This document shows, one piece after another, positions 1 to 64,000 of a stretch of DNA of 64,000 bases. The stretch comes from Novosphingobium sp. EMRT-2 (lineage in GTDB: Bacteria > Pseudomonadota > Alphaproteobacteria > Sphingomonadales > Sphingomonadaceae), in the NCBI RefSeq assembly GCF_005145025.1, contig NZ_CP039697.1:124001-188000 (forward strand). The letters run 5' to 3'. The notes beneath the pieces are model-generated. The model was not told where the DNA came from and made no database searches. It saw nothing but the letters and a program-made list of their open reading frames with translations. How positions within the stretch are numbered: position 1 is the stretch's first letter; each line of letters begins with the position of its first letter. A program made the translations under genes and the position numbers.

Positions 1-800
1 GTCTGGCCAATGGCGAAAGCGGGATGACCGCGCACAACCGCTGGCCAGCGCTGTGGGGCGAAGTCAACGCCAAGGGCGTCGCCGGGCGCGGCAGGACCGG
101 CGACGTGATGTTCTTCATGCGATCGGGCGCTGCGGGCGTGCAAAAGCATTGCCCGATGCTGTGGGCCGGGGACCAGGCGGTGGACTTCAGCCGGCATGAC
201 GGGATCGGCACGGTGATCTGCGCCGCGCTCTCAGCCGGTCTGCTGGGCAACGCGCACCATCACAGCGACACCGGCGGCTATACCAGCCTGTTCGATACCA
301 CGCGTTCGCCGGAACTGGCGATGCGCTGGGCGGAAATGGCGGCCTTCACATCGATGATCCGCACGCACGAAGGCAACCGGCCGCGCGCCAATACGCAATA
401 CGACGACAGCCCCGAACTGCTCGCCCATTTCGCGCGGATGACGCGCATCTACGCGCATCTCGCTCCCTATCTGCGCACGGTGTCGCACGAGGCGGCGGAC
501 ACGGGCCTGCCAATCCAGCGCCCGCTGTTCCTGCATTTCGAGGACGATCCGAAAACCTATGCCATCCAGACGGCCTATCTGCTCGGCCCCGACCTGCTGG
601 TCGCGCCGGTGATCGAGCAGGGGAGGCAGGACTGGACCACCTATCTGCCCGCCGGCACCCGCTGGGTGCATGTGTGGAGCGGCGAACAGCATGAAGGGGG
701 ACGGGACGTGACCGTGCCCGCGCCTTTCGGCCAGCCGCCGGTATTCTATCGTGCGGGCGCGGCAGAGGCCGATCTGTTCGGGACTCTGGCCGCGCTCTGA
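1..800 (+). CDS. yihQ: Sulfoquinovosidase-like GH31 glycosidase, C-terminal part
   Basis: Partial gene: the reading frame is open from base 3 and the start lies outside the window. About 265 C-terminal residues of a glycoside hydrolase family 31 enzyme are visible. The segment aligns closely from memory with E. coli YihQ, which releases sulfoquinovose from sulfoquinovosyl glycerides. The acid/base Asp lies in WAGDQ, and the HHSDTGGYT segment keeps the Tyr equivalent to YihQ Tyr508, one of the residues that recognise the sulfonate. The MRTHEGNRP and LLGPDLLVAPV blocks of the GH31 barrel are also present. The nucleophile and the Arg/Trp sulfonate-binding pair would be upstream and cannot be checked here. 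No other sulfoquinovose gene follows downstream, so the rest of any such locus must lie to the left. An alpha-glucosidase or alpha-xylosidase is the alternative, less likely because of the Tyr. Confidence 0.85.
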   Translation, partial: LANGESGMTAHNRWPALWGEVNAKGVAGRGRTGDVMFFMRSGAAGVQKHCPMLWAGDQAVDFSRHDGIGTVICAALSAGLLGNAHHHSDTGGYTSLFDTTRSPELAMRWAEMAAFTSMIRTHEGNRPRANTQYDDSPELLAHFARMTRIYAHLAPYLRTVSHEAADTGLPIQRPLFLHFEDDPKTYAIQTAYLLGPDLLVAPVIEQGRQDWTTYLPAGTRWVHVWSGEQHEGGRDVTVPAPFGQPPVFYRAGAAEADLFGTLAAL

Positions 801-849
801 CTTCATGGAGCTAAAGAGAGCATAGGGGTGCGGATTGCCAAATCCCATC

Positions 850-956
850 CGTTCGTCCTGAGCCTGTCGAAGGACGCGCGCGACGGACGCCCCGCGCGGT
901 AAGCCGCGCCACGATTAAACGATATCGCGCGTCCTTCGACAGGCTCAGGACGAACG
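850..956. repeat. Inverted repeat, 31-bp perfect arms
   Basis: Arms 850-880 and 926-956 are exact reverse complements, separated by 45 bases. Each contains the core GTCCTGAGCCTGTCGAAGGA, an interspersed intergenic palindrome I recognise as common in sphingomonad genomes. It lies in the 269-base gap after the GH31 gene and could form a long hairpin in transcripts of either strand. It may end transcription of the upstream gene, but there is no T-tract. Confidence 0.8.
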
Positions 957-1069
957 GGGTTTCCGTAAGCTCAACGTTCGCAATCGCATCGTGTCCGGAA
1001 AGGCGCGTTCGGCCGGAATGGTGGATTTCCAAACCTTGCAAATCCTCCTCGCCCATCTAAGCTTCTCGG

Positions 1070-1360
1070 GTGTCACTCTACCGCAGATCGTGGCTATTCA
1101 TGCTGTGGACCGTGCTGGTCTTCTTCACCTCAGGTTGGTGGCTTTTCGGTCCTTTCATCAAGTGGGGGCCGTTGGCCGCACTGCCCGGCATGGCCTTTTG
1201 GCTTGCCCATGGTGTTGCGACTGTATGGGTCTTCCGCTGTCCCGAATGCGGATGTTCCGCATTTGCGAGCGGCAAGGGTTGGTTCGCAGTCTACACACTC
1301 TGGCCGCACAAGACGTGCCATAACTGCGGCTTAGATCTCCGCGAGGCAAACGTCCGCTAG
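1070..1360 (+). CDS. Small membrane protein with a zinc-ribbon-like motif
   Basis: A 96-residue ORF starting at GTG. Two hydrophobic segments (about residues 7-28 and 34-54) are followed by two CxxC pairs, CPEC near residue 57 and CHNC near residue 84, with spacing that fits a small zinc ribbon. This ordered pattern argues for a real gene over the overlapping frames. No family is recognised and no function is proposed. A downstream ATG at 1100 would remove the first ten residues without touching the cysteines. It stands alone between the GH31 gene and an unidentified protein. Confidence 0.55.
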   Translation: MSLYRRSWLFMLWTVLVFFTSGWWLFGPFIKWGPLAALPGMAFWLAHGVATVWVFRCPECGCSAFASGKGWFAVYTLWPHKTCHNCGLDLREANVR

Positions 1361-1456
1361 ATTGTCGAATCCGGAAAGACCGTTCTTAAAAAAAGCGTCG
1401 GATAGCGGCCGGGCCGTCCGAGCCGAAGTCTGTGCAAGCCGCTAAAGTACCAACAA

Positions 1457-1490
1457 TGTCACTTTACCAAGGCGCTCGGGTAAAGTGACA
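1457..1490. promoter_or_regulatory. Perfect 12-bp inverted repeat upstream of the next gene
   Basis: TGTCACTTTACC (1457-1468) and GGTAAAGTGACA (1479-1490) are exact inverted copies 10 bases apart. The position, 64-97 bases before the preferred start of the following gene, suits an operator for a dimeric regulator. The binding protein is unknown; the downstream gene product itself is a candidate. Confidence 0.5.
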
Positions 1491-1553
1491 CAGATGGAAA
1501 AAGTGCGGGGATCACAAAACACCTGCACTTTCACGATTCACACGGAGTCCGCT

Positions 1554-2129
1554 TTGTGCTTGATTCGTTCCATGTTGGAATTGCCTTTCAGTTCGCTGCC
1601 CCGGCCCGTTGCCGCCGCCACCGAGCGGTCGCTTGATCTGCCCGGTATAATGCGCGCCATCGCGGATCATTCGGCCCGGCCGCGCTACACGTTCATGGTG
1701 CTGGACCTGATCGCCCGCGCTGCGGGGAGGGGCGGGGCGGCCGGCCCTTATGTGCGCGAGGGGGAGCAGCTCGTGCCGATCCGCGAATGGTTGTCCGCCG
1801 CGATCGCGCCCACCGCCGCACGGCACCATTATCGCCGTGTCACGGTGGGGAAGGTGCGCAAGGCGCTGGAGGAGCAAGGGCAGTTGCCCGACGACGCGGC
1901 GGCGTGCGAACGCATGGTGGAGGAGGAAATCGCCAACCGTCTGCGCGCGTCGGGGATGACCGCGGTCAGCCGCGCGGTGTCGGAACTGGTCAAGGCGGGC
2001 CTCGTCAAACGGCACTACCAGGGGTATCGCGTCGATCACGAAAACCGCGGCGCGCAGCGGCTGGCGGTCTATACCGTGCCGCCGTTCGTGCGCGCGGTGC
2101 TCGATCGGGGCTATGCGGTTCAGCCCTGA
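1554..2129 (+). CDS. Uncharacterised protein, possible winged-helix DNA-binding fold
   Basis: About 191 residues with no family I can name. The C-terminal half (a stretch of acidic and basic helices, then AVSRAVSELVKAGLVKRHYQGYRVDHENRG) reads like the recognition helix and wing of a winged-helix domain, ending in a strand-like AVYTV segment. The start is uncertain: TTG at 1554 has a GGAG six bases upstream, while ATG 1572, ATG 1494 and GTG 1485 are in frame. GTG 1485 would lie inside the upstream inverted repeat. The 3' end overlaps the convergent TetR gene by 10 bases. A regulator or replication-type DNA-binding protein is possible but unproven. Confidence 0.5.
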   Translation: MCLIRSMLELPFSSLPRPVAAATERSLDLPGIMRAIADHSARPRYTFMVLDLIARAAGRGGAAGPYVREGEQLVPIREWLSAAIAPTAARHHYRRVTVGKVRKALEEQGQLPDDAAACERMVEEEIANRLRASGMTAVSRAVSELVKAGLVKRHYQGYRVDHENRGAQRLAVYTVPPFVRAVLDRGYAVQP

Positions 2130-2761
2130 TCGCGCGTAATGCCCAGCGCGCCCTTGAGCATTGCCGCCAGATGCTGGCGGATCAGGCCGCTCTCCATGTC
2201 GGTTCCCATCGCTGCCTCGATCGCCAGCCCGGCCTGAAGGCTGCCCACCACATAGGCCGCGGTGCGGCTATCCAGTAAGGCACTGATTTCGCCGGCGGCC
2301 TGGCCTGCCGCGATCATGCCTTGCAGCCGTTCCGCATAGCGGTCCTGCACCTCCTGAAATACCGCCCGCGTTTCCAGGCGGTTGGCCAGCATGGCGCTGA
2401 ACAGCACGAAGTAGGCGCGCACGGAGGTGTCGGTGAACATCAGGTCCGTGAACCGGTCGATCATCGTCAGCAACCGGTCCAGCGGGCCGGGTACGTCGGC
2501 CACGGCCGTGTCGAGCTGGGCGTGAACATGATCGGACACGCGCCGGATGACGGCTTCGATCAGGCCATCCTTCGATCCGTACTTGCGGCTGGCGAGCGCG
2601 CGGCTGAAGCCGGCCCGATCGCCCACGCGTTCCAGCGTGGCGGCCGTGTAGCCGTCCTCGGCGATGATCGCCGCTGCCGCCTCCAGCAGGCGGTTTTCCG
2701 AATCCTCGCTGCGTTCGCGCTGCGTCCGGCGCGCGGGACGTTCCACGTCGTATTTCTCCAA
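2120..2761 (-). CDS. TetR family transcriptional regulator
   Basis: A 213-residue protein. The N-terminal helix-turn-helix (about residues 18-65, AAAIIAEDGYTAATLERVGDRAG then SRALASRKYGSKDGLI) is of TetR type, followed by an all-helical ligand-binding domain. The start is TTG with GTG at codon 6 as an alternative. It diverges from the P450-rubredoxin pair, and a palindrome lies just ahead of its start, so it probably represses itself and the P450 unit and responds to the P450 substrate or a related compound. That link is inferred from position. Confidence 0.85.
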   Translation of the reverse strand: MEKYDVERPARRTQRERSEDSENRLLEAAAAIIAEDGYTAATLERVGDRAGFSRALASRKYGSKDGLIEAVIRRVSDHVHAQLDTAVADVPGPLDRLLTMIDRFTDLMFTDTSVRAYFVLFSAMLANRLETRAVFQEVQDRYAERLQGMIAAGQAAGEISALLDSRTAAYVVGSLQAGLAIEAAMGTDMESGLIRQHLAAMLKGALGITRDQG

Positions 2762-2766
2762 TTTAT

Positions 2767-2780
2767 TTGTTGACCAACAA
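2767..2780. promoter_or_regulatory. Candidate TetR operator
   Basis: TTGTTG-AC-CAACAA is a perfect 6+2+6 palindrome in the 96-base divergent interval between the TetR gene and the P450 gene, six bases upstream of the TetR start. A partial third CAACA follows at once. Size and position match autoregulatory TetR sites. Confidence 0.45.
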
Positions 2781-2857
2781 CCAACATAAAAATAGCTTTC
2801 CGGTCAAGATATACGAGTCTCCGCCCGGATGCGGAAAGGCAAGAGGAGAGGGTAGCC

Positions 2858-4129
2858 ATGGCGCTGGAACAGACGCTCGCGGAAACGGTCATCAACGCGC
2901 AGGCCTATGCCGATGGCGACAGGGTGGACGATGCGTTCCGGCGTATCCGCGCCGAAGCGCCGCTCGACGTGGCGGAACTGGAAGGCTTCGATCCGTTCTG
3001 GGTGGTCAGCCGCCATGCCGACATCAAGGATATCGAGCGCCAGCCTGAGCTGTTCCACAACGGCGATCGGTCAACTTTCATGTCCAGCCGCGAGAACGAG
3101 GCCAAGGTCAAGGCACTGACCGGCGGCGATCCCAACCTGATCCGCAGCCTCGTTTCCCTGGACGGGCAGGAGCACAAGGACCTGCGCGGTATCCTATTTC
3201 CGCACCTGACGCCCCGCGCGATCCGCCCTCTGGAGGAACAGGTCCGCAAGATCGCGCGCGAATTCGTCGATCACATGCTGGCGAAGGGCAGCGAATGCGA
3301 TTTCGCGATGGATGTCGCCTTCCTCTATCCTCTGCGCGTGATCATGACCGTGCTGGGCGTGCCGCAGGAAGACGAGCCGTTCATGCTCAAGCTGACGCAG
3401 GAGCTGTTCTCGAACGCCGATCCCGAATTGAACCGTGCTGGCAAGGAGCAGACGCCGGAGGAAATTCTCAAGTCGCTGTGGGAAACCACGATGGAGCTGG
3501 AAGCCTATTTCGGCGCCGTGACCAAGCGTTTCCGCGAAAACCCCAGCACCGAAGTCAACAGCCTGATCGCCAACGCCAAAGTGAACGGCGAATACCTCAA
3601 CCATCGGCAGATCATGGGCTATTACATCATCGCCGCCACGGCGGGGCATGACACCACCTCCAACACCACGGCGGGGGCGATGTGGGCGCTGGCCGAACGG
3701 CCGGAACTTCTGGGACAATTGCAGACCGATCCTTCGCTCATTTCGGCCTTCGTCGAGGAATCGATCCGCTGGGTCGTGCCCGTCAAGCACTTCATGCGGT
3801 CGGCCGTGGCGGATTGCGAGATCGGCGGGAAACGGATCGCGGCGGGCGACTGGCTGATGCTGTGCTACCAGTCCGGCAACCGCGACGAGACGGTGTTCGA
3901 CACCCCCTTCGATTTCCGGCTGGACCGTGGCACCAACCCGCAGATCGCCTTCGGTTATGGCGTCCACGTCTGTCTGGGCCAGCACCTCGCGCGGATGGAA
4001 ATGCGCATCCTGTGGGAAGAGCTGTTCACGCGACTGAAGTCGGTGGAACTGGCGGGCGTGCCTTCGCGCACGATTTCCAATTTCGTGTGCGGGCCAAAGC
4101 ACGTGCCGATCCGCTTCACCGCGCAGTAA
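2858..4129 (+). CDS. Cytochrome P450 (CYP108-like)
   Basis: A soluble bacterial class P450 of 423 residues. The oxygen-activating I-helix motif AGHDTT is near residue 261, the ExxR motif (EESIR) near 299 and the haem-binding loop FGYGVHVCLG with Cys near 371. The C-terminal text NFVCGPKHVPIRF recalls CYP108 (P450terp and the Novosphingobium CYP108D1), so a terpene or aromatic substrate is possible; this subfamily call is from memory and tentative. The ATG has AAGAGGAGAGG upstream. The rubredoxin gene starts 15 bases after the stop and is the likely electron donor. Probably controlled by the divergent TetR. Confidence 0.92.
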   Translation: MALEQTLAETVINAQAYADGDRVDDAFRRIRAEAPLDVAELEGFDPFWVVSRHADIKDIERQPELFHNGDRSTFMSSRENEAKVKALTGGDPNLIRSLVSLDGQEHKDLRGILFPHLTPRAIRPLEEQVRKIAREFVDHMLAKGSECDFAMDVAFLYPLRVIMTVLGVPQEDEPFMLKLTQELFSNADPELNRAGKEQTPEEILKSLWETTMELEAYFGAVTKRFRENPSTEVNSLIANAKVNGEYLNHRQIMGYYIIAATAGHDTTSNTTAGAMWALAERPELLGQLQTDPSLISAFVEESIRWVVPVKHFMRSAVADCEIGGKRIAAGDWLMLCYQSGNRDETVFDTPFDFRLDRGTNPQIAFGYGVHVCLGQHLARMEMRILWEELFTRLKSVELAGVPSRTISNFVCGPKHVPIRFTAQ

Positions 4130-4144
4130 GGGACGGGCAGGCGT

Positions 4145-4324
4145 ATGGGCACCCCTTCACGCCGCTGGCGCTGCCGGAGCTGCGGGTACATCTACGACGA
4201 GGCGCTGGGCCTTCCCGAACAGGACATCGCGCCCGGCACACGGTTCGAGGATGTGCCGGAGGATGCGTTCTACTGCCCCGACTGCGGCACCGAGAAGCAG
4301 GACTTCGAATTGATGGATTACTGA
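4145..4324 (+). CDS. Rubredoxin
   Basis: A 59-residue ORF beginning MGTPSRRWRCRSCGYIYDEA. Two CxxC pairs (Cys10/Cys13 and Cys44/Cys47, the latter in YCPDCG) form the one-iron FeCys4 site. The segments GYIYDEALG and PGTRFEDVPEDAFYCPDCG are classic rubredoxin; the usual Trp before the second pair is replaced by Phe. It follows the P450 gene by 15 bases, so it is most likely cotranscribed and shuttles electrons from a reductase to this P450. No reductase gene is nearby. The gene is short enough to escape length cut-offs. Confidence 0.93.
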   Translation: MGTPSRRWRCRSCGYIYDEALGLPEQDIAPGTRFEDVPEDAFYCPDCGTEKQDFELMDY

Positions 4325-4365
4325 GGCGGGGCATCGCTCCCGCTCGGGCGTGCCAAGGATTACCC

Positions 4366-5271
4366 TCACGTATTCTGCGGAATCCTCGCCCGCAGGCGTG
4401 GCGCGGCGAAATCCCAAAACGCGCGCAGCTTCAAGGGCAGGATCGCCTGACCGGTGTGGACCAGGTGAACCGGCGAAGGTTCCGGCTCGAACGAGCCCAG
4501 GAGGCGCACCAGCTGCCCGGCCTCTATCGCCTCGCGCACCTGATAGCTCAGCAGCCGGATGATCCCCAGCGCGCCGCACGCCGACGCGATCGCCGCTTCG
4601 GCCGAATTGACCGAGAGGCGGGGCTTTACCGTCACGGCCTGAGCATCCTTGCCCCGGCCAAAGCGCCACACGTTCGTTCCGTATATGCCGTCGAACAGCA
4701 CACAATCGTGCTGAGATACCTCCTCGGGCGCGATCGGCGCGCCTCGCGCGGCGATGTAGGCAGGGCTGGCGCACACACGCCAGACGACTTCGCCCAGCCG
4801 CGTCGCCACCATCGTGCTGTCGGGCAGCGCGCCGATGCGCACGGCGGCATCGACGCGGTCGTCGATCAGGTTGACCACATAGTCGGCCAGCACCAGCCGC
4901 ACATCGATTTCGGGATAAGCCTGCAGGAATTCGCGCACCACGGGTTCGACATGGAGCCGCCCGAACATCAGCGGGGCGGTGATGGTCAGGTGCCCGCGCG
5001 GCGCGCGGTATTCGCCCATGGCCAGGCGCTCCGCTTCCTCGACGTCATCGAGAATGCGGCGGGCGCTGGCGACGTAATGCGCCCCGGCCTCGGTAAGCTG
5101 CAACCGCCGCGTCGTGCGTACCACCAGACGCGTGCCGAGATGGCTTTCCAGATCGGAAATCTTGCGGCTGACCGTGGCCAGCGGCATGCCGAGGGCGCGG
5201 GACGCGGCGGTCAGGCTCCCGCCTTCGATGGCGGCCAGCAGCGTTCGCATGGCATCGAACCGGTCCATCAA
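4366..5271 (-). CDS. LysR family transcriptional regulator
   Basis: 301 residues: an N-terminal winged helix-turn-helix (residues about 5-62, LLAAIEGGSLTAASRALGMPLATVSRKISDLE) and a periplasmic-binding-protein-like effector domain. The sequence style matches the large DhcR/DmlR-like group common in Proteobacteria. It diverges from the exported alpha/beta-hydrolase gene; a dyad in the 91-base interval probably serves as its binding site. Effector unknown. Confidence 0.9.
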   Translation of the reverse strand: MMDRFDAMRTLLAAIEGGSLTAASRALGMPLATVSRKISDLESHLGTRLVVRTTRRLQLTEAGAHYVASARRILDDVEEAERLAMGEYRAPRGHLTITAPLMFGRLHVEPVVREFLQAYPEIDVRLVLADYVVNLIDDRVDAAVRIGALPDSTMVATRLGEVVWRVCASPAYIAARGAPIAPEEVSQHDCVLFDGIYGTNVWRFGRGKDAQAVTVKPRLSVNSAEAAIASACGALGIIRLLSYQVREAIEAGQLVRLLGSFEPEPSPVHLVHTGQAILPLKLRAFWDFAAPRLRARIPQNT

Positions 5272-5281
5272 ACTCTTCCAT

Positions 5282-5306
5282 AATTCAGAACAATGCTTCC
5301 TGAATT
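5282..5306. promoter_or_regulatory. Candidate LysR-type operator
   Basis: AATTCAG (5282-5288) and CTGAATT (5300-5306) are exact inverted copies 11 bases apart, the spacing expected of a LysR box (T-N11-A). It lies 10 bases upstream of the LysR start and about 70 bases upstream of the divergent hydrolase gene. Confidence 0.5.
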
Positions 5307-5374
5307 GGCAGGATACTCCATCACATCGGGATTACCTAGATCATTCCCATCCCCCCTAGCCGATGAGGAATTCC

Positions 5375-6394
5375 ATGTCTGATACTTCCCCTACAGCGTC
5401 CCGGATCGCCGGACGCATCGCTGGCGTCGCACTGACCGGCGCGGTTGCCGTGGCCGGCCTTGCCGTGCCCGCGCTGGCCGCCGGAACGCTCGAACACCCG
5501 ATTACCACCGTCGCCGATCCGGCACAGGTACGCTATGGCACGGTCCCCGTGGACGGGCTGAACATCGCTTACCGCGAAGCCGGAGACGCCAGCCTTCCCA
5601 AGCTGGTTCTGCTGCATGGCTGGCCGTCGTCCTCGCACCAGTTCCGCGATATGATCCCGCTGCTGGCACGCCGCTTCCATGTGATAGCTCCCGACTACCA
5701 GGGCTTCGGCAACAGCGACGCCCCCGATCCCGCGAGCTATGCCTACTCGTTCGAGGGCATTTCCCGCACGATCGAAAAGTTCCTGGCGGCCAAGGGCTTC
5801 GATCACTACGGCCTGTTCGTGCAGGATTATGGCGGCCCGGTGGGCTTCCGCATCGTGGCGCGCAATCCGGTCGCGCTGGACTGGCTGGTCGTCCAGAACT
5901 CCAACGCCTACGAGGAAGGCTTCTCGCCCGCGTGGGACGGCTTCCGCAATGCGCTGTGGGTCAACCGCAACGCCGACACCGAAAAGCCGCTGGCCGCGTT
6001 CAACACGCCGGAGGGGGTCAAGGGCGTCTATCTTGCCGGCGCGGGCCACCCGGAACTGGTCAGTCCCGATGCCTGGCTCAGCGACAGCGCCTTCGTCGCC
6101 CGCCCCAACAACCTGCGCATCCAGCTCGACCTGTTCTACGATTACCGGACGAACCCGCCGCTCTACCCGGCGTGGCAGAAGCTGCTGCGCGATCGCCAGC
6201 CGAAGACGGTGATCTTCTGGGGCCAGCACGATCCGTTCTTCCTGCCTGCCGGCGGCGAAGCCTTCCTGCGCGATTTGCCCAAGGCGGAAATGCACCGGCT
6301 GAACGCGGGGCATTTCGCGACCGAGGACAACCTTCCCTACATCGTGGGGCACATGATCGATTTTTACGATCGGCAGGTGGCCAAGGCCCGCTGA
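5375..6394 (+). CDS. Exported alpha/beta hydrolase, epoxide hydrolase / haloalkane dehalogenase-like
   Basis: 339 residues from ATG 5375, which has GAGGAA upstream; an in-frame ATG at 5363 lacks this. An N-terminal hydrophobic segment ending PALAA is a signal peptide, so the enzyme should act outside the cytoplasm. The core shows HGWPSSSHQF near residue 80 (oxyanion HGxP), the nucleophile in VQDYGGP (Asp near 150), the acid in GQHDPF (Asp near 285) and the base in AGHFATED (His near 311). An Asp nucleophile is typical of epoxide hydrolases and haloalkane dehalogenases, not of Ser esterases. HGxP leans to epoxide hydrolase, but cap-domain Tyr residues cannot be assigned by eye. A HAD-family gene follows 89 bases downstream. 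Confidence 0.8.
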   Translation: MSDTSPTASRIAGRIAGVALTGAVAVAGLAVPALAAGTLEHPITTVADPAQVRYGTVPVDGLNIAYREAGDASLPKLVLLHGWPSSSHQFRDMIPLLARRFHVIAPDYQGFGNSDAPDPASYAYSFEGISRTIEKFLAAKGFDHYGLFVQDYGGPVGFRIVARNPVALDWLVVQNSNAYEEGFSPAWDGFRNALWVNRNADTEKPLAAFNTPEGVKGVYLAGAGHPELVSPDAWLSDSAFVARPNNLRIQLDLFYDYRTNPPLYPAWQKLLRDRQPKTVIFWGQHDPFFLPAGGEAFLRDLPKAEMHRLNAGHFATEDNLPYIVGHMIDFYDRQVAKAR

Positions 6395-6402
6395 GGGATC
6401 GT

Positions 6403-6451
6403 CCGGCCTTCGGGCCGGTGGCAGCCGGTGCTTCCCCTCCGCACCGGCTGC
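6403..6451 (+). terminator. Two consecutive hairpins between hydrolase and HAD genes
   Basis: CCGGCC-TTCG-GGCCGG (6403-6418) forms a stem with a stable UUCG tetraloop. It is followed by a perfect 11-bp stem, GCAGCCGGTGC (6421-6431) with GCACCGGCTGC (6441-6451), around a 9-base loop. There is no T-tract, so they may protect or attenuate an intercistronic message and need not terminate fully. Confidence 0.5.
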
Positions 6452-6483
6452 CCTGTTCCATGCGGAGCGGAGCAGGTCCCGAG

Positions 6484-7278
6484 ATGAGCGATTTCCAACG
6501 GTTTCCGAAGCGCCGCCATTTCCTGAGCCTGGCGCTTGGCGGCATGGCCGCCTTTTCCGCCGTGCGCAAGGCCGTCGCATCCCCCTTGCGAGCCGTGGCG
6601 AAGGACGAGGCGCGGCCGATCCGTGCCCTTGCGTTCGATGGCTTCACGATATTCGACCCGCGCGCCGTCTCCGCGGCGGTGGTGTCGGCCGTGCCGGACC
6701 GGGGCGCGGCTTTGGCTGGAGCATGGACGAACAAGCTATTCGCGCTGTCATGGCTGGAAACGGCGGCGGGCCGCTACAGCGGGTTCGGGCGGTTGGCCGA
6801 TGCCGCGCTGGATTTCAGCGCGCAGGCCATGGGCATCGCGCTGACGCCCGCGATCCGGCGCGATCTGGTGGCGGTGTTCGGGCAGCTTCCGGCCTGGCCC
6901 GATGCCGCAGCCGCGCTTGAACGGTGGCGCAGCGCCGGCATCCGTCTTGCCTTCCTGTCCAATCTCGAAGCCGACGTGCTGATCGCGAACACGCGCCGGA
7001 ACGGATTGGGCGGTCTGTTCGAGACGCCATTGAGCACCGACCGGGTCCGGGCATTCAAGCCATCGCCCTGCGCCTATGCGATGGGGCCGGCGCATTTCGG
7101 CCTGACGATGCAGGAGATCGGCTTCGTCGCGTTCGGAGGGTGGGATGCCTTGGGCGCACGCTGGTTCGGCTACCGCACCGCCTGGATCAACCGCCTTGGC
7201 GTGCCGGAGGAAACGCTCTCGCCGCATCCCGACAGCGCCGGACCCGATCTGGCGGCCGTCGACCGGCTGCTCCGATAA
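6484..7278 (+). CDS. Tat-exported HAD-family protein (haloacid dehalogenase type II-like)
   Basis: 264 residues from ATG 6484. The N-terminus KRRHFLSLALGG is a twin-arginine signal, unusual because L-2-haloacid dehalogenases are cytoplasmic. HAD motifs: Asp52 in AFDGFTIFD, Ser159 in FLSN, Lys192 in FKPSP and Asp221 in GGWDALGA. Compared with canonical type II enzymes, the nucleophile loop is one residue short, the halide-binding Arg appears to be Thr (AWTNKLF where WRxKQL is usual), and the SSNAWD motif reads AFGGWD. Dehalogenase activity is therefore doubtful; another hydrolase or phosphatase function is possible. Likely cotranscribed with the exported alpha/beta hydrolase upstream. Confidence 0.75.
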   Translation: MSDFQRFPKRRHFLSLALGGMAAFSAVRKAVASPLRAVAKDEARPIRALAFDGFTIFDPRAVSAAVVSAVPDRGAALAGAWTNKLFALSWLETAAGRYSGFGRLADAALDFSAQAMGIALTPAIRRDLVAVFGQLPAWPDAAAALERWRSAGIRLAFLSNLEADVLIANTRRNGLGGLFETPLSTDRVRAFKPSPCAYAMGPAHFGLTMQEIGFVAFGGWDALGARWFGYRTAWINRLGVPEETLSPHPDSAGPDLAAVDRLLR

Positions 7279-7290
7279 GGGGCTTCCGCT

Positions 7291-7326
7291 TGTGAAAAAA
7301 GAAAGGCCAGCACGAAGGCTGGCCTT
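7291..7326 (-). terminator. Rho-independent terminator of the minus-strand P450 gene
   Basis: AAGGCCAGC (7303-7311) pairs with GCTGGCCTT (7318-7326) around a 6-base loop. Read on the minus strand, the stem runs straight into a T-rich tract (complement of GAAAAAAGAA, 7294-7303), giving a standard terminator about 120 bases after the P450 stop codon. Confidence 0.7.
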
Positions 7327-7443
7327 GGAAAGTTTGGGAGAGGATGCCTGAAAGGCCTGTTCTCTAAAGCGGTCTGACCACCTTCCTGCAAGTGCGAAGA
7401 ACGGGGTTCGGCTTGCATGAATTGCAAGTTGCCGACGACGGCG

Positions 7444-8637
7444 TCAGCCACGCGTCAGCGGCAGGGCCTTGGGGCTGCGGAAATTGGACGAGGACACCCA
7501 GTCCAGCACGGCTTGCGTCCGGGCAAATTCCGGTATCCGCGCCAGCAGTTCCTCGTAGGCGATCTGCGTCGCCAGGCGGCCGATCATCGAGCCGAGGCAG
7601 GCGTGAACGCCGCCGCCGAAACCAAGATGCCGCTTTGCGCGCCGGGTGATGTCATAGACATCGGGGTTCTCGAACATGCGTTCGTCGCGGTTGGCGGCGC
7701 CATAGGCCAGGATTACGAAATCCCCGGCCTTCATCGTCTGGCCATGCAGATCCACATCGCGCGTCAGGCACCGCTTGAACCGCTGGGCCGATGTGTTGAA
7801 CCGCAGCGATTCCTCGATCGCATCGGGGATCAGCGTGGGATCGGCCACCAGCGCGCGCCGCGCATCAGGATAGTCCGCCAGGTTCAGCCCGAACATCGCC
7901 ATGAAGCCGGAAAGGCTTTCGATCCCGGCCATGATCAGCGTCGTCACCGTCAACTGCACTTCGCGGTCAAGCAGCTTCTCGCCGTCGATCTCGGCGGTGA
8001 TGAAGTTCGACAGCAGATCGTCGCCCGGTGCCTTCTTGCGCGCCTGCACCAGCCTTTCGGCATAGTCGGCCATCCAGCGGAACGCGGCGAGGTGCGCCTC
8101 GGTCTTCTGCCGGGTGACGGGATCGGTCTGCACCATTAGCACAGCATTGTCGCGCACCTGGTCCGCCCCTTCGGCCGGAAGCGCGAAAAGGTGGAACAGG
8201 AGATCGACCGTGACCTTCCCGGTATAATCGTTGACCAGATCGAACACCGGCCTGCCTTCCAGCGCGGCCAGGTGCTTGCGGCACGAGGCGCGCGTCGGTT
8301 CGATGATGTGCTCCAGCGCGCGCTTCGTCACGGCCGACTGGATCAGCGCGCGCAGCCGGTCATGGCGCGGCGGATCGCTGCTGCCCAGCGTGGCGCCCGC
8401 GCGGCCGGGAAACTCGTTGACCAGGTTTCCCTTGGCCGAACTGTAGGTGCGCCAGTCCTGCAGGGCGCTCAAGACGTCCTGATAGCGCGACAGCACCCAC
8501 ATTCCCGCCTCTTCCGACCAGAAGCAGGGGTATTCGTCGCGCAGCGTCTTATAGGCGGGAAATGGATCGGCATCGATCGCGGGAGAATAAGGGTCGAAAC
8601 GGAACGCCGCGCGCTCCATCACCGGGGCATCGTTCAT
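7444..8637 (-). CDS. Cytochrome P450
   Basis: 397 residues from ATG 8637, which has GAGAGGA upstream; longer in-frame starts exist but precede the conserved region. Motifs: I-helix AGIES near residue 237 in place of AGxDT, so the acid-alcohol pair is Glu-Ser; ExxR (EESLR) near 275; and haem loop FGGGVHACLG with Cys near 347. Overall style is that of soluble CYP101-like bacterial P450s, which need a ferredoxin and reductase; neither is adjacent. An AraC regulator diverges upstream, suggesting substrate-inducible expression. Substrate unknown. Confidence 0.9.
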   Translation of the reverse strand: MNDAPVMERAAFRFDPYSPAIDADPFPAYKTLRDEYPCFWSEEAGMWVLSRYQDVLSALQDWRTYSSAKGNLVNEFPGRAGATLGSSDPPRHDRLRALIQSAVTKRALEHIIEPTRASCRKHLAALEGRPVFDLVNDYTGKVTVDLLFHLFALPAEGADQVRDNAVLMVQTDPVTRQKTEAHLAAFRWMADYAERLVQARKKAPGDDLLSNFITAEIDGEKLLDREVQLTVTTLIMAGIESLSGFMAMFGLNLADYPDARRALVADPTLIPDAIEESLRFNTSAQRFKRCLTRDVDLHGQTMKAGDFVILAYGAANRDERMFENPDVYDITRRAKRHLGFGGGVHACLGSMIGRLATQIAYEELLARIPEFARTQAVLDWVSSSNFRSPKALPLTRG

Positions 8638-8786
8638 CGCGCTATCCTCTCTCGGCAACTTCTCTTGTGCCTTATGGCCCAGGCCCGCATCATGCCCCGC
8701 GCGGATCGCCGCTGCCACGCAGCTTTGCGGCAATTTCTTGCACTTTTCGCGCACTCTGGCCATCTTGGTGAAGGAAGGGGCCTGTC

Positions 8787-9683
8787 ATGCGCGGCAAGGA
8801 AGTGAAGCGGTTTACGCTCTATGGCGAGGATGGCCGCATCATCGGACCGGAGTTTGTCCATATCGAGCGGATTGCCGATCGCTCCAGCCTGCACGACTGG
8901 ACCATCGCGCCGCACAGCCATCCCGGCATGGCGCAGGTGCTGATGATCGAGACCGGAGCGGTCGATGTCGCCAGCGATGGTTCGGCGCGCAAGATCGCGG
9001 CGCCGGCCTGCATGATCGTGCCCAGCGGCTGCGTTCACGCCTTTCGCTTTGCCGTCGCGACCGAAGGTTGGGTCCTTTCCATGGCTGTCGCGCTGTTGCA
9101 CGATCCGCGCATCGCCGGTCTGCTGGAAGGATTGAGTCTCGACGGTGGTGGCGCGCGCATCGTCCCGCTGGAACCGGAGGACCGGCAACGCGTCCGGCTG
9201 AGCTGGCTGCTTGCGGATATGGCAGACCGGCTGGAGCAGGGGCTTCGCGCCACGCCGGCGCTGCTCGCGCAGCTTGGCCTCGTTCTGGCCACGCTGGGCG
9301 AAACGCTGGCCGCGTCCCTCCCTCAGGATGCCAGCAAGGACCGGCGCGCGGCTCTGGTGGCCTGCTATCGCGGATTGATCGAAGCGCGGTATCGCGATCA
9401 CTGGTCGGTCGAGCGGTACGCCCACGCCCTTGGCGTCACCTCATCGACCCTGACGCGGGCGTGCAGGGCGGTGTTGGACAAGGCTCCGGGCGATCTCCTG
9501 CAAGATCGCCTGGCATTGGAGGGGATGCGCTTCCTGGCCTTTACCGGCATGGGCGTGGCGCAGGTGGCGGATCGTCTGGGCTTCGACGATCCCGCTTATT
9601 TCGCCCGGTTCTTCAAGAACCGCACCGGCCAGACGGCCAGCGCCTTTCGCGCGCAAAGGGCGTGGGAAGGGCTGGAACGGTAA
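8787..9683 (+). CDS. AraC family transcriptional regulator (PobR-like)
   Basis: 298 residues. An N-terminal cupin-like sensor (PHSHPGMAQVLMIETG near residue 42) is joined to a C-terminal AraC DNA-binding domain with two helix-turn-helices (WSVERYAHALGVTSSTLTRAC and MGVAQVADRLGFDDPAYFARFFKNRTG). This arrangement resembles PobR-type activators of aromatic catabolism. It diverges from the P450 gene across 149 bases and probably activates it. Confidence 0.88.
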   Translation: MRGKEVKRFTLYGEDGRIIGPEFVHIERIADRSSLHDWTIAPHSHPGMAQVLMIETGAVDVASDGSARKIAAPACMIVPSGCVHAFRFAVATEGWVLSMAVALLHDPRIAGLLEGLSLDGGGARIVPLEPEDRQRVRLSWLLADMADRLEQGLRATPALLAQLGLVLATLGETLAASLPQDASKDRRAALVACYRGLIEARYRDHWSVERYAHALGVTSSTLTRACRAVLDKAPGDLLQDRLALEGMRFLAFTGMGVAQVADRLGFDDPAYFARFFKNRTGQTASAFRAQRAWEGLER

Positions 9684-9704
9684 CGGGATGGCACGGGATG
9701 CCGG

Positions 9705-10928
9705 TCAAACGAGACCGAGGTCCACCGGCTGCATTCCGGGGAAGACCGCCGAAATCTGTTGAGAGCTAAGGCCGTAGAGCCGCGCGAAAATGCCGCCGAG
9801 CAGCGCGCGGTAGTCGGTCAGCACGGGCAGGTCGCGCTGCTGGTTGAGCGTGTCGGCCGAAAGGCGCACTTGCGGGCCGACCATGCGTCCGCCCCGCACA
9901 TTGCCGCCCAGCACCCAATAAGTGCTGCCATGCCCGTGATCGGTGCCCTTGTTGCCGTTTTCGCGAAAGGTGCGGCCGAATTCGGAAATGACGATAACCG
10001 TGGTATTGGTCCATTGCGGCCCGCTGGCCTCGGCGAAAGCGGCCAGGCCCCGCCCCAGATCGCCGATCCGGTTGGCCAGCGCGCCATCGGCGGCGCCCTG
10101 GTTGGTGTGCGTGTCCCACCCGCCGACGTCCAGGAAGGCAAGGTTGAAGCGATCCTGCATCAGCGCGGCGATGCGTCGTGCTTGCGCTTCGAAGCCGCGC
10201 GGGTTGACCGCCCCGCGACTGGCCTTGACCATTTCGTCCTGCAACGCGCCATAGGCATCTGCGCGCACGCTGAACCCTTCGGTCACGGCGACCTGCGGGG
10301 CCAGGGCCTGTGCCGTTGGCGTGGCATACATCGCCTCGATCAGCTTTTGCTGCCGCGCGTCGAAGCTGGGCTTGGTGACGGTGTTCACCGCGAGGTTCGG
10401 CACCTGAAGACTGGCCGAATGGAAGGCGATGGGAACCTGATTACTGAAGGCGATCGGATGGCATCCCGCCACCGTGGCCGCGAGCCGTCCGAGAAAGCCC
10501 GAGCGATAGTCCCGGCTCCCCGCAAGGGGCTGACCAAGCTCGATGGTATCCTGCGTCTCGAAGTGGCTGCGGCTCATGTCGTCGGTGCCGGCGAAGGGTA
10601 CGAACGCCAGCTGGCGCTTCTGCCAGAGCGGGTAGAGGCTCTCCGCCAGTGCGGGATGCAGGCCCCAGTCGCTATCGAGCGGCAGCGCGGCCTTGGGGTT
10701 GGCCGGATCGGGTCGGGCGATCGCGATCGTGGGCCGCGCGGCGTAGTAGAAATCGCTAGAGACCGGCACGATGATGTTGGCGGCATCGTAAGCGCCGCGC
10801 AGAAACACCACGAGCAAGCGTTGCGATCCCAGCGCGGGCACTGCCAAAACGCGCGAACTGGCCATTAGCGCTCCGCCGGCTAGACCGGCAGCAAGCAGAT
10901 CGCGGCGGGAAAACGGGAAAGCGGTCAT
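9705..10928 (-). CDS. DUF1501 family exported protein
   Basis: 407 residues from ATG 10928. The N-terminus FSRRDLLAAGLAGGAL is a twin-arginine signal peptide. The body carries DUF1501 hallmarks: LLVVFLRGAYDAAN near the start, a DVGGWDTHTNQG segment and VIVISEFGRTFRENGNKGTDHGHGS, the metal-site-like region shared with alkaline-phosphatase/sulfatase-fold proteins. Function in bacteria is unknown. It starts 4 bases after the DUF1800 stop, so the two are one operon; this pairing is widespread. Confidence 0.88.
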   Translation of the reverse strand: MTAFPFSRRDLLAAGLAGGALMASSRVLAVPALGSQRLLVVFLRGAYDAANIIVPVSSDFYYAARPTIAIARPDPANPKAALPLDSDWGLHPALAESLYPLWQKRQLAFVPFAGTDDMSRSHFETQDTIELGQPLAGSRDYRSGFLGRLAATVAGCHPIAFSNQVPIAFHSASLQVPNLAVNTVTKPSFDARQQKLIEAMYATPTAQALAPQVAVTEGFSVRADAYGALQDEMVKASRGAVNPRGFEAQARRIAALMQDRFNLAFLDVGGWDTHTNQGAADGALANRIGDLGRGLAAFAEASGPQWTNTTVIVISEFGRTFRENGNKGTDHGHGSTYWVLGGNVRGGRMVGPQVRLSADTLNQQRDLPVLTDYRALLGGIFARLYGLSSQQISAVFPGMQPVDLGLV

Positions 10929-10932
10929 GGTG

Positions 10933-12558
10933 CTATCTCCCCATGAAGTCGGGCGAGGCGAGGAACAGGACATTCCATTCCTGCGGGCTGGCCGCCTGAT
11001 CCAGCGCGGTGCGCGTGCCCGGCGACAACTGCTTGTCCAGCCCGCCGTAATAAAGCGCGCCTTGCAGCACCGGAAAGGCTTGCCGCGGGGTGCTCGACGG
11101 CGCCTCACCCTTGAACAGCCCGGCGGAGCCGTTGCCGATCGCCTGCGCGATCTCGAATCGTTGTTCGATCTGCCCCGGGCCGTTCCACGCGGTGCGTTCC
11201 AGCGGATAGCCGTCTGGGGTAAGATGACCGTAGAAGGGCTGGCCCAGCCGGTTCAGCCAGTTCGCGATCGGCTGGGTATTGGCGATCATCCGATCGTCGT
11301 AAGCCATCCGCACCGCCGAGAGGACGAAGTGCTGCGGATCCTTGAGCAGCGGATGGGAAAGCGAGGCCCGAAACTCCGGGCTGTGGAACAGCAGGTCCAG
11401 CACGGCGGCGATTTCGCCCCCGCTTTGCGCCCAGCGTGCCGCCATCCGCTCGATCAGCGCCGGGGGCGGGCTGTCGGCGACGAAATACTGCGCCAGCTGG
11501 CGCGAGACATGCCGGGCGGTGGCGGGCTGGGCGCACAGGATATCGAGCGCCTGACGCACCTCGTCATAGCCGGACCCTTTGATGACATGGCCGAGGAAGA
11601 CCTTGTCGCCCATGTCGTGGCGGCCGGGATAGAAGGCGAACATTCCATCGCGGATCGCCGCGGGATTGGTAGGGTTCGGTCGCTCCGGCCGATCGGGGTT
11701 GACGATGCCCACCCCGGTCAGAATGCGCGCAAGTTCCTGCACGTCCTTCTGGGTATAGCCCGAGCCGACCCCCATGGTGTGCAGTTCCATGATTTCGCGC
11801 GCGTAGTTCTCGTTGATGCGACCCTTGGCGTTCTGCGCGTTGTCGAGATATTGCAGCATGGCCGGCGAGCGCAGCGTCGCCTCCAGCAGATCGCGGAACC
11901 GCCCCAGCGCGTGCGGGCGAATGGCCTGATCCTCGTAGTCCCGCACGAGCAACCGGATTTCGGCCTTTTCAGCGTGGACGTTGAAGTGGTTGAGCCAGAA
12001 CGCGGTGAGCTGCTCGCGCAGCTGATTAGGCGAATAGAGCGCGCGCAGAATCAACCGGGTCTGGTCCTGCTTGAAGGCCTCGCCAAGATAGTCGCGGCGC
12101 ACCTCCTGCGGAGTGGGTGGAGCCGGGGGCATGGACTGAGTCGCTGCGGTACCCGATGGCCCGGCCTGCATCGGGTTCGGAGCGGCCGGACCGTTGGAGG
12201 CAGCCCCTTGGCCTGGCGGCGGCATCGCAGCTTGCGTAGCCTTCGCCGCTGTAAGCTGTTCGCGGAATTCGCGCACCAGAGCGACGGTGCTTTGGTCGCG
12301 CATCGGCAAGGCATCGACCATTGCCTGGGCTGCGGGGGGCAACCGTTCTGAAGCGGGTGGATGCAGCTCCGCCTGCAACCACGCCTCCGCCCCCATCGCC
12401 CGCATGCGCTGCACCTCGGCTGACGTTGCCCCCCAGGTCAGCCGGTTGACCATGGCGAGGTCGAGATCAGAGGAGGGCTTGTCTTCGGCCAGCGCCGGCT
12501 GCGCGACTAGCGCCAGCGCAAGGGCGGCTAAACTCTGCTGCAACAACGGGCGACGCAT
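10933..12558 (-). CDS. DUF1800 family exported protein
   Basis: 541 residues with a Sec signal peptide (ALALALVAQPALAE). DUF1800 features include NRLTWGATSAEV at the start, FWLNHFNVHAEK, YLDNAQNAKGRINENYAREIMELHTMGVGSGYTQKDVQELARILTG and a C-terminal SPEFRASLSHPLLKDPQHF region. A low-complexity Pro/Ala/Gln/Gly insertion occupies roughly residues 110-150. Role unknown; it is almost always found next to DUF1501 proteins, as here. Confidence 0.88.
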   Translation of the reverse strand: MRRPLLQQSLAALALALVAQPALAEDKPSSDLDLAMVNRLTWGATSAEVQRMRAMGAEAWLQAELHPPASERLPPAAQAMVDALPMRDQSTVALVREFREQLTAAKATQAAMPPPGQGAASNGPAAPNPMQAGPSGTAATQSMPPAPPTPQEVRRDYLGEAFKQDQTRLILRALYSPNQLREQLTAFWLNHFNVHAEKAEIRLLVRDYEDQAIRPHALGRFRDLLEATLRSPAMLQYLDNAQNAKGRINENYAREIMELHTMGVGSGYTQKDVQELARILTGVGIVNPDRPERPNPTNPAAIRDGMFAFYPGRHDMGDKVFLGHVIKGSGYDEVRQALDILCAQPATARHVSRQLAQYFVADSPPPALIERMAARWAQSGGEIAAVLDLLFHSPEFRASLSHPLLKDPQHFVLSAVRMAYDDRMIANTQPIANWLNRLGQPFYGHLTPDGYPLERTAWNGPGQIEQRFEIAQAIGNGSAGLFKGEAPSSTPRQAFPVLQGALYYGGLDKQLSPGTRTALDQAASPQEWNVLFLASPDFMGR

Positions 12559-12718
12559 GGGGGGCTCCGTTCCGTATCGTCACGGTTCCATGATCCGTGC
12601 GCCCTTGCGCGGAGATGAATAGTGCGGAATGGCCCTCTAAATGACCGATATTTCATGAAATAGATAATATATTACAGATTGTTACCGTCATCTCCTGAGG
12701 TCAAGGCGGTTCGTCCGC
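12559..12718. promoter_or_regulatory. Intergenic region with a 14-bp palindrome
   Basis: This interval precedes the DUF1800-DUF1501 operon and follows the frameshifted serine hydrolase. It is AT-rich between 12640 and 12680, and TATTTCATGAAATA (12649-12662) is a perfect palindrome about 90 bases upstream of the DUF1800 start. It could be a promoter-proximal operator; no regulator gene adjoins. Confidence 0.35.
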
Positions 12719-14298
12719 TCACTTGCGCGGTTCGGCCGCAGGTGTGAACAGCAGGTCTTTGTAATCGAAGCTGAAATCGGCGATGGGCGAGACTGGTTTC
12801 GCGGAAATGGATGATACTTTGCCATCGGCGTCGAGCTGGAAGGTGAGATAGGCCTTTTCGATCCCCGGATCGTCGAACTGGGCGATGAAAGTATCGTACT
12901 GGTAGTGGACGAGGCGCCCGCTCATGCCTGCCGTGGGCGTGAAGTTGACCGTCAGCCCCTTGGCGTCCGAACCGATCGCCAGCTTGCCGTACCAGGGATC
13001 GCTGTAGGTCCCGGCATAGCGATCGAGCGGCAGCGACGGGCCGACCTTGGCCGGCGTGGCCGCCGCCTGCTTCATCGCCGCGACGGCACCGACGATGCGC
13101 TTGGCGCGATAGTCGTGAAAGCGCTGCGGCCAGTCCTGCCGGGGCAGGCCCAGGTAATGATCGAGCAGTTCGTACATCAGCCCGTGGCGCGGCTCGCTCT
13201 CCTCGGCATTCACCTCGATGGCGAAACCGACGTTCTTCTCGGGAATGAGGCACACGATCGAGGTGAAGCCGAGCAGCCCGCCGGCATGCCAGACGATGCG
13301 CGTGCCGTGGTAGTCGCGCACTTCCCAGCCCAGCGCATAGGCATCGAACGTCGGCGTGGTCGCCGCGATCGGGTCGGGCGCCGGGGTGATCGGGATCGGC
13401 GTGACCGGCGACCACATCTCCTTGCCGCCGCCGCGCTGAACAGGCGGCCGCCTTCGGGCAGCGCGCCGCCGGCAAGCTGGATCTGCAACCAGCGCGCCAT
13501 GTCGTTGGCGCTCATCGCGACAAGGCCCGCCGGGGCCATCGCCCGACCCAGCTGGTCGCGCTCGTCGAGCACCACTTGCGGGCCATCGCCGCGCACCATG
13601 CCGACCCGGCCATGCGGCTGCGCGCGGTTGGGCGCGGAGGTCTGCGTCCTGAAGTCGGCCGCCGCATCGCGCATCCCCGCCGGCGCGAAGACATGCGCCT
13701 TCATGTAGTCTTCCCAGCTCTGCCCGCTGACGCGCTCGATCAGCAGCCCCGCCACCCCGTAAAGGATGTTGTCGTAGGCATAGCCGCTGCGAAAGCTCGT
13801 TGCCGGCTTGATGTAGCGCAGCCGGCGCATCAGGTCTTCGCGCGAGATCGAGCCGCGCGGCACGGTGAGCAGGTCGCCCGCTCCCAGCCCCAGCCCGCTG
13901 CGATGCACCAGCAGGTCGCGGATCGTCATCTCGCGCGTGACCCAGGCGTCGTACATCTGGAAATCGGGGATGTGATCGACGACCTTGTCGTCCCAACCGA
14001 TCTTGCCGGCATCGACCAGCGTGGCGAGCGCGGTGGCGGTCAGGGCCTTGCCGGTCGAACCGATCATGAAAATCGTGTCCGCGTCCACTTTCGCGGGCGC
14101 GCCAAGCCGGCGTTCGCCATAACCCCTGGCGAGCACGACCTTGCCGTTCTCGACGATGGCAACGGCCATGCCCGGCGTGCCCGAGGACTGGCGGATTGCC
14201 TCGATCCGCGCGTCGATGTCTGCCGGCGGCGCGGCAAGGGCAGCGTGGGGAACGGCAGCGGCAAGGCAAAGCCCTGCCAGCATGGACAGACGTTTCAT
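12719..14298 (-). pseudogene. Serine beta-lactamase-like hydrolase, frameshifted
   Basis: The first part is read from ATG 14298: signal peptide (LCLAAAVPHAALA), then IGSTGKA with the catalytic S-x-x-K, YDN as the Tyr motif and RLFSAAAA. It then runs out of frame. The remaining coding text, KEMWSPVTPIPITP through WHAGGLLGF (third motif) and a C-terminal DUF3471-like domain to 12719, is in another frame. One missing base within the GCC/GGC run at about 13424-13436 explains both. Restored length would be about 526 residues, normal for this family (class C beta-lactamase fold: D-aminopeptidases, esterases). It is either a broken gene or an assembly or sequencing error. The start overlaps the YkvI-like gene stop (ATGA), so it ends that operon; a D-peptide or D-amino ester substrate is inferred. 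Confidence 0.8.
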
Positions 14299-15416
14299 CG
14301 GGCTTCTCCTGGGGCGAGCTGGCCATTGCGGAACCGCCAGAGACCGATCGTCAGCAGCGGCAGGATGTAAAGGGCAAGGAGCACGAAGGCGAGCGCGCGA
14401 TAGCCGTTGGCAATCAGCGCGATCAGTCCCACGCGGTCGGCCACCACCATGCACAGGACCAGCAGCGCGATCGTGATCGCGGCCCGCAACGGCACCGTCG
14501 GCGGGGCGCCGCGACGGTGCCGCCAGGCGGTGGCGATACGCTCGTTGATCGCATGGACGGCACCCGTGCCGCTTTCGAGCAGCGCCGAGAAGATCATCAC
14601 CTGGAACAGCACATGGAACAGGGGCTGGCCAAGCTGGCGCAGCAGAAAGTCCGAAGGCAGCGCCTCGCCGGCGATGCCGGGCAGGAAGGCGACCATGCAC
14701 ACGAAGAACATGAGTGCCGGCAGCATCGCCAGCGGCCCGGCGATCGCGCCGGCAATCACCGCGTCGCGGTTGCTGGCAAGGTGGCGGGTGACCGGCAGAA
14801 TCACGATCGCGCCGATGATGTTGTAGCTGGCATAAGTGAGCCCGCCTTCAAACCAGCCGTGACCGGCCGGCGCGCCCTGGGCAAAGGCGGCGGCGATGCG
14901 GTCTCCGAAGCTCGACAGCGCGAGGACGAGGAACACCGCATAGACGCCGTAGAGCAGCACCGAAACCCAGGTGAACAGCCGCTCGACAGCCGTGTTGCCG
15001 AAGGCGGCGAAGCCGGCGATGCCGGCCATCAGCGCAACCGTACCGGCCATCGGCGGGAGGCCGGTGGTGTGAACGATCTCGCCCGCCGCCGCGCCGAACA
15101 CCGCGAGCAGCAGCATCACGAACAGCGCGTAGGCGATCTCGAACAGGATCCAGCCACGGCCCAGCAGCACTTTGAAGAAGGCGCGATAATCGCGCGCCCG
15201 CGCCGCACGGGCGACAAGGAACGTCGCCACGCAGACCGCGCTCCAGATCGCCGTTGCCAGCGCGATCGCGCCGATCCCGCCCCAGGCGCCGGCCGGCAGG
15301 AAGAACTCGGCGATCTCGCGCCCGGTGGCATAGCCGCCGCCGATCACGACGGCCTTGAACGATAGCCCCGGCAGGAGGAGCCGCTTGAACCAGCTCTCCG
15401 GAGCGGCTTGGCTCAT
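14295..15416 (-). CDS. YkvI-like membrane protein, putative transporter
   Basis: 373 residues, almost entirely hydrophobic with about ten membrane segments. The opening GLSFKAVVIGGGYATGREIAEFFL, with its Gly-rich break in the first helix, matches the YkvI family, whose fold resembles amino-acid transporters of the LeuT/APC type. ATG 15416 overlaps the DgcN-like gene stop (ATGA). Given the neighbours, it may carry an amino acid such as glutamate or a derivative across the inner membrane. Substrate not shown. Confidence 0.75.
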   Translation of the reverse strand: MSQAAPESWFKRLLLPGLSFKAVVIGGGYATGREIAEFFLPAGAWGGIGAIALATAIWSAVCVATFLVARAARARDYRAFFKVLLGRGWILFEIAYALFVMLLLAVFGAAAGEIVHTTGLPPMAGTVALMAGIAGFAAFGNTAVERLFTWVSVLLYGVYAVFLVLALSSFGDRIAAAFAQGAPAGHGWFEGGLTYASYNIIGAIVILPVTRHLASNRDAVIAGAIAGPLAMLPALMFFVCMVAFLPGIAGEALPSDFLLRQLGQPLFHVLFQVMIFSALLESGTGAVHAINERIATAWRHRRGAPPTVPLRAAITIALLVLCMVVADRVGLIALIANGYRALAFVLLALYILPLLTIGLWRFRNGQLAPGEAR

Positions 15417-16477
15417 CCGGTGCAGGCGTCGAGCAGGCGCTCGAACGCCATGCCGCCGCGGATCGGATCGGCGACGGGCAGGCTTAGACGCGCGGCCTCG
15501 GCGGCGATTTCCGCTGCCGCCGCGTCCTCGCTCATGCCCGCAGTGTTGAGGCTGACACCGGCGCAGCGGATCGCCGGATTGGTCAGCCGGCCCAGCGCGA
15601 TCGTCTGCGCGATGACGTCCTCGATCGCCGGAACGGGATAGCCGGGCATGCCGAGGATGCGTTCGCGACCGGGCTGGTGGCAGACGACGAAGAGATCGGG
15701 CTGGCTGCCGTGCAGCAGGCCGAGCGATACCGCCGCATAGGCGGGGTGATAGAGCGAACCCTGGCCCTCGATGACGTCGATATGCGCCGGATCGGCCGCG
15801 GGCGTGAGCGCCTCGGCGGCACCGGCGACGAAATCGGCCACGACCGCGTCGATCGGGATACCCGATCCCGCGATCATGATCCCGGTCTGCCCGGTCGCCC
15901 GGAACGTGGCATCCAGCCCGCGCTCCTGCAGCCCCCGGGCGATGGCCAGTGCCGTGTATTTCTTGCCGAGCGCGCAATCGGTGCCGACGGTCAGCAGGCG
16001 CCTGCCCGAACGCTTGCGGCCGGTCGCCACACTAACGCCCTCGGGCGGGGTGCGGACATCGACGAGCAGGCGGCCGTTGTTTTCGGCCAGGCGGCGCAGT
16101 TCGGGAATGGCGTTCAGCTTCACGTGCATGCCGGCGACGATGTCGAGCCCGGCCTCCAGCGCGGCGAGCAAGCTCGGCACCCAGTGCGGCGGGATTGCCC
16201 CGCCAGGACTGGCGACGCCGATCAGCAACGCGCGGGCGCCACGGGCATAGGCCTGCTCCAGCTCGAGCCGTGGAAGGCCGGTGGATACTGCCGCGCCCGG
16301 CAGCACGAATTCCCCGACGCAGCGGTCCGGCGCCCAGTCACGCAATCCGAACGCGGTCTTGGCAAATCCCGGTTCGGTCGTGTCACCGAGAAAGAGCAGG
16401 TAAGGGCCGGGCAGCGTCAGGCTGCCCGACGCCTTGGCGGCCGGTTCGGCGGCCAGCGGAAATTCAGTATTGAGCAC
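15413..16477 (-). CDS. dgcN: DUF1611 / DgcN-like protein (putative D-glutamate N-acyltransferase)
   Basis: 354 residues with the two parts of DUF1611: an N-terminal Rossmann-like half (YLLFLGDTTEPGFAKTAFGLRDWAP) and a C-terminal P-loop half with GTDCALGKKYTALAIA near residue 164. DgcN proteins of marine Proteobacteria are reported to N-acylate D-glutamate before DgcA inverts it; a DgcA-like gene lies in this same cluster. The start overlaps the TonB receptor end by 14 bases. I infer the D-Glu role from family plus partner gene; the substrate could be another D-amino acid. Confidence 0.78.
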   Translation of the reverse strand: MLNTEFPLAAEPAAKASGSLTLPGPYLLFLGDTTEPGFAKTAFGLRDWAPDRCVGEFVLPGAAVSTGLPRLELEQAYARGARALLIGVASPGGAIPPHWVPSLLAALEAGLDIVAGMHVKLNAIPELRRLAENNGRLLVDVRTPPEGVSVATGRKRSGRRLLTVGTDCALGKKYTALAIARGLQERGLDATFRATGQTGIMIAGSGIPIDAVVADFVAGAAEALTPAADPAHIDVIEGQGSLYHPAYAAVSLGLLHGSQPDLFVVCHQPGRERILGMPGYPVPAIEDVIAQTIALGRLTNPAIRCAGVSLNTAGMSEDAAAAEIAAEAARLSLPVADPIRGGMAFERLLDACTG

Positions 16478-18734
16478 TGAGCGAAAGTCCGAATGTGCGC
16501 GGGCGGATAACGCCGGTGATGATCGCCCCGCCCGGGTTCAATGGCAAGCCATTCGCGGCCAGCGCGCCGGTCGAGGTCTTGCCCTCCGCATTGGTCAGGT
16601 TGCGGATGTAGGCCTCTATGCCGAACTTTCCGAAATCCAGGCCCGCGCGCAAATCGACGGTGGCGTAGGAAGGAAGCTGGCGCTGACGGCCGTTGGCGGT
16701 GCGGAAAGTCGCGTCGAAGCTGCCGCTCTGCTTGGAGAGAAAGAGCAGCGAACCGCCGATGAACGCCTTGGTGCTCCCACTCAGTTCCCAGTCGTAATCG
16801 GAATTGAGCGAGATGGCATACTTGGGGGTGAACGGCAGTTGATCACCCTTGCGGCCGCCCACCAGCGCCGGCGCGTCCGCCTTGAGCTTGGCATCGGTGT
16901 AAGCGCCGTTGAACGAAACCACGAAGCCCTGAGTAGGCCGCATCGTCAGCGTGAATTCGGCGCCCTGGCTCTTCGCTCCCGCGCCGTTGATGTTCACCCC
17001 AAAACCGTTGACCACGGTCAGCAACTGGATCTTGTCCCAATCGATATGGAACACCGCCAGGTCCAGCCCGAGGCTGCGATCCACCGTTTCGCCCTTGAAG
17101 CCCGCTTCGTAGCTAACGGCCGTATCGGGATCGAAACTGGACGGCGTTCCCGCCGGGGCATTCGGCGCGATCACGTTGGGACCGCCCGGACGATACCCCT
17201 TGGCGACACGGGCATAGAGCGTCGCCCGGTCGCTGATCTTGAACTTGGGCGCCACCGAATAGGTGAACACGTTGTCGGACGAGCGCAGGTTGCTGTTGAC
17301 CGGCACATTGCCGGCGAGCACGCCGCTGGCCGCCTGGCTGGCGACCTGCTTGTTGTGGCTGTAGCGCCCGCCGAAATCGACGTCGAACATGGTGCCGAGA
17401 TGCAGGGTCAGGTTGGCGAAGCCCGCATATTCCTTGTATTTGGACTGCAGATCGACATGGCCCAGCACGAAGGGGAAAGCGATCGGTGTCGTAGTGCCCG
17501 GCGTATAGGCGGCGTAGTCCTGCAGCAGCAGGCCCTTTTCGTCGTTGTAATAGCCGCCGATCAACCAATCGAGGCTGTTTCCGACCGCACCGGCAAGGCG
17601 CAGTTCCTGCGTCCACTTGCGCGTGTTGACCTTCTGGTTGAGCACGAAATCGTTGGCCGGCGCGCCCAGCAATGCCTGCACGATGCCGCTGAGATTGAAC
17701 GTCGCGTCATCGCGGAAGGTCTGCTTCTGCGTGGCGTAGCTGGTCGCGCTGGTCAGCGTGGCGAAACCAAGGTCGGCGGTGATCGTGCCGCTGTAAACCC
17801 GGTAGTCGACATTGGTGAACTCGGGCGAGAACTGCGACTGGGTGGGGCGGCCATAGAGCGTGCGCAGCGTGGCCGGATCGCTCTCCACCGACGAATCCGC
17901 ATTGGCGCGAATGTTCTGGAGATAGGCTGTCAGACGGACGTCGAACATCTCGTTCGGCTTGAACAGCAGCGAGGCGCGGCCGCCATAGACCTTGGAATCG
18001 TTGATGTTGCGGGCGACGTCCGAGGTGACCGGGCTGGCGAACGACGTGCCCGAGGTGCCGATGGAATCGATCCAGCCGCCGTTCTTGTGGTAGAAGCCCG
18101 ATGCGCGGAACGCGAGCGTCTCGCCCAGCGGCAGGTTGATCATCGCGTTGCCGTGGTACGACATCGCGCCGCCCTTGGTCGCCTCCGCCGCGCCGCGCAC
18201 CGCGCCTTCGGTGGCGCCAAGCTTGGGCGCGTTGGTGACGTACTTGATGAGCCCGCCCAGCGTGGAGGCGCCATAGAGCGTGCCCTGCGGCCCGCGCAGC
18301 ACTTCGACGCGCGCGATGTCGAAAGTATCGAAATCGCCGGCCAGAACCGCGCCGTTGGCCAGAGCCGTCGACGAGCCGAAGGGCGTTTCGTCGACATAGA
18401 CGCCCACGGTGGAGGCTACGCCGCCGGTGTTGAGGCCACGCAGCACCAGACGGCCCGCGCCCGGCGTGGCCTGGTTGAGCTGAAGCCCCGGGACGTGGTT
18501 GAGAAAGTCCTGGAAGTTGTTGGCCTGCGACCGTTCGAGGAGGTCGCCCGAAACCACCGAGATCGATTGCGGAACGTCGATCAGGGTCTGTTCGCGCTTC
18601 TGCGCGGTCACGACGATTTCATCGTCGCCGAACGAGCCCTTGTCGGAATCGGTCGCCGACTGCGCGAGGGCCGGGCCGGATGCGATGGCCGCCAGGCAAG
18701 CGGTCATCAGCAGGGTGGTGCGAGCTGGTCTCAT
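16464..18734 (-). CDS. TonB-dependent outer-membrane receptor
   Basis: 756 residues: signal peptide (ACLAAIASGPALAQ), plug domain starting DEIVVTAQKREQTLIDVPQSI, with VPGLQLNQATPGAGRLVLRG and VGVYVDETPFG, then a long beta-barrel ending in Leu-Ser-Leu-Ser-Ala-Gln-Tyr, aromatic as expected for outer-membrane insertion. No STN signalling domain. The iron-complex style is typical of sphingomonad receptors, but the operon points to peptides or acyl-amino acids as ligand. GGGAGG precedes the ATG. It heads the operon with the DgcN-like, YkvI-like and serine-hydrolase genes. Confidence 0.92.
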   Translation of the reverse strand: MRPARTTLLMTACLAAIASGPALAQSATDSDKGSFGDDEIVVTAQKREQTLIDVPQSISVVSGDLLERSQANNFQDFLNHVPGLQLNQATPGAGRLVLRGLNTGGVASTVGVYVDETPFGSSTALANGAVLAGDFDTFDIARVEVLRGPQGTLYGASTLGGLIKYVTNAPKLGATEGAVRGAAEATKGGAMSYHGNAMINLPLGETLAFRASGFYHKNGGWIDSIGTSGTSFASPVTSDVARNINDSKVYGGRASLLFKPNEMFDVRLTAYLQNIRANADSSVESDPATLRTLYGRPTQSQFSPEFTNVDYRVYSGTITADLGFATLTSATSYATQKQTFRDDATFNLSGIVQALLGAPANDFVLNQKVNTRKWTQELRLAGAVGNSLDWLIGGYYNDEKGLLLQDYAAYTPGTTTPIAFPFVLGHVDLQSKYKEYAGFANLTLHLGTMFDVDFGGRYSHNKQVASQAASGVLAGNVPVNSNLRSSDNVFTYSVAPKFKISDRATLYARVAKGYRPGGPNVIAPNAPAGTPSSFDPDTAVSYEAGFKGETVDRSLGLDLAVFHIDWDKIQLLTVVNGFGVNINGAGAKSQGAEFTLTMRPTQGFVVSFNGAYTDAKLKADAPALVGGRKGDQLPFTPKYAISLNSDYDWELSGSTKAFIGGSLLFLSKQSGSFDATFRTANGRQRQLPSYATVDLRAGLDFGKFGIEAYIRNLTNAEGKTSTGALAANGLPLNPGGAIITGVIRPRTFGLSLSAQY

Positions 18735-18823
18735 GGTATTCCTCCCGGTTTCGGGTCCGTTGGGACAAGGCGTGCCGGAAGGGCCACTTCCCCCAAGGCC
18801 TTCCGACGCGCCGCGTGATATTG

Positions 18824-18856
18824 TTATCCTGATAAGGACGTTATTGTCTCAATAAG
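18824..18856 (-). promoter_or_regulatory. Promoter/operator of the TonB-DgcN operon
   Basis: On the plus strand TTATCCTGAT (18824-18833) is followed 17 bases later by AATAAG (18851-18856); exactly this arrangement recurs at 23243-23275 before the other half of the cluster. It includes two dyads, TTATC-CT-GATAA and TTATTG-TCT-CAATAA. Read on the minus strand, TTGAGA and GATAAC could be the -35 and -10. Likely bound by the HTH-cupin regulator. Confidence 0.5.
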
Positions 18857-18863
18857 AAAACTG

Positions 18864-20153
18864 TCAATCCATTTCGATCGGTCCGTTCCTAATCCGCGCT
18901 GACCGTTGCTCGATCGCCTCGGTCGGCGCGCTCAGCAGACGCAGGAGCAGGGCGGACAGGCAGGCTAGCCCGGCAAGGACGAGGAAAAACGGTGCCGGAG
19001 CGAGGCGGCTCCACAACGTGCCGACCACGCCGGCGCTGAGGCTGCCAGTGAAAGTGATGAAAAACCACGCCGCAACGGTGGTCGCGCCAAGGCTCAGCGG
19101 CGCCAGGCGGGCAAACAGGCCAAGGCCCGTCGGCAGGATAAACAGTTCGCCGAACGTGAAAATCAGGAAGAATGCGGCAAGCCATATCCAGTTGGCCCGC
19201 GCTGGGCCGCTCGTCCAGGCGATCGTGGCAAGCATCGTGTAGGCGCCGGCGACGATCAATGCGCCCATCGCCATGCGGTGCAGGGGCGCGGCATCGCCAC
19301 CGCCTTCGGCCCGGCGACGCCAGAAGTGGAGAAGGGGCGGGGTCAGCAGCATGACGAACAGCGGATTGAGCGACTGGAACCAGGTCATCGGCACGGCAAG
19401 GCTGCCAACGCTCCGGTCGATTCCGCTGTCGGCCCACAGGGCAACGGTGTTGCCCACCTGTTCGTAGGCGGAGCGGAACAGCGTTACCGCCAGACCAATG
19501 CCGAGCAGGACCGCCGCCACTTTGGGATCGAACACGATCGGCTGCGCTTCTGTCCTGTGCGTGGGCTTGCGTTCGGGCGGCAGGTGGCGCTGGCCGGACA
19601 GGTAGATCACCAGCCCCAGGCCCATCCCGATCCCCGCGACGCCGAAGCCGTAATGCCAGCCATAGACCTCGCCCAGCGTGCCGCAGATCAGCGGCGCCAG
19701 AAAGCCGCCGATATTGATGCCCACGTAATAGACATTGTACGCCCAGCCACGGCGTTGATCGTCGGGCTTGTAGAGGTCGCCAACCTGGCTTGGCAGGCAC
19801 GGCAGGAACAGGCCGTTCCCGATCGCGATAGTGGCGAGCGCGCCATAGAACAGCGGCTCGAAGGTCATCATGAAGTGGCCGGCGCACATGATCCCGCCGC
19901 CCAGCATGATCGCCCGGCGCTTGCCGAGCAGGCGGTCGGCGATCAGCCCGCCGAGGATCGGGGTGAAATAGGCGCCGGCGGTGTACGTGCCGTAGATGAA
20001 CGACGCGTGCGCCTGACCCAGCATGAGCTGCTTGGTCATGTAATAGACCAGCAGAGCGCGCATACCGTAGTACGAGAACTGCTCCCACATGTTGGTGAGG
20101 AACAAGACCGTCAGCCCGCGCGGCTGCCCGAACCAGGTCTGTTCCGGCATCAT
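18864..20153 (-). CDS. POT-family oligopeptide transporter
   Basis: 429 residues, about 12-14 membrane helices. Helix 1 shows NMWEQFSYYGMRALLVYYMT, the POT signature region, but the canonical ExxERFxYY reads NxxEQFxYY: the first Glu is Asn and the Arg is Gln. Other POT hallmarks are GGLIADRLLGKRRAI and GINIGGFLAPLI. POT carriers import di- and tripeptides with protons. The start overlaps the DgcA-like stop in an ATGATGA, so translation is probably coupled. The altered motif may change proton coupling or substrate charge. Confidence 0.85.
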   Translation of the reverse strand: MMPEQTWFGQPRGLTVLFLTNMWEQFSYYGMRALLVYYMTKQLMLGQAHASFIYGTYTAGAYFTPILGGLIADRLLGKRRAIMLGGGIMCAGHFMMTFEPLFYGALATIAIGNGLFLPCLPSQVGDLYKPDDQRRGWAYNVYYVGINIGGFLAPLICGTLGEVYGWHYGFGVAGIGMGLGLVIYLSGQRHLPPERKPTHRTEAQPIVFDPKVAAVLLGIGLAVTLFRSAYEQVGNTVALWADSGIDRSVGSLAVPMTWFQSLNPLFVMLLTPPLLHFWRRRAEGGGDAAPLHRMAMGALIVAGAYTMLATIAWTSGPARANWIWLAAFFLIFTFGELFILPTGLGLFARLAPLSLGATTVAAWFFITFTGSLSAGVVGTLWSRLAPAPFFLVLAGLACLSALLLRLLSAPTEAIEQRSARIRNGPIEMD

Positions 20154-21160
20154 GCGGTGACGGGCGCGCCCGATCCCCACACCGCAGGGCCAGCGAAGAT
20201 ATCGCCGTTGGCGTAGGTGACGCCCGGCTCCCGGTCGCGGGCGAGAAAGGTCGGCCCATCAAGGTCGACGACATCGCAGAGCTGGCCCAGGACGAAGCCC
20301 GGTGCCATCGCCAGACTGGTGCCGACCATGTTGCCGACCATCACGTCTAGGCCAAGCGCGCGCGCCTTTTCGGCCATCAGCAGGCCCTCCGTCAGCCCGC
20401 CGCACTTGTCGAGCTTGATGTTCACGACCTGATAACGGCCGACCGCACCGGGGATGTCGTCGAGCGAGAGAATGCTCTCGTCGCCAGCGATCGGCACGGG
20501 CGAGGCGAGGCCTTCGAGATCGGCCTCGCATCCGCGCGCGACCGGTTGTTCGAGCAGCGAAACCCCTTCGGCGACCAGCACTTCGATCAGCGGCTCAAGA
20601 TCGGCCGCCGCAAAGCCCTGGTTCCCGTCCACCCCCAGCCAGACATCAGGCCGCGCCGCCCGGATCGCCCGCACTCTCGCGCCGTCTAGGTCCAGATCGC
20701 CGGTGAGCTTGACCTTGATCGCGCTGGCGTCGGCGTAGTTCGCAGCCCCGCGCGCCATCACATCGGGTGTATCCGCGCCGAGCGTGAAGGTCGTCCGCAG
20801 GGCGCGCGGGCTGGACTGCCCGGCAAGCTGCCAGACCGGAATACCGGCCCGGTTCGCTTCGAGTTCCCAAAGCGCGCAGTCCACCGCGTTGCGCGCTCCG
20901 CCCGGGGGCATGATCGCGCGCAGTTCCTCGCGCCCGATCCCGCTTTCGATCGCAGACCGCGCCGCCGCGATGCCGGCGAGCATATGGGGAACGTCATCGC
21001 CCAGGAAGAACACGCCGCCGCCTTCGCCGCGCCCGGTGTGTTCGCCATCGTCCAGAGTGACGACGATCACCTCGGAGCACTCGAACACGTGGCCCGCAAT
21101 GCGGAATGGTTGCGCCAGCCGCAGCGTCTCGGTCGCGACCGTGAGCGTGAGAGCGGCCAT
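20150..21160 (-). CDS. dgcA: Enolase-superfamily epimerase (DgcA / dipeptide epimerase-like)
   Basis: 336 residues. Muconate-lactonising-type barrel with catalytic KVK (near residue 149), metal ligands Asp in GVDGNQGF, Glu in LLEQPV and Asp in AGDES, and the second catalytic Lys in NIKLDKCGG near 247. This is the two-lysine layout of L-Ala-D/L-Glu epimerases and of DgcA, which inverts N-acyl-D-glutamate. The two cannot be separated by eye; the DgcN-like partner favours DgcA, the POT carrier and serine hydrolases favour a dipeptide substrate. Coupled by ATGA overlaps to both neighbours. Confidence 0.85.
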   Translation of the reverse strand: MAALTLTVATETLRLAQPFRIAGHVFECSEVIVVTLDDGEHTGRGEGGGVFFLGDDVPHMLAGIAAARSAIESGIGREELRAIMPPGGARNAVDCALWELEANRAGIPVWQLAGQSSPRALRTTFTLGADTPDVMARGAANYADASAIKVKLTGDLDLDGARVRAIRAARPDVWLGVDGNQGFAAADLEPLIEVLVAEGVSLLEQPVARGCEADLEGLASPVPIAGDESILSLDDIPGAVGRYQVVNIKLDKCGGLTEGLLMAEKARALGLDVMVGNMVGTSLAMAPGFVLGQLCDVVDLDGPTFLARDREPGVTYANGDIFAGPAVWGSGAPVTA

Positions 21161-23157
21161 CAGTAGGCCACCGTCATCGCCACCAGCCCGAAGGTGACCG
21201 CGAAGTAGAGCACCATCAGCGAGGCCAGCAGCAGCAGCACCGCCCAAAGCTTGCTGAACCAGCCGCGCTTGCCCTTCCACGTTTGCCAGGCATACCAGGC
21301 GGCGATCGGCACGGCGCCGAAGAACGCGATCAGGCCAAGGATTTGCAATGCCCACAGCCAGGGGTCCAGCCCACCCGCCAGGAAGCTCGCGCTTTCCAGC
21401 AGGAGCGAGAAGGCCACGACCCAGCCGATCAGCACGGCAACGGATGTCGCGCTGACGATGCGCACCGCCCGATAGGCCTTGAGAGCACCCCGTTCCAGCC
21501 CAAACGCCGCCTTGTAGCGCCGCCGCGTGAACCAGCCCCATGGCCAGGCGATCAGCGTCAGCACGAGAACGCCAAGGCTGGCATAGAGCGCCGGCAAGAC
21601 CCACGTGGCCGAGCGGCTGGCGGGCACGCGATCGAACACTTCGAACGGGGAAAAGAAGTCCATCGACCAGCGGACGACCTTGCCGTCCACCACCTTGGCG
21701 GAAAGGCGGTCGTGCCCGAACTTGTCGCGCCAGAGGAAGGGGGCGATCTCGACCCATTCGCGCGGCCGTCCGTTCGGCCCTTTCAGGCCCGGAATGACCA
21801 GTTCGCCCTTGTCGTTGGTCGCGACTTTGAACTGGCCGAGCAGGTTCACGACGGAGAAGTAGTTGGTCTGCCACCGGCGGCTCGCATCCCAGTTGCCCGC
21901 CATCATCTTCGCGTGTTCTTTCGCCGTCGCGGCATCGACGCGCCCGTCGGCCGGGCCGGCATAGGGCAGGTAGCGGTCGGCGAAATCCATGAATAGCGCG
22001 TTGCGCAGGTCGCCCGAAGCGCCCTGGCGCCCACCGCTGTTGAACGAGACGTAGAAGCCGATTCCGTCCTTCATGAACAGGTGCAGCGCGGTGTGGAAGG
22101 CCTCGGTATCGCCCAGATGGCCGATGACTTCGCGCCCGTTCACGTTGGTTTCGAAGAACCCGAGTTCCATGCGGTTAAGCGGCGGCACCAGCGAGAAAGG
22201 GTCCACCTTGGCAAGCGGGCTGTCGTGCATCATGTCCGCCGTCTCCGGCTTCAGGATGCGCTGGCCGTCGATCTCGCCACGCTGCAGGTGCGCGATCATG
22301 AAGCGGCCCATGTCGGTGCCCGATGCGGAAAGCGATCCGGCCGGCCACGGCCCCAGAATCTCGAAGCCCTCGGTCGGCTTGCCGTCCTTGTAGCCAACTG
22401 ACATGTCGGGCACGAGCCGCTGCGGCAGGGGCTGACGCATGGACGACTGGTGCATCCCGACCGGGCCAAGCACGTGCCTCTCCGTATAGGCGAAGAAGTC
22501 CTCGCCCGAGGTGCGCTGTACGATATAGCCGGCAAGGGCGGTGCCCCAATTCGAATAGGCCGGGGTTGAACCCGGCGCGAAGATGCGCGCGGGAACGGCG
22601 CGCTTCAGGTAATCCCCCAGCGGCATGTCCCACTTCTTGTCGTAGAAGATGATGCCTTTGCCGGTTTCCTCGAAGCCGCCGGTGTGCGTCATCAGCTGGC
22701 GCATCGTTATCTGCTTGCCGTGGTAGGGGGGAATCCGGAAATCGAGATAGGCGTTGACGTCGCGGTCCAGGTCGATCTTGCCCTGTTCGACCTGCTGCAT
22801 CACCGCGGTCCAGGTCACCAGCTTCGACACCGAGCCGGGGCGGAACAGCGTGCGCTCGGGATCGACCGGCTTGCGCGCGGCCACGTCGGCATAGCCGAAC
22901 CCGCGCGCGGTCAGGATCTTGCCGTCCTTGACCACGGTTACCACCGCGCCGGGAATGTCTCCGTTGCGCAGCGCCTGCGGCATATAGCCATCAAGCCAGG
23001 TATCCACATCCGATTTGGTGAGCACGGCCGGCGCCGGTTGCGCCGTTGGTTGCGACGCGCCCGCCCCGACAGCGGGGGAGGGAGCCTGTCCCTGGATCAA
23101 CCCACCGCCGCACAGCAGCAAAAGTCCGCCGACGATGGCCTTGCGCCATGTTCGCAT
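21160..23157 (-). CDS. Membrane-anchored serine beta-lactamase-like hydrolase
   Basis: 665 residues. After a signal or anchor segment and a Pro/Ala-rich linker comes a class C beta-lactamase fold: SVSK near residue 108 (nucleophile Ser and Lys), YSN near 202 and HLG as third motif. The C-terminal ~150 residues contain four hydrophobic segments, so the catalytic domain is tethered in the periplasm. Relatives are D-aminopeptidases, DD-peptidases and esterases. As first gene of the operon with the epimerase and peptide carrier, it probably trims D-residue-containing peptides before uptake. Not a proven resistance gene. Confidence 0.82.
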   Translation of the reverse strand: MRTWRKAIVGGLLLLCGGGLIQGQAPSPAVGAGASQPTAQPAPAVLTKSDVDTWLDGYMPQALRNGDIPGAVVTVVKDGKILTARGFGYADVAARKPVDPERTLFRPGSVSKLVTWTAVMQQVEQGKIDLDRDVNAYLDFRIPPYHGKQITMRQLMTHTGGFEETGKGIIFYDKKWDMPLGDYLKRAVPARIFAPGSTPAYSNWGTALAGYIVQRTSGEDFFAYTERHVLGPVGMHQSSMRQPLPQRLVPDMSVGYKDGKPTEGFEILGPWPAGSLSASGTDMGRFMIAHLQRGEIDGQRILKPETADMMHDSPLAKVDPFSLVPPLNRMELGFFETNVNGREVIGHLGDTEAFHTALHLFMKDGIGFYVSFNSGGRQGASGDLRNALFMDFADRYLPYAGPADGRVDAATAKEHAKMMAGNWDASRRWQTNYFSVVNLLGQFKVATNDKGELVIPGLKGPNGRPREWVEIAPFLWRDKFGHDRLSAKVVDGKVVRWSMDFFSPFEVFDRVPASRSATWVLPALYASLGVLVLTLIAWPWGWFTRRRYKAAFGLERGALKAYRAVRIVSATSVAVLIGWVVAFSLLLESASFLAGGLDPWLWALQILGLIAFFGAVPIAAWYAWQTWKGKRGWFSKLWAVLLLLASLMVLYFAVTFGLVAMTVAY

Positions 23158-23242
23158 GATCCTGAACTCCCTTGATGCTCACCGGGATTGCTCTGGCCAC
23201 GCCAGACCAGTACAGTGTGCAAATGCTCCAATTGGGATTACA

Positions 23243-23275
23243 TTATCCTGATTGGAAAATCAGTCAACGAATAAG
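23243..23275 (-). promoter_or_regulatory. Promoter/operator in the divergent regulator-hydrolase interval
   Basis: TTATCCTGAT (23243-23252), 17 bases, AATAAG (23270-23275) repeats the element at 18824-18856. A dyad CTGATT-GGAA-AATCAG overlaps it (23248-23263). On the minus strand, TTGACT and TAATGT 16 bases apart make a plausible promoter for the serine hydrolase operon, with the repeated element over the -10. The regulator gene starts 10 bases beyond, so the site could also control its own expression. Confidence 0.55.
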
Positions 23276-23285
23276 GATCGTCCGA

Positions 23286-23972
23286 ATGTCCGCAGCTACT
23301 CCCACACTCGGCGCGCTTGTTCGGGGATTGCGCAGCCGTAACGGGTGGACGCTCAAGCAAATGAGCGAGAAGGCGGGCATTCCGGTCTCCACCTTGTCGA
23401 AGGTGGAACACGACCGGCTTACGCTGACCTATGATAAGCTGCAGCAGATCAGCCAGCGGCTTGGCCTGCGGATGTCCGAACTGTTCGCCGAAAGCAGCCG
23501 CGATGAAACGCCCGCCGCGCAGGTGACCGCGCGGCGCAGCAAGGGTCTGCTCGACGAGGCGCTGCGCGTCGAAACGCCCAATTACGATTACTATTATCTC
23601 TGCACCGAACTGCGGCGGAAGCGCATGATCCCGGCCATCACCAAGATCCGCGCCAAGACGCTCGAACAGTTCGGCGATCTCGTGCGCCACGCGGGCGAGG
23701 AATTCGTCTATGTGGTTCGTGGTAGCGTAGTGGTCGTGACGGAGTTCTACGACGCGATGGTGTTGCACGAGGGCGAATCGCTCTACATCGATTCCAGTAT
23801 GGGGCACGCCTATCTCGCCGCGGAAGGCTGCGACGAGGCCGAGGTGCTCGGCGTGATGTCAAGCAGCGATGCCGAACTGCTGGATTCGCTGCTCGACATT
23901 CACGAAGAACAGCTAGGCGGCGCGCCCGAGAAGCGGCAATCCCGCAAGGCCATGGCTTTGCCGCGCCTCTAG
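23286..23972 (+). CDS. XRE-type HTH regulator with C-terminal cupin
   Basis: 228 residues from ATG 23286 (AAGGAT upstream). Residues about 7-62 form a Cro/CI-type helix-turn-helix (LRSRNGWTLKQMSEKAG then STLSKVEHDRLTLT); residues about 120-200 form a cupin barrel (HAGEEFVYVVRGSVVV, LHEGESLYIDSSMGHAYLA) expected to bind a small ligand. HTH-cupin proteins often control amino-acid or amine catabolism. It diverges from the serine-hydrolase/DgcA/POT operon and its presumed site recurs before the TonB operon, so it probably controls both. Confidence 0.88.
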   Translation: MSAATPTLGALVRGLRSRNGWTLKQMSEKAGIPVSTLSKVEHDRLTLTYDKLQQISQRLGLRMSELFAESSRDETPAAQVTARRSKGLLDEALRVETPNYDYYYLCTELRRKRMIPAITKIRAKTLEQFGDLVRHAGEEFVYVVRGSVVVVTEFYDAMVLHEGESLYIDSSMGHAYLAAEGCDEAEVLGVMSSSDAELLDSLLDIHEEQLGGAPEKRQSRKAMALPRL

Positions 23973-24192
23973 AGGTTTCGGCCGGATGGAAACGGGCCTT
24001 GGCGCCGGTCCCGCACAACATCGATAAAGTTGATAATAGAGATTATGTAAAATAAGACGTCCGCACGGATGCGAACCACTATCGTTGCGCGACGCGCTTG
24101 TATCCGCCATCGTTGCCGGTATCGGACGAAGACTGGGCGGGCGGTAGGACAACAGGAGCCGGCCATCGAGCCGGGGAACGAGAGGATAGCGC

Positions 24193-24972
24193 ATGAAGAC
24201 TGAGTTCGATGGCGTCACGATCACCACGCAGGATGCCGTCGCGATCGTCAGCTTTTCGCGCCCGCCGCTCAACTATTTCGATGTCGATCTGATCAACACG
24301 CTGGCGGACGCGCTGGAGGAAATCGATCGTGCCGACGATCTGCGCGCCGTCCTGCTGCGCTCCGAAGGCAAGGTCTTCTGCGCCGGCGCGAGCTTTTCCG
24401 GCCGCGAAGGGTCTGGCCAGGGCGAACTGGCCGATCCGGGCGATCTCTATCGCCAGGCGGTCCGCTTGTTCCGGACGCGCAAACCCATCGTTGTCGCGGT
24501 TCAGGGTGCGGCCATTGGCGGAGGGCTTGGCCTCGCCATGGTGGGCGATTTCCGGATTGCGGCGGAAGACGCCCGGTTCGCCGGGAATTTCGTCAAGATC
24601 GGCATCCATCCCGGCTTCGGGCTGACCCATATTCTGCCGCGCGTGATCGGCCATCAGAACACCGCGAAGCTGTTCTACACCGGCCGCCGATACACCGGAG
24701 CCGAAGCCGCGGCCATGGGCCTGGTGGACGAGGTGGTGCCCGCCGAGCACCTGGCGAAAGCCGCCCTCGCCTTTGCCACCGAGATCGCCGAAGGCGCGCC
24801 GCTCGCGGTCGAAGCCACGCGCGCCACGCTGCGCCACGGGCTTGCCGATGCGGTGGCCGCGCAGACCGAACGGGAATGCCGCGAACAGATCACGCTGTTC
24901 GCCAGCGCGGACTTCAAGGAAGGCGTGCAGGCGGTCGCCGAACGCCGGCCGGGCCGCTGGCAGCGGCGCTAA
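24193..24972 (+). CDS. Crotonase-fold protein lacking both hydratase glutamates
   Basis: 259 residues of enoyl-CoA hydratase/isomerase superfamily type: CoA/oxyanion region GKVFCAGASFSG, then VQGAAIGGGLGLAMVGDF and FAGNFVKIGIHPGFGLTHILPR. In active hydratases the two glutamates sit in GGGCELAM and FGQPEIxLG; here those positions are Gly and Phe. Hydration of enoyl-CoA by the normal mechanism is therefore unlikely; isomerase, thioesterase or other crotonase chemistry remains possible. It stands alone between the HTH-cupin regulator and the convergent efflux operon, with an AT-rich leader (24020-24056). Confidence 0.85.
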   Translation: MKTEFDGVTITTQDAVAIVSFSRPPLNYFDVDLINTLADALEEIDRADDLRAVLLRSEGKVFCAGASFSGREGSGQGELADPGDLYRQAVRLFRTRKPIVVAVQGAAIGGGLGLAMVGDFRIAAEDARFAGNFVKIGIHPGFGLTHILPRVIGHQNTAKLFYTGRRYTGAEAAAMGLVDEVVPAEHLAKAALAFATEIAEGAPLAVEATRATLRHGLADAVAAQTERECREQITLFASADFKEGVQAVAERRPGRWQRR

Positions 24973-25006
24973 GCCACAGGCGTCCACGCTGGCCACATGG
25001 CCCGCG

Positions 25007-26437
25007 TCAAGCGCGCGGCGGTGCAGCCGCTTCCCAGCCCCCGCCCAGGGCGCGGAACACGTCCACCTGCGCGAACGCCACCGCGCGCTTGGCCGCTGCG
25101 AGATCGGCGTCGGCGCTGGCCAGGGTGCGCTGCGCGTCGAGCAGCGTCAGGAAGTCGATCCGCCCTTCCCGCTGCCGCGCGACGCTGATCGCCGCCGCGC
25201 GCGCCGCCGCATCGCGCGCGGACGCCAGCGTCTGTTCGCGCTCCAGCGCGTGGCTGTAGGATGCCAGCGCCCGTTCGGTTTCCTCTAGCGCGCGCAGCAC
25301 GGTGCCATCGAATTGCGCCAGCGAGGCCGCGCTATCGGCCTTGGCCGCCGCGATCCGCGCCCGCACCGGTTCCTGGTTGGGGAACGACCAGTTGATGAGC
25401 GGACCGAGCAGCCAGCGGAACGGGCCGCCGGTGAACGGGTTCGCGCCGCCCAGCGCCGTCGCGCCGATCGATCCGCCCAGCGTGATCCGGGGATAGAGGT
25501 CGGCCGTGGCAACGCCGACGCGCGCCGCATCGGCTGACAGGCGCCGCTCCGCCGCCTTGACGTCGGGCCGCCGCGCCAGCAGCGCCGCGCCATCGCCCAC
25601 GGGAATGGGTTGGGCAAGCGCGGGCGTGACGGTACCGGCGCTGGCGATCTCGGACGGTAGCGCCTGCGGCGTCCGGCCGGTCAGCGTCGCCAACCGGAAC
25701 AGCGCGGCATCGCGGTCCGCCTGAAGCGCGGGGATCTGCGCCTGTTGCTGATCGCGCAGCGCGGTCACGCGGATCACGTCGAGCCGGTCCGACCGGCCCA
25801 CCTCGAACCGTGCGGTGGTGATGCGGATCGACCGATCGAGCAGCGCCACGGTCTGTTGCGCCACGGCCAGCCGCTCGGCGGACGTGGTCACATCGAAATA
25901 GGCGCGCACCGTATCCGCGATCACCGCCACGCGCACGGCGGCCGCGTCCGCTTCCGCGGCTTCCAGATCGCCCCCCCGCGCGGCGGTGATCCCGCTTTTC
26001 ACGCGGCCGAACAGATCGACTTCGTAGGAGACATCGAGGCCGCCATCGAACGTCCAGCTTTCGCGGTCCACGCCAACCGGCGTCTGCGCGGCGGCAGAGC
26101 GGCCATAGTCGGCCGAAGTGGTAACCCCGGTTTGCGGCAGCCTTTGCGAACGCGCGCCGCGCAGTTGCGCCCGCGCCCGCTCGATCCGCGCCACGGCCAC
26201 GCGCACGTCGGTATTTTGCGCCAGCGTATCCTCGACCAGGTGATCCAGCCGGGCATCATGATACAGCGTCCACCAGCGATCGGCGGTTGCCGCCGTGCTG
26301 ACGGTTGGCGAGGCGCTGCCAAGGAACGGCCCGGCGGCCGCCTGCGGCGCGACAGGGGGCGTGTAGGCTGGCACCGTGGCGCAGGCGCTGAGCGCCGAGG
26401 CACCTAGCAACAAAGGAAGCAGTTTCCGGATCATCAT
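25007..26437 (-). CDS. RND efflux outer-membrane lipoprotein, NodT family
   Basis: 476 residues with a lipobox (LSAC, Cys19) after a short signal peptide, then the paired outer-membrane efflux repeats with long helical hairpins (NTDVRVAVARIERARAQLRGARSQRLPQ and RRPDVKAAERRLSADAARVGVA). TolC-like trimeric exit duct. Last gene of the three-gene efflux operon, nine bases after the pump gene. Confidence 0.92.
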   Translation of the reverse strand: MMIRKLLPLLLGASALSACATVPAYTPPVAPQAAAGPFLGSASPTVSTAATADRWWTLYHDARLDHLVEDTLAQNTDVRVAVARIERARAQLRGARSQRLPQTGVTTSADYGRSAAAQTPVGVDRESWTFDGGLDVSYEVDLFGRVKSGITAARGGDLEAAEADAAAVRVAVIADTVRAYFDVTTSAERLAVAQQTVALLDRSIRITTARFEVGRSDRLDVIRVTALRDQQQAQIPALQADRDAALFRLATLTGRTPQALPSEIASAGTVTPALAQPIPVGDGAALLARRPDVKAAERRLSADAARVGVATADLYPRITLGGSIGATALGGANPFTGGPFRWLLGPLINWSFPNQEPVRARIAAAKADSAASLAQFDGTVLRALEETERALASYSHALEREQTLASARDAAARAAAISVARQREGRIDFLTLLDAQRTLASADADLAAAKRAVAFAQVDVFRALGGGWEAAAPPRA

Positions 26438-26446
26438 CGCAATTCC

Positions 26447-29400
26447 TTATTCGGCCGGCTGCGGCGCATAGGCGGCCGCGGCGCGGCGGCCACGGCCCAG
26501 GCGTTCGCCCAGGCCCCGGCAGACCACGTAGAAAGTAGGCGTGAACAGCAGGCCGAACGCGGTGACGCCGGTCATGCCGAAGAACACCGCCGTGCCCAGT
26601 GCCTGCCGCAGTTCCGCCCCTGCCCTGCTCGCCACCACCAGCGGCACCGCACCGAGGATGAAGGCGAAGCTGGTCATCAGGATCGGGCGCAGCCGCGCGC
26701 GGGCGGCATGGACCGCCGCTTCCACGGGTGAAAGGCCGCGTTCCTCTTCCGCCTGCTTGGCGAATTCGACCACCAGGATCGCGTTCTTGGCGGCCAGGGC
26801 GATCAGCACGACAAGGCCGATCTGAGTCAGGATGTTGTTGTCCATCCCCCGCAGGTTTACGCCCAGCATCGCTGCGAACAGGCACATCGGCACGATCAGG
26901 ATGATAGCCAGCGGCAGCGTCAGACTTTCATACTGGGCCGCGAGCACGAGGAAGACGAAGAACACGGCCATGGCGAAGACCACGCCGGCGGTGTTTCCGG
27001 CGGTCTTCTGCTGATAGGCGATGTCGGTCCATTCGCCGCCATAGCCGGCGGGCACGGTCGATGCGGCAAGCGCTTCCATCGTCGTCAGCGATTGCCCGGT
27101 CGAATAGCCCGGCGCGGTGCTGCCGTCGATTTCGACCGCCGGCATCAGGTTGTAGCGGACCACGCGATAGGGTCCGGTCTTGTCGCGGAAGGTGGAGACC
27201 GATCCGATCGGCACCATCTGCCCGGAGTTCGAGCGGGTCTTGAGGTTGGCGATGTCCGCCACCGAACCGCGATGGTCGGCATCGGCCTGAGCCGTTACGC
27301 GATAAGTCCGCCCCAGAAGGTTGAAATCGTTGACGAATGCGGAGCCGAGATAAACCTGCATCGCTTCGAACACGCGTTCGGGCGGCACGCCCAGCAGATC
27401 GGCCTTGCGACGGTCGACATCCGCGAACACGCGCGGGGTACCGACATCGAACAGCGTATAGACCTGGCTGAGGCCGGGCGTCTGATTGGCCTTGGCGATA
27501 ACGTCACCCGCCACCTTGTTCAGCGCGTCGTAGCCCCGGCCTTCGCGATCCTGCAGCATGTAGCGATAACCGCCGGCCGCACCGATGCCTTGGATGACCG
27601 GCGGTGGCACCAGCAGGATGCGCGCCTTGTCATAGCCTTCAACGGCCTTGCCCGCCTGCTCCATGATCCCGGCATAAGTCACGCCTTCCGCGCCGCGTTC
27701 GGCAAAGCTCTTGAACGGGAAGTAGATCGCGGCCGAATTGGGCGCCGACGTCTGCGACGGGCCGTGGAAGCCGGCGAACATCACCGCGCCGCGCAAGCCC
27801 TTGATCGGCAGGATCTTGGCCGCGACTTCGCGCGTCACCGCGTCGGTGCGCTCCAGCGAGGCTCCGGGGGGCAGTTGCACCACGGCCAGGAAGTAGCCCT
27901 GATCCTGCGCCGGAATGAACCCGCCGGGCGTCGCCCAGAACAGGCCGATCGTGGCGACGATCAGCGCGGCATAGGTCGCGAGCACCTTCTTGCGGCGGGC
28001 CAGCAGCCAGCGCGTGAGGCGGCCATAGCGGTCGGACAGGCGATCGAAGCCGGCGTTGAAGCGATCGCCGGCTTGCGCCAGCACGCGCTTCCAACGCGGT
28101 GCGGTGGGATCCTCGGCGGCAGACCCGTGCTTGGGGCGCAGCAGCAGCGCGGCGGCGGCCGGTGACAGCGTCAGCGACAGCAGCAGCGAGATCACCGTCG
28201 CGGTAGAGATCGTCACGGCGAACTGCTGGTAGAACGCGCCCGAAATGCCGGTGATGAACAGCGTCGGCACGAACACGGCGCACAGCACCAGCACGATCGC
28301 GACCAGCGCGGCCGCAACCTCATCCATCGAGGTGCGCGCGGCCTCCAGCGGACTCATGCCGTGCTCAATGTTGCGCTCGACGTTCTCGACCACGACGATG
28401 GCATCGTCGACGACGATGCCGATCGCCAGAACAAGCCCGAACAGCGAGAGCGAATTGAGCGAATAGCCAACCGCCGCCAGCATCGTCGCCGTGCCGATCA
28501 GCGAGACCGGGATGGCGATGATCGGGATGACCGCCGCGCGCCAGTTCTGCAGGAACACCAGGATGACGATGACGACGAGGATCACCGCTTCGAACAGCGT
28601 GTGATAGACCGCGTCGATCGACTGGCTGATGAACTCGGTGGGGTTGTAGATCACACTGTATTCCAGCCCCTTGGGGAACTGCTTGGACAGCGTGTCCATC
28701 TCCGCCTTGACCTTGTTGGCGGCATCCAGTGCATTGGAACCCGGGCGCTGCATTACCGCCACGACCACGGTGGGCTTGTTCGACAGGTAGGTGTTGATGC
28801 CGTAGTCCTGCGCGCCGAGTTCCACGCGCGCCACATCGCGCACGCGGACCTGATGGCCATCGGCGTCGCTGCGGATGACGACATCGCCGAACTGCTGCGG
28901 GTCGGTCAGTCGGCCCTGCATCTCCACGCCGATCTGGAAGGCTTCGCCGCGGTTGTAGGGCGGCTGCCCGATCGCGCCGGAAGAGACCTGCACGTTCTGC
29001 GCGCGCAGCGCCGCCACGATCTCGCCCGCCGTCAGGTTGAGTTCGGCGGCGCGGCCGGGATCGATCCAGACGCGCATGGCATAGTCGCGCGCACCGAAGA
29101 GCTGCACGTCGCCCACGCCATCCAACCGGGCCAGCCGGTCACGCACCTGCGTCAGCGCGTAGTTCGACAGGTAATCACGGTCGAACGTGCCGTCGGGCGA
29201 CTGGAGGTTGACGACCATCAGGAAGTTCGGCGTGGTCTTGCGCGTCACCACGCCCAGCCGCTGCACTTCCTCGGGCAGGCGCGGCGTTGCCACGGCAACG
29301 CGGTTCTGTACGAGCACCTGCGCGGCATCGAGATCGGTGCCGATCTTGAAGGTTACGGTAATCGTCACCTTGCCGTCGCCGGTCGACTGGCTGCTCATGT

Positions 29401-29635
29401 AGAGCATGTTGTCGACGCCGTTGATTTCCTGCTCGATCGGCGCGGCCACGGTCTGAGCAACGGTTTCGGCGGAGGCGCCGGGGTACTGCGCCGCGACGGT
29501 GACCGTCGGCGGCACGATGTCGGGATACTGGCTGACGGGCAGGCCGATGAAAGCCAGCGCGCCGACGACCGAGATGATCACCGCGATCACCGCCGCGAAG
29601 ATCGGCCGGTCGATGAAGAAGCGCGAGAAACGCAT
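26447..29635 (-). CDS. RND multidrug efflux pump, HAE1 family
   Basis: 1062 residues, normal for hydrophobe/amphiphile RND pumps. Opening MRFSRFFIDRPIFAAVIAV, VSQYPDIVPPTVTV and QNRVAVATPRLPEEVQ are typical; helix 4 carries the proton-relay Asp pair in GIVVDDAIVVVENVER. The sequence resembles the MexF/AcrB group. Works with the adaptor upstream and NodT lipoprotein downstream to expel drugs, solvents or metabolites. Expression likely controlled by the adjacent TetR. Confidence 0.95.
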   Translation of the reverse strand: MRFSRFFIDRPIFAAVIAVIISVVGALAFIGLPVSQYPDIVPPTVTVAAQYPGASAETVAQTVAAPIEQEINGVDNMLYMSSQSTGDGKVTITVTFKIGTDLDAAQVLVQNRVAVATPRLPEEVQRLGVVTRKTTPNFLMVVNLQSPDGTFDRDYLSNYALTQVRDRLARLDGVGDVQLFGARDYAMRVWIDPGRAAELNLTAGEIVAALRAQNVQVSSGAIGQPPYNRGEAFQIGVEMQGRLTDPQQFGDVVIRSDADGHQVRVRDVARVELGAQDYGINTYLSNKPTVVVAVMQRPGSNALDAANKVKAEMDTLSKQFPKGLEYSVIYNPTEFISQSIDAVYHTLFEAVILVVIVILVFLQNWRAAVIPIIAIPVSLIGTATMLAAVGYSLNSLSLFGLVLAIGIVVDDAIVVVENVERNIEHGMSPLEAARTSMDEVAAALVAIVLVLCAVFVPTLFITGISGAFYQQFAVTISTATVISLLLSLTLSPAAAALLLRPKHGSAAEDPTAPRWKRVLAQAGDRFNAGFDRLSDRYGRLTRWLLARRKKVLATYAALIVATIGLFWATPGGFIPAQDQGYFLAVVQLPPGASLERTDAVTREVAAKILPIKGLRGAVMFAGFHGPSQTSAPNSAAIYFPFKSFAERGAEGVTYAGIMEQAGKAVEGYDKARILLVPPPVIQGIGAAGGYRYMLQDREGRGYDALNKVAGDVIAKANQTPGLSQVYTLFDVGTPRVFADVDRRKADLLGVPPERVFEAMQVYLGSAFVNDFNLLGRTYRVTAQADADHRGSVADIANLKTRSNSGQMVPIGSVSTFRDKTGPYRVVRYNLMPAVEIDGSTAPGYSTGQSLTTMEALAASTVPAGYGGEWTDIAYQQKTAGNTAGVVFAMAVFFVFLVLAAQYESLTLPLAIILIVPMCLFAAMLGVNLRGMDNNILTQIGLVVLIALAAKNAILVVEFAKQAEEERGLSPVEAAVHAARARLRPILMTSFAFILGAVPLVVASRAGAELRQALGTAVFFGMTGVTAFGLLFTPTFYVVCRGLGERLGRGRRAAAAYAPQPAE

Positions 29636-29675
29636 GAGAGGGTAATCCTGCGAAAGAAGAAACGGGGCGCGCGGA

Positions 29676-30959
29676 TCAGCGGGCGAACGTGGCCTGCGAT
29701 GCGGCGGGGGGCGGTGAGCCTCCGGCCTGGGCGGCGGGCGCTTTCGCGGCCTGGATCGGCGCGGCGCGGGTCAGGACCTTGGTGCCCGTCGCGGCGGCCT
29801 GGATGTTGGAAACGATCACCCGGTCGGACCGGGCGAGGCCGGAACGGATCACGCGCAGGCCATCGACCACCGGGCCGAGTTCCACCGGCTTGGCCGCCAC
29901 GACGCCGTCGGTTCCGACCACCAGCACGACCTTGCGCGCCTGATCGGATTGGATCGCTTCGTCGGGAACCAGCAGGGCATCGACCTCGCCGCCGTTCGAC
30001 AGGCGCATGTTGCCGAACATGCCGGCGGTCAGGAACAGGTCCGGGTTGGACAGCACCGCCCGGCCGCGGATCGTGCCGGAGCGCGGATCGAGTCCGTTGT
30101 CGGTGAAATCGAGACGGCCCTTCCAGCGGAAATCGCCTTCGTCCTGAAGGCGGATTTCCACCTCGCCGCCACCCTTGCCTTCGGCGCGATCGCGCTGCGT
30201 CTTCAGGAACAGCGCTTCCGAAGCATCAAACGTGAAGTAGATCGGGTCGAGCGCGTTGATCGTGGTCAGCAGCGTGGCGTTGGCGGCATCCGCCCCCGAG
30301 ACCAGATTGCCGACATCGATCCGGCGGTCCGATACGCGCCCGGTGATCGGCGCGCGGACGACGGTGAATTCGACGTTGAGCGCCAGCTGCCGCACCCGCG
30401 CGTCGGCGGCGGCCAGCGCGGCCTGCGCCGCCTGCAAGCGGGCGCGCAGGGAATCGACTTCGGCCGCCGAAACCGCCTCGTCGCCGGTCAAGCGGCTGAC
30501 GCGCCCGTAGTCGGCCTGTGCCAGCCGCAGCGTGCTGCGCGCGCTGGCGGCATTGGCGCGCGCTTCGGCCAGCGCGGCCAGGAAGGGACGCTGGTCGATC
30601 GTGAACAGCGGTTGCCCCTTGCGCACGATGTCGCCGTCATGAAAATGCAGCGCGACAATCTGCCCGGACACGCGCGGGCGGACTTCCACCGCCTGGCTCG
30701 GCGCGAAACGGCCCACATAATCGTCCCACAGCACCACCTTGCGCACCAGCGGCGCGGCCACGCCGACGGTGGGCTGCGGCATCACGGCGGCCTCGGCCTG
30801 AGGCCGGTCGAACGCCTTCCAGCCGGCACCACCCGCCAGCGCCAGCCCGATCGCGACCAGAGCGGCCGTCCGCCAGCGGCGGCGGGGACGGCTCTCCTTG
30901 CCGGGCGCCTCCATGGGGATGGTCGGCATTTCGGCCTGGATGCGTGAGACCATGTTCAT
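29676..30959 (-). CDS. RND efflux periplasmic adaptor (MexE-like)
   Basis: 427 residues: one N-terminal membrane segment (TAALVAIGLALAGGAGW), lipoyl/biotinyl-like half-motifs (VSGQIVALHFHDGDIVRKGQPLFTID and APITGRVSDRRIDVGNLV) around a helical hairpin, then the beta-barrel domain. ATG 30953 is a second possible start. First gene of the operon; transcription from the operator at 31326 would give a leader of about 370 bases. Confidence 0.92.
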   Translation of the reverse strand: MNMVSRIQAEMPTIPMEAPGKESRPRRRWRTAALVAIGLALAGGAGWKAFDRPQAEAAVMPQPTVGVAAPLVRKVVLWDDYVGRFAPSQAVEVRPRVSGQIVALHFHDGDIVRKGQPLFTIDQRPFLAALAEARANAASARSTLRLAQADYGRVSRLTGDEAVSAAEVDSLRARLQAAQAALAAADARVRQLALNVEFTVVRAPITGRVSDRRIDVGNLVSGADAANATLLTTINALDPIYFTFDASEALFLKTQRDRAEGKGGGEVEIRLQDEGDFRWKGRLDFTDNGLDPRSGTIRGRAVLSNPDLFLTAGMFGNMRLSNGGEVDALLVPDEAIQSDQARKVVLVVGTDGVVAAKPVELGPVVDGLRVIRSGLARSDRVIVSNIQAAATGTKVLTRAAPIQAAKAPAAQAGGSPPPAASQATFAR

Positions 30960-31325
30960 TGCAAGACTCCGTCATTGGCAGACGCGCCCGCGCAACGCCG
31001 GATGCGCCCTGCATCGGCTTGACGGACACGAAAATGGGAACGCCGTTCGCACGGGGGCGAAGCGGACGGGGCTGCGCGGCTCGCGCCACGCAAAGGATGC
31101 AGCCGGCTCCGGCGCGTGGACGGCATGCGCACGCGCTCGCGACGCCGGAACCGGCTGCGGGAGGAGCGGAAGGGCACGCCGACCGGGGTGAGATTCGGCG
31201 GGCGTCTTCCGCAGGGGTTGGTGAGCGCGCCCCGCCCCAGGGAGCGAAGCGCGCGGCTATTCTAGAAAATCGGGCTCAACAGATCGGGTTGGACACAACC
31301 CCCTCCCGGATGCCTCTGCTTTATT
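30960..31325 (-). promoter_or_regulatory. Long leader of the RND operon with a hairpin
   Basis: No gene is supported here on either strand. GCAGCCGGCTCCGGCG (31099-31114) and CGCCGGAACCGGCTGC (31143-31158) pair over 16 positions with one C-A mismatch on the plus strand, which is a G-U pair in the minus-strand transcript, that is, the operon leader. The loop is 28 bases. It could affect readthrough or mRNA stability. Confidence 0.35.
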
Positions 31326-31347
31326 CCATACCATGCGGTATATAATA
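31326..31347. promoter_or_regulatory. TetR operator of the RND operon
   Basis: CCATACCATGCGGTATATA (31326-31344) contains the dyad ATACC-ATGC-GGTAT. The same sequence with two changed central bases lies at the start of the adjacent TetR gene (32045-32063). It stands in AT-rich DNA suited to the efflux promoter. Confidence 0.65.
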
Positions 31348-31439
31348 TGGAGCGATGGGGCGTCAACCGGAATTTTGTACCGATTAGTAGATTAAATGAG
31401 GAAATGCAAAAAGATTTGCTTTTCCAGCGAGTTGGTCAC
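31348..31439. other. Short intergenic stretch between TetR stop and RND operator
   Basis: No coding sequence is supported. The 31360-31430 part is AT-rich relative to its surroundings, and the stretch presumably includes the upstream part of the efflux promoter. Confidence 0.3.
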
Positions 31440-32048
31440 CTATCGGCCGGGCCACACAGCCAGCGTCATATCCACCAGTTGCGCCAGTTGCTCGGGCGTG
31501 GCGCCCGCGCCCGCCTGGACGCCCATGCCCTGCATCACGGCATTGAGATAAGCTGCCAGCGCCGCCGGATCGATGCTTTCGGGAAAGTCCCCTTCGGACT
31601 TCGCACGCTCGAACCGTTCCACCATGGCCTGTTCCGACGAGGCGCGGCGCGCGATCACTTCTTCCTTGATCGTGTCCGCATGCGTCGTGCAGGCGACCAT
31701 GCTGATCACGCCAAGGCACGCGCGCGGATCGGGTTCGCCGGTCTGCAGGGCAAGCGCGCCGCGCAGCAGCTTCTCGGCCACCGCTTTAGCTGTCGGTTCC
31801 TGCAGCGCGGATTTCACGTAGCAGAGCTTGTCCCGCTCGTAGAGATCGAGCGCCTTGCGGAACAACGCCTCCTTGTTGCCGAAGCAGGCATAGAGGCTGG
31901 GCTTAGTGATGCCCATCGCCTCGGTCAGCTCGGCCATGGACGCGCCTTCGTATCCGCGCAGCCAAAATACCTGGAGCGCGGCGGCCAGCGCTTCCTCGGG
32001 ATCGAATTCCCTGGGGCGCCCCCGTCCGGATTGAACTGCCATTTCCAT
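31440..32048 (-). CDS. TetR family repressor of the RND operon
   Basis: 202 residues from ATG 32048 (ATG 32042 is also possible). The helix-turn-helix is residues about 12-60 (EEALAAALQVFWLRGYEGASMAELTEAMGITKPSLYACFGNKEALF); the C-terminal half is a helical ligand pocket resembling the AcrR/NemR group. It is codirectional with and just upstream of the efflux operon, and the same dyad is found at its own start and at the operon promoter. I infer autoregulation plus repression of the pump, relieved by a pump substrate. Confidence 0.88.
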   Translation of the reverse strand: MEMAVQSGRGRPREFDPEEALAAALQVFWLRGYEGASMAELTEAMGITKPSLYACFGNKEALFRKALDLYERDKLCYVKSALQEPTAKAVAEKLLRGALALQTGEPDPRACLGVISMVACTTHADTIKEEVIARRASSEQAMVERFERAKSEGDFPESIDPAALAAYLNAVMQGMGVQAGAGATPEQLAQLVDMTLAVWPGR

Positions 32049-32063
32049 ACCGAGCGGTATATA
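32045..32063. promoter_or_regulatory. TetR autoregulatory operator
   Basis: CCATACCGAGCGGTATATA overlaps the TetR start codon and contains a perfect 6+2+6 dyad, ATACCG-AG-CGGTAT (32047-32060). It matches the site at 31326 in 17 of 19 positions. Confidence 0.65.
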
Positions 32064-32101
32064 GATACGAAACCCGCCGTCGTCCAGTGGCCGGCCGAGA
32101 T

Positions 32102-32602
32102 TCAGCACGGAGGCTCCTCGATCAGATGGCGGGCAATCTTGATATCGGCCCGCAGCCAGACGTCGTATGTTTCGGGCCGCAGGATGACCGGCAGCGGGCC
32201 GGACGCGCCCGAAGTCAGGATGGCAAAGCTCGGAATCTCGGAATCCCGCCATATGCCAGCCACGGCGAGCAGCGGCGCCGCGGGATCGGTGAACCAGCTA
32301 TCGCCTCGGCGATAATGCGTCATGGGCACGAGGCAACGGAACTGCGCGTGCCGCAGCGTGCCGATCCAGAACGGGCTATCCAGGTTGCGCACGAACGGGA
32401 CCAGGTATTCGCCGCGGGGAGGCGGCGGGACACCCCATTGGCGCGGGACGAGGTGGCGCCCATTCTCCCGGGTGGTCACGATCACCGGCGCGTAGCCGCC
32501 GGGCACGACCGTACCGCCCTGCCACACATCGCCGGCGGCATCGGCCCCCAGATTCTCGGCGATCTGCCGCGCCGAAGCATCGATACGATAGGCCGGCGCC
32601 AT
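32102..32602 (-). CDS. SRAP-family (HMCES/YedK-like) protein lacking catalytic residues
   Basis: 166 residues from ATG 32602, six bases after the pentapeptide-repeat gene. The SRAP fold is visible: VVPGGYAPVIV, RQWGVPPPPRGE, FVRNLDSPFWIGTLRHAQFRCLVPMTHYRRG, APLLAVAGIW and LPVILRPETYDVWL. SRAP proteins crosslink abasic sites in single-stranded DNA through Cys2 (MCGR or MCNLYR start). Here the start is MAPAYR, so Cys2 is Ala; the catalytic Glu (FEW) is Arg and the catalytic His before RP/LP is absent. It is probably a DNA-binding or structural paralogue, not an active crosslinker. Confidence 0.75.
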   Translation of the reverse strand: MAPAYRIDASARQIAENLGADAAGDVWQGGTVVPGGYAPVIVTTRENGRHLVPRQWGVPPPPRGEYLVPFVRNLDSPFWIGTLRHAQFRCLVPMTHYRRGDSWFTDPAAPLLAVAGIWRDSEIPSFAILTSGASGPLPVILRPETYDVWLRADIKIARHLIEEPPC

Positions 32603-32607
32603 GGCGG

Positions 32608-33309
32608 CTAGCCAAGCCTCAGTCCGAGTTCGGCAATCAGTTGTCCGGCTTGCTCGCGTGATATGGTCGCGCCGCGGAACAGCGCCACATCGGTGAGTCG
32701 CAATCCGCCCAGATCCGCTCCGCGCAGATCGGCCTTTTCGAAGCGGGCGCCTGTCAGCGTGGCATCGCGCAGGCTGCACGCCTCGAACACGGTTTCGCGC
32801 AAATCGGCCTTCCGCAGATCGGCCTGGCTGAAATCGAGATGCCGCAGGCGCTGCTTGCGAAAGCTCAGCCCAGCGAGCTTGGCGCCGGCGAGCAGCACTT
32901 CCTCGCAATGGAGGTCGATGATCCGCGCATCCGTGAGGTCGGCGCCCGTCAGCTTGCTGCCCGTCAACCGCGCGCTGGTCAGGCGGGCCTGCCTCAAGTC
33001 CGCGTTGTTGAAGTCGCATGACTGGATCACGGCATCGGTGAGATCGGCGCCAAGGAAGCTGGCGAACGGTGCGCGACAGGCGAGCCATTGCGTGCCTTCC
33101 AGCCTCGCCCTGGCCAGGCCGGCCCGCCGCAACGTACACCGTTCGAACCGCCAGCCGGCAAGATCGAGATCGCTGAGGTCCGCCCCGTCCAGATCGCAGC
33201 CGACAAGATGCGCCGTGCCCGGGTTATCGCCGGCCGTCAGTGCGACGATATCGGCGCGCGCCAGCGTTAGTCCGTCGGCCGTCCGCGCATGGTCCGTGTT
33301 GGAGATCAT
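32608..33309 (-). CDS. Pentapeptide-repeat protein
   Basis: 233 residues from ATG 33309 with AGGA upstream; ATG 33312 and an upstream in-frame ATG are alternatives. Most of the protein is A(D/N)LxX-type repeats (CDLDGADLSDLDL, ADLTDAVIQSCDFNNADLRQARL, ADLRKADLRETVF), predicted to form a right-handed quadrilateral beta-helix. Such proteins include DNA mimics that protect gyrase (Qnr) but most are uncharacterised. Cotranscribed with the degenerate SRAP gene. Confidence 0.88.
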   Translation of the reverse strand: MISNTDHARTADGLTLARADIVALTAGDNPGTAHLVGCDLDGADLSDLDLAGWRFERCTLRRAGLARARLEGTQWLACRAPFASFLGADLTDAVIQSCDFNNADLRQARLTSARLTGSKLTGADLTDARIIDLHCEEVLLAGAKLAGLSFRKQRLRHLDFSQADLRKADLRETVFEACSLRDATLTGARFEKADLRGADLGGLRLTDVALFRGATISREQAGQLIAELGLRLG

Positions 33310-33355
33310 CATTCCTGATAGGACTTTGTCGCGATCTTGGTAAAGTCGCAGTACC

Positions 33356-34963
33356 ATGACGATGACGCACCGATGGCAGGTCTGTCGGAGATATTCCGAG
33401 CGTACAAGCGGCCATGCCGACGGTCGTTCCACCGCCAAGTGGTTCGGCACCTGGCTTGACTGGCTGCCGGTCCCGATGTTCCTGCTGTTCTTTACCACCC
33501 GCCTCGTGCCCGAACCCGTGGCGGACCGGTCGCTCTATCAGTCCATTGCAGAGAGGATGCTGGCCGGCGATCGGCTCTATGTCGACGTGATCGATAACAA
33601 GGACCCGCTGTTCTACTACGCCATTGCGGCACAGCGCCTGATCGGCCCCTTTGCGGAATACGGCTTCGAGCTGGCGTGCGTGGGCGGGGCGGCGCTGATC
33701 GCCGCCGCCCTGGCGCGGCGTTTCCATCCCGGATGCGCGCTGGGCCATCGGCTGGTTCTCATGGCAACGGCCTTCATGCTGACCGGGCCGCTGTATGATC
33801 GGGGCGGCAGCATTCCCCCGGGGATCGCGCTGACCCTGGCCACGATCGCCCTTGCCACGGCAGGACGCGGCATCGCCACCGGCGTGGCGCTGGCGGCCCT
33901 GCTGTTCACCAAGCTGATCTACGCGCCGATCGCGCTGGCGTTCGTTCTGGTCCACGCGATTGCCCGATCCACCCCGCGCGAACGGGCCGCTGGGTTCCTG
34001 TGGCGATGCGGATCGGCCTGCGCGGTCGCTTCCGCCATCGTGATCACAGCCCTGGCCGCGCGGGGAGAACTGCACGGCTATCTTGCAGCCCAGCAGGCAA
34101 ACCTGCTCTATTCGCACAGCAACGTCTTTTTCGCGCCGACGCTGCTTGGCAACCTGTGGAATCATGCGCTCACCGCGCTGTACTTCGGCAAGGCGATACT
34201 GGCGCTATCGCTCGCGACGTTCCTGTTCCTGCTGGTCCGGTTCCTGCGCGGGCCGGCTGACGGCGCGCTGCGCCCGTTTCTGGCGGGATGCCTTGCGATC
34301 TACCCCCTGTCGCTCGCGGTGATCGGCGTCACGGCTATCTGGGGGCCGCACCTTGCCGTCCTGCACATCTTTCTGGCGATCGGGGCAGCCGTGGCGGTTC
34401 CAGACCTGCTGGCGAGCTGCGGTCCGCTCATCGCCTTGCCGGTGATCCTCGGGGCGGCAGGGGCGCTGTCCTTTGCCGGCATGGAGATATGGACGGACGA
34501 CAGCCCGCTGGACTTCTTTGACCGCGTGGAGGAACTCGATGCAGATCCGCCCGAAGCCGTGGCGCTTCATCAGGTGGCGGGGCAAGCTCCGGTCCGGTAC
34601 GCGCGGCTGGGTTCCGACAATGATCTGCATCATGCGTCGGGAACGCGAACGGACCGGCTCGTCTGCCCGCGCTTCTTCCAGTACCGGTTCACCGACACCA
34701 AGGTGCTCGATGGCATATTGGCCTGCGCCGCGAAGGCGGATTACCTCATCGTGGACTTTCCCGAGGATCAGCCGCTGGTGCCCGGCACATTTGTGACGCC
34801 GGTTGCCGATTTCGCCGAACTCAATCTGCGCTGGCAGAGCTTCACCGCAGCCGCCGAAGCGATGCTGCAACGCGGATTCCACTGCGTGAGCGCAGGCGAT
34901 ACCATCCGGATATGCCGGCGCACGAACCGCGCTGCGGTCACTTCCCGTTCTGGGAATCGGTAG
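33356..34963 (+). CDS. GT-C-type polytopic membrane protein (glycosyltransferase-like)
   Basis: 535 residues. About nine to ten membrane helices are followed by a soluble C-terminal domain of some 150 residues. After the first helix, DRSLYQSIAERMLAGDRLYVDVIDNKDPLFYY carries the acidic loop and D-N-K-D-P motif of GT39/GT83-like GT-C enzymes, which transfer sugars from polyprenyl-phosphate donors on the periplasmic side. Acceptor unknown. The stop overlaps the convergent NodT gene by 26 bases. Confidence 0.72.
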   Translation: MTMTHRWQVCRRYSERTSGHADGRSTAKWFGTWLDWLPVPMFLLFFTTRLVPEPVADRSLYQSIAERMLAGDRLYVDVIDNKDPLFYYAIAAQRLIGPFAEYGFELACVGGAALIAAALARRFHPGCALGHRLVLMATAFMLTGPLYDRGGSIPPGIALTLATIALATAGRGIATGVALAALLFTKLIYAPIALAFVLVHAIARSTPRERAAGFLWRCGSACAVASAIVITALAARGELHGYLAAQQANLLYSHSNVFFAPTLLGNLWNHALTALYFGKAILALSLATFLFLLVRFLRGPADGALRPFLAGCLAIYPLSLAVIGVTAIWGPHLAVLHIFLAIGAAVAVPDLLASCGPLIALPVILGAAGALSFAGMEIWTDDSPLDFFDRVEELDADPPEAVALHQVAGQAPVRYARLGSDNDLHHASGTRTDRLVCPRFFQYRFTDTKVLDGILACAAKADYLIVDFPEDQPLVPGTFVTPVADFAELNLRWQSFTAAAEAMLQRGFHCVSAGDTIRICRRTNRAAVTSRSGNR

Positions 34964-36344
34964 CTGCCCTTTCGGGCAGCCATCCGCCACCCAGCGCCTG
35001 GAACAGGGCCACGCGCGCGGTCAAGGCGTCGGAGCGTGCCTGGATCAGCGCCAGTTCCGCGGCGAGCAGACCGCGCTGGGCATCGAGCTGTTCGAGATAG
35101 GGCGAATAGCCGGCCGCATAGCGCGCGCTGGCGTGCCGGTATGCCCGCGCCAGCGCGTCGCGCTGCGCGGTCAGGATGGCGGCCTGTTCGTCGGTGCGGA
35201 CGGCACCGACTAGCGCGTCGTTGACTTCGCGAAAGGCGTTGAGCGCAACCTTGCGATAGGCGTACGCCGCCGCATCGCGCTGTGCTGCCGCGCTTTCCGC
35301 GCCGGCGCGCAGGCGCCCGCCTTCGAACAGCGGCGCCAGCACGCTTCCACCCGCCGACCAGATCGTGATCGGGTCGGCCAGCAGAGTTGACAGGGCCGCT
35401 CCCGCCGAAGCTGAAAGCCGCACTTGGGGCAGGAAGCGCTTGCGCGCCGCAGCCAGAGCATGATCGGCACCGGCCAGCTGCCATTCCGCCTGCGCGACAT
35501 CGGGGCGGCGACGCAGCAGTTCGGAGGGCAGCGCCTCCGGAATCGCCGGTTCGCGCAGCGCGGCCAGCGTGGTGCCGCGCGCGACATCGCCGGGAAGATC
35601 ACCCGCCAGCACGCGCAATCCGTTTTCCTGCCGGGCTATGCCCTGTTCGATCGCCGGGATGATCTGCGCGGCAGACTGGTATTCCGCTTCGGCCTGCTCC
35701 AGTTCCAGCCGCGAGGCATAGCCCGCATCGGTCCGGCGGCGCATCAGGTTCAGCGCCTGCGCGCGGGCCGTGAGCGTCTCGCGCGCGACCTCCAGCCGGG
35801 CATCGAGCGCGCGCAGGGTGATATACCCGCTGGCCACCGCTGACGCGATCGACAGATGCACGGCATCGCGCGCCGCCTCGCTGGCGAACCACGCGGACCG
35901 GGCTGCCGACGCCTGATCGGACAGGCGGCCGAACAGATCGACTTCCCATGCCACCTGCAGCTGCGGTTGCGCGGCCGTCTGCTCTACCGGCTTGCCGAAG
36001 GCATTGACGCTGCGCGATTGGGCCGACGCGCCGGTGGCATCCAGCGTGGGCAGCAAGGCGGCGCGCGCCGCCATCTCCTGCGCCCGCGCATCGCGCACGC
36101 GCGCGGCCGCGATGGCGATATCGGGATTGCCGGCCAGCGCCCGTTCGACCAGCCCGGTCATCACGGGGTCCCCGAACGCCTGCCACCACGCCGGTTCGAC
36201 CAGGCCGGACTGCGCGGTATCGACCCGCCATTCTGTCGGCGCCACCACGGGCGCCACCTGCGCCGTCTCGATATGCGGGCCGGCGCACGCCGCCAGCGCG
36301 GCACAGAGCGCCACCGGAAGCGAATGGATCGCGGAACGGCGCAT
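34938..36344 (-). CDS. Efflux outer-membrane lipoprotein, NodT family
   Basis: 468 residues with lipobox LAAC (Cys20) and duplicated outer-membrane efflux domains (NPDIAIAAARVRDARAQEMAARAALLP and RRPDVAQAEWQLAGADHALAAARKRFLPQ). Third gene of an EmrAB-type tripartite system; its ATG overlaps the adaptor stop (ATGA). Distinct from the NodT protein of the RND operon. Confidence 0.92.
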   Translation of the reverse strand: MRRSAIHSLPVALCAALAACAGPHIETAQVAPVVAPTEWRVDTAQSGLVEPAWWQAFGDPVMTGLVERALAGNPDIAIAAARVRDARAQEMAARAALLPTLDATGASAQSRSVNAFGKPVEQTAAQPQLQVAWEVDLFGRLSDQASAARSAWFASEAARDAVHLSIASAVASGYITLRALDARLEVARETLTARAQALNLMRRRTDAGYASRLELEQAEAEYQSAAQIIPAIEQGIARQENGLRVLAGDLPGDVARGTTLAALREPAIPEALPSELLRRRPDVAQAEWQLAGADHALAAARKRFLPQVRLSASAGAALSTLLADPITIWSAGGSVLAPLFEGGRLRAGAESAAAQRDAAAYAYRKVALNAFREVNDALVGAVRTDEQAAILTAQRDALARAYRHASARYAAGYSPYLEQLDAQRGLLAAELALIQARSDALTARVALFQALGGGWLPERAATDSQNGK

Positions 36345-37465
36345 CAGTGCCTCGTCGCCACGCGCACTTCGACCGACATGCCCGGCCGCAGGCGGGCCGC
36401 CGCCGCCTGCCCAGGATCGATGCGTATGCGCACCGCGATCCGCTGGGGAATCTTGACGAAGTTGCCGGTGGCGTTGTCCGGCTTGAGCACCGCGAATTCG
36501 GACCCCGCCGCTGGCGAGAGGTTCTCCACCTTGCCCGTCAGCTTCGTTCCGTTCAGCGCGTCGACCCGGAACGTCACCGGCTGCCCGATCCGCATGCCGC
36601 TGGTCTGCGCTTCCTTGAAGTTGGCGATGATCCAGAAGTCGTTGGGCACCAGGAACATGAGCTGCGTGCCCGCCGTGACGAAGGCCCCGTTGCGCACCCC
36701 GATCTCGGACAGCTGGCCGTCCGACGGCGCGCGGATCACGGTGTTGTCGAGATCGACCTGCGCCAACCGGAGCTGCGCCTTCGCCCCTTCCACCGCCGCT
36801 TCCAGCCCGCCCCGGCCGACCAGCACCGAACGCACGTCCTGCTGGCCGACCTGCTGCGTTGCCGATGCCTGCCGGACGCCCGCCTGCGCGGCCAGCAACG
36901 CGGCACGCGTCTGGTCGCGCTCGCGTTCGGAAATCGATCCGTCAGCCACCAGCGCGTTCGCGCGCTTCATGTCCGCCTCCGCCCGCACGAGCTGCGCTTG
37001 CGCGTTGGCGATCCCGGCTTCCTGCCCGGTCAGCGCCGCTTCGCGCGCGCGCTGGCTCTGTTGCGAATTGGCAAGCGCGGCCAGTTGCGCGGCCAGGTTG
37101 GCCTTGGCCTGTTCGACGCGCGCGGCATAGATGCGGTCATCGATCGTGGCCAGCACCTGCCCGGCCTTCACCTGCGCGAAGTCGCGAACCGGCACGGACG
37201 TCACATAGCCGCTCACCTGCGGGCTGATCACGGTGACCCTGCCCCGGACATAGGCGTTGTCCGTGCCCTCGCTCCAGCCCGCGAACGGGGGCAATTGCCA
37301 AGCGTAAAGGATCGCCAGCGCCGCCGCCACGGCGATCGCGGCGATGACGATCACGGTCAGGCGGCTCTTGGCTGGCGGCCTCCAGCCGTTGGGCACGGGG
37401 TTGACCTGTGGATCGGCCGGGGCCGGTTCCGCCCTGATCGTTTCGCTTGGCCCCTGATCCGTCAT
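36344..37465 (-). CDS. emrA: HlyD/EmrA-type membrane-fusion protein
   Basis: 373 residues: short cytoplasmic N-terminus, one membrane helix (LTVIVIAAIAVAAALAILYAW), TDNAYVRGRVTVISPQVSGYV lipoyl half, long coiled-coil hairpin (residues about 115-200) and VIRAPSDGQLSEIGVRNGAFVTAGTQLMFLVP. Links the inner-membrane EmrB-like carrier to the NodT duct. ATG 37465 overlaps the carrier stop. Confidence 0.92.
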   Translation of the reverse strand: MTDQGPSETIRAEPAPADPQVNPVPNGWRPPAKSRLTVIVIAAIAVAAALAILYAWQLPPFAGWSEGTDNAYVRGRVTVISPQVSGYVTSVPVRDFAQVKAGQVLATIDDRIYAARVEQAKANLAAQLAALANSQQSQRAREAALTGQEAGIANAQAQLVRAEADMKRANALVADGSISERERDQTRAALLAAQAGVRQASATQQVGQQDVRSVLVGRGGLEAAVEGAKAQLRLAQVDLDNTVIRAPSDGQLSEIGVRNGAFVTAGTQLMFLVPNDFWIIANFKEAQTSGMRIGQPVTFRVDALNGTKLTGKVENLSPAAGSEFAVLKPDNATGNFVKIPQRIAVRIRIDPGQAAAARLRPGMSVEVRVATRH

Positions 37466-39162
37466 GCGCTTTCCCCGTTTCGCCCCGTGGCGGGACTCGC
37501 CATCGCGGCCGCCTGCTCGGCCATCTTCTGTTGCAGGAGAATCACTGGCGAAATCTCGTGCCGTCGCAGGATCGCGCGGCGGATCGCCACGCCCCACAGC
37601 GCCGCCGCCACCGCCAGCACGCAGACCACCAGAAACAGATCGTCAAAGGCAAGAATATGCGCCTCGCGCGTGGTCTGCTGCGAAAGCAGGGCAACGCCTT
37701 CCGCGCTCCGCAGCGCCGGGTCGCCGATCACCGGCGCGACCGCGCCCGAACCTGCCCGCACGCGCAACGCCACCTGCGGGTCGGTCATGACCACGTCCTG
37801 CACCAGCTCGTGCGAATGGTACTTCTCCCGCATCGTCTCGAACGTGCCGAGGGCGGCGGTGCCGACAAGGCCGCCTATGCTTTGGCTCAGGCTAAACAGA
37901 ACCACGAAGCTGATGAAATTGCGCGGCCCGGCCAGCAGCGTCCGGGCCATGCCGATCACCATCGCCTGCGCCATGAACAGCAGCGAGGCGAACCCGATCA
38001 GCGCCTGGCTGAAATAGAACATCTCCGGCCGGCTGAGGTTGGTCGATCCCGCATCGATGTAAGCGCCGATCGCGATCAGCACGGCGGACACGATGATCGG
38101 GCGCGTCAAATTCTCGGGATTGAAGGTCAGCACCGCCACGGTCATGCCTGCGATCGAGGCCAGCACGATCACCAGGTTCAGCGTCACCATCTGGTCGTTG
38201 ATCATGCCCACCACGTTGAGCAGGCCCACCGACCCGAACGCCTGTTCCGACAGCAGAATGCGCACGGAGGCCGCCACGGCCATCAGCCGCAGCATCTCGC
38301 GCGTGCCCAGCCAGCGCGTGTTGATCAGCGGGTTCTCGCGAAAATGCTCGATCAGCAGCGCCCCCGCGATCATCACCATGCTGCCGGCCAGCGCCCACCC
38401 GATCCACGCGCGGTCGGTCCACCATTCGATGCGGCCCTGCGTCAGCGCCGCGATCAGCAGCCACAGGCCAGGCCCGAGCAGCGCGAAGGTGAGAAAATCG
38501 GCGCGCTCGAACACCTTGAACCGCTCGCTCGGCGGCAGGGGCAGCACCATGATCGCGGCCAGCATGGCCAGCGCCAGCCCCAGTTCGAACCAGTACAGCA
38601 TGTGCCAGTCGCCCCATTCCAGCAGGCCCGGCGAAAGCACGCGCGCCAGCGGCGTCGCCAGTTGCGGGATGGAGATGCCCAGCATCACCCCGACCAGCCG
38701 CTTGGGCGCGGGCATGGCCTGCATCAGATAGAGGATGGTCAGCGACGTGAGCGCCGCCGCCGCCATGCCGCTGGCCGCGCGCACCAGCACCGACGACCAG
38801 AAGCCGTGGACGAACAAGTGCAGCAGCGTCGCCAGCGCATAGGCGCCCAGCATGTACCGGACGAAACTCTGCAGGCCGAACTGTTGCCGGAACTTCACCA
38901 GCAGCAGGTTCGCCGTGGTGTTGGTCATAAGATAGGCCGCCGTCAGCCAGGCCGCCTCGTTGGAATAGAGGCCCAGCGTGCCCTGCGCGAAGTTGAGATT
39001 GACCGCCACCAGCGCATTGCCCAGGCCCGCGGTCACGCCAATCAGCACACCGACCGCGAAATACCCCACGCGCCGCCGCGCGGGATGATCGGGATTGGCG
39101 GGCGACCCTGGCAGGGTGGGCCGTTCATGCGGTTTGAACTGATAGACGTCCTGTCCGTCCAC
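37462..39162 (-). CDS. emrB: MFS DHA2 (EmrB-like) drug exporter
   Basis: About 566 residues from GTG 39162, my preferred start because the frame upstream would overlap the divergent XapX gene; longer starts exist. Fourteen membrane helices are expected. VNLNFAQGTLGLYSNEAAWLTAAYLMTN is the EmrB-type helix 1-2 region, though the usual DxTIVNVALP text is not intact. A periplasmic loop with REKYHSHELVQDVVM lies late in the protein, and the C-terminus resembles other sphingomonad relatives. Functions with EmrA- and NodT-like products to export hydrophobic compounds. Confidence 0.85.
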   Translation of the reverse strand: MDGQDVYQFKPHERPTLPGSPANPDHPARRRVGYFAVGVLIGVTAGLGNALVAVNLNFAQGTLGLYSNEAAWLTAAYLMTNTTANLLLVKFRQQFGLQSFVRYMLGAYALATLLHLFVHGFWSSVLVRAASGMAAAALTSLTILYLMQAMPAPKRLVGVMLGISIPQLATPLARVLSPGLLEWGDWHMLYWFELGLALAMLAAIMVLPLPPSERFKVFERADFLTFALLGPGLWLLIAALTQGRIEWWTDRAWIGWALAGSMVMIAGALLIEHFRENPLINTRWLGTREMLRLMAVAASVRILLSEQAFGSVGLLNVVGMINDQMVTLNLVIVLASIAGMTVAVLTFNPENLTRPIIVSAVLIAIGAYIDAGSTNLSRPEMFYFSQALIGFASLLFMAQAMVIGMARTLLAGPRNFISFVVLFSLSQSIGGLVGTAALGTFETMREKYHSHELVQDVVMTDPQVALRVRAGSGAVAPVIGDPALRSAEGVALLSQQTTREAHILAFDDLFLVVCVLAVAAALWGVAIRRAILRRHEISPVILLQQKMAEQAAAMASPATGRNGESA

Positions 39163-39257
39163 GCCGCCCCCGGCCGCCAGAATGGCAACGATCGGAACAC
39201 TATAGGGCGCGTCGCAAGGACAGGCAACGCGATGGGCGACCTTTTCGATCTTTTCTA

Positions 39258-39300
39258 TTTTCCGGAAAAGTCTGAACAAATTTATCCGGATTTCCGGAAA
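39258..39300. promoter_or_regulatory. Clustered CCGGA palindromes in divergent promoter region
   Basis: TTTTCCGGAAAA (39258-39269) is a perfect 12-bp palindrome; ATCCGGAT (39284-39291) and TTTCCGGAAA (39291-39300) follow. They lie in an AT-richer patch between the divergent efflux operon and the XapX-amidohydrolase genes and look like repeated sites for one regulator, not identified. Confidence 0.45.
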
Positions 39301-39364
39301 ATCCCAGCCGCGTATCCTGCCGCTCGCAATCACGGAAACCTTCCGGATCAGAGGGAAAGCGGCC

Positions 39365-39550
39365 ATGAAGAACCACCTGCTCTCGCTGGGCGCCGGCATC
39401 CTGATCGGCCTCCTCTACGCCACGCTGGGGGTGCACTCGCCAGCGCCTCCGGTCATCGCCCTGACCGGGCTGCTCGGGATGCTGGCCGGGGAACGCGTGG
39501 CCTCTCCGATCCGGCGAATCGTTCTGCGCCGCACCCGTCCGGCCGACTGA
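39365..39550 (+). CDS. xapX: XapX family small membrane protein
   Basis: 61 residues: MKNHLLSLGAGILIGLLYA, then LGVHSPAPPVIALTGLLGMLAGE, two membrane segments with the SPAPPxIAL motif of XapX (DUF1427). Function unknown; usually encoded beside amidohydrolases of the YtcJ type, as here (gap 43 bases). Confidence 0.88.
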   Translation: MKNHLLSLGAGILIGLLYATLGVHSPAPPVIALTGLLGMLAGERVASPIRRIVLRRTRPAD

Positions 39551-39593
39551 ATCCCATCCCGGCCGTCACACCGGCCAAGCCCAAGGAAAGCCC

Positions 39594-41441
39594 ATGACCG
39601 ACCTTCTCCTCGTCAACGCCAAGGTAACGACGCTTGATCGCGCCAATCCGGTGGCGGAGGCTGTTGCGATCCGGGATGGCCGGTTTCTGACCGTCGGTAG
39701 CGAAGCGGAGGTTCGCGCCGCGGCCCTGCCCGATGCGCAAGTGATCGACGCCGGGGGTCGCCGCGTCATTCCCGGTCTGATCGACAGCCACATGCACATC
39801 ATCCGCGGTGGTCTGAACTTCAACATGGAACTGCGCTGGGACGGCGTGCCCTCGCTGGCCGAGGTGATGACCATGCTGAAGCAGCAGGTCGATCGCACCC
39901 CCGCGCCGCAATGGGTGCGCGTGGTGGGCGGCTTCACCGAGCACCAGTTCGCCGAGAAGCGCCTGCCGACGATCGCCGAGCTCAACGCCGTCGCGCCCGA
40001 TACGCCGGTGTTCATCCTGCACCTCTACGACCGCGCCCTGCTCAACGCCGCCGCGCTGCGCGTGGTGGGCTACACCAAGGACACGCCCAATCCGCCCGGT
40101 GGCGAGATCGTGCGCGATGCGGCGGGCAACCCGACCGGCCTGCTGCTGGCCCAGCCCAACGCCACGATCCTCTATTCTACGCTGGCCAAGGGACCCAAAC
40201 TTCCCGAGGATTATCAGATCAATTCCACCCGCCACTTCATGCGCGATGTGAACAGTCTGGGCGTGACCGGCGTGATCGATGCCGGCGGCGGGTTCCAGAA
40301 CTATCCCGACGACTACCGGATCATCGAGAAGCTGCACCAGGACGGCGAACTGACCGTGCGCATCAGCTACAACCTGTTCACGCAGAAGCCGAAGGAGGAA
40401 CTCGCCGACTTCAGCGGATGGGTGAAGCAGGTCAGCCCCGGCCAGGGCGACGACAGCTACCGCCACAACGGCGCGGGCGAGATGCTGGTCTATTCCGCGG
40501 CCGACTTCGAGGACTTCCGCGTCGCCCGGCCCGACATGCCGCCCAGCATGGAAGGCGATCTCGAACCGGTCATCCGCCTGCTCGCCGAACACCGCTGGCC
40601 TTGGCGCCTCCACGCCACCTACGACCAGACCATCGGCCGCGCGCTCGATGTGTACGAGAAGGTCCATCGCGATATCCCGCTGACCGGGATCAACTGGTTC
40701 TTCGACCATGCCGAGACGATCAGCGACCGCAATATCGACCGCATCGCCGCGCTGGGCGGCGGCATCGCCGTGCAGCACCGCATGGCCTATCAGGGCGAAT
40801 ACTTCGTCGAACGCTATGGCGCCAGGGCGGCCGAGCGCACCCCGCCGATCACGAAGATGATTGCCGCGGGCATCCCGGTGGGCGCGGGCACGGATGCCAC
40901 GCGCGTCGCCAGCTACAACCCGTGGGTGTCGCTGTCCTGGCTGGTCACCGGGCGCACGGTGGGCGGGCTCACGCTCTATCCCGGTGCCAACCGCGTCAGC
41001 CGGGAAAAGGCTCTGGCGATGTGGACTTACGAGAATACGTGGTTTTCCAACGAAGTGGGGAAGAAAGGTCAGATCAAGGCGGAGCAGCTTGCCGATCTGG
41101 CGGTGCTGTCGGACGATTACTTCAGCGTGCCCGAGCACGCGATCGTCCACATCCGCTCGGTCCTGACGCTGCTGGGCGGCAAGGTCGTCCATGGCGAGGG
41201 CGACTATGCACCGCTCGCCCCGGCCCTGCCGCGCCCGATGCCCGACTGGTCCCCGGTCGCGACCTTCGGCGGTTACCATAAGACGCCCGAGGCACGGGCC
41301 AAGCTCGCTTCGGCCTGCGGTTGCCACTCCGCCTGCGGCGTCCATGGCCACGATCACGCCGCCGCGCTGGGCGCATCGGTGCCGGCAGCCGACGTGCAGA
41401 CCTTCTGGGGCGCGCTCGGCTGCGGCTGCTGGGCCGTTTGA
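39594..41441 (+). CDS. YtcJ-like amidohydrolase with Cys/His-rich tail
   Basis: 615 residues. Amidohydrolase 3 fold: IPGLIDSHMHIIRGG with the HxH metal motif near residue 65, His residues in LHATYDQ and FFDHAETIS, and GAGTDATRVASYNPW as the catalytic Asp region. The last 45 residues are unusual: ACGCHSACGVHGHDH followed by FWGALGCGCWAV, six Cys and four His, likely binding metal. No signal peptide. Natural substrates of this family are mostly unknown (cyclic amides, formamides). Heads the plus-strand group with XapX. Confidence 0.88.
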   Translation: MTDLLLVNAKVTTLDRANPVAEAVAIRDGRFLTVGSEAEVRAAALPDAQVIDAGGRRVIPGLIDSHMHIIRGGLNFNMELRWDGVPSLAEVMTMLKQQVDRTPAPQWVRVVGGFTEHQFAEKRLPTIAELNAVAPDTPVFILHLYDRALLNAAALRVVGYTKDTPNPPGGEIVRDAAGNPTGLLLAQPNATILYSTLAKGPKLPEDYQINSTRHFMRDVNSLGVTGVIDAGGGFQNYPDDYRIIEKLHQDGELTVRISYNLFTQKPKEELADFSGWVKQVSPGQGDDSYRHNGAGEMLVYSAADFEDFRVARPDMPPSMEGDLEPVIRLLAEHRWPWRLHATYDQTIGRALDVYEKVHRDIPLTGINWFFDHAETISDRNIDRIAALGGGIAVQHRMAYQGEYFVERYGARAAERTPPITKMIAAGIPVGAGTDATRVASYNPWVSLSWLVTGRTVGGLTLYPGANRVSREKALAMWTYENTWFSNEVGKKGQIKAEQLADLAVLSDDYFSVPEHAIVHIRSVLTLLGGKVVHGEGDYAPLAPALPRPMPDWSPVATFGGYHKTPEARAKLASACGCHSACGVHGHDHAAALGASVPAADVQTFWGALGCGCWAV

Positions 41442-41464
41442 ACTTAAGAGATCGGAGAAATCAC

Positions 41465-42355
41465 ATGAGAAAGTTTACTTATCTCGCTGCTATTAGCTTG
41501 GTTCTTTCTGCTCCAACCTCTTTCGCGCGCGATACGGCCGCCACCGACTACGCCGTCGGGCCGCAGTACGACACGACCCATGTCTACGTGCCCGAAGACG
41601 CCTTCGACACCTTCGTCGCCAGCTTCGTCGCCACCTTCGGCGGCAGCACCAGCAAGCAGGGCGAATTCCAGGTCACGCCCACCAAGAGCCTGACCAAGTC
41701 GCAGCTTGCGCTGACGCCCGCTGGCACGGTGTCCACCTTCGGCTTCAAGACGCCGATCCCCTACCCCTTCGGCGACGAGCGCACCGGCTATCTGGTCACC
41801 GACATGGACGCCGCCATCGCTTCCGCGGTGAAGCATGGCGCGGTGCGCCGGCTCGATGCCTTTCCCGATCCGATCGGCCGCGACGTGGTGATCCAGTGGC
41901 CGGGCGGCGTGAACATGCAACTCTACTGGCACACCGCCAAGCCGAGCTACGCGCCGCTCGCCACCGTGCCCGAGAACCGCATTTATCTGACGGCCGATGC
42001 CGCCGACCGCTTCATCGCGAGCTGGACCGGCTTCGCGCACGGCCGGGTCACGGCGGACAACCGCGCCGCGTCGGGGGCCGAGGTGGGCCAGCCTGGCAAG
42101 ACGATCCGCCGCGTCGCGATCGACAGCGGCTATGGCCGGATGGTCGTCTTCGTCACCGACGGGCAGCTTCCCTGGCCCTATGGCCGCGACATGACCGGCT
42201 ACGAGACGGCGGATCTGGCCGCCACGCTGACGCGGGCCAAGGCCGCCGGTGTCGAGACGCTGGTCGCCCCGTTCACCGCCAACGCCCGCCAGAGCGCGAT
42301 TGTGCGCTTCCCCGGCGGCTACATCGCCGAAATCCACGCCGCGGCGGCGCAGTGA
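41465..42355 (+). CDS. Exported glyoxalase/VOC-like protein
   Basis: 296 residues from ATG 41465 with GGAGA upstream. Signal peptide (FTYLAAISLVLSAPTSFA) with strikingly AT-rich codons compared with the rest. The mature part has two VOC-like halves: HVYVPEDAFDTFVASFVATFGG ... GYLVTDMDAAIASAVKHGA and NRIYLTADAADRFIASWTGF ... GYETADLAATLTRAKAAGVETL. A periplasmic location is unusual for VOC enzymes. Reaction unknown; ATG of DoxX follows the stop by one base. Confidence 0.8.
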   Translation: MRKFTYLAAISLVLSAPTSFARDTAATDYAVGPQYDTTHVYVPEDAFDTFVASFVATFGGSTSKQGEFQVTPTKSLTKSQLALTPAGTVSTFGFKTPIPYPFGDERTGYLVTDMDAAIASAVKHGAVRRLDAFPDPIGRDVVIQWPGGVNMQLYWHTAKPSYAPLATVPENRIYLTADAADRFIASWTGFAHGRVTADNRAASGAEVGQPGKTIRRVAIDSGYGRMVVFVTDGQLPWPYGRDMTGYETADLAATLTRAKAAGVETLVAPFTANARQSAIVRFPGGYIAEIHAAAAQ

Positions 42356-42356
42356 C

Positions 42357-42776
42357 ATGGCCGCCGATGCCCCGCCCCGCTTCGTGGACCAGCTGCTCGG
42401 CTGGACGCCGACGTGGTTCGTCGCCCGCCTACTGCTGGTCAGCGCCTACCTTCTGGGCGGCGTGACCAAACTAGCGGACTGGCCCGGCGCCCTGGCGGAG
42501 CAGGCGCATTTTGGGTTACATCCCGCTGGTTTATGGGCCGCTCTTACCATTCTTGTCGAGATCATCGGTCCGCTGCTGATCCTTGCCGGCCGCCTCGTCT
42601 GGCTGGGCGCCGGCATGCTCGGCGTGTTCACAGTACTGGCCGCGATGGTGGCCAACGCCTTCTGGACCCTGCCCACCGGCGCGGACCGGTTCATGGCGAC
42701 CAACGCCTTCTTCGAGCACCTCGGGCTGGCGGGCGGCTTCGTGCTGGTGGCGCTGGTGGCGCGACAGGCCCGGTGA
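42357..42776 (+). CDS. DoxX family membrane protein
   Basis: 139 residues with four membrane helices; FVARLLLVSAYLLGGVTKLADWPGALAE and VEIIGPLLILAGRLVWLGAGML are DoxX-like. Such proteins are small quinone-linked or unknown redox partners. The junction with the next gene carries a near-exact tandem GTGACATGGCGC. Part of the 39.4-44.9 kb group. Confidence 0.85.
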   Translation: MAADAPPRFVDQLLGWTPTWFVARLLLVSAYLLGGVTKLADWPGALAEQAHFGLHPAGLWAALTILVEIIGPLLILAGRLVWLGAGMLGVFTVLAAMVANAFWTLPTGADRFMATNAFFEHLGLAGGFVLVALVARQAR

Positions 42777-42790
42777 CATGGCGCAGTGAC

Positions 42791-44161
42791 ATGGCGCGCC
42801 GCGTCCTCCTCGCGCTGCTGCTCGTCGTGCTGTCTTTGCTACGGCCCGCCCCAGCGGCCGCCCAGACCGCCGAAGCCTGGCAGGCGCCCACGCTGAGCAT
42901 CACGCGCTATGACGAGGACTGGTCGGACCTGGCCGACGCGGCAAAGCGCGCCCACCACTGGACCGGCCCCTTCAAATACATCCCGCTGGGCGGTGATGCC
43001 TGGCTATCCACGGGCATCGAGGTGCGCCTGCGCAACGAGAACAACCGCAACGCGCTGTGGGGCGGCGCGCAGGCGCCCGACGACAGCTTCCTGTGGGTGC
43101 GCGCGCTGCCCTATGCCGATCTCCATGCCGGGCCGGTGCGCCTGTTCGCCCAGCCCATCGTCGCCTATGCCGCCGGCGTCGCTCCCGCCCCCGGTCCGGT
43201 CGACCGCACCGGGATCGACCTGCTGCAAGGCTTCGCCGAAGTCGACGCGGGGCCGGTCACGCTGCGCGCCGGGCGCCAGATGCTCTCGCTTGGCACCGAA
43301 CGGCTCGTCGGCACCCGCTATGGCCCGAACGTGCCGCTGGCCTTCGATGGCGTGCGCGCCATCGTTACCCACGGGCAGGCCCAGCTCAGCCTGCTGGCGG
43401 TGAAGCCGGTGCTCTCGCGCCCCGGCAACTTCGACGATCGCACGTCCCCCACCAAGGCGCTGTGGGGCGCTTACGTCACGGTGCCGGGCGTCGACCTCTA
43501 CTATCTCGGCTATCGCAACCGCGATGCCCGGTTCGGCGCTGCGCAAGGCCGCGAACGCCGCCACAGCTTTGGTGCGCGGCTCCACGGCGCGCGCGCCGGC
43601 TGGCACTGGAATGTCGAGGGCGTCTATCAGTTCGGCGATTTTGCGGGGCGACCGATCGCGGCTTGGACGCTGGGTAGCGAAGTGGGCCGCGCCGTGCCGC
43701 TGGGCCGCCTCTCGCCCGACCTGACCGTGCGCTTCAACGTGGTCAGCGGCGACCGCAATCCGCGCGATAATCATCTCGGCACGTTCAACGCGCTGTTCCC
43801 CAAGGGCAAGTACTTCGGCGAGCTTTCTCCCGTGGGGCCGACCAACATCGTCAGCCTCAATCCCCGGATCAGCGCGCCGCTGGGCAAGGGATGGTCCGGC
43901 AGCATCGCCGCCATGGCCTATTGGCGCTACACGGCCGGCGATGGCGTCTATGACATTCCCGGCAACCTGATCCGCGCGCCCGGCACCAGCCACGCCCGCT
44001 TCATCGGCAAGGAAGCCGAAGCCACGCTCGCATGGCAAACCACCGCCGAACTGGAACTGTCCGCCTCCCTCTCGGTCTTCACACCGGGAACCTTCATCCG
44101 CGAAACCGGCCCCGCGCACACCATCACCATGATCGGCTTCGAAAGCAATTTCCGCTTTTAG
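42791..44161 (+). CDS. Alginate-export-type outer-membrane porin
   Basis: 456 residues with signal peptide (ALLLVVLSLLRPAPAAAQ), then WTGPFKYIPLGGDAWLSTGIEVRLRNENNRN, DLLQGFAEVDAGPVTLRAGRQMLSLGTERLVGTRYGPNVPLAFDGVRA and NALFPKGKYFGELSPVGPTNIVSLNPRISAPL, the pattern of alginate_export (AlgE-like) barrels; ends in Phe. Probably an entry or exit route for the substrate of this gene group. No alginate genes are nearby, so the substrate is open. Confidence 0.85.
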   Translation: MARRVLLALLLVVLSLLRPAPAAAQTAEAWQAPTLSITRYDEDWSDLADAAKRAHHWTGPFKYIPLGGDAWLSTGIEVRLRNENNRNALWGGAQAPDDSFLWVRALPYADLHAGPVRLFAQPIVAYAAGVAPAPGPVDRTGIDLLQGFAEVDAGPVTLRAGRQMLSLGTERLVGTRYGPNVPLAFDGVRAIVTHGQAQLSLLAVKPVLSRPGNFDDRTSPTKALWGAYVTVPGVDLYYLGYRNRDARFGAAQGRERRHSFGARLHGARAGWHWNVEGVYQFGDFAGRPIAAWTLGSEVGRAVPLGRLSPDLTVRFNVVSGDRNPRDNHLGTFNALFPKGKYFGELSPVGPTNIVSLNPRISAPLGKGWSGSIAAMAYWRYTAGDGVYDIPGNLIRAPGTSHARFIGKEAEATLAWQTTAELELSASLSVFTPGTFIRETGPAHTITMIGFESNFRF

Positions 44162-44180
44162 GGCAAAGGAAGAACCAGCC

Positions 44181-44888
44181 ATGTCTGAATCCGGTAAACC
44201 ATCGACCTCGCCCCTTCCGGGCCTGCTGCTGCTGCTGTCGGTCACCACCGGGCTGGTCGATGCGGTCAGCGTGCTGGGGCTGGGCAAGGTGTTCACCGCC
44301 AACATGACCGGGAACATCGTCTTCCTGGGCTTCGCCGCCGCCGGCACCCCCGGCTTCCGCATTGCACCCTATCTTGTCGCGCTGCTCGCCTTCTTCGGCG
44401 GCGCGCTGTTGGCAGGCCGGGTTGGCCAGCGGTTCGGCCGCGAGCCGCTGCGCCGCTGGCTTACCATCTCCGCCCTGATCGAGACCATCGCCCTGTGGCT
44501 GGCGGCTGCAGTGGCGCTGACCTTCCGCGTGCCGGCGCAGGAGCCGGAGGCGGCACTGTTCGCGATCATCGCGCTGACCGCCATCGCCATGGGGTTCCGC
44601 AACGCCACCGTTCGCCAGCTCAAGGTGCCGGACCTCACCACCACCGTCCTGACGCTCACCATCACCGGCATCGCCGCCGATTCCCATCTGGCGGGTGGCG
44701 GCAATCCCAATCTTTCCCGCAGGCTCGGGGCGATCCTGGCCATTTTCGCGGGCGCGGCCGGGGGTGCGCTGATGGTCATCCATGCCGGGCTTGCCCTGCC
44801 GTTGTGCGTGGCGGGGGCGATCATCATGGGCGGCACGCTCGCCTGCGTGCGCCATCCCGCCGCGGCCATGCCCCACGCCAACGGATAG
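44181..44888 (+). CDS. YoaK / DUF1275 family membrane protein
   Basis: 235 residues, about six membrane helices. LLLLSVTTGLVDAVSVLGLGKVFTANMTGNIVFLGFA is the DUF1275 signature, with NATVRQLKVPDLTTTVLTLTITGIAAD later. AAAGGAAG lies before the ATG. Function unknown; last gene of the plus-strand group. Confidence 0.88.
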   Translation: MSESGKPSTSPLPGLLLLLSVTTGLVDAVSVLGLGKVFTANMTGNIVFLGFAAAGTPGFRIAPYLVALLAFFGGALLAGRVGQRFGREPLRRWLTISALIETIALWLAAAVALTFRVPAQEPEAALFAIIALTAIAMGFRNATVRQLKVPDLTTTVLTLTITGIAADSHLAGGGNPNLSRRLGAILAIFAGAAGGALMVIHAGLALPLCVAGAIIMGGTLACVRHPAAAMPHANG

Positions 44889-45031
44889 TGCCCGAGATGC
44901 CAATCCACGATGGCGCAAAGAGAGAACTTATTGGCGCAAATTCAAAAGAATCTACTCCAGGCCTGAACTAGGGAAATCCGCAACGGCATCAGGCCGGCCA
45001 CAAAAGCGGCCCGTACGGGGGAATGTTCTGA
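44889..45031. other. Intergenic stretch before the MFS gene
   Basis: No supported gene. A 24-codon ORF exists but has no distinguishing feature. GGGGGAA lies about 9 bases before the MFS start. Confidence 0.3.
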
Positions 45032-46285
45032 ATGGCGCATGCGGCCGTCGTGATCGATCAGCCCGGCCCGGAGCGGACGAGCGCCTATGGCTGGATCGTG
45101 TTCGCGCTGAGCTTCGGGCTGCTGATGTCCGATCACATGGCCCGGCAGGTGCTCAATGCGGTCAACCCTCTGCTCAAGGCCGAATGGAACCTGGGCGATG
45201 CCGAGGTCGCCTCGCTGTCCAGCGTGGTCGCGCTGGCGGTGGGCCTGCTGACGTTTCCGCTCTCGCTGGCGGCCGACCGGTTCGGCCGGGTGCGCAGCCT
45301 GTTCGCGATGGCAACGCTTTGGAGCCTTGCCACGCTGGGCGGCGCGCTGGCGCAGAGCTATCACCAGATGCTGTTCGCCCGGCTGCTCGTCGGCGTGGGC
45401 GAGGCGGCCTATGGCAGCGTGGGCATCGCCGTGGTGCTGGCGGTGTTTCCAGTGGGACTGCGTTCGACGCTGTCTTCCTCGTTTCTGGCGGGCTCGGTCG
45501 TCGGGCAGATGGTCGGCGTGGCGGTCGGCGGCCAGATCGCGGCGGCGCACGGCTGGCGCAGCGCGTTCGAGGCGATCGGTGGAGCCGGTCTGGTGCTGGC
45601 GGCGCTCTATCTGCTGATCGTGCGCGAAAGCCGCCTGGGTCCGGCCCCCTCGCGCGAGAAGCTGGATTGGCGCATGCTGGGGCGCCAACTGTTCGGACGC
45701 CGCTTGTTGTGGCTGACCTATTTCGCCAGCGGCAGCCAGCTGTTCTGCGCCGGCGCGCTTTCCGTGTTCCTGCCGCTGCTGCTGACGCGATATTATGCCA
45801 TGCCGATCGATCGCGCGGGCAGGACGACCGCGCTGTTCCTGCTGGTCTGCGCGATCGGCATGGTTGCCTGCGGCGTGGTGGGCGACCGCCTCGCCCGGCG
45901 CGATCCGGCGATCAAGCCGCGTGTTGCGCTGGTTTATGCGCTGATGGCCGCCGCGTTCTTTACCGGCGCCTTTCTTGCGCCGCCGGGCGCCGTGCAGCTC
46001 GCGCTGATCGGGTGCGCGCTGCTGGTTGTGGCCGGCGTGGCGGGGATTGCAGGGGCGATGGCGGCGAACCTCACGCCGCGCGCGATCCACGGCACGGTGA
46101 TGGCGGTCCTGGCGCTCAGCAACAACCTGCTTGGCCTGGCGCCGGGTCCGTTCGTGACCGGACTGATCGCCGACAGGATCGGGCTGGACAAGGCGCTGCT
46201 GATCCTCCCGGTGCCCTGCCTGCTGTGCGCGCTCAGCCTTGTCCTCGCCCGCGGGGACTATGCGCGGGCAATGCGGCACGGGTAG
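45032..46285 (+). CDS. MFS transporter
   Basis: 417 residues, twelve membrane helices. Helix 1-2 text GWIVFALSFGLLMSDHMARQVLNAVNPLLKAEWNLGDAE and loop 2-3 LAADRFGRVRSLF match the MFS signature, in the group of carboxylate/sugar-acid carriers common beside catabolic genes. It precedes the D-aminoacylase and racemase genes by 151 bases and is plausibly their uptake carrier. Substrate not determined. Confidence 0.88.
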   Translation: MAHAAVVIDQPGPERTSAYGWIVFALSFGLLMSDHMARQVLNAVNPLLKAEWNLGDAEVASLSSVVALAVGLLTFPLSLAADRFGRVRSLFAMATLWSLATLGGALAQSYHQMLFARLLVGVGEAAYGSVGIAVVLAVFPVGLRSTLSSSFLAGSVVGQMVGVAVGGQIAAAHGWRSAFEAIGGAGLVLAALYLLIVRESRLGPAPSREKLDWRMLGRQLFGRRLLWLTYFASGSQLFCAGALSVFLPLLLTRYYAMPIDRAGRTTALFLLVCAIGMVACGVVGDRLARRDPAIKPRVALVYALMAAAFFTGAFLAPPGAVQLALIGCALLVVAGVAGIAGAMAANLTPRAIHGTVMAVLALSNNLLGLAPGPFVTGLIADRIGLDKALLILPVPCLLCALSLVLARGDYARAMRHG

Positions 46286-46436
46286 CCGCCGGTCCCATAG
46301 GCCCCCTTTATTCGTCCACCTGCTCTTAAGGGCGTGACAAGCGCAAACCCGCGCGAATAGGATCGCGATCGGAGGGCGGAAGGGTGTGCTGCGGTCGCTT
46401 CGCGTGCACCGCGCACCCTCGTCGGCAGGGGGTGAC

Positions 46437-47975
46437 ATGGGCGGACTGATTTCAAGGCAATCCCGGACGGTTGTTCTGGCGCTGGCCAGCGCGCTGGCTT
46501 GCGCTGGACCGGCGGGGGCTTCGACGCTGATTACCGGGGCGACGGTCTATGACGGGTCCGGCGCGGCGGGACAGAAGGTCTCCGTGCGTGTGGATGGAGA
46601 CCGGATCGTGGCGGTCGGCGATCTGCCGGCCACACCCGCCGACACGGTGATACGGGGCGACGGGCTTGCCCTCGCCCCCGGTTTCATCGACAGCCACAGC
46701 CATCACGACCGGGGCGATTATGCCGATCGGGCGATGCCGGTGCTGCTGGCGCAGGGCGTGACCACCGTGGTGGTCGGGCAGGACGGGGGCAGCGACGGCC
46801 CCTTCGCCGAAACCGCCGCCCGCTTCGCCGCGCGGCCCGCCGCCGTCAACGTCACCGCCTATACCGGGCACGGTTACTTGCGCGAAAAGGTGATGGGCGA
46901 GGATTACAAGCGCACCGCCACGCCCGCCGAAGTCACCGCGATGCAGGCGCTGCTCGATGCCGATCTCAAGGCCGGATCGCTGGGCCTGTCCACCGGCCTC
47001 GAATACGATCCCGGCATCTATTCGGACCATGGCGAACTGCTCGCGCTCGCCCGCACCACGCAGGCGGATCACGGGCGCTACATCAGCCACATGCGCAACG
47101 AGGACCTGACCTTCGACGCCGCGCTCGATGAACTGCTAGACCTGGGCGAGAAGACCGGCGTGCCCGTGCAGATCTCGCACCTCAAGCTGGGTCTGGTCGA
47201 TCGCTGGGGCGATGCCGGCAAGGTGCTGGCCAGGCTGGATGCGGCGCGGGCGCGCGGGATCAAGGTGACGGCGGACGTCTATCCTTACGAATACTGGCAA
47301 TCGACGCTGACCGTGCTGTTTCCAAAGCGCGATTTCACCGACATCGCCGCCGCGCGCTTCGCGCTGACGCACCTGACCACGCCCGCCGGCATGTTGCTTG
47401 GCTTCTATGCGCCCAACCCGGCCTATGTCGGCCACACCATCGCCGATATCGCCGCCGAGCGGCACGAGGAGCCGGCCGCGACCTATCTCTGGCTGATCCA
47501 GACGGCCCAGGCCTGGCGCAAGGCGCATCCGGATGCCGACCGCGTGGAAGCGGTGATCGGCACCGCGATGTCGCCCGCCGACGTCGCCGATTTCATCGCC
47601 TGGCCCAACAGCAACATCTGTTCGGACGGCATGGTCGGATCGCGCCACCCGCGCGGGGCCGGCGCTTTCGCCAAGGTGCTGCGGCTCTATGTGCGCGAAC
47701 AGCACCGGCTGACGCTGCCGGAAGCGATCCACAAGATGACCGCGCTTTCGGCCGAGCACATCGGGCTGGAAGGGCGCGGCCTGATCAAGCCCGGCTACAA
47801 GGCCGATCTGGTGCTGTTCAATCCCGACACCATCGCCGATCACGCCACGGTGGAGAACCCCGGCGCGCTGGCCACGGGCGTTTCCGACGTGATCGTCAAC
47901 GGCGTGATGGTCTATCGCGAGGGCAAGGCGACCGGCAGTTATCCCGGCCAGTTCCTCAAGCGGGGCGGCCTGTGA
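46437..47975 (+). CDS. N-acyl-D-amino-acid deacylase, exported
   Basis: 512 residues from ATG 46437 (GGGGG upstream; GTG 46386 is a longer alternative). Signal peptide VLALASALACAGPAGAS. Metal motif GFIDSHSHHD, His in YISHMRNED and in QISHLKLG, and CSDGMVGSRHPRGAGAF with the catalytic Asp, all typical of the D-aminoacylase family, which hydrolyses N-acyl-D-amino acids or dipeptides with a C-terminal D-residue. The usual metal-site Cys of GNCG is Asp here (GQDG). The stop and the racemase ATG share one base (TGATG), so translation is coupled. Confidence 0.88.
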   Translation: MGGLISRQSRTVVLALASALACAGPAGASTLITGATVYDGSGAAGQKVSVRVDGDRIVAVGDLPATPADTVIRGDGLALAPGFIDSHSHHDRGDYADRAMPVLLAQGVTTVVVGQDGGSDGPFAETAARFAARPAAVNVTAYTGHGYLREKVMGEDYKRTATPAEVTAMQALLDADLKAGSLGLSTGLEYDPGIYSDHGELLALARTTQADHGRYISHMRNEDLTFDAALDELLDLGEKTGVPVQISHLKLGLVDRWGDAGKVLARLDAARARGIKVTADVYPYEYWQSTLTVLFPKRDFTDIAAARFALTHLTTPAGMLLGFYAPNPAYVGHTIADIAAERHEEPAATYLWLIQTAQAWRKAHPDADRVEAVIGTAMSPADVADFIAWPNSNICSDGMVGSRHPRGAGAFAKVLRLYVREQHRLTLPEAIHKMTALSAEHIGLEGRGLIKPGYKADLVLFNPDTIADHATVENPGALATGVSDVIVNGVMVYREGKATGSYPGQFLKRGGL

Positions 47976-49249
47976 TGCAGCGGCGCGGCTTCCTGAAGGC
48001 CGGCGCCGGACTGGCCGCCTTCGGAGCCGGCCGCGCCCTGGCCGCGCCGATCCTGTCGGCAGGCAACTTCGGCCTGACGCCTGCCCGCGCCGCCCGGCGC
48101 AACGGCTGGATCGAAGTGGATGCCGGCGCGTTCGAGGCCAATATCGACGCGGTGCGCCAGTGGACGGGCGGTACGCGCCTGTGCGCGGTGATGAAGGCCG
48201 ATGCCTATGGCAACGGCATCGCGCTGCTGATCCCCTCGATCCTGCGCAAGCGCGTGACCGACGTGGCGATCACCTCGAACGACGAGGCCCGCGTGGCGCG
48301 CCAGCTCGGCTTTCGCGGCCGGCTGATCCGCATCCGCACCGCCACGCCCGAGGAGATGGAAGACGGTTTCGCCCATGGCATCACCGAGCTGATCGCCAAT
48401 CCGCTGGCCGCCGAGCGGCTGCAGGCGCTGTGGCGGCAGCGCAAGCCGAAAGGGCCGCTTGCCGTCCACCTCGCCCTCAACGCCGGGGGGATGAGCCGCA
48501 ACGGCGTGGAGCTTTCGAGCCTCTATGGCCAGGCCGACGCCCGCGCGCTGCTGGCGCTCAAGGGCCTGCGCATTACGGGCGCGATGACCCACTATCCGAG
48601 CGAGGAAGCCGCTGACATCCTTGGCCAGCTCGGGCGCTTTCAGGAGGACCTCGGCTGGCTGGCCTCGGCCGGCCTCGATACCCGCCCGCTACTGCGCCAC
48701 ACTGCCAATACCTTCGCCACGCTGGAGCATCCCGAAACCCGGCTCGACATGATGCGCGTGGGCGGCGCGATCTATGGTGATCCGGGCAGCACGAAGACCG
48801 ACAAATTCCGGCCGACGATGGCGATCAAGTCCCGCGTGGCCGCAGTGAACCACTATCCCGCCGGGCAGACGGTCAACTACGACCGCACCTACCGCCTCGA
48901 TCGTGAAAGCTGGCTCGCCAACATTCCGATCGGCTATTCCGATGGCTACCGGCGCGGGTTCAGCCATGCCAACCGGCCGGAGTTCGAGGCGGAGAGCCGC
49001 AACCGCACCGAAGTGCTGATCGGCGGCCGGCGCTTCCCCATCGTGGGCCGGGTGACGATGAACACGATGATGGCGGACGTCACCGGCTGGCAGGACAAGG
49101 TCCGGCTCGATGACGAGGTCGTCCTGTTCGGCGCGCAAGGCGCGGACCGGATCACGCAGGCGGAATTCGAACGCAACGGCAGCGTCTATGGACCCGAAGC
49201 GCTGACCGTGATGGGCGCGACATTGCCGCGCGTGCTGAAAGCAGGCTGA
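47975..49249 (+). CDS. Alanine-racemase-fold amino-acid racemase, Tat-exported
   Basis: 424 residues from ATG 47975. Twin-arginine signal QRRGFLKAGAGLAAFGAG. PLP-binding Lys73 in VMKADAYGNG, catalytic Tyr in GYSDGYRRG near 319, and VGRVTMNTMMADVT. Export and about 60 extra residues over cytosolic Alr resemble periplasmic broad-specificity racemases (BsrV-like). Following an exported D-aminoacylase, it probably converts the released D-amino acid to the L-form outside the cytoplasm, not supply D-Ala for cell wall. Confidence 0.85.
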   Translation: MQRRGFLKAGAGLAAFGAGRALAAPILSAGNFGLTPARAARRNGWIEVDAGAFEANIDAVRQWTGGTRLCAVMKADAYGNGIALLIPSILRKRVTDVAITSNDEARVARQLGFRGRLIRIRTATPEEMEDGFAHGITELIANPLAAERLQALWRQRKPKGPLAVHLALNAGGMSRNGVELSSLYGQADARALLALKGLRITGAMTHYPSEEAADILGQLGRFQEDLGWLASAGLDTRPLLRHTANTFATLEHPETRLDMMRVGGAIYGDPGSTKTDKFRPTMAIKSRVAAVNHYPAGQTVNYDRTYRLDRESWLANIPIGYSDGYRRGFSHANRPEFEAESRNRTEVLIGGRRFPIVGRVTMNTMMADVTGWQDKVRLDDEVVLFGAQGADRITQAEFERNGSVYGPEALTVMGATLPRVLKAG

Positions 49250-49255
49250 AGCCGC

Positions 49256-49840
49256 CTATCCCCTCACCGCTTCGCGCACGCGGGCGAGCGCCGCGGCCAG
49301 CGGATCGGTTTCGCCCAGAATACGGAACGTGCCGTTCATGGTGAAGAAGCAGTGCCCGTGGACGGTCGCCAGCAGCGACCGCGCCAGCGCGGGCGCCTCC
49401 CCGCCGCGTTCCGGCGGCAGCACCGCGACGAGTTCGGCCACCACGATCTCGAAGATCGCGGTCACCTGCCGAGCGTAGCTTTCCGGCGGTTGCATGTCAT
49501 CGGGCAGGCGAAAGTCGTAGAGCGCAGCCCAGGCATGGCGGTTGACGACGGCGAATTCGAAATAGGCGTCGACCGCCCGCTTCAGCCGGTCGCCATGCTC
49601 GCCGGCGAGCCGCGTTTCCAGATAATCACGCCACAGGTCCAGCGTGCGGCCGTTGATCGCCAGGATCAGCCCCTCATAAGTGCCGAACACGTTGTAGATC
49701 GTGCCGATCGAATAGCCGATCCGCTTCGCGACCTCCCGCGCCGAGAAGCGGGCAAAGCCCACTTCCAGCATCTGGCGATGCCCTTCCGCGACGATCATTT
49801 CGCGCAGTTCGGGGCGGGAGTGGTCGGATCGGCGGCCCAT
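49256..49840 (-). CDS. TetR family transcriptional regulator
   Basis: 194 residues. Helix-turn-helix about residues 14-60 (EGHRQMLEVGFARFSAREVAKRIGYSIGTIYNVFGTYEGLI) and a C-terminal domain of the TetR_C_33 style (WAALYDFRLPDDMQPPE). It follows the sterol-desaturase-like gene on the same strand after 29 bases, so both may be cotranscribed. Confidence 0.85.
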   Translation of the reverse strand: MGRRSDHSRPELREMIVAEGHRQMLEVGFARFSAREVAKRIGYSIGTIYNVFGTYEGLILAINGRTLDLWRDYLETRLAGEHGDRLKRAVDAYFEFAVVNRHAWAALYDFRLPDDMQPPESYARQVTAIFEIVVAELVAVLPPERGGEAPALARSLLATVHGHCFFTMNGTFRILGETDPLAAALARVREAVRG

Positions 49841-49869
49841 CTCAGTTTTGCGTGCTCATTCCTGCCTGC

Positions 49870-51012
49870 TCATCCCCGTTCGCGGACGAACGGATACTTC
49901 ATCTGCGCCAGATAGCCGTTGGGCACGCGTTCGGGAACGCCGTATCCGGTTGGCCACTGGCTGTCGGGGAAGTAATGCGTGCCAAACAACCGGTCGAGGA
50001 TCGGGAAATGGATGGCGAAGTTCTTGTCCACGCCTTCGGCCTCGATCGCGTGGTGCCAGTGGTGGAAGCGCGGCACAACCACGAACTTGCCCAGCACGTT
50101 GAAATCGCCGCGCAGGTTGGCGTGGACCAGCGAGGCATAGACATAGACCATCCCGACATAGGCCTGCATCACCGATGGCGCGAAGCCCAGCGTCAGCAGC
50201 GGCAGCGACGTCACTCCGCGCAACAGCACGATCTCCACGAAGTGCATCCGCGCGCCGGCCAGCCAGTCCATCGCCTTCGCGCTGTGGTGCACGGCATGGA
50301 AGCCCCACAGGAACGGCACGCGGTGGAACAGGCGATGGAACCAGTACTGCGCCAGATCGGTCAGGATCATGGCTAGCAGGAACTGCACCGGCCATGGCAG
50401 GCTGCCCACGGCCGACCGGGTATGATCGAGCCAACCGAAATGGGTGTTGACGTAGCTCGACGGCGCCAGCGCAAGGAAGGTGATGAACTGCACCAGCATC
50501 GAACTGACAAGGTAATAGAACAGGTCTTCGCGCCATTCGGTGCGGAACAGGCGCTGCTTGGAAAGGTGCGGGAAGATGCGCTCGATCGGCGCGAACATCA
50601 GGCCCGTGGCGATCATGTTCACCGCGAAGAAATCGACGCCGAAGAACACGCCCCAGTCGTGTGTTTCGCGCGGCTGAACCGCCGCGCCGCCCAGGATCGA
50701 AGCGACCAGCGCCAGCACCAGCGCGGTGCCGCCCAGCGCCTTGCGCGGGCGCAGCAGCAGGCTGAGCAAGGCCAGCGCATAGGCGCCGAGCAAGGTCAGG
50801 TGCACGAACGGGCGGAAGCCCTGCATGTCGCGCAGCTTGGCCAGTTCCGGCATGGCAAACCATTCGGGCCAGCGCAGCGCCGCCACGAAGCACAGGCCGG
50901 CCACCGCCAGCACGATCGCGAAAAATCCGGCGAACCAGCCCGTGCCGAAGCCACGCGCCTCGATCGGCGCTTCCAGATCGCGTTTCAGGCTTTCCCAGTA
51001 CCCTCTGCTCAT
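49870..51012 (-). CDS. Sterol desaturase / fatty acid hydroxylase family membrane protein
   Basis: 380 residues from ATG 51012; ATG 51021 is too close to the AGAGGG. Several membrane helices enclose the di-iron histidine motifs HRLFH, HAVHHS and HHWHH. The domain introduces hydroxyl groups or double bonds in lipids or carotenoids. No carotenoid or hopanoid genes are adjacent. The upstream interval to the divergent DUF2339 gene is AT-rich (51065-51120), fitting a shared promoter region. Confidence 0.88.
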   Translation of the reverse strand: MSRGYWESLKRDLEAPIEARGFGTGWFAGFFAIVLAVAGLCFVAALRWPEWFAMPELAKLRDMQGFRPFVHLTLLGAYALALLSLLLRPRKALGGTALVLALVASILGGAAVQPRETHDWGVFFGVDFFAVNMIATGLMFAPIERIFPHLSKQRLFRTEWREDLFYYLVSSMLVQFITFLALAPSSYVNTHFGWLDHTRSAVGSLPWPVQFLLAMILTDLAQYWFHRLFHRVPFLWGFHAVHHSAKAMDWLAGARMHFVEIVLLRGVTSLPLLTLGFAPSVMQAYVGMVYVYASLVHANLRGDFNVLGKFVVVPRFHHWHHAIEAEGVDKNFAIHFPILDRLFGTHYFPDSQWPTGYGVPERVPNGYLAQMKYPFVRERG

Positions 51013-51149
51013 CGCAGCCATTCCCTCTTGCGGACGCGCCGATTCCATGCGGCACGGAAGATACGATACCGCCAAATTATACAGTGTCTATTATTAAATT
51101 GAACAATGCTAATTTTTGGGGTAGCATCCGGTCCCAAGGAGAACCGGTG

Positions 51150-54100
51150 ATGGGATTGATCCTCACGCTGATCGTGTTCGTGGGCGGAGCGCTGCTGCTG
51201 GGCGCGCGATCGCGGATTGCAGAGCTTGAGCGCCGCCTGCGGCTGGTGGAGGACGAGTTGCGCCGGCGCATCGCGGCGGGCGCGATGCCGCGCATCGAAT
51301 CGGTCGAGCCGACAGTGGAAACACCCTTACCGATGGTGGCCGAGGCCCAGCCGGAAACACCGGCGGCAGCGGCACCCGAACCCGAAATCGAAACGCCCCC
51401 TCCCTCGCCGCCCGAACCCATGGCCGAAACGCTACCGGCGATGGCCTGGGAAATACCGGCGGAACCCGCCGTGGAATCGCCGGCTGAACCCGAGCCTGCT
51501 CCGGAGCCGGAACCCGCACCGGCCATGCGCCGCGCGGCGATCAATTTTGAGGAACTGTTCGGCCGCAAGCTCCCGATTTGGGCCGGCGGCATCACGCTCG
51601 CCATCGCCGGCGTGCTGATCGTCAAATACGCCATCGACCGAGGCATCTTCGCGCGCATCTTCACCCCCGGCGTGCAGGCGGTCTGCGGCATGCTGTTCGG
51701 CTTTGGCCTGATCGGCGCGGCCGAATGGGCGTGGCGCGCGCGCGAAAAGGTGGCCGATCCGCGCGTCAGCCAGGCGCTGTCCGGCGCGGGCATTTCCACG
51801 CTCTACGCGGCGCTGCTGGTGGCCGCCAACCTCTATCACCTGATCCCCCCGCTCGCGGCCTTCGCCGGCCTCGCGCTGGTGACGGGCGGGGCGTTGTGGC
51901 TCTCGCTGCGCCACGGCATGCCCAGCGCCGTGCTGGGGCTGGCGGGCGGCCTTGCTGCGCCGGCGCTGACGGTGGGGCTGGACGCCAACGTGCCGATGCT
52001 CGCCGTCTATCTCGGCTTCACCATTGCCGGCTTGGCCGGCGTGGCGCGGGCACAGCGCTGGCCATGGCTTGCCCTGCTGGCCCTGCTCGGCGGCGCCGGA
52101 TGGAGCCTGTGGCTGATCCTGGCCGGCAAGGCGCTGGAAACGGCGGGCGCGCTGTCGATTGGCGGCTTCGTGATGCTGCTGGCCATCGTCCTGCCGTTGT
52201 TCGCCTTTGCCGGCGCGGCGCAACGCCTGCTGCGGTCCGCCGCCGCCGTGATCGGCGCCGCGCAGCTTGGCCTGCTGGTCGCGCTGGGCGGGTTCCTGCC
52301 GCTGCACTGGGGCCTGTTCGCGCTGATCGCCGCCGCCGGCCAGTTCCTTGCCTGGCGCGAACGCGACCTGGCGATCGTGCCGACACTGAGCGCTGCGCTC
52401 TCGTTCATCCTGCTGATGCTCTGGCCGCATCCGGCAACCGTCTGGCTGCTGACCATGGGGCTGGCGCTTGCCGCGATCCACGCGGGGCCGCTGCTGGCAA
52501 GGCTTTGGCAAGCGCCGGCGCGCCTGCAACGCGCGGTCGAACTGGCGGGCATCGCCGTGGCCGCGCCGCTGCTCGCGCTGCGCCACGCGGAGCATGTGTG
52601 GACGGGGTACAGTCTTCCCGTGGCCCTGTGCGCGCTCGGCGGAGCGCTGCTGGCGCTGGGCGCGGCCGCACTCGGCTGGCGCGCGCCCGATCGGCGCGCG
52701 GACCGGCGCTTCGCCCTGTTGCTGGCAACCGGCGGCGGCCTGCTCATCACCGCCGCGTGGTTCGCGTTCGCCCATTGGCAGGCGCCGCTGTGGACCATGC
52801 TGGTGGCGCTCGCCGGGCTGGCCCTGTCCGCCAAGGCCGACGACCGCCGGATAGAACCGATCGCCGCCACGTTCGCAGCATTCGCGCTGGTGCAGCTTGT
52901 CGCCACCTTCGTTCCGGCCCCGCTGGCTGAACCGAACGCGCTGGTCGAAGGCCTCGGCTCAGGAGCGGGCCTAACCTCGCTGTTGCGCTGGGCCGGGCTG
53001 GCGCTGGGCTTCGGATTGTTCGCGTGGAACGCGCGGAACGTTCATCTGCGGCGGCCCGCATGGGTGCTCGCGGGTCTGTTCGTCTATGGCGCACTGGCGC
53101 AGCGCGTGCCGGGCTGGACCTTGCCCATCGCCGCCTCGGCCGTGGCGGTGGCCCTGTTGGCGGTTGTCAGACGGCGGGAACAGGCGCGTGACGAGGTGTT
53201 GATGCTGCCGTTCGCGGCGGCGGCCGTGCTCCTGCTCGGGGTAACCGGAACGCACACGACGGACGAATGGGCGCGGCTAACCGGCGGCAGCGAAGCCCCG
53301 GCCAGCGTGCTGGCCCTGCTGCGCTGGGCCGCCCTGCTGGCGCCGGCGCTGTTCCTGGCGCTGCGGGCGCGGATAGGGGCCTTGCGCCTGACCGGAGAAG
53401 TCGCCGCGGTGCTGGCCGGATATGGCGCGCTGGCGCAAGTCGTGCCGCTGGTTGCCTTGCCGCTGGTGCCGCCGCTTGGCCTGCTTGCCGTAGCCGCGGG
53501 GAGTCGCACGCTCCCATGGCCGGCCTTGCGCGCGGCGGGGGTCACGCTGCTTGGCCTTGTCCTCGGCTGGGCGTTCCTGCCGCTGGTCCAGTGGTCGGAC
53601 CACGCTCTCCGTTCCCTGACCGGCATTCCGATGCTGCTCGACCATCCCGATCTGGGCACGCTGGCGCTCGTCCGGCGGCTGGCGATCCCTGCCCTGCTGC
53701 TGGGCGGCGCGGCCTGGCTGCAACGCACGCGCCTGCCGCGCTTCGTGCTGCTCCACCTGGCCGTGATCGGCGGCATGATCGGAGGCGTGGCCTTGCACGG
53801 CCTATACCGCCATCTGTTCGCGGCGCTGGTCGGCACGGACTTCATCACGACCGGCCTGCTCGAACGGCTGGTCTGGTCGGGCATGCTGCTTGCCGCGGGC
53901 TGGCTCCTGCTGCGCCGCCGGCACGATCCGGCCGAGGCATCGATCCCGGCCGCCGTGCTCACCGCCGCCGCCGGCCTGCATGGCCTGTGGTACAGCCTGT
54001 TGCTTCACAACCCGTTGTGGAGCGCGCAGCACGTCGGCGCCCTGCCGGCGCTCAATCTCCTGATCCCGCTATTCGTCCTGCTCCCGCTGGCGCTTCACCA

Positions 54101-54500
54101 ACTGGCGCAGGCCCTGCCCGCCGCCGGCCGGCTGATCGACCGCGCGATGCAGCCGGTGCTGATGCTGACGGTGGCGGGCTTCGCCTGGGCCAGCCTGCGG
54201 CAGGCGTTCCACGGCACTTCGCTGGTCGATCCCGGCGTCGGCCCGGCGGAAGACATCCTCCGTTCGATCCTGGGCATCGCGCTCGCCATCGGCTTCCTGC
54301 TGTGGGGCATCCGCCGCAAGCGGCACGACTGGCGGATCGCCTCGCTGGTGCTGATGCTCGCCGCCGTGGTGAAGGTGTTCCTGTTTGATGCCTCGGGCCT
54401 CGAAGGGCTGCTCCGCATCGCCAGCTTCGTCGCGCTGGGCTTCAGCCTGATCGGCATTGGCTGGCTATACAGCCGCCAGTTGCGCCGGGGCGATGGCTAG
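51150..54500 (+). CDS. DUF2339 large multispanning membrane protein
   Basis: 1116 residues from ATG 51150 with AAGGAG upstream. The first ~25 residues form a membrane helix followed by a short coiled region (IAELERRLRLVEDELRRRI), a Pro/Glu-rich linker (about residues 55-128) and the motif INFEELFGRKLPIWAGGITLAIAGVLIVKYAIDRG, then more than twenty hydrophobic segments to the C-terminus. This layout is that of DUF2339 proteins; role unknown, envelope-related by location. Confidence 0.88.
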   Translation: MGLILTLIVFVGGALLLGARSRIAELERRLRLVEDELRRRIAAGAMPRIESVEPTVETPLPMVAEAQPETPAAAAPEPEIETPPPSPPEPMAETLPAMAWEIPAEPAVESPAEPEPAPEPEPAPAMRRAAINFEELFGRKLPIWAGGITLAIAGVLIVKYAIDRGIFARIFTPGVQAVCGMLFGFGLIGAAEWAWRAREKVADPRVSQALSGAGISTLYAALLVAANLYHLIPPLAAFAGLALVTGGALWLSLRHGMPSAVLGLAGGLAAPALTVGLDANVPMLAVYLGFTIAGLAGVARAQRWPWLALLALLGGAGWSLWLILAGKALETAGALSIGGFVMLLAIVLPLFAFAGAAQRLLRSAAAVIGAAQLGLLVALGGFLPLHWGLFALIAAAGQFLAWRERDLAIVPTLSAALSFILLMLWPHPATVWLLTMGLALAAIHAGPLLARLWQAPARLQRAVELAGIAVAAPLLALRHAEHVWTGYSLPVALCALGGALLALGAAALGWRAPDRRADRRFALLLATGGGLLITAAWFAFAHWQAPLWTMLVALAGLALSAKADDRRIEPIAATFAAFALVQLVATFVPAPLAEPNALVEGLGSGAGLTSLLRWAGLALGFGLFAWNARNVHLRRPAWVLAGLFVYGALAQRVPGWTLPIAASAVAVALLAVVRRREQARDEVLMLPFAAAAVLLLGVTGTHTTDEWARLTGGSEAPASVLALLRWAALLAPALFLALRARIGALRLTGEVAAVLAGYGALAQVVPLVALPLVPPLGLLAVAAGSRTLPWPALRAAGVTLLGLVLGWAFLPLVQWSDHALRSLTGIPMLLDHPDLGTLALVRRLAIPALLLGGAAWLQRTRLPRFVLLHLAVIGGMIGGVALHGLYRHLFAALVGTDFITTGLLERLVWSGMLLAAGWLLLRRRHDPAEASIPAAVLTAAAGLHGLWYSLLLHNPLWSAQHVGALPALNLLIPLFVLLPLALHQLAQALPAAGRLIDRAMQPVLMLTVAGFAWASLRQAFHGTSLVDPGVGPAEDILRSILGIALAIGFLLWGIRRKRHDWRIASLVLMLAAVVKVFLFDASGLEGLLRIASFVALGFSLIGIGWLYSRQLRRGDG

Positions 54501-54522
54501 AGCGGAGGGCATTGCCTTGAAT

Positions 54523-54607
54523 CGTCATTGCGAGGGGCGGAAGCCCCGCGGCAATCCAGAGCGGCACGCGAGGCACTGGATTGCTTCGCGTGCCGCTCGC
54601 AATGACG
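54523..54607. repeat. Nested palindromic intergenic repeat
   Basis: Three nested arm pairs: CGTCATTGCGAG / CTCGCAATGACG (outer), AGCGGCACGCGA / TCGCGTGCCGCT and GCAATCCAG / CTGGATTGC. The TCATTGCGAG...CAATCCAG text is a widespread bacterial intergenic palindrome. It lies between the convergent DUF2339 and gabD genes and may end transcription from both sides. Confidence 0.8.
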
Positions 54608-54653
54608 AAGCGGGTCATAAGTCCGACGGATGCGCGACGTCTCCGGGCTGAAC

Positions 54654-56138
54654 TCAGACCCCCAGGCAGGTCAGCTTGATGTCGAGATAGTCGTCCATCC
54701 CGAACGACGATCCTTCGCGCCCGATACCCGATTCCTTGACCCCGCCGAACGGGGCGACTTCGGTGGAGATCAGGCCCGTGTTCAGCCCTACCATGCCATA
54801 GGCCAGCGCCTCGGGAACGCGCCAGCTCCGCCCGAGATCACGCGTGAACACGTAGGCCGCCAGCCCCGCGTCGGTATCGTTGGCGAGCGCGATGACCTCT
54901 TCCTCGGTTTCGAACCGCACCAGCCCAGCCACCGGGCCGAAGGTCTCCTCGCGGCAGAGCAGCGCACTGGCGGGTACGTCCGCGATCACGGTCGGCGCGA
55001 AGAACGTGCCGCCCGCGTGGGCGTCGTCGGTCAGTTGAGCGCCCCCCGTCAAAATCCGGCCGCCACGCGAAACCGCGTCCTCGACATGCGCCTGCGCCTT
55101 GGCGACGGCGCGGGCATCGATCAGCGGCCCCTGATCGGTGCGCCCGGCGAGGCCCGGGCCGACCACGAATGCCGCCACCCGCTCCGCCAGTCGCGCGGCA
55201 AAGGCATCGTAGATGCCGGACTGGATCAGCAGCCGGTTGGCGCAGACGCAGGTCTGCCCGGCGTTGCGGAACTTCGACGCCAGCGCGCCTTCCACGGCCG
55301 CTTCGAGATCGGCATCGTCGAACACGATGAACGGCGCGTTGCCGCCCAGTTCCAGCGAAACGCGCTTCACCGTGTTCATGCAGCGCGCGGCCAGCATCTT
55401 GCCCACCGCCGTGCTGCCCGTGAAGGTGAACTTGCGCACCCGCTTGTCGCCGGTCAGCACCTCGCCGATGGCGACGGCATCGCCCATCACCACGTTGAAC
55501 ACGCCCGCCGGAACGCCGGCCAGCTCCGCCAAACGCGCCAGCGCCAGCGCCGACAGCGGCGTCAGTTCCGATGGCTTGAGCACGAAGGTGCAGCCGGCGG
55601 CCAGTGCCGGCCCCGCCTTGCGCGTGATCATCGCCAGCGGGAAGTTCCACGGCGTCACCGCCGCGACCACGCCAACGGGTTCCTTGCGAACGACCAGCCG
55701 CCGGTCCGTGGCATGGGGCGTCAACAGCGCGCCATTCACGCGCCGGGCCTCTTCCGCGAACCATTCGAGGAAGCTTGCCGCATAGGCGACTTCGCCCGCC
55801 GCTTCCGCCAGCGGCTTGCCCTGTTCGGCCGTCATCAGGCGCGCCAGCGCGTCCTTGTTCTCCAGCATCAGGGCGGCCCAACGCCGCAAGACAGCGCCCC
55901 GCGCCTGTCCAGTCAGCCGCGCCCACGCCGGCTGCGCCCGCGCCGCCGCGTCGACCGCCAGCGTCGCTTCAGCCGCGCCGAGCGACGGCACCGTACCGAC
56001 CAGCGAGCCATCGGCGGGATTCGTCACGTCGAACCTGTGCTCGCCCGTTACCCAGGCGCCATCGATGAACGCCGTATCGCGCAGCAGCCCAAGTTCGTCA
56101 TTTTCGAGCACGGGCGTGGACCTCTCGGCAAGCATCAC
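54654..56138 (-). CDS. gabD: Succinate-semialdehyde dehydrogenase
   Basis: 494 residues of the NAD(P)+ aldehyde dehydrogenase family. Catalytic Cys near residue 296 in RNAGQTCVCANR, general-base Glu in SLELGGNAPFIVFDDAD, cofactor region TPWNFPLAMITRKAGPALAAGCTFVLKPSELTP. The GabD-like text and the partner gabT support oxidation of succinate semialdehyde to succinate. ATG overlaps the gabT stop (ATGA). Confidence 0.93.
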   Translation of the reverse strand: MMLAERSTPVLENDELGLLRDTAFIDGAWVTGEHRFDVTNPADGSLVGTVPSLGAAEATLAVDAAARAQPAWARLTGQARGAVLRRWAALMLENKDALARLMTAEQGKPLAEAAGEVAYAASFLEWFAEEARRVNGALLTPHATDRRLVVRKEPVGVVAAVTPWNFPLAMITRKAGPALAAGCTFVLKPSELTPLSALALARLAELAGVPAGVFNVVMGDAVAIGEVLTGDKRVRKFTFTGSTAVGKMLAARCMNTVKRVSLELGGNAPFIVFDDADLEAAVEGALASKFRNAGQTCVCANRLLIQSGIYDAFAARLAERVAAFVVGPGLAGRTDQGPLIDARAVAKAQAHVEDAVSRGGRILTGGAQLTDDAHAGGTFFAPTVIADVPASALLCREETFGPVAGLVRFETEEEVIALANDTDAGLAAYVFTRDLGRSWRVPEALAYGMVGLNTGLISTEVAPFGGVKESGIGREGSSFGMDDYLDIKLTCLGV

Positions 56139-57418
56139 GCGGCTTCCTTCGCGGCGACGAGCGCATCGATCAGAACCGCCAGCCCTTCGTCGAGCAGGGC
56201 ATCGCTGGCGGTTAGCGGCACCAGGATGCGGATGGTCTGGCCCAGCGTGCCGCAGGTCAGCACCACCAGCCCGCGTTCGAGTGCCGCGCCGGTCACCCGC
56301 TTGGCTGCCGCGCCGTCCGGGTTGCCGTCCTGGTCCATCACGTCGAAGGCGATCATCGCGCCGGGGCCACGCAGGTTGGCGATCCGGACGGTATCGTTGC
56401 GCGTTGCCGCCACCGTGATCGCCGCGCGGATGCGTTCGCCGATAGCGTTGGCGCGATCGTTGAGCTTTTCCTCCTCGATCACGTCCAGCACGGCGAGCGC
56501 CGCCGCCACCGCGACCGGCGAGCCGGCATAAGTACCGCCCAGTCCGCCGGGGCCGATCGCGTCCATCACCTCGGCACGGCCGATCACGCCCGACAGAGGG
56601 AAGCCGCCGGCAAGGGATTTGGCTACGGTCAGCAGGTCGGGCTTCACCGGCTGGTGTTCGATGCCGAACATCTTGCCGGTGCGCGCGAAGCCGGTCTGCA
56701 CCTCGTCCGCGATGATCAGGATGCCGAAGGTCTGGCGCAGCTTGTCCAGCGCCTCGAACAAGCCGGGATCGGCCATATGGAACCCGCCCTCGCCCTGCAC
56801 CGGCTCGATGATGAAGGCCGCGATGCGTTCCGGCTCGATGTCCGCCGCGAACAGGAAATCCAGCGCCTTGAGCGTCTGGTCCAGCGTGACACCGCTCGAT
56901 TCCGAGGGGAGCGGGATATGGTAGATTTCGGCGGGAAAAGGACCGAGACCCTTCTTGTAGGGGTTGACCTTGCCCGTCATCGCCGAAGACAGCAGGGTGC
57001 GTCCGTGGAAGCCGCCGGCAAAGGCGATGATGCCGGGCCGGCCGGTGGCGGCGCGCGCGATCTTCACCGCGTTCTCGGTCGCTTCCGCGCCGGTGGTGAA
57101 GAAGATGGTCTTGGCTTCGCCTTCCACCGGCGCGATCGCGTTCAGCTTCTCGGCCAGCTCGACGTAAGGCTCGTAGGCCATGACCTGAAACGCCGTGTGC
57201 GTATAGGCATCAAGCTGCGCGGAAACGGCCGCCATCACGCGGGGATGCCGGTGTCCCACGTTGAGCACGGCGATGCCGCCCGCGAAATCGACGTAGCGCT
57301 TGCCCTCGACGTCCCAAATCTCGGCATTCTCGGCTCGGGCCGCGAAGACCGATGTGGCCGTGGCAACGCCACGCGGCACCGCGCGTTCGCGGCGTTCGAG
57401 AATGGACTGGTTCGTCAT
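56135..57418 (-). CDS. gabT: 4-aminobutyrate aminotransferase
   Basis: 427 residues, class III PLP aminotransferase. PLP Lys near residue 266 in TVAKSLAGGFPLSGVIGRAEVMD, Asp in LIIADEVQTGFARTGKMFG, glycine-rich TTGAEATENAVKIARAATGR, and FIIEPVQGEGGF. Converts GABA and 2-oxoglutarate to succinate semialdehyde and glutamate; first gene of gabTD. A LysR gene diverges upstream. Confidence 0.93.
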   Translation of the reverse strand: MTNQSILERRERAVPRGVATATSVFAARAENAEIWDVEGKRYVDFAGGIAVLNVGHRHPRVMAAVSAQLDAYTHTAFQVMAYEPYVELAEKLNAIAPVEGEAKTIFFTTGAEATENAVKIARAATGRPGIIAFAGGFHGRTLLSSAMTGKVNPYKKGLGPFPAEIYHIPLPSESSGVTLDQTLKALDFLFAADIEPERIAAFIIEPVQGEGGFHMADPGLFEALDKLRQTFGILIIADEVQTGFARTGKMFGIEHQPVKPDLLTVAKSLAGGFPLSGVIGRAEVMDAIGPGGLGGTYAGSPVAVAAALAVLDVIEEEKLNDRANAIGERIRAAITVAATRNDTVRIANLRGPGAMIAFDVMDQDGNPDGAAAKRVTGAALERGLVVLTCGTLGQTIRILVPLTASDALLDEGLAVLIDALVAAKEAA

Positions 57419-57534
57419 GAGGCAACTCCTGCTGCGCTGGTGGAATGCGCGAGCGGAAGCGGCCGGCGCAGATCACGATAGCGGCCTGCCTAGAACCCTC
57501 CACCAACGCGCGGAAGGCGCCTTGTATGGTGGTG

Positions 57535-57555
57535 GTGGTAACGCTAGGTTACCAC
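57535..57555. promoter_or_regulatory. Candidate LysR operator for gabTD
   Basis: GTGGTAAC (57535-57542) and GTTACCAC (57548-57555) are exact inverted copies five bases apart, ending one base before the LysR ATG. It contains a T-N11-A arrangement. The site would allow LysR autoregulation and control of the divergent gabT promoter. Confidence 0.5.
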
Positions 57556-57556
57556 T

Positions 57557-58513
57557 ATGAGCTCCGGAACCCTTCCGCCGTTTGCCGTGCTGCGCGCGTT
57601 CGACCGGGTCGGTCGCCTGGGTGGCATTCGCAAGGCGGCGCACTCCCTGCAGATTAGCCACGCCATCGTTAGCCGTCACATGGCCGCGCTGGAAACCTTC
57701 CTGGGCGTCACGCTCTACAATCGCCGGACGGGCGAGCTGACCGAAGCCGGGCGCCGGTATCACGCGCGAATCTCCGCCGCCATTTCCGACATGGAAGCGG
57801 CGACGAGCGCGGTGAAGGGAGCGCACGCGCGCCCGCTGACCATCTGGTGTTCCGCAGGCTTTTCATTGCACTGGCTGGCGCAACGCCTCCCGGACTTTCG
57901 CACCGGCGCGCGCGACCGCAGCGGACCGCTGGTCGATCTTCACTCCACCGACACGGAACCATCGTTCCGGCACGACGAAGCGGACGGCGACATCCGCTAT
58001 CTGTTCGACGATGACGCAAAGACCTTGCCCGATGACATGCGCGCGGAGGAAATTGCCCGGCCCGTGGTGTTTCCTGTCGCCGCGCCGTCTTTCAGGATCG
58101 GCCGGCACGGCGCCCTGCGAAAACGCGAGGACATTTTGGACCTGCCGATGATCCAGGAGCGGTCCGATGCGGAATGGGCCAGCTGGCTTTCGCTACAAGG
58201 CCTTAGCCCCAGGGTCAGCCAGCCCGTCGCACGGTACGGGCAGGCCCACCTGGCGCTCGTCGCGGCGCGATCGGGGCAAGGCGTGGCGCTGGCCAACCAT
58301 TACCTGGTTGCCGACGACCTGGCCAGCGGCCGCCTGGTCAAGCTGTCGCCCGATGACGGCCCGTGGGAGCCTGTCCGGCTGGGCGCCTACTATTTCCGAT
58401 GCAGCCGGCCACGCTGGAACGAGCCGCTTGTCGCCCGCTTCCGGCGATGGCTGCACAAGGCCGTAGCGCAAGACGAACAGGCGTGGTCCGTGCCGGACGG
58501 CAGCGCAACCTGA
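57557..58513 (+). CDS. LysR family regulator (GcvA-like), probably of gabTD
   Basis: 318 residues. Winged helix-turn-helix at residues about 8-65 (FDRVGRLGGIRKAAHSLQISHAIVSRHMAALETFLGVTLYNRR), then an effector domain with RSGQGVALANHYLVADDLASGRLVKL typical of the GcvA group. It diverges from gabT, so GABA or succinate semialdehyde is the likely effector by context only. Confidence 0.88.
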   Translation: MSSGTLPPFAVLRAFDRVGRLGGIRKAAHSLQISHAIVSRHMAALETFLGVTLYNRRTGELTEAGRRYHARISAAISDMEAATSAVKGAHARPLTIWCSAGFSLHWLAQRLPDFRTGARDRSGPLVDLHSTDTEPSFRHDEADGDIRYLFDDDAKTLPDDMRAEEIARPVVFPVAAPSFRIGRHGALRKREDILDLPMIQERSDAEWASWLSLQGLSPRVSQPVARYGQAHLALVAARSGQGVALANHYLVADDLASGRLVKLSPDDGPWEPVRLGAYYFRCSRPRWNEPLVARFRRWLHKAVAQDEQAWSVPDGSAT

Positions 58514-58588
58514 AGTGGACGCCGTCGAAAAGACGCCCTCGCCGTAGCCATTGTTCGTGCTCTCGACCATGCTCGGGACCGATCGTTT

Positions 58589-58637
58589 ATATATGTTGAC
58601 TAGGAAACATTTTTATATAGTTTCCTAGTCAACATAT
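58589..58637. promoter_or_regulatory. 19-bp perfect inverted repeat upstream of marR
   Basis: TATATGTTGACTAGGAAAC (58589-58607) and its exact inverse (58619-58637) flank an 11-base AT loop, ending ten bases before the MarR ATG. Each arm holds GTTGACTAGGAAAC, itself an imperfect dyad, so two MarR dimers could bind. TTGACT in the left arm may be a -35 element. Confidence 0.6.
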
Positions 58638-58647
58638 AGGAGCGCCC

Positions 58648-59100
58648 ATGGCCGTTGTTTCCGACCTCCCCGACCATACGGGCTATCTGCTGCGGATGGT
58701 GTCGAATGCCGTGTCGCAGGAGTTCGCGCGCAAGGTAGCCAGCGAAGGCGTGACGGTGGCTGAATGGGTGCTGCTGCGCTCCCTTTATGGCGGTGAAGCT
58801 GTCGCACCGTCGGTTCTCGCCGGCAGGATGGGTATGACCAGGGGAGCGATCAGCAAGCTCGCTGACCGGTTAGTGGCGAAAGGGCTGATCGAGCGCACGG
58901 GCAACCCGGATGACAAGCGCGCGCACCGCCTTTCGCTGTCGGCCGTGGGGAAGAAAAAGGTGCCGGCGCTCGCCCGCCTTGCCGATGAGAACGACGCCGC
59001 CTTCCTTGCTGCCCTTACCGGTAAGGAGCAGGAAGGGCTGCGGGCACTGCTGCGCACCCTCATCGCCAAGCACAAGCTGTCGGCCATGCCCGTCGACTGA
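58648..59100 (+). CDS. MarR family transcriptional regulator
   Basis: 150 residues. Winged helix core VTVAEWVLLRSLYGGEAVAPSVLAGRMGMTRGAISKLADRLVAKGLIERTGNPDDKRAHRLSLSAVG is classic MarR, with the D-K-R wing. It sits directly behind a strong inverted repeat, suggesting autoregulation; the DUF1398 gene 34 bases downstream is probably cotranscribed. Confidence 0.92.
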   Translation: MAVVSDLPDHTGYLLRMVSNAVSQEFARKVASEGVTVAEWVLLRSLYGGEAVAPSVLAGRMGMTRGAISKLADRLVAKGLIERTGNPDDKRAHRLSLSAVGKKKVPALARLADENDAAFLAALTGKEQEGLRALLRTLIAKHKLSAMPVD

Positions 59101-59134
59101 CCGACTTTCATATCGTCGAAGAAAGGAACTGCGC

Positions 59135-59536
59135 GTGGACGCGGAACGGATTGCTGTGGCCAAAGCCTGTCTCAATGCGGCCTGTGATGGCAGCCTGAGC
59201 TTCCCGGAAATCATCCACAGGCTGATTGATGCCGGGTTCGAAGGCTATGCGGTCGACTATCGTCGCAACAGCCAGACCTGCTATCTGCCCGATGGCGATT
59301 GCGTCGATCTCGATCTACCGAATTCGGCCGGCGCGGTGGCGGCGAGCTTTGACAACGCGGGCGTGGAGGCGTTGGTGCGCTGGGCTCAGTCCGACGGTCC
59401 CGACTACAGCTACGCGGCTTTCAGCCAGAAGGCAAAAGACAAAGGCTGCGCCGGCTATATCGTTTCGTTCCTCGGGCGCCGCGTGGTCTATTACGGCAGA
59501 ACCGGTGAAACCCACGTCGAGATGTTCCCGCAATGA
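59135..59536 (+). CDS. DUF1398 family protein
   Basis: 133 residues from GTG 59135 with AAAGGA upstream. SFPEIIHRLIDAGFEGYAVDYRRNSQTCYLPDGDCVDLDLP and FSQKAKDKGCAGYIVSFLGRRVVYYGRTGETHVEMFP match DUF1398 proteins, small cytosolic proteins of unknown function. Paired with marR. Confidence 0.85.
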   Translation: MDAERIAVAKACLNAACDGSLSFPEIIHRLIDAGFEGYAVDYRRNSQTCYLPDGDCVDLDLPNSAGAVAASFDNAGVEALVRWAQSDGPDYSYAAFSQKAKDKGCAGYIVSFLGRRVVYYGRTGETHVEMFPQ

Positions 59537-59626
59537 CCCGCACGGCATCGTAAGCAGCCGGGGCGGGTACAGGAGGCGACGTCGGGGAAGGTCAACTTCC
59601 GCAGCAAACCGGCCAGCGCGCGCCGT

Positions 59627-60898
59627 TCAGATCCTGACGTCGGCCGTTCTCAGCACGGACGCAATGATCCACCCGGCGATGATCGGGGAAACCAGCATCG
59701 CGGCCAGTCCGTAGCGGAGCGCCTGCGCGCCGTGTCCGGCCTGCCACCCATCGCTGATCGCGCCGACAACAGCCGGACCGAGTGCTCCCCCGACGAGGCC
59801 CATCAGGATGATCACGACGGTCGCGGTGATCCCGCGCTCGCGCGGTCCGACCAGCCCGATCGCGTAGTTCATGATCGGCGGAATGGCCGCGCTGAGCAGA
59901 AGGTTCATGACGCCGGCGCACACCAGGGCAAACTGGATTTCCCGCACGAAGACGAAGCCCGCCATGAACGGCAGGGAGAGCAGCACCGCCACCAACGAAA
60001 CCCGCAACATGGCATTGCGCCGCCCGGTGCGGCGCACCACGCCATCGGCGAGAAAACCCGACGCGACGGTCCCGACGATGCCGCCAAGCCCGACCGGCGG
60101 ACCGATCAAAATCCCCACCTGCCCCAGTTCAACCCCGTGCAACCGGATCAGGAAAGCCGGCCCCCATGCTCCCAGCACCGACCCCATCATGGCGGTGAAG
60201 CCGAGGCCCACCGAAAGGTACAAGACCTCTCTTATGCGCAGCACCGCGCGAAAGCCGGTCACGAGATCGGTCCAGTAGGCCACGGGGGGCTCGTCGTCGG
60301 CACGAGCGCGGGCGGGCTCCCGCACAGTAAGCGCCAGAAGCGCGGCCACCGCCAGGCCCGCTCCGCCGCACACGATGAACATGCTACGCCACCCCATCAG
60401 GGCGGCAAGAACCCCGGCCAGTATCGTACCGCCGACGATTCCGACGAAATTGCTCGACTGATAGATCGATACGGCCCGGCCACGCGCTTCGGTCCGGAAC
60501 AGATCGGGAATCATCGACATGGCCACGGGGAAAGCCGTCGCCTCGCCAATGCCGACGAGAATCCGGGCCAGCGACAACGAGAGGTAGCTGTGGGCAAGCC
60601 CGGTCCAGGCTGTCGCCAACGACCACAGCGCGATGCCCGCCGCCAGAATCCTGACGCGGTTGCCCCGGTCCACGTGCCTGGCGATGAACACGCCCCCGAG
60701 CAGGCTGAACAGCACGAAGAACAGACCGCTGGCCAGCGCCAGCTGCGTATCGCTCAACCGCAAGTCCGTACGGATCGGTTCGGCCACCACGCCGAACAGC
60801 ATCCTGTCGCCCTGGTTGAGAACGTTCGTCAGGAAAAGGACGGCGAGCGCCCAGTACGACGACAAGGCCTGCCGCGGCGCCCCCTCGGTCGGCGTCAT
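59627..60898 (-). CDS. MFS transporter of the right-edge catabolic operon
   Basis: 423 residues, twelve membrane helices. YWALAVLFLTNVLNQGDRMLFGVVAEPIRTDLRLSDTQLALASG is the helix 1-2 region of the spinster/aromatic-acid-type carriers of sphingomonads, and RHVDRGNRVRI replaces the loop 2-3 motif. Its ATG overlaps the amidohydrolase stop (ATGA), so it likely imports the compound degraded by this operon. Confidence 0.9.
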   Translation of the reverse strand: MTPTEGAPRQALSSYWALAVLFLTNVLNQGDRMLFGVVAEPIRTDLRLSDTQLALASGLFFVLFSLLGGVFIARHVDRGNRVRILAAGIALWSLATAWTGLAHSYLSLSLARILVGIGEATAFPVAMSMIPDLFRTEARGRAVSIYQSSNFVGIVGGTILAGVLAALMGWRSMFIVCGGAGLAVAALLALTVREPARARADDEPPVAYWTDLVTGFRAVLRIREVLYLSVGLGFTAMMGSVLGAWGPAFLIRLHGVELGQVGILIGPPVGLGGIVGTVASGFLADGVVRRTGRRNAMLRVSLVAVLLSLPFMAGFVFVREIQFALVCAGVMNLLLSAAIPPIMNYAIGLVGPRERGITATVVIILMGLVGGALGPAVVGAISDGWQAGHGAQALRYGLAAMLVSPIIAGWIIASVLRTADVRI

Positions 60899-61941
60899 GC
60901 CGGCGCCAGGCCCAGCAGACCGGCGGCGTTGAGGCCAAGGATGCGCGCTTTGTCCTCCTCCGCCAACCGCGCGTGGAAACCGACGGGATCGGGCTCCGCC
61001 ATGTCGAAGGGGTAGTCCGTACCCAGGCACAGCCGATCGGCGCCATGCGTGCGGACCAGGCTGTCGAGCTGGTCCTGATCGAACACAAGCGTATCGAGCC
61101 AGAGCTTGCGCAAATAGCTCGAGGGCGCGTGCTGGCAATGCTCGCTGCAATCGCCTCTCGCCCGCCAGCCATGGTCCATGCGGCCCCAATAGCCCGGCAG
61201 ATAGCCGCCGCCGTGCGCCACGCAGATTTTCAGTCCCGGGTGCCGGTCCAGCGTGCCGCTGAAGATCAGGTGTCCGATCGCCAGGGTGGACTCCAGCGGA
61301 TTACCGATCAGGTTGTTGAAGTAATACTCGCTCATCCGCTGTCCCTGCGTGAAACCCAGGGGGTGCAGGAAGATCAGCACGCCAAGCTCCTCGGCCGCCG
61401 CCCAGAACGGGCGCAGGCGTTCGGCGTGAAGATCTTCGCCGTTAACGTTCGAGCTGATCTCGATGCCGCGCAGATCAAGCTCGGCCACGCAGCGGCGCAT
61501 CTCGGCAATCGCCATTTCCGCGTTCTGCAGCGGAACCGTGCCCATGCCCACGAAGCGGTCGGGTTGGCTGGCGACCGCCGCCGCCATGCCGTCGTTCACC
61601 GCGCGCGCGGCATCGCGGCCGGTCTCCGCGTCGGCATAGTAGAAGTATTGCCCGGGGCTGGGCGACAGCGCCTGCACATCGATGCCCAGCCGGTCCATGT
61701 CGGCAAGGCGCGTATCGAGCGTGTTGAGCGTGCGGCCCATCGCGCCGAACATCGCACGGTTGACCTCGCTGGTCTTGGCGCTGGTGAAATCGTTGATGCC
61801 CGGCGGCGGCCCTGGATAGCGCGCCTGCACGATGGCATCGGCCGCCGGGATGCCGAGATGGCAATGGATGTCGACAACCAGATGCTGGCCGCGTGCGCGG
61901 ACGGGAATCGGCGCACGATCGCCGCAGGTAAACAGGCTCAT
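60895..61941 (-). CDS. Amidohydrolase-2 family (ACMSD-type decarboxylase/hydrolase)
   Basis: 348 residues from ATG 61941. Metal-site motifs: VVDIHCHLG (HxH), IFLHPLG, CVAHGGGYLPGYWGRMDHGW and CLGTDYPFDM, the layout of ACMSD-like decarboxylases and related ring-fission hydrolases. Both ends overlap neighbours (ATGA). Probably removes CO2 from, or hydrolyses, an aromatic-derived acid; the exact substrate is not visible. Confidence 0.88.
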   Translation of the reverse strand: MSLFTCGDRAPIPVRARGQHLVVDIHCHLGIPAADAIVQARYPGPPPGINDFTSAKTSEVNRAMFGAMGRTLNTLDTRLADMDRLGIDVQALSPSPGQYFYYADAETGRDAARAVNDGMAAAVASQPDRFVGMGTVPLQNAEMAIAEMRRCVAELDLRGIEISSNVNGEDLHAERLRPFWAAAEELGVLIFLHPLGFTQGQRMSEYYFNNLIGNPLESTLAIGHLIFSGTLDRHPGLKICVAHGGGYLPGYWGRMDHGWRARGDCSEHCQHAPSSYLRKLWLDTLVFDQDQLDSLVRTHGADRLCLGTDYPFDMAEPDPVGFHARLAEEDKARILGLNAAGLLGLAPA

Positions 61942-63239
61942 GCAACGCTCCGTGCAGGATGGATGGCCCCGGCGCATTCGCCGAAGCCGATCGGAACGAA
62001 GCCATCGCGCGTGGCGCGGCCGCGTATGGTCAGGATGTCGCCGTCCTCCAGCATCGTGCGCGTGCTGCCATCGGACAGCGTGATCGGCACGCCGCTGCCC
62101 AGTGTGATCTCGGCAAGGCAGGCCCGGCTTTCGTCTTCCGGACCGGAAACGGTGCCGGTGGCGATAAGATCGCCGGTATCGATCGGCGTGCCGTTGGAGG
62201 TCTGGTGCGCGACCATCTGCGCCAGCGTCCAGTAGAGGTCGCGCGTGTTGGTGCGCACGATCCGCTGGGGGGCAAGGCCCGGCGCGGCAAGTTCCGCCGT
62301 CAGCTCGATCGCCAGCCCTCCCCCGGCAATGTCGGCGGGATCGCGAAGATGCCGGGCAAGCGCGGGCTCGCCTTCGTCGCGGCCACGCGCCGCAACGCGG
62401 AACGGCGCCAGCGCTTCCATCGTGACGATCCAGGGGCTGACCGTGGTCAGGAACGACTTACCCAGATAGGGTCCGAGAATGGATTCGAAGAACTGGATGG
62501 CCCGCGCCGACCAGTCGTTGACAAGGCAGCATCCGAACAGGGCCTGCTCCGCTTCCGCCATGGTCAGGGGCTGGCCCGGAGCGTTCCCGCCCCGCAGCCA
62601 GGCGCCGAACTCCAGTTCGAAATCGAGCATCGGTTCCGCGCCGAAGCGCACTTCGCCGCTGCCGGGCGCGGTTTCAAACTGGCCCAGCGGCCGGTGCACC
62701 GGCGTTCCGCTTACCGCCACCGAACTCGCCCGACCGTTGTAGGCAACGGGTAGCGACAGTGCGGCAAGACCGGGCGTTTTCCGGCCCATCCGCGCGATGT
62801 GATCGTAAGACGTGCAGAAGTCGGTGAACGCCGGCGGACGGACCGGCAGGCGCAGCGTCACGTCCGCCAACGGCACAAGCATCGGTTGCAGCACCGATCG
62901 GTCGGCTCCGCCACCCTCGCGGAACAGCTGCGAAAGCTCCGCGCGCAAGACGCTTACGTCGGCCGGCGCACAGGCCAGCAACGGCGCCAGCGTTTCCCCG
63001 CTGGCCGCCTTCGCAGCCGTGAGCGCGCCGTCGCCACGGAGCAATCCGCTGTCAGCCAGCGCCGCCAGATCGATCACGCAATCGCCAAGCGCCACCCCGC
63101 CCCGCACCCGGCCGCCGTGTTCGAACAGCCCGAACGGCAGGTTCTGGATGGGGAAATCCGTTTCAGGCAGGTTGGCCGAAGCGAGCCATGACCGCGCAGC
63201 GGGATCGTGCGTGGCGTTGAGCGGCGCATCAATGGTCAT
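61938..63239 (-). CDS. Fumarylacetoacetase-family hydrolase
   Basis: 433 residues, the length of full two-domain fumarylacetoacetases. N-terminal SH3-like part (FPIQNLPFGLFEHGGRVRGGVALGD) and catalytic part with DFCTSYDHIARMGR (catalytic His and Asp), LDFELEFGAWLRGGN, LFGCCLVNDWSARAIQFFE and SNGTPIDTGDLIATGTVSGPE. Homogentisate and gentisate pathway enzymes cleave a beta-diketone in this way. No homogentisate dioxygenase is in the window. Overlaps the MBL gene end by 11 bases. Confidence 0.9.
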   Translation of the reverse strand: MTIDAPLNATHDPAARSWLASANLPETDFPIQNLPFGLFEHGGRVRGGVALGDCVIDLAALADSGLLRGDGALTAAKAASGETLAPLLACAPADVSVLRAELSQLFREGGGADRSVLQPMLVPLADVTLRLPVRPPAFTDFCTSYDHIARMGRKTPGLAALSLPVAYNGRASSVAVSGTPVHRPLGQFETAPGSGEVRFGAEPMLDFELEFGAWLRGGNAPGQPLTMAEAEQALFGCCLVNDWSARAIQFFESILGPYLGKSFLTTVSPWIVTMEALAPFRVAARGRDEGEPALARHLRDPADIAGGGLAIELTAELAAPGLAPQRIVRTNTRDLYWTLAQMVAHQTSNGTPIDTGDLIATGTVSGPEDESRACLAEITLGSGVPITLSDGSTRTMLEDGDILTIRGRATRDGFVPIGFGECAGAIHPARSVA

Positions 63240-64000
63240 GGCCACACCCTTCGTGCCCAGCCAGTTCGCGGGCATAGCGACCCATTTCACCGAACAGGTC
63301 GGCCCCGTCCTCCGGCGCGAGCGGTGCCCCCCATTGCCGGTACAGCGCGAAGACGTTGGCCACGATGCGCTCCGGGTCGGTCCAGCCGCGATACTCGGCC
63401 ATGTTGATGTCGCGCCCGGCCTCCTTCCAGCCCATCCCGGCTTCGAACCGCCGGCGCGCTTCGTCCCGGACATAACGGAAGTAGTCGCGCAGGTTGGCGA
63501 CCGCCACGGTATCCGTGATCGGGCCGTGGCCGGGCACGACCACTTCGGGATCGAGCGCGATGATATGATCGCAGGCCGCGATCCAGTTTTCGATCGGGCC
63601 ATCCCACATGATCGGGTGCCCTTCGTTGAACAGGAGATCCCCGGTGAAGACCACGCGCTGCTGCGGCAGCCAGGCAATCGTGTCGGACGCAGTATGCGCC
63701 GGGCCAAGGTCGATCAGCTCGACCGCGGTATCGCCGACGCTCAGCTGCAACGCCTTTTCGAAGGTACGGTTGGGCATGGCGACGGAATCGAGATCGCTCC
63801 AGTCGAACTTGCGGCCCATGGTTTCGTAGAGAAAGGCCCCGGCATCGCCCATCGCCTGCCAGTTATCGGCCAGGCTGGCGAATCGGACCGGATCGAACCC
63901 GCCCATCTCGCGCGCGGTTTCGACCGTCGCGATGATCTCGGCCCCTTCGACAAGTCCGTTGCCCACGAAATGATCGGGGTTCGCGTGCGTGTTCACCAGA
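63229..64000 (-). CDS. MBL-fold metallohydrolase, 5' end beyond window
   Basis: About 257 residues visible; the frame is open through base 64000, and LVNTHANPDHFVGN reads as the internal T-H-x-N-x-D-H metal motif, so the true start lies outside. Further ligands: GPAHTASDT, FTGDLLFNEGHP and VVPGHGPITD. The tail GHEGCGHDH is His-rich. Zinc beta-lactamase-fold hydrolase, thioesterase or lactonase; first visible gene of the operon with the fumarylacetoacetase-like and ACMSD-type genes. Confidence 0.88.
   Translation of the reverse strand, partial: LVNTHANPDHFVGNGLVEGAEIIATVETAREMGGFDPVRFASLADNWQAMGDAGAFLYETMGRKFDWSDLDSVAMPNRTFEKALQLSVGDTAVELIDLGPAHTASDTIAWLPQQRVVFTGDLLFNEGHPIMWDGPIENWIAACDHIIALDPEVVVPGHGPITDTVAVANLRDYFRYVRDEARRRFEAGMGWKEAGRDINMAEYRGWTDPERIVANVFALYRQWGAPLAPEDGADLFGEMGRYARELAGHEGCGHDH

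Follow-up and report, generated by a model that had tools for sequence, protein, structure and literature searches.

Eight genes in the window (the whole stretch of 64,000 nucleotides that was analysed) are read here, with a probability of roughly 55%, as a nutrient-uptake locus under local regulation that handles D-residue peptides, with a D residue not limited to D-glutamate (D-Glu) being favoured. Judged on its sequence, the gene set is a real unit. The proposal of the initial annotation that these genes form an integrated outer-to-inner system was supported by conserved gene content, by two operons with one predicted operator and by the strong linkage of the YkvI and DgcN genes. Peptides with D residues, suggested at the same time, are a plausible substrate, while the more specific assignment to D-Glu is weakened. 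All genes listed by the annotation were found, with one correction, namely that the frame of the serine hydrolase SH1 is broken. The features are as follows:

12719..14298, minus strand: SH1, S12 hydrolase with DUF3471 (PF00144 in ORF 13210-14700; DUF3471 in ORF 12719-14326)
14295..15416, minus strand: YkvI-family membrane carrier (source name "YkvI family membrane protein"; LeuT/APC fold predicted)
15413..16477, minus strand: DgcN-like DUF1611 protein, predicted N-acyltransferase (PF07755, PF17396)
16464..18734, minus strand: TonB-dependent receptor (PF00593, 6.7e-35; PF07715, 2.9e-22)
18820..18868, minus strand: predicted operator/promoter of operon 2, upstream of the TonB receptor (position weight matrix, PWM)
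18864..20153, minus strand: POT (PTR2) di/tripeptide transporter (PF00854, 3e-51; 175 bits, above the cut-off of 27)
20150..21160, minus strand: DgcA-like epimerase/racemase of a loop-variant clade (NF042940)
21160..23157, minus strand: SH2, S12 (beta-lactamase-fold) hydrolase (PF00144, 8.1e-57)
23219..23267, minus strand: predicted operator/promoter of operon 1 (TTGAC box and repeated CCAATCAGGA-like site)
23286..23972, plus strand: HTH-cupin regulator, PuuR-like (Pfam HTH_19, HTH_3 and Cupin_2 on ORF 23172-23972)

Gene content and conservation

Within each operon, neighbouring genes overlap by 1-14 bases, as calculated from the coordinates with the DgcN start set at GTG 16477. The frame of SH1 is broken near position 13,430 in this assembly, with its S12 and DUF3471 parts in two frames, a switch also visible in codon-position GC, and a single intact frame was not found for this gene. 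In the closest relative (locus L031 of genome G015) the copy is open throughout in one frame and differs in length by one base. The main reading is weakened by the break in this genome.

That the cluster would be kept in relatives was confirmed, with at least seven of the eight families present in 40 of the 63 named loci of at least 18 kb. These loci span Sphingomonadales, Lysobacteraceae, Rhodanobacteraceae, Steroidobacteraceae and Oxalobacteraceae. Ranked by DgcN similarity, the named loci represent the best 80 of at least 580, so that conservation was assessed within a single DgcN clade; of the 78 named loci, 15 fall short of 18 kb and the gene-content count uses the other 63. In the per-gene survey, from which matches below 100 bits or starting past query residue 130 were dropped, 34 of 78 named loci (again from the best 80 of at least 580) had a match to the POT transporter and 56 had one to the TonB receptor, so neither is obligatory within the fetched stretch. 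Further recurring families, each named from one scanned representative, are an M19 dipeptidase (28 of 81 loci) and Amidohydro_3 (29 of 81 loci), and they favour the main reading. At equal thresholds, 17 other DgcN loci gave only SH1 (one locus) and the TonB receptor (three loci), plus DgcA-like genes of lower identity. In 157 genomes, 30 of 52 YkvI matches lay no more than 8 kb from DgcN, and DgcN was present in 41 of 45 genomes with YkvI, both being raw counts not corrected for ancestry.

DgcN of the window type (at least 63% identity) was found in four of 37 genomes of the same genus, the own genome included. This patchy occurrence, together with the TonB receptor, points to acquired substrates and not to housekeeping, which makes it improbable that the locus serves salvage of the cell's own muropeptides, as does an S66 LD-carboxypeptidase gene elsewhere in the genome. 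An alternative recycling route could nevertheless be useful to this organism, as no Mpl over the cut-off was found in its genome (best 178.7 against 388.7), a result to be read beside control genomes, 10 of 14 of which gave a match with only one over the cut-off.

Regulator and predicted shared operator sites

The HTH-cupin gene is transcribed divergently from SH2, and its product scored 44.8 bits against NCBIfam PRK09943, below the cut-off of 211. Its start, chosen from the translation, is probably ATG 23286 and not TTG 23172, since a start at 23172 would, in our judgement, leave the operator within the coding sequence. No clear operator emerged from palindrome counts. A PWM was built on those 29 of the 49 intergenic stretches between SH2 and the HTH gene that matched the seed within 3, this seed being taken from a plain 8-mer count. 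The operon 1 site scored 39.7 as a member of the training set and 25.5 when the window and L031 were left out, the best of 20 window shuffles reaching 0.5. The operon 2 site scored 18.0, and 19.4 without the window and L031, with a PWM trained on SH2 promoters only. As a site learned from SH2 promoters is also found before the TonB receptor, two operons, SH2-DgcA-POT and TonB-DgcN-YkvI-SH1, with one predicted operator are supported at the sequence level. The pattern derived from both sites has no other occurrence in the 4.77-Mb genome.

Across 81 cluster loci, 113 operator matches of at least 12 were found, compared to none in 17 control loci and none with 20 column-permuted PWMs. Among testable loci, 55 of 71 had a match ahead of SH2 and 24 of 51 had one ahead of the TonB receptor; the counts for YkvI (0/64), POT (0/34) and DgcA (1/67) were as expected for operon-internal genes. 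The count for SH1N (7/54) is probably inflated because its query also matches SH2, and 15 of the 113 matches were assigned to no gene. Gene order differs among lineages, as might be seen for a chance neighbourhood of unrelated genes. With content kept across several bacterial families, and with SH2 and the TonB receptor preceded by a common site, such an explanation is hardly credible and was set aside.

Family fit and loop divergence of DgcN and DgcA

The DgcN-DgcA D-Glu route was reportedly described in a paper of 2023, and is mentioned in PMC10845958. The window locus resembles this route in holding both enzyme families and in a DgcA that keeps the catalytic residues K149, K151, K249, D299 and D301 (K-x-K, second Lys and DxD). 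It differs in that both proteins score below the NCBIfam cut-offs, DgcN at 446 bits against NF041892 (cut-off 480; 329.1 bits against structure 7xrj) and DgcA at 352.8 bits against NF042940 (cut-off 400). A second DgcN/DgcA pair elsewhere in the genome scored 487 and 398.5 bits, the latter just below 400. Further differences are the HTH-cupin gene of the window, compared to a LysR gene beside the second pair, and the embedding of the window pair among TonB, S12, POT and YkvI genes.

The most marked divergence is in the DgcA loops. Of the 80 rows of the cluster DgcA clade, 79 have Gly at position 23, as does the window copy, and one has Ser, whereas Arg is found in the 20s loop of E. coli YcjG, of 4gfi and of the second pair of the own genome. 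This Arg (Arg24) presumably has a role in L-Ala-D/L-Glu epimerase. In the 50s loop, V/A/I followed by two aromatics was found in 80 of 80 rows, in a comparison that sorted rows in part by the loop of this Arg, and the RYGE motif is absent. The position-23 count was taken from a tree clade, leaving out the window duplicates L137 and L138 and rows aligned over fewer than 280 residues. L082 and L037, which have an inner stop, entered the tree set with X, and the apparent Gly of L037 at position 23 is an alignment slip, its loop reading R-G with an insertion. The DgcN and DgcA row comparisons excluded rows whose identity fell between the bands or whose alignment covered fewer than 280 residues; two rows of the Gly type, L035 and L036, are among the 10 "other" DgcA rows. 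Cluster DgcA shares KxK, the second Lys and the DLDGP motif with the L-Ala-D/L-Glu epimerase YcjG (1jpd); it differs in Gly for the 20s-loop Arg and in a replaced RYGE loop, and matches YcjG at 196 bits compared to 277 for the second DgcA. DxD was dropped as a marker separating dipeptide epimerases from N-acyl racemases, as both types here have it.

These results bear on a D-Glu route for peptidoglycan stem peptides, in which the S12 hydrolases and POT would deliver D-Glu or L-Ala-D-Glu and DgcN/DgcA would turn N-acetyl-D-Glu into N-acetyl-L-Glu. Several points still favour it. A set of 17 other DgcN rows has 79 columns with 90% conservation, and for 73 of these the residue is retained by at least 90% of the 86 cluster rows. 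Five genomes (G131, G136, G137, G158 and G185) have the cluster type as their sole DgcN match. The Amidohydro_3 family, present in 29 of 81 loci, is a further point: the best NCBIfam match of its scanned representative is PRK09061 (202.8 bits, cut-off 340), which we take to be a "D-glutamate deacylase". Set against this are the sub-cut-off scores of both enzymes in a genome with a second pair and the loss of the 20s-loop Arg, and the D-Glu route is considered doubtful. A plain copy of the known route was set aside on the scores, the second pair and the changed DgcA loops.

Hydrolysis, transport and proposed mechanism

SH2 carries PF00144 together with the motifs SVSK, YSN and HLG (SxxK, YxN and HxG), invariant in a 32-row alignment, and so qualifies as an S12 protein. 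Four C-terminal TM-like stretches were identified (519-537, 567-585, 601-619 and 640-658); its N-terminus appears signal-like by eye, with no N-terminal TM-like stretch over threshold. D-stereospecific resistance peptidases of the BogQ type also carry C-terminal membrane helices. In fold searches with an AF2 model (pLDDT 77.8, pTM 0.70), matches were led by 2qmi and 9sn1. A DL-peptidase and an alkaline D-peptidase are among the solved structures nearest the S12 proteins, which makes an action on D-residue peptides plausible; against this, esterases and DD-peptidases rank about as close.

The locus could alternatively serve to feed on, or to disarm, the D-residue nonribosomal peptides of neighbours, with SH2 as the key enzyme and the other genes salvaging the pieces. 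The DL-peptidase Lip3 (9sn1), third by fold, aligns to SH2 residues 75-503, shares the S12 fold and is of similar length (663 aa compared to 665 aa); SH2 is 19% identical to it, however, and no biosynthetic cluster was recognised around SH2. BogQ, which cleaves bogorol, is likewise an S12 peptidase (PMC9231227, PMC9541196), and Stenotrophomonas maltophilia degrades Bacillus lipopeptides to free amino acids by enzymes not yet identified there (PMC12516957). Of all parts of the locus, the TonB receptor shows the lowest conservation (median identity across loci 43.5%, against 67.4% for DgcN), as if the outer ligand varied. No cyclic-peptide-opening enzyme was recognised among the genes scanned, though, and DgcN/DgcA with the carriers point to nutrition, making this alternative rather unlikely. 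Both it and the D-Glu route are special versions of the main reading, and their odds therefore overlap with it.

Siderophore uptake was rejected because the TonB receptor scored 162.1 bits against TIGR01783, below the cut-off of 223.5. The POT transporter matched structure 4ikv at 213.8 bits and is 45% identical to MlrD of the mlr cluster of Sphingosinicella microcystinivorans, with which it lies on the same side of a 100/97 branch (duplicate L137 being left out of the tree, where MlrD sits on a very long branch). The mlr genes also have a TonB receptor (28%) and an S12 gene nearby. The S12 protein MlrB is only 27% identical to SH1, however, no DgcN/DgcA match was found in the mlr locus and no MlrA/MlrC-type domain was found in the subset of window ORFs scanned; an assignment of the window as an mlr cluster was set aside. 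The AF2 model of YkvI (pLDDT 89.4, pTM 0.88) has the bacterial asc transporter 6f2g as its best PDB fold (TMq 0.71). Sequence relation and the predicted LeuT/APC fold place it in the YkvI family, and by this model its fold matches amino-acid carriers. No literature on the function of YkvI/COG3949 was found, judged from titles and abstract starts.

Under the main reading, the TonB receptor would carry peptides through the outer membrane, to be cleaved at or beside D residues by SH2, held in the inner membrane by its anchor, and by a periplasmic SH1. POT would take in di- and tripeptides and YkvI released amino acids. In the cytoplasm, DgcN may N-acylate the D residue, while DgcA may invert the N-acyl-D compound or epimerise an imported L-X-D-Y dipeptide, ordinary L-pathways completing breakdown. 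The HTH-cupin protein would repress both operons through the sites in the -35/-10 region and be released when a pathway compound binds the cupin. TonB-linked polysaccharide-utilisation loci comprise an outer receptor, periplasmic hydrolases, an inner carrier, catabolic enzymes and a local regulator; the layout of the window is alike, with peptide and D-residue enzymes in place of glycosidases.

A bolder version is put forward tentatively, namely a second stereo-inversion route in which the substrate of the loop-variant DgcA and its own DgcN would be either imported L-X-D-Y dipeptides or some D residue different from D-Glu, supplied by the TonB/S12/POT/YkvI line under control of a single HTH-cupin regulator. 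From such a locus the mlr cluster may have borrowed its transporter. By title and start of abstract, in a literature covering few subscription journals, this combination of genes was not found described.

D residues make peptidoglycan fragments and nonribosomal peptides hard to consume. If the main reading is true, this widespread locus with its own regulator, common to many soil and water bacteria, would both cut and stereo-invert such material, and would help to account for its use as a carbon and nitrogen source by soil and freshwater Proteobacteria. It would also suggest a role for the YkvI carrier family that can be tested, offer a two-site regulon as a handle for identifying the inducer, and hint at the origin of the microcystin transporter MlrD.

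Gene content and conservation of the cluster

The cluster that the initial annotation read as a complete outer-to-inner route for D-Glu-type or peptidoglycan-derived peptides is present in the window, positions 124001-188000 of contig C3, as seen in domain and ORF scans. On the minus strand, its genes were found in the order SH2 (an S12 serine hydrolase), DgcA-like, POT, TonB receptor, DgcN-like, YkvI-like and SH1 (a second S12 serine hydrolase), with an HTH-cupin gene divergent from them. Inside each of two predicted operons (SH2-DgcA-POT and TonB-DgcN-YkvI-SH1), each gene shares 1 to 14 bases with its neighbour, by coordinates. The nearest record to SH2 (96%) is from Novosphingobium sp. UBA1939. 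SH1 is broken over two frames in this assembly (S12 part, ORF 13210-14700; DUF3471 part, ORF 12719-14326), with codon-position GC changing frame at the break between the two parts, while in the near-identical relative G015 (locus L031) it is a single open frame; the break may be either a real mutation or an assembly error.

Other genes in the window:
2858-4129, cytochrome P450 gene
7444-8763, second cytochrome P450 gene
8787-9683, AraC-type regulator, with the two P450 genes
9705-11108 (-), DUF1501 gene
10933-12558 (-), DUF1800 gene, adjacent to DUF1501 (span 9705-12558), just downstream of SH1
24193-24972, enoyl-CoA hydratase ORF
25007-30959, RND efflux set of OEP, AcrB-type and HlyD-type genes
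34938-39399, second efflux-like set of OEP, HlyD-type and an ORF of 645 aa whose weak match to MFS falls under the Pfam cut-off
39594-41441, Amidohydro_3 protein of 615 aa

A neighbourhood search in relatives found the cluster content to be conserved. The 78 loci of named genomes, drawn from the best 80 of at least 580 ranked by DgcN similarity, included ones from Sphingomonas, Novosphingobium, Sphingopyxis, Sphingobium, Sphingosinicella and Altererythrobacter, and from Lysobacter, Luteimonas, Stenotrophomonas, one Xanthomonas, Rudaea, Dyella, Steroidobacter relatives, Massilia and Duganella. At set identity thresholds, DgcN was present in all 78, SH2 in 70, DgcA in 67, YkvI in 65, TonB in 56, HTH in 55, SH1 in 48 and POT in 33. 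Seven or eight of the eight families were identified in 40 of the 63 loci of at least 18 kb, these including loci from Sphingomonadales and Lysobacteraceae (e.g. L063, L077, L106 and L107), Rudaea (L074), Povalibacter (L083), Duganella (L057) and Massilia (L071). Gene order differs among loci; gene content is retained. Additional families that recur across 81 loci, with the name in each case taken from a single scanned member, were Amidohydro_3 (29), M19 dipeptidase (28), and Amidohydro_1, AsnC and abhydrolase (approximately 10 each).

At 17 loci with a more distant DgcN, the same thresholds returned SH1 once, TonB three times and none of the remaining families. At any identity (E 1e-10), DgcA-like genes were found at 12 of these loci, SH2, SH1 and TonB at 4 each, YkvI at 2, HTH at 1 and POT at none; the DgcN-DgcA pairing is therefore general, unlike the other members of the set.

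One set of 157 genomes of the order was searched for DgcN, YkvI, POT and DgcA. YkvI matches lay near a DgcN match in 30 of 52 cases within 8 kb (28 within 3 kb), and DgcN occurred in 41 of 45 genomes with YkvI versus 24 of 112 without (Fisher p 2e-16, shared ancestry being ignored). All ten POT matches of at least 48% identity, counted by eye, lay within 7 kb of a DgcA match on the same contig. Many distant YkvI genes (37-45% identity) in other families of the order also adjoin DgcN genes, so the YkvI-DgcN linkage is wider than the cluster locus.

A predicted operator

A common site was identified in the HTH-SH2 intergenic promoters, with the consensus tTtgAcaaTTtTCcAATCAGGATcAttatnnCCnnatngGg, from which a position weight matrix (PWM) of 49 columns was built using 29 of 49 such stretches. 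In the window it matches the SH2 promoter at 23219 (-) (plus-strand reading at 23216) and the TonB promoter at 18820 (-), TonB promoters being absent from the training. When trained without the window and L031, the PWM scored these sites at 25.5 and 19.4, the best score in 20 window shuffles being 0.5. There were 113 matches scoring at least 12 in 81 cluster loci, none in the 17 other DgcN loci, and none with 20 column-permuted PWMs. The 113 matches were assigned to SH2 (54), TonB (29), DgcN (7), HTH (4), other genes (4) and no gene (15). Counted by gene, using tblastn starts and testable loci only, the operator preceded SH2 in 55 of 71 loci (28 of the 55 outside the training set), TonB in 24 of 51, DgcN in 8 of 78, HTH in 5 of 67, DgcA in 1 of 67, POT in 0 of 34 and YkvI in 0 of 64. 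A pattern made from both window sites, which recovers the two by construction, gave as its result no third occurrence in the whole 4.77-Mb genome. Judging from position, the HTH-cupin protein would bind the predicted sites and repress. With conserved content, shared promoter sites and linkage, integration of the cluster is stronger than could initially be shown.

Enzymes and carriers

A DgcN/DgcA-type pair is indeed present, but its D-Glu label has become doubtful given sub-cut-off scores, a second genomic pair and loop changes in DgcA. The window DgcN scored 446 bits against an NCBIfam cut-off of 480, and DgcA 352.8 against 400. The second pair (C1:3374418-3376408; L048:9422-11406), which adjoins a LysR gene, scored 487 and 398.5 bits, and is a closer fit to the family models for the known D-Glu route. 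In the DgcA tree, 80 of 88 rows form the cluster type, on one side of a branch with support of 100/98. Position 23 is Gly in 79 of these and Ser in one, whereas the eight other rows carry Arg (6), His (L043) or an R-G loop (L037), and E. coli YcjG and 4gfi carry Arg. This 20s-loop Arg presumably binds the glutamate carboxylate in the epimerases. The 20s loop of the cluster type reads PFRI(S/A/T)G in most rows, and in all 80 its 50s loop has V/A/I and then a pair of aromatic residues, unlike the RY(G/D)E stretch at that place in six of the eight other rows, YcjG and 4gfi. Residues K149, K151, K249, D299 and D301 are retained. Among columns conserved in 17 other DgcN rows, 73 of 79 are retained in 86 cluster rows; DgcN is thus little altered, which argues for unchanged chemistry. 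DgcA is altered more, with 57 of 72 columns conserved in 10 other rows retained in 73 cluster rows.

The solved sequences nearest to SH2 were 2qmi, 9sn1 (663 aa) and the alkaline D-peptidase 4y7p, with esterases and DD-peptidases ranking next. A profile search placed 2qmi and 9sn1 on top and 4y7p tenth, and a fold search placed 9sn1 ("Lip3 DL-peptidase") third (19% identity, TM 0.49). The SH2 C-terminus has four hydrophobic stretches, predicted as helices in a structure model of moderate confidence. The S12 part of SH1 has a comparable set of neighbours, among them the D-aminopeptidase 1ei5 and the D-amino acid amidase 2dns. The YkvI structure model (pLDDT 89.4, good) finds its matches among LeuT/APC-type carriers, of which many handle amino acids, and the window POT is nearest to di/tripeptide carriers. 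Elsewhere in the genome, a Mpl/MurC-like match under the Mpl cut-off adjoins an LD-carboxypeptidase (S66) gene (C1:162835-164664).

Possible horizontal transfer and the mlr locus

In the POT tree (five-row set, 95/87) as well as the DgcA tree (sixteen-row set, 100/95), the betaproteobacterial copies from Massilia (L071) and Duganella (L057) group with those of Sphingomonas and the window, a grouping that suggests horizontal transfer.

Sphingosinicella microcystinivorans possesses a related cluster locus (L079), and a further locus, L134, consistent with the order mlrC-mlrA-mlrD-mlrB by PF07364, POT and S12 matches, the mlrA frame being placed by order. This order is given for Sphingopyxis sp. 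m6 in PMC12474180. No DgcN or DgcA match was found in L134. Its POT shares 45% identity with the window POT, and a branch supported at 100/97 separates it and the cluster POTs from 14 other POTs. As this POT sits on a very long branch of its own, its precise placement is uncertain. The grouping of MlrD with the cluster POT clade may hint at the origin of the microcystin transporter.
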